This document shows positions 1-29,313 of a stretch of DNA of 29,313 bases, piece by piece. A program made the translations under genes and the position numbers. How positions within the stretch are numbered: the first letter of the stretch is position 1; every line of letters begins with the position of its first letter. The DNA comes from a virus: positions 1 through 29,313 of IMG/VR virus record IMGVR_UViG_3300042868_003443, one strand, 5' to 3'. The notes beneath the pieces were generated by a model, which made no database searches, was not told the origin of the DNA, and saw nothing but the letters and a program-made list of their open reading frames with translations.

Positions 1-363
1 TTCCCACAACAGTCACCAGGATTTACCCGTAAGGATATCAATGCTATTGAACACCTTAATATCTGGTTGGCATATCAACGTCACTGGTGTGAGCATAAGC
101 CTTCAGTAACTATCTCAGTTAAGGATCATGAATGGATGGAGGTAGGCGCATGGGTGTTTGAGCATTTTGAAGAATGTACCGGAATCTCTTTCCTACCAGA
201 CGATGGTGGTACATACCGCCAAGCTCCATACGAAGACATTACAAAGGAACAATTTATAGAAATGAACATGCCTGTTATTGATTGGTCTTTGTTTTCCGAA
301 GACCGTGACAATGTAGAAGGTGTGCAGACTTTAAGTTGTGCCGCTGGCGGGTGTGAGATTTAA
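1..363 (+). CDS. nrdJ: Class II (B12-dependent) ribonucleotide reductase, C-terminal part
   Basis: This is the 3' end of a gene that begins before the window; the frame is open from base 1 (FPQQSPGFTRKDINAIEHLN), so no start is visible. Recognisable family blocks are WCEHKPSVTISVKDHEWM, GAWVFEHFEECTGISFLP and the QAPYEDI stretch, all typical of the monomeric adenosylcobalamin-dependent ribonucleoside-triphosphate reductase. This enzyme makes deoxynucleotides for phage DNA synthesis in the cytoplasm. The tail ends SCAAGGCEI: the two cysteines, four residues apart, match the C-terminal redox pair that passes electrons from thioredoxin to the active site. A thioredoxin lies two genes downstream, which fits. 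The active-site glycyl/cysteine region is outside the window. Family assignment is by remembered conserved blocks, not by a search. Confidence 0.9.
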   Translation, partial: FPQQSPGFTRKDINAIEHLNIWLAYQRHWCEHKPSVTISVKDHEWMEVGAWVFEHFEECTGISFLPDDGGTYRQAPYEDITKEQFIEMNMPVIDWSLFSEDRDNVEGVQTLSCAAGGCEI

Positions 364-364
364 T

Positions 365-646
365 ATGAATGATACTAAACCAAAACCACGTACATCAGTA
401 ACTATTGACCATATCATGTCTAAGATTGATAAGTCAGTATACACGTTACTACCTGAAACCACAACGACTATCTGCCAAGTGTTCATGAAGAACGGTTACG
501 TAGTCATCGGCACAAGTGCTTGTGTGGATAAGTCAAGATACAACCAAGCCCTTGGAGAGAAGTATTCGTTTGAGAATGCTATTGACCAACTATGGTCTCT
601 CGAAGGTTATCTTCTTAGAGAAGAACTGTTTAAAGGTAATGAATGA
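365..646 (+). CDS. N4 gp49 / Sf6 gene 66 family protein
   Basis: A 93-residue protein of unknown function. The core (TTTTICQVFMKNGYVVIGTS, then ACVD, YSFENAIDQLW and LEGYLLRE) matches the small phage family named after N4 gp49 and Sf6 gene 66, which is widespread in tailed phages near nucleotide-metabolism genes. The frame is open further upstream to a GTG at 338, but that would overlap the reductase. The ATG at 365, one base after the reductase stop, with a GGGTGTGAG stretch upstream, is preferred. Its stop overlaps the next start as ATGA, so it is translationally coupled to the thioredoxin. Membership is fairly sure; the biochemical role is not known. Confidence 0.8.
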   Translation: MNDTKPKPRTSVTIDHIMSKIDKSVYTLLPETTTTICQVFMKNGYVVIGTSACVDKSRYNQALGEKYSFENAIDQLWSLEGYLLREELFKGNE

Positions 647-897
647 AACTACTTAAATTTTCTGCAGCATGGTGCCAACCATGTAAGCAACTAGATGTAT
701 TCCTAGCAGAAGCTTTATTGGAATATCCTGAAATTGAACTTGTAAGTATGCCTATTGAGGATAACAAAGACTCAGTAACTTACTACGGTATCCGTACAGT
801 ACCTACCATGATTATGGTTGATGACAATGATCAGGTACTCAGGACTTCGGTAGGCTTTACACCTACTAAGGTTAAACCTTTCTTAGCAGGTACCTAA
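643..897 (+). CDS. Thioredoxin-like protein
   Basis: An 84-residue thioredoxin-fold protein. The redox motif WCQPC is at residues 10-14 after a short first beta strand (KLLKFSAA), and the cis-proline is in RTVPTM (P54), followed by a beta strand and a GF turn (GFTPTKVKPF). It is shorter than bacterial thioredoxins (about 105 residues), with the N-terminal helix missing, as is common in phage versions. The expected role is to reduce the C-terminal cysteine pair of the class II ribonucleotide reductase encoded just upstream. The start overlaps the previous stop as ATGA. Glutaredoxin is less likely given the Trp before the first Cys and the QP between the cysteines. Confidence 0.9.
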   Translation: MKLLKFSAAWCQPCKQLDVFLAEALLEYPEIELVSMPIEDNKDSVTYYGIRTVPTMIMVDDNDQVLRTSVGFTPTKVKPFLAGT

Positions 898-903
898 TAG
901 AAA

Positions 904-978
904 AGCGGGATAGCTCAGTAGAAGAGCGCTGGACTCATAATCCAGAGGTCAGAGGTGCGACTCCTTTTCCCGCAACCA
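904..978 (+). tRNA. tRNA-Met-type (anticodon CAT), with encoded CCA
   Basis: The cloverleaf folds with acceptor 904-910 / 968-974 (six pairs plus an A1-A72 mismatch), D-stem GCTC/GAGC (913-916, 924-927), anticodon stem CTGGA/TCCAG (929-933, 941-945), loop CTCATAA with anticodon CAT at 936-938, and T-stem 951-955/963-967. CCA is encoded at 976-978. The anticodon stem lacks the three G-C pairs of initiator tRNA, so this is an elongator Met, or a tRNA-Ile reading AUA if C34 is modified to lysidine. Oddities: the D-loop (AGTAGAA) has no GG pair, and the T-loop (TGCGACT) has G in place of the usual T55, so the normal elbow contact cannot form in the usual way. Confidence 0.8.
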
Positions 979-980
979 AT

Positions 981-1059
981 CCAAGGTAGCAATGTCTTGG
1001 CGGTCCGACTCTACCGATACGGAGTCACCGAACAATCTGATAGTCAAGTGATTAGGTTC
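981..1059 (+). other. Cluster of three predicted hairpins between the tRNA genes
   Basis: No gene is visible here, but three consecutive stem-loops can be drawn. The first is CCAAG 981-985 with CTTGG 996-1000. The second is CGGT 1001-1004 plus GACTC 1007-1011 with GAGTC 1022-1026 plus ACCG 1027-1030, with a CC bulge. The third is GAAC plus AATC 1030-1037 with GATT 1050-1053 plus GTTC 1056-1059, with an AG bulge. They abut one another and lie inside the tRNA transcript region. They may be a structured non-coding RNA, a processing element, or the remains of further tRNA genes. The pairing was found by eye; stability was not computed. Confidence 0.35.
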
Positions 1060-1076
1060 ATAAGATATTCAGCTAG

Positions 1077-1150
1077 AGGGGTATAATTCAACTGGTTAGA
1101 ATCGAGGATGTATAAGCTTCGGGATGTGGTGTTCGAATCCCACTACCTCT
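1077..1150 (+). tRNA. Degenerate tRNA-like gene, anticodon uncertain (TAT if canonical)
   Basis: Acceptor strands 1077-1083 and 1144-1150 pair in all seven positions (one G-T) and the helix can extend two pairs further. The D-arm is ATTC/GAAT with a GG-containing loop (AACTGGTTA). The T-loop TTCGAAT is canonical, but its stem GTGGG/CCCAC holds a bulged T at 1130. The anticodon arm is poor: stem 1104-1108/1116-1120 has a G-T pair and an A-G mismatch, and the loop TGTATAA has G where T33 is expected, so TAT at 1111-1113 (Ile AUA) is only a formal reading. No CCA is encoded. It could be a decaying tRNA, a divergent functional one, or an assembly with small errors. Confidence 0.5.
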
Positions 1151-1174
1151 CTTCAATAAACATAGGACACAACA

Positions 1175-1507
1175 ATGGCTAAAACAAAACACCCTAGTTA
1201 TTATTCAAGGAAATTCCTTAATAAAACTAAAGGAACTGCAATGATTGAAATCAGAGCAGATATCAGTGCTTATTCTATGGATGGTACTATATGTATATCT
1301 GACTGTTATCGTAAATCAGAATTAGATATGCACATATATGATAAGAAATCATTAAAAGAAAAGTATGATAAATTAGAATTATTAATTAAAGAATTAACTT
1401 TATTTAAAGAGTTTATAGATACTAATGCTGATTATTATTTTGAATTAAAAAGTAAGAATAAAGATAAAAGTCTATTAGCATTATTAAATGAGGATGAAGA
1501 TGATTAA
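1175..1507 (+). CDS. Hypothetical protein, 110 aa
   Basis: No function is recognised. The protein starts at an ATG preceded by AGGAC ten bases upstream, shortly after the second tRNA-like gene. The N-terminus is basic (MAKTKHPSYYSRKFLNKTKG), a predicted beta-rich middle (AMIEIRADISAY, GTICISDC) follows, then a long Lys/Glu/Leu-rich helix-forming segment (about residues 58-90), and the tail is acidic (NEDEDD). The coding sequence is markedly AT-rich compared with the reductase-thioredoxin genes. It has the look of a small soluble phage accessory protein. Its end overlaps the next gene by eight bases. Confidence 0.7.
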   Translation: MAKTKHPSYYSRKFLNKTKGTAMIEIRADISAYSMDGTICISDCYRKSELDMHIYDKKSLKEKYDKLELLIKELTLFKEFIDTNADYYFELKSKNKDKSLLALLNEDEDD

Positions 1508-1697
1508 TGAACATGATATTGAAGACTTATGCCCTGACTACTATAAGTCTCAAGAAGAAATCTTGCATGACGACCGAGCTTATTGGTACGACATTGAGCT
1601 ACAGGGGCTAAAGCTTCCTGAGGTATGGGGTAAGTATATCCTAGGTGAAAACGTTAGATCCTACGAGTTTAATATTAGCAAAGGCTATTATGGGTAA
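1500..1697 (+). CDS. Hypothetical protein, 65 aa
   Basis: A small acidic protein of unknown function, rich in Asp, Glu and Tyr (DIEDLCPDYYKSQEEI near the N-terminus, LPEVWGKYILGE in the middle). Three in-frame ATGs lie at 1488, 1494 and 1500. The last is preferred because GAGG at 1490-1493 sits at a good distance from it. This gives an eight-base overlap with the upstream gene and an eight-base overlap with the downstream one, suggesting coupled translation of this little operon. No signal peptide, membrane segment or known motif is seen. Confidence 0.6.
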   Translation: MINEHDIEDLCPDYYKSQEEILHDDRAYWYDIELQGLKLPEVWGKYILGENVRSYEFNISKGYYG

Positions 1698-1827
1698 GGG
1701 TAGTGGTCGTAGACCTACTGATGAAGAAAGCTACCAAAGTAATTGGGAAGCTATCTTTGGTAATAAAGAACAACAGAAAGACGAACAAGATGAGTTGCAA
1801 CAAGAAACTACAGACACTGATAAGTGA
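1690..1827 (+). CDS. Small conserved phage protein (MGKGSGRRP type), 45 aa
   Basis: Starts at the ATG at 1690 with AAGG about seven bases upstream; a longer in-frame reading from 1645 would overlap the previous gene heavily. The N-terminus MGKGSGRRPTDEESYQSNW followed by EAIFG is a pattern I recall from many small phage proteins (basic Gly-rich start, then an Asn-Trp and an IFG motif). The rest is a Gln/Glu/Asp/Lys-rich tail that is probably disordered. Function is unknown. It overlaps the genes on both sides, by 8 bases upstream and 38 bases downstream. Confidence 0.6.
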   Translation: MGKGSGRRPTDEESYQSNWEAIFGNKEQQKDEQDELQQETTDTDK

Positions 1828-2218
1828 TAATTTTATTACATATTTTAAGTCACATGTATATCATTTGAATGTTACAGGACCAAACTTCCCTGAGTATCAT
1901 AAATTGTTTCAAAAGGTTTATGAGTTCTTGCTTGAGAGCCATGATGGTTTGAATGAGCAGTGCCGACAGATGGGCTACATGTGCATGACAAGTATCAAAG
2001 CTTATGCTGAAGAATGTAATTGTTCTTTAGAAAACAAAGCTAAAACTGACGTTGCTATGTTATCAGACCTATGTGAAGCATTAGAAGACATACTAACACT
2101 ATCACAAATGTTGTATGACGAAGCAGGTAAAGAAGGTCATGGTGCCTTAGAAACTTACATCGGTGACTACATGACTGGTGTATCTAAACTTAAATGGAAA
2201 TTGGAGTCGTGCAAATGA
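1790..2218 (+). CDS. Dps/ferritin-like protein
   Basis: A 142-residue protein of the Dps (ferritin-like four-helix) family. The first helix carries FKSHVYHLNVTGPNFPEYH, the Dps ferroxidase signature, with candidate ligands H25 and H37 (12 apart, as in E. coli H51/H63), D52 (15 further) and E56 (4 further). All four ligand positions are therefore present. The usual Trp after the first His is Leu. Dps dodecamers oxidise and store iron and can shield DNA from peroxide damage; a phage copy may protect genome or host during infection (inference). The start at 1790 is chosen because the fold begins right after it, although the frame is open from 1703. It overlaps the preceding gene by 38 bases and ends in an ATGA junction. 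Confidence 0.8.
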   Translation: MSCNKKLQTLISDNFITYFKSHVYHLNVTGPNFPEYHKLFQKVYEFLLESHDGLNEQCRQMGYMCMTSIKAYAEECNCSLENKAKTDVAMLSDLCEALEDILTLSQMLYDEAGKEGHGALETYIGDYMTGVSKLKWKLESCK

Positions 2219-2493
2219 AAAGCTATAATGTACAAGCCTTAAGGGGTAACCCTTATGACGATAGAGAATTTCAATCTGATATGAGTGAAGTAGGAATTAA
2301 TATTCCAGATAATCTTTTATACAAAAAAGAAATTGGTCCTTATGTTATCAATGAAATTTATAAACAAAATTTAACTGGGCTACCTGAAGTTAAAAACGTT
2401 AATACTGGTTTTAATTATACACAAGACGAAGCTGCAAAGGCAGCTGATGAATACCGCAGTGATGCACTTAAATTATATAACAGTTTAATTTAA
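2215..2493 (+). CDS. Hypothetical protein, 92 aa
   Basis: Last gene of the + strand cluster, just before the terminator. The start at 2215 overlaps the previous stop (ATGA) and has GGAG at 2203-2206; an in-frame ATG at 2194 would extend seven residues into the Dps gene and is less likely. The protein is soluble with a Gly/Pro/Asp-rich first half (RGNPYDDREFQSD, GINIPDNLLYKKE) and a helical Ala/Glu-rich end (DEAAKAADEYRSDALKLY). I recognise no family. Position suggests co-expression with the Dps-like protein. Confidence 0.65.
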   Translation: MKSYNVQALRGNPYDDREFQSDMSEVGINIPDNLLYKKEIGPYVINEIYKQNLTGLPEVKNVNTGFNYTQDEAAKAADEYRSDALKLYNSLI

Positions 2494-2540
2494 AAAAAAA
2501 AAATAACCCCTACTAGGATAATTCCTAATAGGGGTTTTTT
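2492..2540. terminator. Bidirectional intrinsic terminator between converging clusters
   Basis: An inverted repeat at 2505-2518 / 2523-2536 (AACCCCTACTAGGA with TCCTAATAGGGGTT, one C-A mismatch, four-base loop) is flanked by a T-run at 2535-2540 on the + strand and a run of A at 2492-2503, which is a U-run for the - strand. It therefore can stop transcription of the + strand cluster ending at 2493 and of the - strand late cluster ending at 2550. No other gene or signal is seen in the 56-base gap. Confidence 0.9.
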
Positions 2541-2549
2541 ATTTGTTAC

Positions 2550-5500
2550 TTAAGTAAAGAAATAAATCTCACCATTATTTGCTCTATTTTTAATTTTCAT
2601 TAAAGCATTCTTGCGATTTTTATTTAAATCTTTAGTCCAATCTTTAAGCTTTTCAAATATATTAAACTTTTTAGCCATAGATTTATAAAGTATATTAACC
2701 TGAGCACGAGTAAGTACTACTGTATCTGGTCTATTTTCAGGTAGAACATAACCAGAACGCTTATCCATTAAATTATTTTTAAATTCTTTTTCTGGTCCAG
2801 TTAATTTTTCACCTGCTTTTTCTTTCTCTAATATGTAACCTAGATTACGATCTAATACAGTAAACATACCTTTATAAGGTGACTTGTCATTAATAACAAT
2901 TGTGTTACCCTGTTTAGAAAGCTCTTGATCTATCTCAGCCATTTGTAAATTATAATCTTCTTCAAATTTACCAGTCATATCCCATGCTAAAATACGAGGA
3001 ACAATAATATTGTTAGCTACATATAGAGTCATAAGATAACTATCAGCATCTAAAATAAAGTTATCAAACACAGGAGACATGTTAAGCATTTGGAACGGAT
3101 CTTTATCACCATTAATATAACGCATAGTCTCAAGCATTACCATTGACTCTCGATACTGACCCATAACAGGACCAATACCGTTACGAGCTGCTGTTCCTGG
3201 ACCCGGAGGTTCAATATTAGCACCATCAAAACCTTTAGTACCTTTATCTTTAGCTTTAGCTTCAGGATCTAAACCTAAGAAACCTTTAATTTTTCTTTTT
3301 ATAGTAGCATACCTACTAGATATCTCTATATCTTGGTCAGTATCATATACACCAGACTTACCAATACTAATTCTTTCGTTATGAAAACCTACTGGGGCAG
3401 GCACACGACCAAACATTTGCATTAATTCTACAAGTTGTTTAGGTAAAGCGTATTGCCAGCCATCACCAGCAGCGTTTAAAGTTTTAAAATAAATTTCATT
3501 TAATTCTTCAACGAGTTTTTTGTAATCATTTTTATAATGGCTTAGCATTTCATCTTTAAAAGATGGGTATTCATTAAGGAAAGCCATAGCTTCTTCAAAG
3601 TGATACATCATTGGCTTACCATAATCGGTAGTCAGCAATACTTTCTTACCAAAAGATTTATTAAAGTCTTTGTTGCCTTCAAACTTAGCAAAAGCTGCTT
3701 TCCAAGCTCTTAATTTTTCTTGATCAGCAGCACCAAAAGCAGAATCTAAACCTTCTTTTACAGCAACCTCGGTAAAGAAAGCTCGTGGGTCTTTACCACC
3801 AGTAACATCCTGCCATTCTCTATTAGTAAAGGTATCCCAGATCAAACCAACTCGTGAAAGAATATTTTCTTTACCAACGTCCATAGCTAGGAATGTTCTT
3901 CCAGCTGAGTTCATGTCAATAGCAACAGTAGTTCTAGGTGTAAATGGTTTGCCTTGTTCTTTAGCATCCATATAAGAAGCAGCATCTAAAAAGGCTTGTA
4001 AAGTATAGCCATAATCATCTCGACCTGAGGTGTTTAACCACGTAAGCATTGCATTACGTTGTGGCTCAGTCATGTTTTGAGTGTATTCAGGCTTAATTAA
4101 GCTTGCATCACCCGGTATTTTCTTTACACCTCTATTGTATTGAGCATCAACTGCTTGAGCAACACTAAGTATTTCATTAACAATTTCTTTAGTAGAATTA
4201 GGAACTAAAGACCTTAGTTGTCTACCAATGCTAGCTGCATTCATAATAAACGCAGGAGAAACTATACTGAGCATTTCAGGGATAGTCATGTTCTCTGTTT
4301 TAAAACCAGTACCTGCATACTTACCTACATCTAAAGCTCTACCTAATATAGCTAAGAAAGATAATTCTCTTTCTGCTTGAGTAAGATTAAAATCTCTACC
4401 CCTAGCTTTGCTTCCAATCTTGTTCCAAAAGTCTGTTGCTTTTTCTTTGCTAATTCCTTTTGTATGATAAGTAGTCTCTCCAAAAAGCATAGGTTTAGCA
4501 CTAAACACCATCAAAGCACGAGTTAATTTATTGCGTTGTTCAGCAAAGTCAACTGCATCTTGGTATAAACGGTGTGTTGAATAGTCGTCTCGATACTTAG
4601 TAAAGTTAGGGCTACCATCAGCCATAAAACCAGCTTGATGGAAGAATTCGCTTGCAAGTAAATTAAGTTTACTCTTCAAAGAATTCTTTTTATCTGGGTA
4701 ATCATCTGGGATTCTAGCATCTTCAAGATCTTCATTACTAATTTTAAAGTAAGGAAGCATATCTACATTGCCTTCAACAGGTACACCATTGTTATTAATT
4801 TGACTTAGCAACATCTTAAACATATTAAGAGCGTGAAAGCCTTTAATAGGTGAAGACAATTTACCAATACTACCCGCAATACGTTTACCTTCGTCAATCT
4901 GAGTTAAAGGTTGGTATCCGGGTTTCTTTATATCTCCTGGACGAATGTTACGACTAGCACCTACTAATTCACCTGTATCACTTACAGGAACCTTCTGAGA
5001 CCTAGCAGACAATCTACCTGTAATGGCGTGTTCTAACTCTTTAGTGTCTCGATAATAATCTAGACCTTTATTAGTAGGAACAACAGCCATTACACCTTTA
5101 ACATTAATTTCAGTTAAATAACCTGCATCAATTTGAGCTTGAGTATAAGCAGCACCAGATTCTGTATTAGAAATTCTTGCTTGGGGAACAGCAGCTTGAT
5201 TTAAAGGTCTGCCTTGATCATCAACTGACTTGCGGGTTTTGCTAAACACGTTAGCTGTACGTCCAGCCGCTGTCTCATAAGACTCCCTAGTAAGAAGACC
5301 ACCTACGTATTTAAGGTTAAGTGGACCTTCTTCACCATCACTGCTTAACAAAGCATTGATACCTGTTAGCGTATCATTAGACTCTTCATCAAAGAAATCT
5401 GCTTCTGAAATAGTAGAATCATCTTGAGAACGAGGTTTCATTCTTTTAGAATTACCAACAGCAAGCGGCATAAGAGTAGTCATTGCTAACGTACCCATGT

Positions 5501-6110
5501 TAGCAGCTGTACGTGTTGTAACACCATAAGCATCAGCAAGTCTTGTTAGCCCGTTTTGAACTTCACCTGAAGGAGTTTTAATTTCCATGTTAGCTAAAGA
5601 CAAACCAATATCTTTAGAAGCACGGAGAGGAGTTGCAGCTACAGTAGGCTTCATAACACCATCACCAATAGCGGCATTAAGATCCTCTACTGTTTTCATG
5701 CGAGTTAATTGTGCAAGAGAAGTAACTCTTTGTTGTTGTGATTCTATTTCTTGCTGACGAAGTTGCATCATTTGTTCGTAAGGTATTTCATTACCTTGAC
5801 GATCCATAATAGACCTACCTGCTCCAGCGCCTTCATCTGGGTACAAATCTTTATAAGTATCTATACCAAATTCATCTAGGTAATCATCACTAAAAAGATT
5901 ACGTTCTTTACCATAATAATTAGCATCTTCAGGAGATGTTGTATCCTCATCAGCACTCATACCTGTATATGCTAATGGAGGAGGGGCTTGTTGTTCCTCT
6001 GATACAGCTATTGCAGGTACTTCTGTTTCTGAAATACGTTCTCTTAAAAAGTCTGAGCCAACACCTTGTGGTACACTTGATGGGCGGGGTACGTTAACAA
6101 ATTTAGACAT
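2550..6110 (-). CDS. Putative virion RNA polymerase, N4 vRNAP/T7-like single-subunit type
   Basis: An 1186-residue protein, last gene of the late cluster. It carries what look like the three catalytic motifs of single-subunit RNA polymerases. Motif A is AIDMNSAGRTF (D732). Motif B is NKSFGKKVLLTTDYGKP, with K818, K822 and Y830 at -12, -8 and 0, the exact spacing of N4 vRNAP K666/K670/Y678 and T7 R627/K631/Y639. Motif C is PVFDNF (D1016) in place of T7 HDSF. D732 to Y830 is 98 residues (T7 102); Y830 to D1016 is 186 (T7 173). Length is close to the 1106-residue catalytic core of N4 vRNAP. The N-terminal 120 residues are acidic and Gln-rich. A candidate T/DxxGR motif (ASIGR, R630) is weak. SD GGAG lies upstream. 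In N4 the packaged polymerase is ejected to transcribe early genes; that role here is inferred from motif and gene position. Confidence 0.65.
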   Translation of the reverse strand: MSKFVNVPRPSSVPQGVGSDFLRERISETEVPAIAVSEEQQAPPPLAYTGMSADEDTTSPEDANYYGKERNLFSDDYLDEFGIDTYKDLYPDEGAGAGRSIMDRQGNEIPYEQMMQLRQQEIESQQQRVTSLAQLTRMKTVEDLNAAIGDGVMKPTVAATPLRASKDIGLSLANMEIKTPSGEVQNGLTRLADAYGVTTRTAANMGTLAMTTLMPLAVGNSKRMKPRSQDDSTISEADFFDEESNDTLTGINALLSSDGEEGPLNLKYVGGLLTRESYETAAGRTANVFSKTRKSVDDQGRPLNQAAVPQARISNTESGAAYTQAQIDAGYLTEINVKGVMAVVPTNKGLDYYRDTKELEHAITGRLSARSQKVPVSDTGELVGASRNIRPGDIKKPGYQPLTQIDEGKRIAGSIGKLSSPIKGFHALNMFKMLLSQINNNGVPVEGNVDMLPYFKISNEDLEDARIPDDYPDKKNSLKSKLNLLASEFFHQAGFMADGSPNFTKYRDDYSTHRLYQDAVDFAEQRNKLTRALMVFSAKPMLFGETTYHTKGISKEKATDFWNKIGSKARGRDFNLTQAERELSFLAILGRALDVGKYAGTGFKTENMTIPEMLSIVSPAFIMNAASIGRQLRSLVPNSTKEIVNEILSVAQAVDAQYNRGVKKIPGDASLIKPEYTQNMTEPQRNAMLTWLNTSGRDDYGYTLQAFLDAASYMDAKEQGKPFTPRTTVAIDMNSAGRTFLAMDVGKENILSRVGLIWDTFTNREWQDVTGGKDPRAFFTEVAVKEGLDSAFGAADQEKLRAWKAAFAKFEGNKDFNKSFGKKVLLTTDYGKPMMYHFEEAMAFLNEYPSFKDEMLSHYKNDYKKLVEELNEIYFKTLNAAGDGWQYALPKQLVELMQMFGRVPAPVGFHNERISIGKSGVYDTDQDIEISSRYATIKRKIKGFLGLDPEAKAKDKGTKGFDGANIEPPGPGTAARNGIGPVMGQYRESMVMLETMRYINGDKDPFQMLNMSPVFDNFILDADSYLMTLYVANNIIVPRILAWDMTGKFEEDYNLQMAEIDQELSKQGNTIVINDKSPYKGMFTVLDRNLGYILEKEKAGEKLTGPEKEFKNNLMDKRSGYVLPENRPDTVVLTRAQVNILYKSMAKKFNIFEKLKDWTKDLNKNRKNALMKIKNRANNGEIYFFT

Positions 6111-6113
6111 TAA

Positions 6114-9100
6114 TTAGTCTCCAAGTTCTTTCTGTAAATATTTCGCAAAGGCGGGAGATGTTCCTAATATAGGAAGCAGCCTTGCACCTCTCTCGATTTG
6201 CTTACCTTCAGGTGCAGATAAAGCATTATCGATTTTGTTAATAAAGGAAAGTTGAGGGGATTGTTCAGAAAGATTCTGCCAAACCTGTGCCGCAACACCT
6301 TTATATTTACTGTTATCAGGAATCAAAGGATCCATTGTATCCCATATGCGCTGACCAGTTCCTAGTAAACCTGTTTGGGATACTAGACGTTGAAATTCTT
6401 TTTCTTCTTTTAACCATTCTGGTGGTGATTCACCATACTTAATTAGGTCTTTAATATACAATGCAAGCATAGACAAAGCAATCATCATAGCAATTGTTGC
6501 AGCTGCATTCTTTTGATCTTCAGAACCTGCTTTGCCTAGATCACCAATAAGTCTTGGTAAAAGGTTTGCTGTAAATGTTGATGTATAACCTTGGAATTGA
6601 GTAAACAAACTATAGTAAGGATCACTATAAAACTTAGGTCTATTAAGTTGGGATGGCATTACAACAGCTTCGTTTACAAAATTGTAAACAGCTAACTGCA
6701 TATTGTTTTCATACTTACTTTGATTTAAAGTACTGTCCTCATTAATAGATGTCATAAAGTTTATATCAATACCTAACCTATTTAGGTGGTCTCTTGCATC
6801 GTTTACTTGTTGCTCTGTATAAGATAAATCATTATTCTGAACAACACCTAACCAATTATTAATTGCATCTGCTGCAATACCTAACCTAGCATTTCTAGTA
6901 ATAGTAGTAACAGAAGTAAGACCAGTTAACTTAAAGAAACCCTCTGTCCATCGTTGATAATAGTTAGACATAATATCAATACGATTAGCTGTGTTTCCTT
7001 CTTTTAAATAACCTGCTCTAGACAAAGAAGATCTATGAGCAACTTCTTTAATTTGAACTCTATCTGTCATAGCATTACCAATATCACGTAGGTATGCTGA
7101 CATTTCTTTTCCAGCAGAAGTAAGCAATATCTTAAATGCTTTAATTGACTGTGGCTTATTAAGATTCCTAAACACCTGTGCAAACTCTACTGTAGAACTT
7201 ACTGCGGCTAAAGGTAACGCTGTAATTGTAGACAAGAAATTAACAGTACCTAACGCACCTTTAATATAAGGATTAGTAATAGGAAAGTAATTACCTGAAC
7301 GCATACTAAGAAAGTCTTTAAGTTCTTTAGCTATAAATGCAGCAGTAGCGTTATCAATAGTACCTTTGTTTAAAGAAGCTTGTATTAGAGCAGCTAGTTT
7401 AGCTCCATCTTTTCCAATAATATTTTTATTAACGTTAATAGCTGCAGCTTTACTAGACAAAGAATAAGCATTATTTAATATATCGTTAGACAAATACTTA
7501 GCAAACCTAGCTCTGTTCTCTGGTTCATTCAAGGCTTTAATAAGAACGTCTTTATCTTTTAATCCAGCAGTTACCTCATTAAATGGATTGATATCCTCAT
7601 TAAATACATCATCAATAGAATTGTTATCTCTGTTATTCATTAAAGAATTAACAATTTCTCCTGCTTCTTTTGAAGATATTTTTAATCCTACTTCTAAATC
7701 TTTAAGAAACTCTTTATATTTTTTAGTAATAACAGTCTTATCAATAGGTGATTGCTCTAAGAAAGATTTAAAAGTTAAAGCAGAACCCGTTGCATTGTTA
7801 TAATCATTAATTAAGTTAGTGATCTTACCAGCATACTCAGATAACTGATCTTTGTATTGATTATTAACTCCAAAATCAATACCTAAACTAGTAGCTAATT
7901 GATTAGCTGTTTGATCAGGATAAAGATTCATATTAGAAGAAATACGTTCTAAACCATCAATAACTTTTTTATCATTAAATAACTTATTGATTTGAGTTTC
8001 GTTTAAGCCTTTGAACTTACCTAGCATTTCTTCTTTAGTACCAAACCTACTAAAGATTTTAGCACTTAAAAGTGCTTGATGCTCATCAATAGATCTACCA
8101 TTAACAGGTCTTCCATAACCTAAAAACGTAGCAAGTGAACCCATGTACTCATCAGCATGTTGCATGCCTTTCATAATGGTTCCGCTATACTGACCAAACA
8201 AAGAAACAATACCTTTGTCAGCCCACCAAGAACCAGTCTTAGCAAACACACCTTCTGTTTGTCGTTTAGAAGTTTCTAACAAAGCAAGCTCTTCAATAGT
8301 TTTATCATTTTCAGGCTTACCAAATGCTTCTAATTGTATCTCAGCCGCAGATGGAATGTTACCACGCTCTTTATTCATTTTGTTTCTGAATTCAGAATCA
8401 CTGGTAATTTCATTAGGTGATATTCTATTAGTAAGAGTAGATACAGCAGTACTACCTCCACTCATTACTCCACCAAGTAAACCACCACCAACAGCTGCAT
8501 TAAGCATTCTGTTCTTTAATTTATTTTGTTCTAAGCTATCTGTAGGTAAAGACAATGTAACTTCTTCACCTAAGTAACCAGCTAATTCTTGTAATGATTC
8601 AGTAACTGATTCTGTTAATCCACCAATAGCAACAGACTTACCAATAGCTTTTGGTCCTAAGTTTGATTTAATAGTAGCAACTCTTAAAGCTTCACCTACT
8701 TCTTTAGTAGCTTCTTTTAAACTATTCTTAATTAATTGTTCTGCAGCTTCATCACCAATGCCTTTTAGCATTAGCTCTTTTTTAATCATCTGCTGAGTAG
8801 CTTGTTTGGTTATATCTAATCCTGGTTTAAATATAAAACCAATACCTAACCTATCTAAAGCTGTTTGAGTTAATCCGGAAGCAATAGCTGCAGTAGCATT
8901 TTTATTTTCTTCTTTTTGATTGTTCCAAGTATTACCAATATATATTCCAGCAGGAATTGATAAAGATAAACCATAAGTTAATGGAGCAGCTAAGGTAGCA
9001 ACAATAGTTGTTAGCATTTGAGGTGCTGATACAGCCGCTTGACCAATAGAAAAGTCTACAACTTTACGTAATGTATCTAGCTTCCAATCACCGTTGTCAT

Positions 9101-9914
9101 CAAATGCTTCTGGCTGTTTTAAGTATGGTAATTTTTCTAGGTTATCTTGTACACTTCTTACATTAGCGCTACCAATATCCCTTAGCCAATCAGAGCCAGT
9201 ACGATCCCCAATCATTTCAAGAGTTCCAAACAAACCTTTTTTAATTTCTTTGCCACCAATACTTAAACCAGTGCTGAGAGTAGCGTTTGTAACACCACGT
9301 TCATCTTCATCAGGTCTAATTAAAGCAGGTCCAACAAAGTAATCAAAGTCTGCTTGATTAAATTGTTTAGCTGTTGTAGTCCTTAACTTAGAGTAAACTT
9401 TTTCATTAGGATACATCTCACCAATAAGATTATAATACATCTCATCTGCAACAGTAACTTTACCTTCTAGCTCTCTTTGTCTACGATCTAATTTACCATA
9501 AGCTTCACTAGTTCTTTGTGACGGAGTGCTTTCTTTGTAAAGATCAGTATAACCTTTATACAACAACTCATTAGTTAATGCTCTACCACCTGAGTATAGA
9601 TCTCCTAATTCACGTCCATAAATATCTTTAGTACCGCTTAATTCAGGCGTAGTAAAACCACCGCCTTTAATAGTTTCTGCAACTAATTCTGACTGAGTAT
9701 CAGCACCTAATTGAGCACCTTTAATTTTACCGGGTAAAAATTTAGCACTCTCTCTTGTATTAATACCTTGCAATCTAAGTGTTGAATCAGGAAGGGCAAC
9801 AGTATCAGCATCCTTTAATCGAATGCTGTCTGTTCCCGTATCCATAACAGAGGGTTCAGGGATAGACTTTTCGTCTATTCCCATACCTATAAGTATTTCT
9901 TTAAGTCTATCCAT
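6114..9914 (-). CDS. Large ejection-type virion protein with N-terminal SNase-like nuclease domain
   Basis: A 1266-residue protein. Residues about 30-125 match the staphylococcal (thermo)nuclease fold: DADTVAL (D37 = SNase D21), LRLQGINTRES (R47 = R35, N52 = D40, E55 = E43) and IYGRELGDLYSGGRALTNEL (R101 = R87) with the following GYTDLY. The two catalytic arginines and the glutamate are kept, but the calcium ligand D40 is Asn. The rest has several hydrophobic, potentially membrane-inserting stretches (about residues 290-330, 470-495 and near 1120-1145) between helical regions, as expected of proteins ejected through the cell envelope. The start has GAGGT four bases upstream; four bases separate it from the next gene. 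The function of the C-terminal 1100 residues is not recognised. Confidence 0.7.
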   Translation of the reverse strand: MDRLKEILIGMGIDEKSIPEPSVMDTGTDSIRLKDADTVALPDSTLRLQGINTRESAKFLPGKIKGAQLGADTQSELVAETIKGGGFTTPELSGTKDIYGRELGDLYSGGRALTNELLYKGYTDLYKESTPSQRTSEAYGKLDRRQRELEGKVTVADEMYYNLIGEMYPNEKVYSKLRTTTAKQFNQADFDYFVGPALIRPDEDERGVTNATLSTGLSIGGKEIKKGLFGTLEMIGDRTGSDWLRDIGSANVRSVQDNLEKLPYLKQPEAFDDNGDWKLDTLRKVVDFSIGQAAVSAPQMLTTIVATLAAPLTYGLSLSIPAGIYIGNTWNNQKEENKNATAAIASGLTQTALDRLGIGFIFKPGLDITKQATQQMIKKELMLKGIGDEAAEQLIKNSLKEATKEVGEALRVATIKSNLGPKAIGKSVAIGGLTESVTESLQELAGYLGEEVTLSLPTDSLEQNKLKNRMLNAAVGGGLLGGVMSGGSTAVSTLTNRISPNEITSDSEFRNKMNKERGNIPSAAEIQLEAFGKPENDKTIEELALLETSKRQTEGVFAKTGSWWADKGIVSLFGQYSGTIMKGMQHADEYMGSLATFLGYGRPVNGRSIDEHQALLSAKIFSRFGTKEEMLGKFKGLNETQINKLFNDKKVIDGLERISSNMNLYPDQTANQLATSLGIDFGVNNQYKDQLSEYAGKITNLINDYNNATGSALTFKSFLEQSPIDKTVITKKYKEFLKDLEVGLKISSKEAGEIVNSLMNNRDNNSIDDVFNEDINPFNEVTAGLKDKDVLIKALNEPENRARFAKYLSNDILNNAYSLSSKAAAINVNKNIIGKDGAKLAALIQASLNKGTIDNATAAFIAKELKDFLSMRSGNYFPITNPYIKGALGTVNFLSTITALPLAAVSSTVEFAQVFRNLNKPQSIKAFKILLTSAGKEMSAYLRDIGNAMTDRVQIKEVAHRSSLSRAGYLKEGNTANRIDIMSNYYQRWTEGFFKLTGLTSVTTITRNARLGIAADAINNWLGVVQNNDLSYTEQQVNDARDHLNRLGIDINFMTSINEDSTLNQSKYENNMQLAVYNFVNEAVVMPSQLNRPKFYSDPYYSLFTQFQGYTSTFTANLLPRLIGDLGKAGSEDQKNAAATIAMMIALSMLALYIKDLIKYGESPPEWLKEEKEFQRLVSQTGLLGTGQRIWDTMDPLIPDNSKYKGVAAQVWQNLSEQSPQLSFINKIDNALSAPEGKQIERGARLLPILGTSPAFAKYLQKELGD

Positions 9915-9923
9915 GTTACCTCT

Positions 9924-12900
9924 TTATTTTTTAAATGTATCCAAAGCAAATAATGCAAATGCAGTATTTCTATCTGAGTTCTTATATTTGTTTTGTATAC
10001 CGTTACTATTAGCAGTCCACACTTCTGCTAGCCTTGCTATCTCAGCATCAGGACTTGTGTTAGCTTTGTTCTTAGAAATAAAAGTATTAGCTGAATCTCT
10101 AAGCGCAAGGATGTCGTCTGCTGACATAATCTTACCTGACTTTTTATCTAAAGTAACTAGCTTATCTGACAACTTACCACGTTCTCTAAACTCTCCAGCA
10201 GCTAGGTATGGTGTAATATCTTTAGAAACTTTATAAGTACCTGACTCAATATCTTTTACTAATTGTTCTGATGCAATAGTAGTAATCTTTTCAATTTCAT
10301 TTTGAACTGCACGATCATCTAAGTCAATCTTTTTGTTTCTAAAATAACTTTCAACTTGGCTAGCAGCTGATCCAGCAGTAACAATACCTTTTCTTTCTGG
10401 ATTAGCTTTACCTTTAACATTAGATGCACCAAAGTAACTCTCAACAATTGGTTCAAATATATTTTTAGAAAGCTTCTCTGAAAATTCTTGAGCACGTTTA
10501 GTCTTAGCAAGGTCACCATATTTACTGGAGTCCCATTTATCTAAGAAAGCACCGCTAGACATTAACCTATCAAAAGGAATACTCTTATCACCTACACGAG
10601 CCATTTGAACGGTCTCACCTTTACGAGGTCCAACTTGTTGAACTGTTTCGTATACCCATACAGGGTCTCCGGGTTTAAACACTTGTCCATTAATCTCAGT
10701 AGGTTTATTAACAGTCATAAGTTCTGATTTACCATTACGAATGTATGAAGTTTTAATTTCAGGTGCTTCACCTTTCTGACCGCCTTTAATCCAATTACGA
10801 ACAGCAACAGAATCACGACCCTCTCTGATCATCTCAGTTTCAAGTTGTTTGTCTTCTGCACGTATTAAATCTTGTTTTCTAAATTCACGTTCTTTATCAA
10901 AACGTTTATCAAGTAATTCTTCTTGCTGAGTAAAGCGTTTCTCTTGTTGTTCAGCTGCAAACTGTTCTGCTTGACGTTTATCAGCTGATTGAAGTGTATT
11001 TAATCCAGCAAATTTAAGGGATCCACCTACAGAACCACCTGTTAACATACCACCAGCAGCTAAAATACCAAACCTAACAAGCTCTTTATCACTAAACAAA
11101 CCTTTAGGACCAAAGATACCTTCTAAAGCTTTAGCAAGAAAGCCTTTCTTTTCTTCAGGTGTTCCTTTAATTTGAGATACACGAGCAAGGGCTTCATTAA
11201 CTTTACTAGATTCTTCTTGTGCTAATTTACCAAGCATATTAAACTTGTCAGCATTTTGTTGTTGAGAAAAACCAGTGCCTTCTACTGCAGGAACTTCTAC
11301 TTGTTTACCTTCTCCTAAAGACATATTATAAGCTTGATCATTAGCCATAGCTTGCTCATTCTTAACCATATCTGCTGGTCTAGGTACTTCATTAGTTGCT
11401 ACAGGTAATTTTTCAACTTCAATTTTTGTAGGAGTTACTGAATTACTAGCAACAATATCAGGAGGTGCTACATTAAAAATAGGTGCTCTAACATCTGCCA
11501 TTGTAGGAATAGCTTGATTAGCCCTTGCTAAAACATTTTTAGCTGCTTGAATAACTCTAGGGTTAGTACTTGTAGCTAAATCTTGTTTAGCAATAAGAAC
11601 TTCTCTACCTGTAGGTTCAACAAGAACTGGAGGAACAGGGTAACGAGAAAGCAAACTTGCGTTTTCATTAGAAGATGCTTGAGCTTCTGGGCTAGGTAAA
11701 GTACCTGCTTGAGCTGATGGAATAATATCTGTTGCTACTTGTGCTAAAGACTTACCTGCTTTAGTTGCTTTTTGAGCAATAAAGTTTTTAAAATCACCAG
11801 CTGTTTTACCAAAATAAGTATTTTGTTTTAATTCATTCTTAGTAAAATGTTTATCTAACGGCTCATCATCTTTAGCGGCAATAGCCGATACTGCTCTAGG
11901 ACCAAAACCAGCTGCATAAAGATTTTCTACTGTTAAAGGTAAACCCTTTTTCTTAAGCTGATTTGCATAATCATCATACTGGGTATCAGATAATTCTCTT
12001 TGATACTCAGGTTTAAAATAAGCTTCAGAATTATGGGCAACACCCTGAAGCTTTGGATTAATCTTTTGATACAAAGGTAATGTACCCGCAGTAGTTCCAG
12101 TAAGGCTAGAAGCTGTTTGACCTGCTTGTTTTTGTTTTGCTCTAGGATCATTAGATGCTTCAGCAAAAGCTCTCATTTTAAAGAAATCTTCTTTAGATAC
12201 TTCAGTAGGTGTATTAACTGCTAATGGGGCTACAACAGGTTGTGTTGCAGGAATTTGTTGACCAGCAATAAAGTTAAGAGCACGATCTAAATAAGAAACA
12301 TTATCTGTCCCATCTTCATAACCTGCTGCAGACTGTACTTGTTGAGGTACTACACCGTATGTACCATTAGAATAGTTAGCCTGAGCAGAAGAACCACGAC
12401 TAAAGTCAGGTACACTCATTGTACCATCCATAAAGGAAGATCCGGGTACGTCTGGATGACGATATGCTAACGATGGAACACCACTAGTACCATCCATATG
12501 GTATTTAGCTTGTCCAGGAGCATCTGAGTACCGCACATCTACAGCACCGTCACGCATGTCGTTAGCCTTACGACCTTCTTGTACCATACGCTTAATATCT
12601 TTTTTATTTTTAGGATCTTGTGCGGCAGGAGCTGGAATAACCGCTTCTCCGGGAGTAAGCATAGCAGGAACTGTATCAGTGCCTCGTGCTTGAAACATAG
12701 GCTTAGGTAAACTACGTTGACCTTGTTTGAACATACCAGTGCCAGCTAAAGGATTCTGAGTTGGAATACCTAGCTTTTGTTTGTTCATCTTAGGAGGAGG
12801 AATACCCATGTCCTTAAGTTTAGCATTGTTAACTTGTTCTTTATGACCTAAACCTTGATTAGCTTTTGCAGCTGCTTCCTGAAGTTTAATCTCATGTAAT

Positions 12901-13004
12901 TGTTGTTTACGACTTTCGTCAAGTCCCATCTTAGCCGCTTCACGGGCTTCTTTATTTTGAAACTTGAGGTACTCTCTCTGTTGTTTACCTGATAAGGGTG
13001 CCAT
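9924..13004 (-). CDS. Large internal/ejection virion protein with transglycosylase-like region
   Basis: A 1026-residue virion protein. The N-terminal 60 residues are a charged helix. Residues 105-145 hold ARGTDTVPAMLTPGEAVIP followed by a basic helix ending MVQEGR, a block typical of phage tape-measure and internal proteins. Four more GTxxV-type repeats follow to about residue 240. Residues 272-400 resemble the phage lytic-transglycosylase arrangement: an AFAEASND start with candidate catalytic E282, TASSLTGTTAGT, then ENLYAAGFGPRAVSAIAAKD and a late NTYFG; they are diverged, so activity is uncertain. A Gly-rich hydrophobic patch (GILAAGGMLTGGSVGG) and a long Gln/Glu/Arg coiled coil follow. 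AAGGAAAT lies upstream of the start. It probably opens the cell wall during DNA ejection, like T7 gp16 (inference). Confidence 0.65.
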   Translation of the reverse strand: MAPLSGKQQREYLKFQNKEAREAAKMGLDESRKQQLHEIKLQEAAAKANQGLGHKEQVNNAKLKDMGIPPPKMNKQKLGIPTQNPLAGTGMFKQGQRSLPKPMFQARGTDTVPAMLTPGEAVIPAPAAQDPKNKKDIKRMVQEGRKANDMRDGAVDVRYSDAPGQAKYHMDGTSGVPSLAYRHPDVPGSSFMDGTMSVPDFSRGSSAQANYSNGTYGVVPQQVQSAAGYEDGTDNVSYLDRALNFIAGQQIPATQPVVAPLAVNTPTEVSKEDFFKMRAFAEASNDPRAKQKQAGQTASSLTGTTAGTLPLYQKINPKLQGVAHNSEAYFKPEYQRELSDTQYDDYANQLKKKGLPLTVENLYAAGFGPRAVSAIAAKDDEPLDKHFTKNELKQNTYFGKTAGDFKNFIAQKATKAGKSLAQVATDIIPSAQAGTLPSPEAQASSNENASLLSRYPVPPVLVEPTGREVLIAKQDLATSTNPRVIQAAKNVLARANQAIPTMADVRAPIFNVAPPDIVASNSVTPTKIEVEKLPVATNEVPRPADMVKNEQAMANDQAYNMSLGEGKQVEVPAVEGTGFSQQQNADKFNMLGKLAQEESSKVNEALARVSQIKGTPEEKKGFLAKALEGIFGPKGLFSDKELVRFGILAAGGMLTGGSVGGSLKFAGLNTLQSADKRQAEQFAAEQQEKRFTQQEELLDKRFDKEREFRKQDLIRAEDKQLETEMIREGRDSVAVRNWIKGGQKGEAPEIKTSYIRNGKSELMTVNKPTEINGQVFKPGDPVWVYETVQQVGPRKGETVQMARVGDKSIPFDRLMSSGAFLDKWDSSKYGDLAKTKRAQEFSEKLSKNIFEPIVESYFGASNVKGKANPERKGIVTAGSAASQVESYFRNKKIDLDDRAVQNEIEKITTIASEQLVKDIESGTYKVSKDITPYLAAGEFRERGKLSDKLVTLDKKSGKIMSADDILALRDSANTFISKNKANTSPDAEIARLAEVWTANSNGIQNKYKNSDRNTAFALFALDTFKK

Positions 13005-13013
13005 AGTATTTCC

Positions 13014-13391
13014 TTAAAATAATTTTAGCTTCTTAGCTAAGAGTCCTGCTCCAATAGCCCATCCAATGGGGTTAGAAGCAAGAGCACCCATCATTGCAGT
13101 ACTACCCGCACCTACTGCACCTGCAAGACTACCTGCACCTGCTGCAGCTGCACCTTCTGCGGCACCAGCCGCTAATGGGGCTTTGAAAGCAAGAGTAGCC
13201 GCTTCAGCACCCTTCTCAGCAAGACCAATACCTTTGTTTAAAGCAATACCAGTAGCAGTATCCAACAAAGGATTTTGTTCTCTGATAGCTCCGGGGTTTG
13301 GTTCTTGTGCTGGTTGAATAGATGCGCTTAATGGTGCTGCAAGTTTCTTTTCATCAACCCAACCCCATGGATCATCATCTTGATTATACAT
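13014..13391 (-). CDS. Small Ala/Gly-rich virion/ejection-type protein, 125 aa
   Basis: Acidic aromatic N-terminus (MYNQDDDPWGWVDEKKL), a Pro/Gln linker, then a long Ala/Gly-rich amphipathic-to-hydrophobic segment from about residue 48 ending SNPIGWAIGAGLLAKKLKLF. The last 25 residues look like a membrane-active helix with a basic tail. Proteins of this look sit beside internal virion proteins in podoviruses, and its place just before the three giants fits an ejection or membrane-insertion role; this is inference. Start: GGAGG six bases upstream, and its ATG shares bases with the preceding stop (TAATG). I do not recognise a named family. Confidence 0.6.
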   Translation of the reverse strand: MYNQDDDPWGWVDEKKLAAPLSASIQPAQEPNPGAIREQNPLLDTATGIALNKGIGLAEKGAEAATLAFKAPLAAGAAEGAAAAGAGSLAGAVGAGSTAMMGALASNPIGWAIGAGLLAKKLKLF

Positions 13392-13822
13392 TATTTGCCT
13401 CCAGTAGTAGCTTTAGGGTTGTATACAGTAAATATATTTTCTGGTGTTATTGCTTTTTGAGTAGCTAAGCTAGTCATATAGGTTGATTTAGGAATAGCAA
13501 TAAAGTTTTCAGCAGATGTTGCTCGTGTAGCTACTTTATCGTTAGCTAAAGGACCTGTGTATTTAACAATAACATCATCATTAGGACCACCAGCGGCTCC
13601 TGCTGAATCACCATCTCCCGGACCAACAGCTCCTGCACCAATAATACCAGCAGTAGTACCATCATCAGTTGCGTCAGATGCGGCATCAGAAGCACTAATA
13701 GCACCTTCACCTATAATACCTGCTGTTGTACCGTCATCAGAAGCTTCACCACCATCTCCACCACCACCTCCGGGTCCACCACCATATTTCTTTTGAGCTT
13801 TAACTTTGTAATAAGAAGGCAT
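13391..13822 (-). CDS. Gly-rich virion-type protein with internal duplication, 143 aa
   Basis: The N-terminus (MPSYYKVKAQKKYGGG, then a Gly run) is followed by two copies of DDGTTAGIIG.GA at about residues 29-41 and 52-64, joined by an Ala/Ser/Asp linker. The C-terminal 60 residues are more ordinary (YTGPLANDKVATRATSAENF). Low complexity and acidity suggest a flexible structural protein. Both junctions are TAATG overlaps, so it is tightly coupled to the neighbouring ejection-type genes. GGGGGT precedes the start. Function is unknown; a minor capsid/tail-core component is the best guess from context. Confidence 0.6.
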   Translation of the reverse strand: MPSYYKVKAQKKYGGGPGGGGGDGGEASDDGTTAGIIGEGAISASDAASDATDDGTTAGIIGAGAVGPGDGDSAGAAGGPNDDVIVKYTGPLANDKVATRATSAENFIAIPKSTYMTSLATQKAITPENIFTVYNPKATTGGK

Positions 13823-14517
13823 TACTTACCCCCAGACACAGCAGTTTGTCTTGCTGGATTACCATAGATAGTTGATGCATAACGTTGTAGACCTTGCCAT
13901 GCTGAATCAAGACCTTGTTGTTCAACATTACGTTGTTGATTACCAAGGTTAGCAATACTAGATACACCACCTGTAGCAATACCAGACGCTGTTTGAGCAC
14001 CTGACTGTAATGCAGACTCAGCTGCAAGGCGGTTCTTAAACATATTAGCTTCGTAATCAGCATCTACCTTGGCAAGCTGACCTGTAGTTTCAGCGTTCTG
14101 AGCACCCTGCATAACAGCTTGTCGTGCTGATCCTAAGGTACCAGCTGCACCAAAGCCTGTGTTAAGTCCAGCTACTTTCTTTTGTGCATCGTTAACAATA
14201 GCGGCTTTAGTAGCGGCTAATGTTTCAGCACTAGGAGATGTTGCCATAGTAGACAATCTTGTGTTTTGATCATTAAGTGACTTAAGAGCTGTTGCTGTAG
14301 TACCACCCAGCATTTGAGCACCACTGCCAAAAGCCTGTTGTTGAAGTGTTGAAGCACCAGCAACGTTACCTAAGTTACCTGCTTGATAATTAGCTTCAGC
14401 GGCAGTACCTACATTCTCAATGTATGGTTGCGCCCAAGCGGGAATTGTTGGGACTGTGGTAGTTCCACCACCGCCTCCATAGTTCTTCTTAATAGAACCA
14501 TTAATACTATACTTCAT
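13822..14517 (-). CDS. Internal/ejection-type virion protein, 231 aa
   Basis: Ala/Gly/Gln-rich, largely helical protein. It begins MKYSINGSIKKNYGGGGG, then a Pro-rich turn (VPTIPAWAQPYIENV), a long helical body with many Ala/Gln/Asn, and ends GLQRYASTIYGNPARQTAVS. This Gly-rich start, helical body and YGNP-type end is a pattern I associate with internal core proteins of short-tailed phages, comparable in position and size to T7 gp14. T7 gp14 forms part of the ejected channel in the outer membrane; the equivalence is inferred. AGGATTT lies upstream of the start, which overlaps the previous gene by 11 bases. Confidence 0.6.
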   Translation of the reverse strand: MKYSINGSIKKNYGGGGGTTTVPTIPAWAQPYIENVGTAAEANYQAGNLGNVAGASTLQQQAFGSGAQMLGGTTATALKSLNDQNTRLSTMATSPSAETLAATKAAIVNDAQKKVAGLNTGFGAAGTLGSARQAVMQGAQNAETTGQLAKVDADYEANMFKNRLAAESALQSGAQTASGIATGGVSSIANLGNQQRNVEQQGLDSAWQGLQRYASTIYGNPARQTAVSGGK

Positions 14518-14932
14518 ATAAATCCTTTCGCATTACTACGTAAGCTTCTTTAAATCCGGGTACATACTTTGGTAGTACCTTTGCCCATCCTGGACGTCCC
14601 CACTGCTCAATGGCTTTGCATTTACTATCTCTGGCGAACTGTTCTACAGTAGGGAATACCTGAGACTGCTCTTCAAAGTTACTACCAGAAAAGGCAATAA
14701 TATGAAGCGTTTTATGTTGAGCATACTGTAGATACTGGGTTAAACCAGCACCTACAATATCTCCATCATTATCTAACACCGCCCAGCAATGAGCTACTCC
14801 ATTAAGAATTTTCTTCATGTAGTCTGTTAGAGTTGATTCGCCCTGACTATGCTCTAAGACATCAGCGAATAGTCCTGAAAGAGTAGCCCAGTTTGACAGA
14901 GCTTGTTCAGGTGTTAGTAGAATGATTTTCAT
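14507..14932 (-). CDS. GNAT-fold protein, T7 gp13-like (internal virion protein A type)
   Basis: A 141-residue protein with an acetyltransferase-like layout: a helical start, a beta segment CWAVLDNDGDIVGAGLTQYL, a second beta segment KTLHIIAFSGSNFEE, a helix, then KAIEQWGRPGWAKVLPKYVPG and a final FKEAYVVMRKDL strand. The GRxGW plus late aromatic strand is what I recall of phage GNAT-like proteins placed next to internal virion proteins, as T7 gp13 is. Whether it binds acetyl-CoA is doubtful, as no clear Q/RxxGxG/A loop is seen. No Shine-Dalgarno sequence is visible upstream (the leader is A-rich), unlike nearly all its neighbours. Confidence 0.6.
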   Translation of the reverse strand: MKIILLTPEQALSNWATLSGLFADVLEHSQGESTLTDYMKKILNGVAHCWAVLDNDGDIVGAGLTQYLQYAQHKTLHIIAFSGSNFEEQSQVFPTVEQFARDSKCKAIEQWGRPGWAKVLPKYVPGFKEAYVVMRKDLYEV

Positions 14933-14947
14933 TTGTTTTATTTTAAA

Positions 14948-17900
14948 TTACATTGCGGCAATTACAAAAGCTAATAGCTCTTCATATCGCAGACCAAGTG
15001 TTGTTATACCTTCTTCAGATGTATCAGAACAGAACAGTCCATAGTGATTAGCGTTAAGACCTTCTGCAGTAAAAGCATCTTGTACTTCTTGAGCAATAGC
15101 TCCTACGTGAATACGTGCTTGACTACCTTTGCTTTGTACTGCATCTTTAAATCTAAACTTTTTAATTAAAGATTTAATACGTCTTGCAACAGCTAACTCA
15201 GCTAAAGATAGTTCTTCAATATCTTCCTTTTCATTCCTGTCTGATGTGTTAATAGTACCTGTAGTAGCATAGATAACTGTCCATCTAAAAGAAGAAAACC
15301 CGCAAGAATAAGAATTATCAGTTGTTGGTGATAAAGTAGGAGGAGAACTTGCTCCATTAAAGAAAACACCATTACTTGAACTATTAACTAACGCAGCTGT
15401 TGTAGCATTAGATTTTAAACCTACAATAGTACCAACTAAAACAGTTTGATAATTACTAGTAGCATCTCCAACCTTAGCACTTGTTCCACTTGAAGTAATG
15501 TATCCACTAGGATTAGAACTATTGTATGGTGTATAACCTAAAGCACCTGTAACATTACCGCTAGTAAGTGATAATGTACCACCAAGAGTTAAATTACCAG
15601 TGCTAGTTACTGTTCCGGATAATGTTAAACCAGATACACTTCCTGTACCACCAACTGAAGTAACACCAGTACCCGCTGCCCATGTACCATCTTGTTTAAG
15701 ATAACCTGTACCACCTGTAGTAGGTGCAGGAATAGATCCAACACCCCAGTTAAATACTCCCCAAGGTGCAAGGTTAGTACCAAGATTCATTCTTGTACCA
15801 GCAGTTGAGGAATTACCTGAAAAACTTGGTCCTGCAGTTGTTCCTAAAGTTAAAGCACTAATCAGAATACCAGCAGTATAAGTAGTAACTCCATTATAAC
15901 CAGCCATAAGAACAATATTAGAACCGTTAGAGGCAATACCCGGAGCATTAACCGTAGTAGGTGCTAAACTATAAGACATCCTTACATGAGTTGTACCTAA
16001 CTGATTTAAAAAGAAATCACCAGTATCTAATGTAAGTAATGATGCACCACTTAAAGTATTTCCATTAGCCGCATAATAAGCAATCTGATTAGCGGTTCCA
16101 CTGTTAATAGCAGTAGCAGAAGGTGTGTAAGTTAATACACCAGTAGATGAATTATAACTAATTGACCCTGCACCTGAAGCACTAGCATTAGTAGTACTAA
16201 ATGGGTGTACGTGGTTTCCTCTAGAAAACTTAGCAGATGATCCAGCAGATGCTGTTCCTCCTGCAATAGGTACTGATGTAAAACCATAATCATTACCAGA
16301 CAAGTCTAACAATGAAGGTGTTTGTAATCCACTCTCTAAACGGTTGTTAGAGTTAGAAGAATAGGCATCTGTAGCACTCTCAAAAGAACATCCAACTAAA
16401 TCTACTTTACAACGACTTCCTGTGTTACCAATAGTCATACGACTTGGGTCAGGAACATAGCTATTAAGACCTTTAAATCCACAACCTGAAATAGCAATAG
16501 TAAAACCATTACCAGCAGTTGCATCTAAAAGAATACTGTTAGTAGTATATGGTGAACCGAATCTTACAAAAGAACATCCTGTAATAGTGTTGCTTACACC
16601 AGCTTTAGATTGAGTACTTGTTACATATACGTCTGCAATACCTGCATTACCTTCAAAGTAAACACCAGTAAAGGTAAATCCATCAGCACCTTCAATAGCA
16701 GTTGAGCCTGAAGGTTCAGCAACACGAACTCCCCAGTTACTCGATGAGCCTGATGTTGTGCCATTAGCTTCGATAGCTCCACCAAGAATATTAAATGTAC
16801 TACATCCAAGGATATAAATACCATACTCAGAGTTAGCACCTACTTCACAATTAACAAGTGTAATAGCGTTAGGTGAACTGGCGTTAGTTGTTCCAATTCT
16901 TTCAAACAACATACCACGAGTGTTAAATCTAAATTGACAAGATACAAGAGTAGAAGTTAAAAAGTTAGAGCCATACATACCATATAACCAACCAGTAAAC
17001 TGGCATGATTCAATATGTAAAAAAGCACCACCAGTAACTGAGAGACCTTGTCCTACAGTACCAGAGTTATTAACAAAGGCAAGTCCTTTAATGTTAGTAT
17101 ATACATTAAGGTTAGTACCCGCAATAGTAAGACCATTAGCATTAGTTGTTTGCAACAATATAGATGCACCAATACCTTCACCTAAGAAGTGAACTCGTTG
17201 TCCAGGATCTAAAGCAGGAGCAGTGTATGTAAGAGAACTTGTTAACCTATAAAGACCATTAGGAAAATATACTGTTCCACCTGTAGAAACAGCAGAGTTA
17301 ATAGCAGATTGAATAGCAGCAGTATCATCTGTTGCACCATCACCTACAGCACCATAATTTTTAACATTATATTTGCGATCAGTAACAGCCCATGTACCAT
17401 CCCCTCTTAAATAGGTTGATGATGTAGGTACTCCAGTAGCAAGGGATGACGTAGGTATTTGACCACTATAAGTAATACCCATTGTTCCATTAGATGTCAA
17501 TGGTGAATTGCTTACTGCAAATCCTGTGGGTACAGTTATACCAACACTGCTTAATCCACCAGTGCCTCCTGCAACACCCCATGTACCATCACCACGTAAC
17601 ACTTTAGTTACATCGTTAGGTGGAGGCTGAACACGTACTGTTCCTAATGTTCCTGAGTATACAGGATTAGTACCATTAGTAAATGATCCAGTATTAGAAC
17701 CAATAATAACCGTGTTTGTTCCTGATACAGGACCAACAACTGGTTTTCTAAATGTTATAGAAGCAGCAGTTACAGAACCTGATACAGATACTGTCCACTG
17801 GTTATTAATATTAGTAGATATAGCCGCTGACAGTTCTTGAATAGTAGAAAGAAATTCAGGCTCATACTCAAGAACAAATATATAGTTTGTACTTTCAAGA

Positions 17901-20302
17901 GTAATGTTATAAGTTAAAGCGCCAGAAGATTGAAAGTTAAATGTTGGAACTACAATAGTTGCATATGTACCGGGAGTAACAATAGTACTTGTATTAGTAG
18001 GGAAGTCTAATCCCCTAAAATAACCAATACCTGATTTAGTTCCTGCAGTACCTGCTGTTCCTGTTACACCATCAAAAGCATAACCATCACCAGTACCGCC
18101 AGCAAAGAAAGCCGCACCAGTGCTTGAACCAGTAAGAGCCATAAAAGCAGGATTAGTGTGACCTGAACCTACAACGTCAATCCTAAAACCAGCATCGGGA
18201 TTACTACCAGAGTTAATAGCACCATAAAATAATCTACCATTAGCATTAGATACAGCAGAAAAACCATTACCAGCTCCACTAGTATTAGCAGTAACACCTG
18301 AGCCAATAGCTCCTGAGTATTCTAACCATATAGGATTTGTAATACTTGAAGTACCACTAATACCAATAACAGCACTGTTAACGTCAGCACCACCAGTACC
18401 ACCTAATGTAAGAAACTTATTGTTACTTGAATCATAGGCTGTAATACGATTATCTCGTACTGTGGTTGATGGGGGTACAAGACTATTAATCTCAATACGT
18501 TGTCCTGTTGTACCTGTTTTAAATCCTGAAGTCTGAATTTCACCTGCTGTTACTGTACCAATATTAGCAGTAATAGATGACAAAGAAGAAACAGAAAGTT
18601 TACTTGCAGTAATTGTGTTCTCTACAATAAGAGAACCAGTAATATATGTTGTGAATAATGTCCATGAAACTACATAGCGGTATACAACAGCATTATTAAA
18701 GTTGTTATAGCTTACTGTTACAATATCGCCTGACACAGGGTCACGACCAATAGCCGCATTCACTTCAACATTTGTAGGAGCACTACTATCATTAGCTACA
18801 CGAGTAATAACAAAGGTAGCTGAACCCGCAGAGCCAACAGCACCATTAGCACCATTGTAAGCAATACCTCTAATAGGGTATGCTACATTAGTCCAGTCAA
18901 GAGTAGATGTGGTTACAGTAGCCTCTTCATTAAGCGGTACAGTAATACTCCACAGATAATATCCTGGAGTTGTTTCACTAGGGGCTGATGTAAACCATCC
19001 AGTAGGTGGTGTGTATGCACCTGTAGACCATGTGTATGTAGAAGTAGTTGTGGGTCTTGCTGGAGGAGTTGAGTTAGCTGTCCATCGGTAGATAGCTGGA
19101 AATGCAGACATAATACCGTTAGCACCTGCTACGCCCGGAACACCATTGTACACAACAGGCATACTAATGACTTTAACTACGGGACTTGTAAGGTTAGAAC
19201 CATTAACAGTTAATGTTACGTCTACTTTAGTTGCAGCTGACAAAGGTGTAATAAGTACAGAGCTTGTTGTAGCTGTAGCTGGTGTAGCACCTGATATAAC
19301 CCAACTGTATGTTGGGCTTGTAATGTTACTTGTTATAGCCGCAAGAGTAGCATTAGGTGGGGTAAATGCACCACTAGATGCTTGTACAAAAGAAGTATAA
19401 CCTGAGATATCTACAGTAGGACCACTAGAGCCTGTTGCTCCGGGATCCGCAAAGACTAACTGAACAGTAGCAACACTAGCTTGTGTAACTGCTCCTGTAC
19501 TATTTTTAAACCTAATAGGGACAGTAATAGAAGCAGGACTACTAGCCATAGCAGATGGTGCTGACCAAGCAGCGTATTCACCTGCATCTGTAGGAGCACT
19601 AAAAGTAATATTAGTATAACCAATATCACCATTACCGCTTGTTGAACTGTTACCAATACGCCAAGTATTATTAACAAAGCTTACATCAGCGTCTGTTTGA
19701 GCATCTACAAAAGGAACTAACACATTAGAGTTAACTGCATATAACTTAGGTGTTATACCTGTAAACACAGGGGCTAATGGGTTACCTGTACGGGGTACCT
19801 GCATAACAGCAGGGGTAAAGAAAGATGAGAATGAATCAACAACAGTAGTGTTTGTTCCTGATGTAACAATATCAGCATCAATAGCTGTTCCGGGGTCTAC
19901 TAGCCAACCTGAAGCAGGTGCTGCAGTAGATACCGCAAAGTTAACTTTACGACCACCTACTGTTTGATAGAACAAGAACTTAGTTACACCAAATCCACCA
20001 GTGACTTCATACCAAGTATATGCTGCTGGATTGCTTGATTCACTTGAATCATCAGAGTTAAACACACCATAATAAGACCTGTTAGTAGGAACATTAGAAA
20101 TGTTAGTACCAACAGTATCATCAGCATATTTAATAGCAAGGTATCTATAAAGATACCCTACAATCTTACCAAATTTATCACTGATAATACCTGTAGCAGG
20201 GTCTACGGTTAGTCCGTCAGTAGCTCCAGATGTACCTTCAAGTACAAGCTGTGCTAGGAAAGCATCAAGCTCTCTGTCACCTGTAATAGGTGGATTAAAC
20301 AT
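14948..20302 (-). CDS. Tailspike / host-recognition protein: beta-helix plus self-cleaving S74 chaperone
   Basis: A 1784-residue receptor-binding or depolymerase protein. In order: an N-terminal region GDRELDAFLAQLVLEG; a domain with YLYRYLAIKYADD and NPAAYTWYEVTGGFG seen in many aquatic phage tail proteins; Ig-like Ser/Thr-rich parts; a phage J-like stretch (ENTITASKLSVSSLSSITAN); a pectate-lyase-3-type beta-helix from about residue 976 (KNYGAVGDGATDDTAAIQSA, then YFPNGLYRL) to about 1280; tail repeats including ALGYTPYNSSNPSGYI; and an S74 intramolecular chaperone starting SDRNEKEDIEE at S1687, with HVGAIAQEVQDAF. Cleavage before S1687 would release 98 residues after trimerisation. The start is the ATG at 20302 with GGAGGT directly upstream; an in-frame reading from 20332 is less likely. 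Sugar-cleaving activity is possible, not shown. Confidence 0.85.
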   Translation of the reverse strand: MFNPPITGDRELDAFLAQLVLEGTSGATDGLTVDPATGIISDKFGKIVGYLYRYLAIKYADDTVGTNISNVPTNRSYYGVFNSDDSSESSNPAAYTWYEVTGGFGVTKFLFYQTVGGRKVNFAVSTAAPASGWLVDPGTAIDADIVTSGTNTTVVDSFSSFFTPAVMQVPRTGNPLAPVFTGITPKLYAVNSNVLVPFVDAQTDADVSFVNNTWRIGNSSTSGNGDIGYTNITFSAPTDAGEYAAWSAPSAMASSPASITVPIRFKNSTGAVTQASVATVQLVFADPGATGSSGPTVDISGYTSFVQASSGAFTPPNATLAAITSNITSPTYSWVISGATPATATTSSVLITPLSAATKVDVTLTVNGSNLTSPVVKVISMPVVYNGVPGVAGANGIMSAFPAIYRWTANSTPPARPTTTSTYTWSTGAYTPPTGWFTSAPSETTPGYYLWSITVPLNEEATVTTSTLDWTNVAYPIRGIAYNGANGAVGSAGSATFVITRVANDSSAPTNVEVNAAIGRDPVSGDIVTVSYNNFNNAVVYRYVVSWTLFTTYITGSLIVENTITASKLSVSSLSSITANIGTVTAGEIQTSGFKTGTTGQRIEINSLVPPSTTVRDNRITAYDSSNNKFLTLGGTGGADVNSAVIGISGTSSITNPIWLEYSGAIGSGVTANTSGAGNGFSAVSNANGRLFYGAINSGSNPDAGFRIDVVGSGHTNPAFMALTGSSTGAAFFAGGTGDGYAFDGVTGTAGTAGTKSGIGYFRGLDFPTNTSTIVTPGTYATIVVPTFNFQSSGALTYNITLESTNYIFVLEYEPEFLSTIQELSAAISTNINNQWTVSVSGSVTAASITFRKPVVGPVSGTNTVIIGSNTGSFTNGTNPVYSGTLGTVRVQPPPNDVTKVLRGDGTWGVAGGTGGLSSVGITVPTGFAVSNSPLTSNGTMGITYSGQIPTSSLATGVPTSSTYLRGDGTWAVTDRKYNVKNYGAVGDGATDDTAAIQSAINSAVSTGGTVYFPNGLYRLTSSLTYTAPALDPGQRVHFLGEGIGASILLQTTNANGLTIAGTNLNVYTNIKGLAFVNNSGTVGQGLSVTGGAFLHIESCQFTGWLYGMYGSNFLTSTLVSCQFRFNTRGMLFERIGTTNASSPNAITLVNCEVGANSEYGIYILGCSTFNILGGAIEANGTTSGSSSNWGVRVAEPSGSTAIEGADGFTFTGVYFEGNAGIADVYVTSTQSKAGVSNTITGCSFVRFGSPYTTNSILLDATAGNGFTIAISGCGFKGLNSYVPDPSRMTIGNTGSRCKVDLVGCSFESATDAYSSNSNNRLESGLQTPSLLDLSGNDYGFTSVPIAGGTASAGSSAKFSRGNHVHPFSTTNASASGAGSISYNSSTGVLTYTPSATAINSGTANQIAYYAANGNTLSGASLLTLDTGDFFLNQLGTTHVRMSYSLAPTTVNAPGIASNGSNIVLMAGYNGVTTYTAGILISALTLGTTAGPSFSGNSSTAGTRMNLGTNLAPWGVFNWGVGSIPAPTTGGTGYLKQDGTWAAGTGVTSVGGTGSVSGLTLSGTVTSTGNLTLGGTLSLTSGNVTGALGYTPYNSSNPSGYITSSGTSAKVGDATSNYQTVLVGTIVGLKSNATTAALVNSSSNGVFFNGASSPPTLSPTTDNSYSCGFSSFRWTVIYATTGTINTSDRNEKEDIEELSLAELAVARRIKSLIKKFRFKDAVQSKGSQARIHVGAIAQEVQDAFTAEGLNANHYGLFCSDTSEEGITTLGLRYEELLAFVIAAM

Positions 20303-20303
20303 G

Positions 20304-21854
20304 TTACCTCCGATCAGCAGGTTTAGCGTCAAGAGCCATCATAGCCAGCCGCCAATAATTCGTTGCAGTAATTCTGTAGTTAAGTACACGACCATTAACC
20401 CGTGGGTCAACCTTATAGCCCTGTGACTTTTCATTGTTAGGAAGAAATGTAAATGTATCTTTTAATGCCGCATCATCTACAGATAAGTCTACATTCTTAA
20501 CATAATTGTTTTGTCCTACAACTCTGATAGTAATATTAGAGTCATTAGGTACTGTATCAAACACAGGATACAAAGAAGTAATTAAAGAACTTCCTGTAAC
20601 ATCACCTGAGTTAAGTTTCTTTTTCTCTACATACGAAGTAAAAGAAGCTAATGCAGTACCATTCCACAATTGGAAGGCATCAGACTCTACTAATGTTGTA
20701 GTTGTTGTAGTTGTAAAGTATACTACTTCTTTGCCATATTGAAATGCGTTAGATACATTAGATGGACCAAAGAAAGAATAAGTCATGTTGGTAGCTTGAC
20801 GTTTAGACCATGTATTATTTTTATAATTATAGATCAATACTTCATTGCATACTGTAGAACTTCCTTTAGGATAATTAATCCAGACTTCTTTGTAATAAGC
20901 ATGTCTTGTTACGTGTACTTTATCAATAGCATTCTTATTTAAATTATTAAAGAAATACTTTTTAATTCTGAAGTCAGCAAGAGATTCAATACTACCTGAA
21001 CCATTGTGAATGTAAATGTCATTACGGTCAACAACTAAGTGTTTACCATCAAACTCACATACACAATCTACAGATAAGATTCCATAAGACCGACTATAAG
21101 GAACAACTCGTGTTCCATTAATTCCAATAGACAATATACTGATACTGTCTGAGGAATATATAAACATATTACCTCTCAACTCAGCCATATCTAATATGGG
21201 AGATGTAGAGTTAATTTCAAATTCATCTGCGGTATCTGTTGTAGTTCCTGGTTGCCATACAGTAGGTATAGCTCCAGTAGCCGCTTGTACAGACACTCGT
21301 ACAGTACTTGGTGCGTATGTTGTAATACCTGTACTACTGTCTGCAATAGTAAGGTTAGCCGCAACAAGCGAGTAGTTAAGTGATCTAACTACTTTAGCAG
21401 TAACAGTTAAGTTACCAAGATAATTCCAGTTAGGAAGTGGGAGAAATGCTGATCCAGCATTAATGTCTCCATACAAACAATATATAGGTGTTGTTCTACC
21501 ATTGTTAAGTACAATAGCAAAACCACCATTAAACAAAGTTCCTTGCCAATCACTGTTTGTGTAATTGCCACCAGTACCAGTAAACATAGTTGACTGATTA
21601 CCAGCAGCATCTACACGAACAATGTTACCATCTTTAGCAAAGATGTTATATCCTTGATCAGGACGCCTCCAATGAATGCCATAGTCAGGGGCAATAGAAA
21701 CTGTCCTATAAATAGATTCACCTGTAATTGTTGATACTGCTTCGTCATCAAAGCGTACATTGAGTACGTCTGTAAATGTATTCTGAGGTACAATCATAGG
21801 TGGTAAGTCTGTATTGAGACCGCCTTTACCTAGCTGTTCGATTGGGATTGCCAT
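20304..21854 (-). CDS. Tail nozzle / DNA-stabilisation-like structural protein
   Basis: A 516-residue structural protein. Its start MAIPIEQLGKGGLNTDLPP and the following NVRFDDEAVSTITGE resemble tail proteins of marine podoviruses. Repeated short beta-strand blocks (WQGTLFNGGFAIVLNNGR, LDMAELRGNMFIYSSDS, NEVLIYNYKNNTWSKR) suggest a beta-propeller like T7 gp12 or P22 gp10, which close the tail end and hold in the DNA. It sits just before the tailspike gene, which fits a tail-tip location. A run of seven Thr codons occurs near 20694-20714. The stop (TAA) lies one base before the next ATG, inside its Shine-Dalgarno region. AAAGGAT precedes the start. Assignment is by pattern and context, not search. 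Confidence 0.6.
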   Translation of the reverse strand: MAIPIEQLGKGGLNTDLPPMIVPQNTFTDVLNVRFDDEAVSTITGESIYRTVSIAPDYGIHWRRPDQGYNIFAKDGNIVRVDAAGNQSTMFTGTGGNYTNSDWQGTLFNGGFAIVLNNGRTTPIYCLYGDINAGSAFLPLPNWNYLGNLTVTAKVVRSLNYSLVAANLTIADSSTGITTYAPSTVRVSVQAATGAIPTVWQPGTTTDTADEFEINSTSPILDMAELRGNMFIYSSDSISILSIGINGTRVVPYSRSYGILSVDCVCEFDGKHLVVDRNDIYIHNGSGSIESLADFRIKKYFFNNLNKNAIDKVHVTRHAYYKEVWINYPKGSSTVCNEVLIYNYKNNTWSKRQATNMTYSFFGPSNVSNAFQYGKEVVYFTTTTTTTLVESDAFQLWNGTALASFTSYVEKKKLNSGDVTGSSLITSLYPVFDTVPNDSNITIRVVGQNNYVKNVDLSVDDAALKDTFTFLPNNEKSQGYKVDPRVNGRVLNYRITATNYWRLAMMALDAKPADRR

Positions 21855-21875
21855 GAGATATCCTTTTTATTACTA

Positions 21876-22322
21876 TTAGGTACCAAGTAAAGCGCATTCA
21901 GCCTTACGCCTTTTGTTAAGACCAGCCAACACCTTACCACCACCTTTGTTCCATTTCATTAGCTCTGTCTTAGCGGCTTCCCAGTCTTGTTCATTAACTT
22001 TACGTCTTAATGTACTTGTCTGAAGCCTACCAACTCCTAAGTTATAACAGAAGTCAACAATGGCATTTAATTTCTTTTCATCTGTGACCAGCACAGGACA
22101 ATACTTAAGTACTCCGGGTAAATAAGTATGATGTAATTCTCTGAGGAGTAAATCATAAGCCTCAGGTTCACTCATAGGAGCATCCTGAAGCGTTACTTTT
22201 TTACCGTCAGCATAATATGTGCTACCATAACCTATAGTAGCTACATTAGCAGGACACATGTAAGGCTTAGAGCTAAAGCCTTCAAAGTGTTTACACAGGT
22301 CTGCGGCTAATGCTAAATTCAT
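21876..22322 (-). CDS. Endolysin, GH24 muramidase (T4/P22 lysozyme family)
   Basis: A 148-residue phage lysozyme that cleaves the MurNAc-GlcNAc bond of peptidoglycan at the end of infection. The catalytic signature is E14-x8-C23-x5-T29 in FEGFSSKPYMCPANVATIGY, matching T4 E11/D20/T26 with Cys in the middle position, as in some lambdoid and SAR endolysins. Further family blocks are AIVDFCYNLGVGRLQTSTLR and LAGLNKRRKAECALL at the C-terminus. The N-terminus (MNLALAADLCKHFEG) is too short for a convincing signal-anchor, so release probably needs the holin. The start overlaps the holin stop as ATGA. Size is normal for the family. Confidence 0.93.
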   Translation of the reverse strand: MNLALAADLCKHFEGFSSKPYMCPANVATIGYGSTYYADGKKVTLQDAPMSEPEAYDLLLRELHHTYLPGVLKYCPVLVTDEKKLNAIVDFCYNLGVGRLQTSTLRRKVNEQDWEAAKTELMKWNKGGGKVLAGLNKRRKAECALLGT

Positions 22323-22816
22323 AGCCCACGCTTGCTGAGTGTACGATCAAGGAACCAGTAGTTAAGAGTACCAGATACAAGAGCCGCAAAGTCTGCTGAC
22401 ATCATTACCTTGAATACTTCTACTGGAGGCATACCATTAGTCCATGAATTATAAGCTAACCAGATATGAACAAATGACCATAGTGCTAAGATCCAGTATG
22501 TTACTACAGGGCGTACTGAAGCTGACAATGCAGCTACCCACCCACCACCAGCGGCTTTAACCATTTCTGTCTGTTGTTCAATAGCAGATTGGAAAGCACC
22601 CATAACACCAACATCAATAGCGGCTTCACGTTGAGCACCAATTTCAGCTAACTTTTGTTGACCACGTTGAGCCTCAAGATCACACTGAAACTTAAACATA
22701 TTAAGCTCATGTGAACGTTCATTCTTTTTATCTAACCACTTGAGTACTTCAGGGGCTAGTCGGAATAAACCGCCAAACACTGATCCTAAAATACCACCGC
22801 TTAAAATATCTAACAT
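22319..22816 (-). CDS. Putative holin, 3-TM (GTA_holin_3TM-like) type
   Basis: A 165-residue membrane protein directly upstream of the endolysin. It has a Gly-rich hydrophobic N-terminus (GGILGSVFGGLFRLAPEVLK), a long charged helical middle (about residues 29-85), then SASVRPVVTYWILALWSFVHI and a C-terminal hydrophobic segment (SADFAALVSGTLNYWFL). The RPxxTYWxLAL motif after a coiled middle is what I recall of the phage holin family with three membrane segments. It would form the inner-membrane lesion that lets the endolysin out. AAGGAAT precedes the start, and the stop overlaps the endolysin start. Confidence 0.7.
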   Translation of the reverse strand: MLDILSGGILGSVFGGLFRLAPEVLKWLDKKNERSHELNMFKFQCDLEAQRGQQKLAEIGAQREAAIDVGVMGAFQSAIEQQTEMVKAAGGGWVAALSASVRPVVTYWILALWSFVHIWLAYNSWTNGMPPVEVFKVMMSADFAALVSGTLNYWFLDRTLSKRGL

Positions 22817-22819
22817 ATA

Positions 22820-23074
22820 TTATTCCTTACAATGATGACAAAGATGTTTCTTATCTTCATCATGAGACAGCTTAACCCCAGCTAATAGACCAATAAATCC
22901 ACCAATAATAGTTTGAAATGCTGGTGAAAGGAGTTTAAAGATCTCTGCATTATCAACTTCTTTAGCCCACAGACCAAGAACAAAAGCAGCCATCATAGCC
23001 AGTACAGATAAGCATAAAGTAAAGCTTACCATAAACGTTACATAGAACGTTAGTTTAGATTTAACATCTTCCAT
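22820..23074 (-). CDS. Two-TM membrane protein, possible second holin or antiholin
   Basis: An 84-residue protein with two hydrophobic helices (about residues 9-34, and 46-66 containing IIGGFIGLLAGVKL) joined by a short acidic loop, and a hydrophilic tail ending HLCHHCKE with two cysteines. The topology suits a class II holin or an antiholin, and it lies three bases from the putative 3-TM holin. The start is the ATG at 23074 with AAGGAG six bases upstream; the frame is open further to 23227, but that would overlap the preceding gene. The preceding stop lies within the Shine-Dalgarno sequence, suggesting coupling. Function is inferred from topology and place only. Confidence 0.65.
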   Translation of the reverse strand: MEDVKSKLTFYVTFMVSFTLCLSVLAMMAAFVLGLWAKEVDNAEIFKLLSPAFQTIIGGFIGLLAGVKLSHDEDKKHLCHHCKE

Positions 23075-23084
23075 AGGTTTCTCC

Positions 23085-23324
23085 TTATGCGTAGGCATCA
23101 AAGACTGGGTTGTTGACTTGTCTTTCGACAATAACTTCTTTGTTTTTAATGTTATATAGCTCAAGCTGGTAGTCACGAAATGCCCTAGTAACTCTTTCAA
23201 TTTCCTTAAGAAGCTCTCTTTCAACATTTAATAATTCCATTTTCTTGTTATATAACTTTAATTGTGTATCTGAATAAGTAGGATGAACTACGGGATAATA
23301 TTTGTCATAGCTGTACAGCTTCAT
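23085..23324 (-). CDS. Hypothetical coiled-coil protein, 79 aa
   Basis: A Tyr-rich N-terminus (MKLYSYDKYYPVVHPTYSD) is followed by a long charged helix (residues about 24-64; ELLNVERELLKEIERVTRAF) that looks like a coiled coil, and a short polar end. No signal peptide or membrane segment. It lies inside the lysis-region operon, overlapping its upstream neighbour by four bases (ATGA). Function unknown; a cytoplasmic scaffold or lysis accessory protein is possible but unsupported. Confidence 0.55.
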   Translation of the reverse strand: MKLYSYDKYYPVVHPTYSDTQLKLYNKKMELLNVERELLKEIERVTRAFRDYQLELYNIKNKEVIVERQVNNPVFDAYA

Positions 23325-23608
23325 TTCTTTTCCCTCTCAAGTGCGTTTTTGTAAGCCCTAACTACTAAATGCCTTAACTCTGCGCTATCTGCGCTTCCAC
23401 CCCATTCTGATAAATTATTCCAAATAACTACCATGTCTTTGCTTGAACATAGGTTTGTATGATTGTTTAACCAAACAGACATTTGCATATGACGTTCTGA
23501 AGGATTATGAACTTTATAAGCTATACCATAAAATTCTCTTACGCTACACTTGTCTTCAGCAGATGATGCTAAGGTTAACAGAAGGATAGCTAAGAGAATC
23601 CACCTCAT
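23321..23608 (-). CDS. Small secreted (periplasmic) protein, 95 aa
   Basis: Starts with a clear signal peptide (MRWILLAILLLTLASSAEDK, cleavage likely after ASSA). The mature part is about 78 residues, with two cysteines (C21 and C54) that could form a disulphide, a central KVHNPSERHMQMSVWLNN and a basic helical end (LVVRAYKNALEREKK). There is no lipobox, so it is not an obvious outer-membrane spanin. Within the lysis region a spanin-like or periplasmic exclusion role is conceivable, but I do not recognise a family. Overlaps the upstream gene by ATGA; no strong Shine-Dalgarno sequence, so translation is probably coupled. Confidence 0.6.
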   Translation of the reverse strand: MRWILLAILLLTLASSAEDKCSVREFYGIAYKVHNPSERHMQMSVWLNNHTNLCSSKDMVVIWNNLSEWGGSADSAELRHLVVRAYKNALEREKK

Positions 23609-23847
23609 TTTAAATGAAGTTTATTATCTATAGCTAGCCATATTGCACCAAACAAGGCACCAACAATAATTATTGGTTTAACAGCTCTTGCAATCCATTC
23701 AAGAACTATGAATGCACCCTGAGCTGCATTGAAAGCCTTAACGACTTCTTCTGTACTTTTATCCAACTTATCTACTTTAACTTCTACTGCTAGAAGTCGT
23801 TCATATATTTGTGAGTGACTTACTTCATTATCTTGAATGGTATCCAT
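23605..23847 (-). CDS. Coiled-coil protein with C-terminal membrane anchor, 80 aa
   Basis: The N-terminal half is a heptad-like helix (SHSQIYERLLAVEVKVDKLD, then KSTEEVVKAFNAAQGAF) and the C-terminal 25 residues are one membrane segment (PIIIVGALFGAIWLAIDN). The IYERL, VDKLD and FNAAQGAF blocks recur in small phage proteins near lysis genes as far as I recall, with no settled function. A tail-anchored orientation with the coil in the cytoplasm is likely from the short basic end. AAGGAAAG lies upstream of the ATG. Confidence 0.6.
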   Translation of the reverse strand: MDTIQDNEVSHSQIYERLLAVEVKVDKLDKSTEEVVKAFNAAQGAFIVLEWIARAVKPIIIVGALFGAIWLAIDNKLHLK

Positions 23848-23849
23848 TA

Positions 23850-24101
23850 TTAACTTTCCTTTATTGCTACGTCTTGAACACCAGTGTCTGGTTGAACAAT
23901 CTTTTCTAGTTCTTGTTTTAGCATTGTTACAAATGCTTGCTTGCCAACCATAAGTTGATCCAGATTAAACTGGGTAGATCCAATCTTACGATCAAGGTCT
24001 GCTACGTGATTGACCAAGATTTTTTGTTGGTCAGTCATGTCATCAAAGTTGTATTCTTTGTCATCAATAATGATCTGAGGTTTGTTTGTTTCTTTACTCA
24101 T
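23850..24101 (-). CDS. Small conserved phage protein, 83 aa
   Basis: Soluble helical protein. A beta start (PQIIIDDKEYNFDDM) is followed by helices DQQKILVNHVADLDRKI and QLMVGKQAFVTMLKQELEKI. This pattern (short IxIDxxxYxxxDxxxxxQ, then NHVADLDRK and a second helix) is one I recall from small proteins of T4-like and podoviral aquatic phages; the function is not known. Two ATGs are possible, at 24107 and 24101; AGGA lies two bases from the first and eight from the second, so the second is preferred. Confidence 0.6.
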   Translation of the reverse strand: MSKETNKPQIIIDDKEYNFDDMTDQQKILVNHVADLDRKIGSTQFNLDQLMVGKQAFVTMLKQELEKIVQPDTGVQDVAIKES

Positions 24102-24129
24102 TTTCATTTTCCTTTTAAGTTAAGTTAAT

Positions 24130-24468
24130 TTAAATTGTGCTTGTAGCAGCCCACGGGAGTGGAAGCTGTACTACAGGCGGGTTAATGAGGGAATCGATTT
24201 GGCTTTGAATAGCCGCCTCAGTTGCCTCTTGATTGACACCATTAGACCATACCCACCCAAGAACTTGTTCCTGAGTGAGTTGGTCATAGGGTGTATATGT
24301 TGTTGACTCAGGGTCAAGAGTGAATGATGCTGTACTGTAGATAGAGGCGTTATGTGTATCTTGTACACCGTTACACCTCCATCCAGCAGTAACTACTACA
24401 TCAGTAAAGTTACCCTCTACTGGTTTGCATTGCATCCATTCGATTTTCCATGTGATAGTTGCTGACAT
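24130..24468 (-). CDS. Conserved tail-fibre-adjacent protein, 112 aa
   Basis: A beta-rich protein beginning SATITWKIEWMQCKPVEGNF, with VVVTAGWRCNG, a Thr/Ser-rich strand region, then YTPYDQLTQEQVLGWVWSNG, and ending in a Pro-rich PPVVQLPLPW. Proteins of this design (TWxIxxMxCxP start, FTPYxxLTxEQVxGWV middle, PPVVxxPLPW end) are common directly downstream of podoviral tail fibre genes, so it may be a fibre assembly factor or a small virion component. Function is unknown. AAGGAAAT precedes the start; it is the first gene after the fibre. Confidence 0.65.
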   Translation of the reverse strand: MSATITWKIEWMQCKPVEGNFTDVVVTAGWRCNGVQDTHNASIYSTASFTLDPESTTYTPYDQLTQEQVLGWVWSNGVNQEATEAAIQSQIDSLINPPVVQLPLPWAATSTI

Positions 24469-24484
24469 ATATTTCCTTTGTTAA

Positions 24485-27400
24485 TTAAAGATTAGCGGCA
24501 TCTAGGCGTGCCTTAAGTGATTCAATGATTACTTGTTGTTCTTGAATACATTTCATTAAAGCGTATTGTAAATCTGTTTGGTAAATTTCTAAACGCATTT
24601 TAGGTTCTTCATCCTTAACAGCCCAATTGCTTTCGTTTACTAACTCAGGAGCAACTGCTTGCACATCTTGAGCAACTACACCTAAAGTTAAACCAACATC
24701 TAACTCAAGATCTTGGTCAATATAGTTAAATGTTTGAACAGGTATTGCACAAATCTTTTCAAGGTATGAAGTAGCGGGTGAAAAATTAATTTTTTCTCTG
24801 CGATCAGAAAGAATTACATTGTTTGCAGCATAGTTGGCAATACCACCATTTGACCTAACAGACATTCTTTGAACGCCTGCTCCAGTACAATAGAAAAATT
24901 CATTGGTAGTTCCATTGGGGTCTCCTGCTAAATCTATTCTCAGTCCATATTGGGCGGCTGTGTTTGAGCCTGCATGAGAAATTAATGCAGTCCAATCGCC
25001 TGTGTTTGTCGTTATTCGCATCTCGTGATAACTTGCAGCGCTATCAAAATAACTACCACTATTGCTTGCTTTAAAAGAACCGCCAGAGGTTATTCTGGCT
25101 CGTTCTGCGGCATTGTTATAAAACAAAAAGCTGCCACTACCATTGTTGTTTATATAGCCACTGCTTCCAAAATTGCCAAAATAAGTAAAGTTAGTTCCGC
25201 TTCCAGCAGTTCGAGCATAAAAAGCCGCACCATTAGTCCCATTAAGGTCTAAAGCCCTTGAAAAATTTGAACTGTCTGCCGGATTTGTAGTCCCTACCCC
25301 CAAATTCCCACTTCCATCCAGAATCATTGAACTTGCTGGTGCAGACCCAGCAAACTGAACTGCATCAGTACTACCCGCAGTTCCCGCACCTTTTACTCTG
25401 AATGTTCCATCCGTAGAAAAACGACCTCGTTCTGTAGAAGCTGCGCCTGAACCCGCTCCAAATGCTAAGGCGTTATCAGAACTAAGTATAACTGCACCCG
25501 CTGGGTGTGCTATATAAAAAGTGCTACTTACGTCATCAGATGTACTAAGAGAAACATTACCAAAAGTAGTAACAGATTTATATCCACGAACAGTTAATTT
25601 TCCGTAAGGCGTAATACCGCCTACTAGTAAATTACCGTTAGAGTCAATACGCATGGATTCCGATGCAGTTCCGCTATAAGTATTCCTACGAAAAATCAGA
25701 GATTCATTTTGTTTGACATCTATGTAACAAGGTGCAAGACCTGTTGTGCCAACCCATAAATCCATTCCATACGCTGATGAATAATAACCAAGTGAAATTA
25801 CAGGTGAGTTTGCGGTAGTGCCTGTAACACCAAGACGACGACCAATTGTGCAGTTTGGAATTGTTCCAAAAGAATCAATTAGACTTGTGCCAAATTGATA
25901 GTTTACATTGGCTTGAACGTTGTTTCCAACACCTAGATCGCCTGAATTTGAAATAGTTACAACTGTAGTTCCACTATTCCTAAATAAGTGACCACCACCA
26001 TCCTGAGAGTTGTAAATGTTTGCGCCAGTAGTAACTGCGTCGTGTTCAAAAGTACCATAGTAAGAAGGATTAGTACTGTTACTATGCCTTATTTGATCAC
26101 CAATAACGTGAAGTCTTGCTAATGGATTCGTTTGGTTAATACCTACATTGCCTGAGGAGTCGAGGATTAAACGATAGGCCGCAGCAGTATTGTCGTAAAA
26201 AATAAATCTGTTTGATGAGGTATTTTCAAGACCAAATTGCCAACGATTAACATCACCATTTTTAAAAGTAATAAGCGGGTCATTACCATTGAGTGTAAAA
26301 ATACTAGTAACACTAGTAGTGCCTACTCCAAAAAATCCAGCACTTGTAAGTCGCATCCGTTCTGTGCCATTGGTCATAAACGCAATTGGATAATTACCAC
26401 TTGAATAAAGGAATGAAGCGTATGCCGTTCCTGAATTAGCAAATGTTCCCGTGCTATTGTCCCGACCAATGTACATACTGCCGCCAGTATTTCTTACTTC
26501 TAAAGCGGCATAGTTTGTTCCTGCGGTTGTGTAGATTTCCTGTAAAGCCGCAGACGTATCACGAACAGACAATCGACCATTTCCAGTTGTGTCGCCAATA
26601 ACTAAATTTCCAGCGGATGATAGAGTCATCGCCTGAGTAAAGGAGATTATGCTTCCGCCACTGCCAGAGGGTGCAATATACCAACGATGTCCACTACCTA
26701 CTTGCTCATATCTTGAGGCGGGGGCAGAACCACCAGAAAAAATATATTTCCAAGCGTTAGATGCGTATTCGTAAGCGTTGTACCCAATAGTTGTATAGCC
26801 GTTTGAAGATTCATACACAGCACCAACTGCACCAACTTGCATTGCTTTAGAACTAGCCACCCAAGCACTCGGAGCAACGCCCAAACCTAGATTGCCTGCG
26901 GAATCAAGAGTCAACTTGGTTGAATCAGCAATACCAAAGAAGTGACTTTGACCAGATGGGACTTCGTAATAAAGACTACTTGCTGTTGCACCATTGCCAT
27001 AAATACCCGCCATTGTGGTTGATGCGTATGAACCATTAAATGACAATGCTGGCAAGCCTGTAGCGTTTGACAACACACCCAAAGTAATTGGTGTTGCTGA
27101 TGTTGATGTTTTTACATGAAGTGTTTGTGCGGGTGATGCGCCAACACCCAAATTAGTCCCATCAAAGACTAGCGCAGAGCCAGTAGCCAATGCACTAGAA
27201 CTAGATGCGTAAACCACACCGCCTGATGTGAACGATGTTAGGTTTGTACCGCCATTAGCCGTGGGCAATACACCATTGACACCTGCAGTTAAAGATACTG
27301 TGTTCTTTTCCCACAGACTATTACTTGAGTTGTATACAAGCGTTTGTCCGTTGGTGGGTGATTGGGCAGCCACATCATGTAGCTCATCCATCTCATATCC

Positions 27401-29313
27401 GTTTTGAATCTTGACTTCAATAGTACCTTGATTAGCATGCTGGTACGTGACAATACCAACGTACACCAAGTGAATCGGTGCGTAAGGTTTAGTGCTTGTG
27501 TAAGTACCCGCAGTAGTTCCGCTGAGATACAACTGAGTGCCATTAGCAAAAGCAGAGGTATCAAGACCGCTTACCACACCAATAACAACTACATAACCGT
27601 TTTGGTTAGTTGGAATGTCGGCTTGAATAACACCGTAAGTCTGTGCTGATGTAGCGTCTGCATTAGCCAATGCTTTAGATACAAGAGCTTTGTTGCTTGA
27701 CGCTCCGCTAACATATACAACAGTACCCTTGGTAAGTGTTGCGCCAGTCTCATTACGAACTTGGCTAATCAATGTAGCAGTGTTAAGAGCTGTTCCTACA
27801 GACAGGTCTCTTGTAGTACCTGTAGGACTAATCACAACACTACCGTCTACAGACGTCAATGTTTGAATTGCTGTGTCTGCTGTTGCACCTTGAGCCGCAG
27901 TAGCATACGCAGTACTGTTAGTAGTAGCCGCAGTACCAAGACCAAGGTTAGCCCTTGCGGTAGTTGCATCAGCTAAGTCAGAAAGATTGTTTGCTCTAAA
28001 AGCATATGTTGTGTCTGCACCTGTACCAGTAACACCAAGGTTAGATCGAGCACCTGAAGCATCACTTGCTCCTGTACCACCGTCAGCAACTGCCAAGTCA
28101 GTAATACCTGTGATAGATCCACCAGTAACAGTAACGCTATTAGAGTTCTGTACAGACATTGTACCAAGACCAGAAATATCTGTGTTGGCTAATACGACAT
28201 TACCTGTACGACCAGCTACGGATGTAACCAAATTAGTCTGGTCAATCTTCTGCCAGAATGCACCGTTAAAGATAGCCCAGTCACCGATAACCCAGTCAGT
28301 AACACCATCAAGGTTAGTACTACCTGAAGTAGATACAACATAGTATCCACCAGTAGTTCCTGTACCAGACGTCAGTGTAGGCGTGTTAGTAGATGCGTTC
28401 CATGTACCCAGATAAACAAGACCACCAGTAAGACTCACCCAAGTAGTATCATAGTTTGTGCTACTTAGTTTAGCTAATACTTGTCCAACTGTACCGCCTG
28501 TAGCAATACCCGGAGTATTAACCCATGAAATTCCTGTGTACACCTTCATCAAGCTGGTTGTTGAATTGAAGTACATTGCACCAGTAATCAATGCGTTACC
28601 GTCATTGTCTACTGTTGGATCTGCCGTCTTAGCACCAAGATAACGATCATCAAAGGAGTCGTATGAGGCTGCAGCAGAAGCAGCACTTGCAGCTGCATCA
28701 GATGCTTGTGTTGTAGCAATACCCGCTTGGGTAGTTGCCGTTGTTGCACTAGTAGACGCACTAGTAGCAGATCCTGCGGCAGATGTTGCAGAGTTAGCCG
28801 CATTGTTAGCTGATGTGTTAGCGGCAGTCGCACTGTTAGATGCATTAGTCGCCTGTGTAGTGGCAATACCCGCCTGAGTAGTTGCTGTAGCCGCACTAGC
28901 CGCAGAAGCAGTGGCACTGTTAGCAGATGCCGTTGCACTATTTGCTGAGTTAGTTGCTTGTGTTGTTGCTATACCAGCTTGTGTAGTCGCATTAGCGGCA
29001 CTTGCGGCAGAAGCCGTTGCACTGTTAGCTGAATTAGTCGCTGAAGTAGAAGCACTTGTTGCACTGTTTGTAGCAGATGTTGCTGAGGCAGTAGCAGATG
29101 TTGCACTGTTAGCCGCACTTGTAGCACTAGCAGTTGCACTTGTAGCACTGTTAGTTGCAGAGGTAGCTGAGGCAGTTGCAGATGTCGCTGAGTTAGCGGC
29201 ACTAGTAGCACTGTTAGCCGCATTAGTTGCAGAAGTACCAGCAGATGTCGCTGAGTTAGCCGCATTAGTTGCGCTTGTAGCCGCAGCTGCTTGACTTGCA
29301 GCCGCTTCTTCAG
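24485..29313 (-). CDS. Long tail fibre with S74 self-cleaving chaperone (N-terminus outside window)
   Basis: At least 1609 residues; the frame is open to the window edge, so the virion-anchoring N-terminus is missing. In order: a long Ala/Ser/Thr/Asn heptad-repeat coil (29313 to about 28680); YDSFDDRYLGAKTADPTVD and GNALITGAMYFN, the classic podoviral fibre transition; a LVYLGTWNASTNTPTL domain; tail repeats of the ADGGTGASDASGARSNLG type; about ten copies of a SGNLGVGTT-P-type motif across 24850-27160; and an S74 intramolecular chaperone starting SDRREKINFS, with the catalytic Ser codon at 24806-24808. Cleavage before this Ser would release 107 residues. The fibre binds the host receptor. 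Apparent starts inside the frame, near 28591, are not real gene starts. Confidence 0.9.
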   Translation of the reverse strand, partial: EEAAASQAAAATSATNAANSATSAGTSATNAANSATSAANSATSATASATSATNSATSATASATSAANSATSATASATSATNSATSASTSATNSANSATASAASAANATTQAGIATTQATNSANSATASANSATASAASAATATTQAGIATTQATNASNSATAANTSANNAANSATSAAGSATSASTSATTATTQAGIATTQASDAAASAASAAASYDSFDDRYLGAKTADPTVDNDGNALITGAMYFNSTTSLMKVYTGISWVNTPGIATGGTVGQVLAKLSSTNYDTTWVSLTGGLVYLGTWNASTNTPTLTSGTGTTGGYYVVSTSGSTNLDGVTDWVIGDWAIFNGAFWQKIDQTNLVTSVAGRTGNVVLANTDISGLGTMSVQNSNSVTVTGGSITGITDLAVADGGTGASDASGARSNLGVTGTGADTTYAFRANNLSDLADATTARANLGLGTAATTNSTAYATAAQGATADTAIQTLTSVDGSVVISPTGTTRDLSVGTALNTATLISQVRNETGATLTKGTVVYVSGASSNKALVSKALANADATSAQTYGVIQADIPTNQNGYVVVIGVVSGLDTSAFANGTQLYLSGTTAGTYTSTKPYAPIHLVYVGIVTYQHANQGTIEVKIQNGYEMDELHDVAAQSPTNGQTLVYNSSNSLWEKNTVSLTAGVNGVLPTANGGTNLTSFTSGGVVYASSSSALATGSALVFDGTNLGVGASPAQTLHVKTSTSATPITLGVLSNATGLPALSFNGSYASTTMAGIYGNGATASSLYYEVPSGQSHFFGIADSTKLTLDSAGNLGLGVAPSAWVASSKAMQVGAVGAVYESSNGYTTIGYNAYEYASNAWKYIFSGGSAPASRYEQVGSGHRWYIAPSGSGGSIISFTQAMTLSSAGNLVIGDTTGNGRLSVRDTSAALQEIYTTAGTNYAALEVRNTGGSMYIGRDNSTGTFANSGTAYASFLYSSGNYPIAFMTNGTERMRLTSAGFFGVGTTSVTSIFTLNGNDPLITFKNGDVNRWQFGLENTSSNRFIFYDNTAAAYRLILDSSGNVGINQTNPLARLHVIGDQIRHSNSTNPSYYGTFEHDAVTTGANIYNSQDGGGHLFRNSGTTVVTISNSGDLGVGNNVQANVNYQFGTSLIDSFGTIPNCTIGRRLGVTGTTANSPVISLGYYSSAYGMDLWVGTTGLAPCYIDVKQNESLIFRRNTYSGTASESMRIDSNGNLLVGGITPYGKLTVRGYKSVTTFGNVSLSTSDDVSSTFYIAHPAGAVILSSDNALAFGAGSGAASTERGRFSTDGTFRVKGAGTAGSTDAVQFAGSAPASSMILDGSGNLGVGTTNPADSSNFSRALDLNGTNGAAFYARTAGSGTNFTYFGNFGSSGYINNNGSGSFLFYNNAAERARITSGGSFKASNSGSYFDSAASYHEMRITTNTGDWTALISHAGSNTAAQYGLRIDLAGDPNGTTNEFFYCTGAGVQRMSVRSNGGIANYAANNVILSDRREKINFSPATSYLEKICAIPVQTFNYIDQDLELDVGLTLGVVAQDVQAVAPELVNESNWAVKDEEPKMRLEIYQTDLQYALMKCIQEQQVIIESLKARLDAANL
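28680..29313 (-). repeat. Heptad (21-nt period) Ala/Ser/Thr/Asn repeat in the tail fibre
   Basis: The fibre frame here is built almost only of A, S, T and N in seven-residue units such as NSATSAT and ASATSAT, interrupted three times by an ATTQAGIATTQA block (near 28965, 28865 and 28715). At DNA level this gives an imperfect 21-base periodicity. The likely product is a trimeric alanine-type coiled coil forming the fibre shaft. The repeat continues past the window edge. Confidence 0.85.

Follow-up and report, generated by a model that had tools for sequence, protein, structure and literature searches.

Virion-borne single-subunit RNA polymerases (RNAPs) are regarded as a hallmark of the Schitoviridae, in which they occur as giant proteins. 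In phage N4, early transcription is carried out by an injected polymerase, and the polymerase that acts next is an early-gene product (PMC4496689); a second phage RNAP is also used (PMC12633501, PMC4496689). The virion RNAPs (vRNAPs) of reference Schitoviridae are giant three-domain proteins of 2,842–3,820 aa, and an IMG/VR survey of N4-like viruses dropped vRNAP candidates shorter than 2,500 aa (PMC10654107). A putative vRNAP has been proposed in Stenotrophomonas phage StenR_269 and the Zobellviridae. Much as in the locus described here, the last ORF of the structural module in these LUZ24-like podophages is large and free of cysteine; nothing beyond its size, composition and helix content underlies the proposal (PMC10747016). 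In Roseobacter phage CRP-7, ORF30 is the sole named RNAP (PMC6918029).

Genomic setting of a core-sized polymerase gene

The stretch of DNA that we analyzed (the window) is a linear IMG/VR record of 29.3 kb from a short-tailed phage seen only as environmental DNA. Every large gene between 29311 and 2550 lies on its minus strand, in the order fibers with S74 chaperone domains, a LUZ24-related virion protein, genes of 1026 aa (P0003) and 1266 aa (P0002) and, finally, the polymerase P0001, which begins with ATG 3 nt past the end of P0002 (Table 1). Beyond the hairpin that follows the polymerase, small convergent genes and a tRNA-Met occupy the plus strand. The preliminary description had placed a core-sized enzyme, standing alone, as the last gene of the structural operon, and this arrangement is what we observe, ahead of a strong terminator-like hairpin. 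It had not given the strand, which is minus; the 1186-aa product and the positions of D732, K818, K822, Y830-G831 and D1016 are all exact in the ORF translation.

Relatives of the 516-aa virion protein occur in PaP3/LUZ24-like phages, Vibrio phages and CRP-7, and those of P0002 in PaP3/LUZ24-like, Vibrio and KPP25-like phages. The SNase-like nuclease domain of P0002 (residues 45–143) rests on a Pfam match with an E-value of 0.001, whose 20 bits fall just below the cut-off (21 bits). By pattern matching, a similar D/R/E/YGR signature is seen in several lineages, with examples in CRP-7 gp34 and in upstream ORFs of loci L085, L103 and L104. If real, this domain would mean that a nuclease is delivered with the DNA.

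Table 1. Coordinates of the polymerase, its motifs and neighboring features in the window (nt; residue numbers in aa)
Feature	Coordinates	Strand	Remarks
Polymerase P0001	2550..6110	-	Virion-type single-subunit RNA polymerase, stand-alone, 1186 aa, cysteine-free
N-terminal stretch, residues 1-100	5811..6110	-	Low confidence, probably disordered; RNAP fold begins near residue 95-110
Residues 507-533	4512..4592	-	Counterpart of T7 DxxGR ... NPQ motif; R514, K528, R531
Motif A, residues 723-745	3876..3944	-	FTPRTTVAIDMNSAGRTFLAMDV; D732 (3915-3917) invariant, aligned with N4 D559; DSSP strand 729-733
Motif B helix, residues 814-834	3609..3671	-	K818 (3657-3659), K822 (3645-3647), Y830 (3621-3623), G831
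Residues 980-990	3141..3173	-	GPVMGQYRESM, corresponds to T7-type HSxDAxHM motif; near-invariant Q985
Motif C beta hairpin, residues 1011-1024	3039..3080	-	MSPVFDNFILDADS; D1016 (3063-3065) invariant
Intrinsic-terminator-like hairpin	2505..2536	-	14 bp then T run, directly 3' of polymerase gene; late operon end
P0002	6114..9914	-	Putative ejection/internal virion protein, 1266 aa, cysteine-free; SNase-like domain at N-terminal end; LUZ24/KPP25 virion structural proteins are relatives of C-terminal part
P0003	9924..13004	-	1026 aa, cysteine-free; second large member of putative ejection cassette; position matches CRP-7 gp35
Very large fiber gene	14948-20332	-	C-terminal Peptidase_S74 intramolecular chaperone domain; pectate-lyase-like domain
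Virion structural protein	20304..21854	-	516 aa; PHROG 3287, E 6e-53; relatives in LUZ24-like phages and CRP-7
Very large fiber gene	24485-29311	-	C-terminal Peptidase_S74 intramolecular chaperone domain
tRNA-Met (CAT)	904-978	+	In convergent block beyond polymerase

Homologs, fold and catalytic residues

Searched as a single sequence, P0001 gave no match in Pfam, PHROGs, the PDB or GenBank phages, and sequence evidence for it appeared only once a family had been gathered. Two contigs carry copies at 90–91% identity. The route to known phages was provided by its neighbors, the 516-aa virion protein and P0002: in CRP-7, genes of 1223, 1368 and 1235 aa lie in the same places as the three large genes of the window, and gp33 resembles P0001 around motif C. 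Viral contigs were scanned with the T7-type RNAP of a sister contig aligned to CRP-7 gp30, yielding 80 loci, and iterated HMM searches across all collected loci recovered 66 P0001-family ORFs (58 non-redundant), with identity down to 12% and full-length members of ~1,170–1,370 aa. No isolate phage was found by tblastn with three divergent family members, and searches with P0002 and CRP-7 gp34 returned no further P0001 homolog in GenBank phages; in the LUZ24-like PaP3, Lyrsu01 and KIT05, no large gene follows the P0002 counterpart.

Before any T7-type sequence had been included, the profile of the family already picked up T7-type RNAPs at ~1e-6 in a set of 591 ORFs, with the DxxGR region and motifs A and C aligned. 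Compared by hhalign with 11 Schitoviridae vRNAP cores, the family matched over 662 columns covering N4 core residues 194–1006 (98.6%, E 1.4e-15, score 149), and in a profile–profile comparison with 12 T7-type RNAPs it also matched (96.8%, E 2.7e-10, score 96), whereas the N4 cores and the T7-type set matched each other at 3.0% (E 0.015, score 32). Because the larger family alignment is more diverse, we rescored five random, depth-matched subsets of the family, which gave scores of 89–132 against N4 and 55–91 against the T7-type set, with reversed controls at 18. Single members match PHROG 2206 “virion RNA polymerase” (4.4e-6) and PHROG 414 “RNA polymerase” (4.8e-8), independently of the profiles built here. 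A profile of ten family sequences found only a chance match in the PDB; with 57 sequences, 10 of 12 matches were to mitochondrial RNAP around motif C, at E-values of 0.6–1.3, and were therefore not used as proof.

The absence of a right-hand polymerase fold had been set beforehand as the result that would refute the polymerase assignment, and the predicted structure does have this fold. An AlphaFold model built from the 57-row alignment (mean pLDDT 77.9, pTM 0.81) matched, among the Foldseek hits to the PDB listed, yeast and human mitochondrial RNAP, T7 RNAP and N4 mini-vRNAP, with E-values down to 2e-13; among the matches listed, N4 chains had the top query-normalised TM-scores (0.41–0.42). 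In VIA-align, the overall Z was higher for T7 RNAP (24.0; 565 aligned residues, rmsd 5.1), whereas the alignment was longer for N4 mini-vRNAP (725 residues; Z 19.2, rmsd 6.2). Matches in a structure search of a viral library were T7-type RNAPs and N4-like vRNAPs. Secondary structure in the model is as expected around each motif and the fold superposes, a result that does not include distances between catalytic residues.

A joint alignment placed five motif blocks in register across the P0001 family, the N4-type and the T7-type groups, and FastTree separated these into three clades, with supports of 0.957 for the P0001 family, 0.999 for the Schitoviridae/N4-type enzymes and 0.588 for the T7-type split in an unrooted tree. 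As the root is not known, the tree does not settle which two of the three are sisters. The N4-type identity initially proposed thus holds in one respect, the profile being nearer to Schitoviridae vRNAPs than to T7-type RNAPs, and fails in another: P0001 belongs to a separate family and not to the Schitoviridae vRNAP clade. Could it instead be a regular T7-type (Autographiviridae-like) RNAP that is merely encoded at an atypical site? The fold is the same, with the VIA-align Z and the profile E-value to T7-type RNAPs given above, yet the Pfam model of these enzymes, PF00940, does not match P0001, the clade is separate, the N4 profile match is better and the relatives already carry a true T7-type RNAP. 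We consider this reading barely tenable.

Across the 57 family members aligned, only 6 of 1,186 positions are invariant and 5 more nearly so. Residues singled out in the preliminary description fall among these beyond chance in an alignment built afterwards: D732 and D1016, aligned with the N4 and T7-type motifs, are two of the six (57/57), and Y830 (56/57) and G831 are two of the five. A lysine or arginine stands at K822 in all 57 rows and at K818 in 52. All 51 rows extending to R514, the counterpart of the T7 DxxGR arginine, have Arg there, as do all 52 extending to R531. Motif B had been said to match K666/K670/Y678 of N4 vRNAP exactly in spacing; the spacing is correct, but N4 has R666 and not K666, and since R/K-x3-K-x7-Y is also found in T7-type RNAPs, it marks the superfamily and not N4. 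Likewise, the Phe that replaces the T7 His in motif C is present, but it is not odd, because FD occurs in 11/11 aligned Schitoviridae vRNAPs. The residue ahead of the motif C Asp is H in 32, Y in 14 and F in 11 family rows; the branch of the window has FD, as in all N4-type enzymes aligned, and the other branches HD or YD.

These substitutions bear on whether P0001 might be a degenerate polymerase fold retained as a structural ejection protein, a DNA-binding plug or motor part without RNA synthesis. Second-shell motif positions do depart from the consensus (in the branch of the window, DM for DG in motif A and THR for xGR), 18/57 members, those of the CRP-7 type included, carry Arg in place of the catalytic Lys of motif B, and Phe or Tyr precedes the motif C Asp in 25/57. 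However, the catalytic Asp pair is kept in every member, Y830 in all but one and R514 and R531 in all rows reaching them, and N4 vRNAP itself has FD in motif C. The P0001 gene is also under purifying selection, with a dN/dS of 0.10–0.16 relative to the two relatives that share 90–91% amino-acid identity. Loss of RNA synthesis therefore appears very improbable to us. We conclude, from the family profile matches, the invariant D732 and D1016 and the matches of the AlphaFold model, that P0001 is a single-subunit RNAP with conserved catalytic residues; its catalytic activity is inferred.

Partner polymerase and an inferred role as a packaged early polymerase

The sister contig encodes a 733-aa T7-type RNAP (P0013; L002:17394-19595, minus strand) ~3.8 kb beyond the polymerase gene, 38% identical to CRP-7 gp30; the window ends short of the corresponding position. 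Wherever a P0001-type gene and a T7-type RNAP gene were found near each other, they were convergent (51/51 loci), and a P0001-type gene was present at every T7-type RNAP locus for which 6 kb or more downstream was available. The T7-type RNAP sits in the replication region of the relatives.

Cysteine is absent from the 3,478 residues of P0001, P0002 and P0003, as it is from the 3,500 of N4 vRNAP. Over the whole P0001 family there are 0.14 cysteines per 1000 aa, vs. 15.9 in the T7-type RNAPs that these phages also encode, and the ORF upstream of the polymerase is large and almost always cysteine-free. One of the two large genes ahead of the polymerase, P0002, is related to annotated virion structural proteins. 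The position at the end of the late operon, the parallel with N4 gp50–gp52 and the cysteine-poor composition lead us to infer that the enzyme is virion-borne.

We regard it as likely that P0001 is a packaged and ejected RNAP that transcribes first and then hands over to the T7-type enzyme, although packaging, ejection, activity and the promoters and genes read are all inferred. The enzyme would be a DNA-dependent single-subunit RNAP with little beyond the catalytic core that lies in the middle of the giant N4 vRNAP. Made late, it would be loaded into the head alongside two further large ejection proteins, enter the cell with the first DNA and transcribe the early genes, among them the separate T7-type RNAP gene, whose product would take over the middle and late genes.

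The same gene could also encode an active RNAP that is not packaged, but is made late and acts in the infected cell on late genes or in replication priming, leaving the early genes to host RNAP. Packaging has not been demonstrated, and location in the late operon implies late expression, as this alternative would have it. It is nevertheless unlikely in our judgment: a further RNAP gene, of the T7 type, already lies next to it in the relatives, the near-total absence of Cys is common to the large neighbors and N4 vRNAP and not to T7-type RNAPs, and the adjacent P0002 is related to virion structural proteins.

A role of the enzyme in early transcription remains an inference, as promoter searches gave it little support. 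In two relatives, Sigma-70-like sites were no commoner than expected by chance in the regions presumed to be early. The support from this is weak, as no relative of the partner T7-type RNAP was found in the bacterial genomes searched and the host is therefore unknown. A hairpin and repeat search for vRNAP promoters in two relatives turned up a few short hairpins in the gaps between early genes, with no convincing common motif. In one relative (G008), the first early genes are preceded by two hairpins, at L122:185-200 and 672-687 (plus strand), with a covarying stem (AGGACA/TGTCCT and AGGATA/TATCCT); they are a lead only and could possibly be promoters or attenuators.

Relation to described enzymes

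N4 gp50 and the other Schitoviridae vRNAPs share with P0001 a homologous catalytic core over the 662 profile columns, with five motif blocks aligned, and with the branch of the window FD in motif C and the lack of cysteine; N4 gp50 likewise closes a late operon beside ejection proteins (gp51 and gp52; PMC12633501). In contrast to the ~3,500 aa of N4 vRNAP, P0001 has 1,186 aa and lacks both the membrane-binding N-terminal and the autoinhibitory C-terminal domain, and it fails two defining features of Schitoviridae vRNAPs, giant size and clade membership. The phages themselves differ from N4 in their LUZ24/CRP-7-like structural genes, with the longest relative contigs at 58–62 kb, and in having a one-chain T7-type enzyme as the partner RNAP. 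The T7-type RNAPs (sister-contig P0013, CRP-7 gp30 and T7 RNAP) share fold and catalytic residues with P0001, but they are cysteine-rich, recognized by PF00940, encoded in the replication region and placed in a separate clade. As regards the vRNAPs proposed for StenR_269 and the Zobellviridae, the P0001 family profile gave no match to the PA11 and ICP2 ORFs in the search set.

Our results show that a family of compact, stand-alone virion-type RNAPs is real. It is apparently undescribed, with the reservation that an earlier description cannot be excluded, most subscription journals being outside the literature searched. Its occurrence beside a T7-type RNAP in dozens of uncultivated relatives points to a widespread, so far unnamed way of starting infection. 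More tentatively, and with doubts that we do not wish to hide, the compact enzymes may form a third lineage of phage single-subunit RNAPs between the T7-type and N4 vRNAPs, and may retain a simple ejected form to which membrane-binding and autoinhibitory domains were later fused to give the giant N4 protein, with a two-polymerase program that perhaps works without host RNAP. If P0001 is packaged, the flanking domains of the giant N4 protein are not needed for ejection, a small enzyme becomes available for work on vRNAP promoters, and the family provides a sequence bridge between T7 RNAP and N4 vRNAP, enzymes that direct comparison can hardly connect.

Besides the dozens of uncultivated viruses, one cultured marine phage, CRP-7, has the core-sized form and is open to direct test. 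Its gp33 (MK613349; 1,235 aa), annotated only as a hypothetical protein, is a P0001 homolog with the same motifs. Its gene occupies the equivalent position, following gp35 and gp34, and faces that of the T7-type RNAP gp30 in the convergent arrangement seen in the relatives of P0001. The gp33 protein differs from the window protein, with which it shares 19% identity, by HD in motif C and an Arg at the motif B Lys. D693 was considered as the motif A Asp of gp33 and rejected; the family alignment identifies D678. Elsewhere in the CRP-7 record, two CDSs of 987 and 840 bp (L007:17250-18236 and 19029-19868), separated by another CDS, are both annotated as B12-dependent ribonucleotide reductase and may be a split gene.

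Follow-up and report, generated by a model that had tools for sequence, protein, structure and literature searches.

In the window, which is the whole IMG/VR virus record of 29,313 bases, a 1266-aa protein bears a genuine staphylococcal-nuclease (SNase) domain at residues ∼28–127. Judged from its sequence, the protein is probably a gp16-like podoviral ejection protein with the SNase fused at its N-terminus; the domain most likely works as a nuclease and would reach the cell together with the genome.

The gene belongs to a structural cluster on the minus strand of the window. In the order of transcription, this cluster encodes a fibre protein, lysis genes with a phage lysozyme, a 516-aa protein, a 1794-aa protein, a set of small proteins, and three giants of 1026, 1266, and 1186 aa. 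The open reading frame of the 1266-aa protein was confirmed as real, and its start codon is ATG. The features discussed below are the following, with their basis in brackets; CRP-7 is a Roseobacter phage.

20304..21854, minus strand: 516-aa virion structural protein (PHROG 3287), homologue of CRP-7 gp43 (PHROGs, CRP-7 comparison)
13822..14517, minus strand: 231-aa protein with a weak match to PHROG 4287, DNA ejection protein, and homologue of CRP-7 gp37 (PHROGs, CRP-7 comparison)
9924..13004, minus strand: 1026-aa ejection-type protein, upstream of the SNase-bearing gene (Pfam/PHROGs, relatives)
6114..9914, minus strand: 1266-aa putative ejection (internal virion) protein with N-terminal SNase domain (ORF calling, PHROG match, relatives)
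9534..9833, minus strand: SNase domain (OB-fold), residues 28–127 of the 1266-aa protein (Pfam, profile vs PDB, AlphaFold)
6114..9302, minus strand: body of the 1266-aa protein, residues 205–1266, homologous over ∼833–1190 to the PaP3 orf19/LUZ24-type virion structural protein (PHROGs, tblastn)
2550..6110, minus strand: 1186-aa downstream protein, positional counterpart of CRP-7 gp33 (ORF calling, gene order)

Some other genes of the window deserve a mention. The 1794-aa protein (14948–20332) has a pectate-lyase-like domain and an S74 endosialidase chaperone, and it looks like a self-trimming tailspike. The fibre protein (24485–29311) is open-ended and exceeds 1600 aa, with a long, repetitive N-terminal stretch rich in Ala, Ser, Thr, and Asn, and a C-terminus that appears chaperone-like by eye. 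A tRNA-Met gene lies on the plus strand at 904–978.

A staphylococcal-nuclease domain and its predicted fold

The initial annotation had placed an SNase-like domain at residues 30–125 (9827–9540); its coordinates are right, and the motifs are as it described them. As for the Pfam family SNase (PF00565), which it had named as the family to align to, the outcome depends on what is scanned: the full protein scores 20.0 bits (E 0.001), just below the curated cut-off of 21 bits, while the isolated domain passes it with 25.0 bits (E 2.8e-5), and a value of 24.5 bits was obtained in the genome search. The Pfam scan of the 1266-aa protein revealed no domain besides SNase, an N-terminal transglycosylase being absent; among PHROGs there is a weak match to PHROG 452, endonuclease (E 0.0019).

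A sensitive profile search had been set beforehand as a test able to refute the domain, and it recovered SNase. A phage-only profile of 27 rows reached the PDB with a best E of 1.3e-7, and the best 60 of its 185 matches are all staphylococcal nuclease or thermonuclease; an earlier profile of 11 rows had found SNase at E 0.028. The OB-fold, the other feature on which the domain had been staked, was likewise obtained: the AlphaFold model from the 27-row alignment is an SNase OB-fold with the C-terminal helices present (pLDDT 88.7, pTM 0.82). VIA-align matches this model to SNase with Z 12.9 and rmsd 2.9 over 113 residues at 26% identity, with strands and helices in the SNase order, and Foldseek retrieves SNase and Tudor-SN at about 3e-5. 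From 11 sequences, AlphaFold gave a model of low confidence (pLDDT 47), for which the VIA matches were still mostly SNase (Z about 8).

Could the resemblance be a matter of chance motifs? The first full-length Pfam scan, at 20 bits, is what speaks for it. The invariant catalytic residues counted below, the PDB profile matches, the AlphaFold model, and its VIA match all stand against it, so that this explanation is ruled out for practical purposes. Pfam, even at E ≤ 1, sees SNase in only 16 of 27 such domains, and it overlooks the CRP-7 copy as well; this may explain why these proteins are poorly annotated.

Structural comparison with BFVD gave a like protein from an uncultured Caudovirales phage (A0A6J5NQ80, 1342 aa, E 3.9e-5), annotated "Staphylococcal nuclease (SNase-like), OB-fold". 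The same database has a 1368-aa protein, presumably CRP-7 gp34 judging from the identical length. Two further large viral proteins, A0A516LXN0_1 and A7KUR9_2, show a weak SNase-like structural match, and they may be other cases of SNase on virion proteins.

Catalytic residues and the position of D40

Relatives were collected from IMG/VR scans, with the addition of CRP-7; searches of genome contigs confirmed no relative. The alignment comprised 35 loci, from which two cut at the 5' end (L056, L059) were removed to leave 33 intact N-termini, and the removal of eight rows at ≥95% identity left 25 for the conservation count. Two more loci, L062 and L067, on the same contigs as L022 and L021, respectively, likewise lack the 5' end and did not enter the alignment.

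With SNase numbering taken from the PDB profile alignment, the motifs of the 1266-aa protein are D35-A-D37-T38 (SNase D19..T22), R47 (R35), N52 (D40), E55 (E43), and Y99-G-R101 (R87). The residues of interest, with their state among the 25 relatives, are these:

9804..9806, minus strand: D37, equivalent to the metal ligand D21; invariant, 25/25
9774..9776, minus strand: R47, equivalent to R35; invariant, 25/25
9759..9761, minus strand: N52, at the position of D40; N 16, D 7, S 2 of 25
9750..9752, minus strand: E55, equivalent to E43; invariant, 25/25
9612..9614, minus strand: R101, equivalent to R87; invariant, 25/25

In SNase, D21, R35, D40, and R87 have roles in metal binding or catalysis, D21 being a metal ligand and D40 a calcium ligand; E43 is named as active site in a PDB title. 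Only seven of the 100 columns over residues 28–127 are invariant in all 25 relatives: D35, D37, T38, R47, E55, R101, and G110, the first six of which correspond in the PDB alignment to D19, D21, T22, R35, E43, and R87. The sequences are otherwise divergent, with a mean pairwise identity of 38% and a minimum of 18% in the domain, and four of the five textbook positions (D21, R35, D40, E43, R87) would land by chance within seven columns out of 100 with a probability of about 4e-5. The domain is under purifying selection: its dN/dS is 0.05–0.07 between the window and the close relatives L001, L002, and L003, the comparison with L011 being set aside because synonymous change is saturated.

The retention of the R35, E43, and R87 equivalents, together with Asn in place of Asp at position 40, had been proposed from the window alone, and the PDB alignment bears it out. 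A different fate befell the accompanying suggestion that the D40N change might signal abolished activity. Position 40 is N or S in 18 of the 25 relatives, the window having Asn, and the other catalytic positions do not vary. In a tree of the body (residues 205–1266), Asp occurs in the CRP-7 group and in two other deep rows, L058 and L060, while Asn prevails in the 18-row clade that includes the window, the exceptions being Asp in L055 and Ser in L042. A minimum of three changes between Asp and other residues is required on this quick tree, which has several long branches, and the method gives them no direction. Stand-alone SNases were compared too: in 11 of them, from ten phages and one plasmid, position 40 is Asp in nine and Asn in two, and both of the latter keep the Arg/Glu/Arg set; E43 is missing from one of the 11 (L077). 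From these sequences, Asp at ligand position 40 is typical of SNase without being a defining trait. Because Asn is usual in the clade, the remaining catalytic positions are fixed, and Asn-type stand-alone SNases exist, D40N alone is poor evidence of lost activity, and a dead enzyme was not accepted on this ground. It is possible that the change tunes the use of the metal.

The ejection-type body and its neighbours

What kind of protein carries this domain? Residues 833–1180 match PHROG 6958, virion structural protein, with E 1.5e-29, and tblastn of the body reaches proteins of PaP3, LUZ24, KPP25, and KIT05 annotated as virion or particle. This homology, together with the gene order, supports the assignment to the ejection type and backs the "giant ejection-type protein" of the initial annotation; on the same two grounds, the protein would be packaged in the head and ejected with the DNA. 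A look for membrane-spanning segments showed two hydrophobic stretches of 19 residues, at residues 887 and 1136. The body profile has no PDB match at E ≤ 1, so that the likeness to T7 gp16 is a positional one: both are giant ejection-type proteins with an enzyme domain at the N-terminus (PMC8954989, consulted in excerpt), but in T7 that enzyme is a transglycosylase.

One of the closest described counterparts is gp34 of CRP-7 (MK613349, 1368 aa, "hypothetical protein"), which has the same N-terminal domain, a homologous body, and the same gene order, although it is ∼23% identical overall and keeps Asp at position 40. Residues 470–535 of gp34 (L015, 11941–16047) match PHROG 1452, Gp5.5-like host H-NS inhibition, weakly (E 0.0089) and probably by chance. 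The better-known relatives are different. PaP3 orf19 and the LUZ24, KPP25, and KIT05 proteins (PHROG 6958) share the C-terminal body, over residues ∼833–1190 of the window protein, but profile A5 found the SNase domain in none of the four tested: KPP25, KIT05, PaP3, and CP-p-PA-21011. The same profile, which held close relatives of CRP-7 and not CRP-7 itself, detects the CRP-7 domain at 3.4e-41. Patterns drawn from the body only led to 33 loci, four of them cut at the 5' end, and SNase is present in all 29 others, ten of which lie on contigs already in the relative set. Thus, the SNase is fixed in the sampled lineage, and the better-known relatives that were searched for it lack it. One locus, L051 (6001–9791), has a frame that stops at 799 aa though its tblastn match spans the whole protein; its N-terminus resembles that of L037, and the short frame is either a sequencing error or a broken gene.

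The order of the ejection genes is common to the window and CRP-7. BLASTP gave no convincing homology between the flanking 1186- and 1026-aa giants and CRP-7 gp33 and gp35, for which reason they are paired by position only; NCBIfam, searched with four proteins, returned zero matches.

The protein that precedes the SNase-bearing one has its own enzyme in many of the relatives. A peptidoglycan hydrolase is found on it in 14 of 20 distinct copies (11 by Pfam above the cut-off and 3 by PHROGs), and at least five Pfam kinds are represented: SLT (L011, L040, L045, L050), GH108 (L001, L002, L037), Pesticin-type lysozyme (CRP-7, L016), Phage_lysozyme2 (L057), and Phage_lysozyme (L058), with L044, L048, and L054 being those added by PHROGs. 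No hydrolase was found in the window, L029, and L060 by Pfam and PHROGs, or in L038, L039, and L042 by Pfam only. The case of L001 is instructive: its 1266-aa protein is 97% identical to that of the window, yet its neighbour is different and bears GH108. The wall hydrolase is swapped often, then, while the SNase is constant. The idea that the SNase is a general replacement for the wall hydrolase was also considered, and the count of 14 in 20 rules it out.

Virion proteins with an enzyme at the N-terminus are known from other systems. In T7, the N-terminal transglycosylase of gp16 sits in the periplasm, and in K1-type phages the transglycosylase has moved to the gp15 homologue (both from the excerpted PMC8954989), a shift in keeping with an N-terminal position left free on proteins of the gp16 kind. 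The portion available of the literature on nucleases in ejection or virion proteins yielded one precedent, the BtI1 prophage homologue of the 0305phi8-36 baseplate hub gp147, in which a staphylococcal-nuclease domain takes the N-terminal place that a transglycosylase has in gp147; the consulted part of that source calls the purpose of the domain not obvious (PMC2147016). Like the window protein, the BtI1 hub is a virion protein with SNase at its N-terminus, but it is a myovirus baseplate hub from a Bacillus prophage, and the two are likened by description, not by sequence. The excerpts seen of PMC6918029, which describes CRP-7, and of PMC12629253 do not mention a nuclease for this phage. The novelty, therefore, is not an N-terminal enzyme on an ejection protein, which is already known, but that this enzyme is a nuclease and is conserved across a lineage.

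A probable nuclease at the start of infection

The invariance of the catalytic residues points to an enzyme able to cut nucleic acid, which these aquatic viruses would carry with them as they infect. The 1266-aa protein would be packed in the head and exit with the DNA, which would put the nuclease into the envelope of the host. If T7 gp16 is a guide, the domain would face the periplasm first, where calcium could permit SNase activity. Nucleic acid might then be cut at the entry site, either from the periplasm or after translocation, and the phage would most likely gain by destroying, early on, DNA or RNA of the host or of competitors. Opening the wall would fall to a different enzyme, the interchangeable hydrolase of the preceding protein. 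Two points weigh against a working nuclease: N52 takes the place of a calcium ligand, and such an enzyme, packaged alongside the DNA of its own phage, would have to be held inactive. No inhibitor was identified, and candidate reasons for silence in the capsid are the absence of free metal or a weakened metal binding at position 40.

Other uses of the domain can be envisaged. It might be a module that binds nucleic acid and holds or guides the DNA end without cutting it, the Asn at position 40 having removed effective metal binding. SNase-type folds that lack catalysis exist in Tudor-SN, which is among the Foldseek matches, and N or S stands in place of D40 in 18 of the 25 relatives; yet D21, R35, E43, and R87 are invariant in 25/25, Asp is kept in CRP-7-type and some other members, and two of the 11 stand-alone SNases combine Asn with the Arg/Glu/Arg set, so that a module of this sort is unlikely. 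Perhaps the nuclease cuts, but late and in the producing cell, by breaking down host DNA or trimming during assembly, and its location in the virion is incidental. Such a role would suit a gene in a structural, late-type cluster whose product would be abundant late; it becomes rather improbable when one considers that the fusion to the ejection-type body is kept in all 29 relatives that the body patterns retrieved with the 5' end complete, and that other phages have SNase as stand-alone genes.

A further role would be in genome release, for example by cutting an end of the DNA, packaged or on its way in, or by cutting periplasmic DNA that obstructs the channel. The N-terminal position does match the periplasmic part of T7 gp16 (PMC8954989, in excerpt), but some relatives, PaP3 and KIT05 for instance, do without an SNase domain, and we regard this role as slightly more improbable still than late action.

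Returning to a working nuclease delivered with the genome, a more specific picture can be offered tentatively, as one that may well not hold in all its parts: a two-enzyme entry device, in which the hydrolase would be exchanged to fit the host, while an indispensable nuclease would act at the start of infection on nucleic acid from the host or a competitor or with a part in defence; the change from D to N or S would help to keep it silent in the capsid. CRP-7 is a cultivated phage whose laboratory host is FZCC0042, so that the presence of the protein in the virion, its activity, and its timing can be tested directly.

With this analysis, a large protein of this lineage that stays "hypothetical" under standard annotation acquires a likely function. 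Where ejection proteins have N-terminal enzymes, the known ones are wall hydrolases; a conserved nuclease in that slot would imply a cutting enzyme that enters the cell before any phage gene is expressed, and phages that carry it would have to protect their own packed DNA from it.
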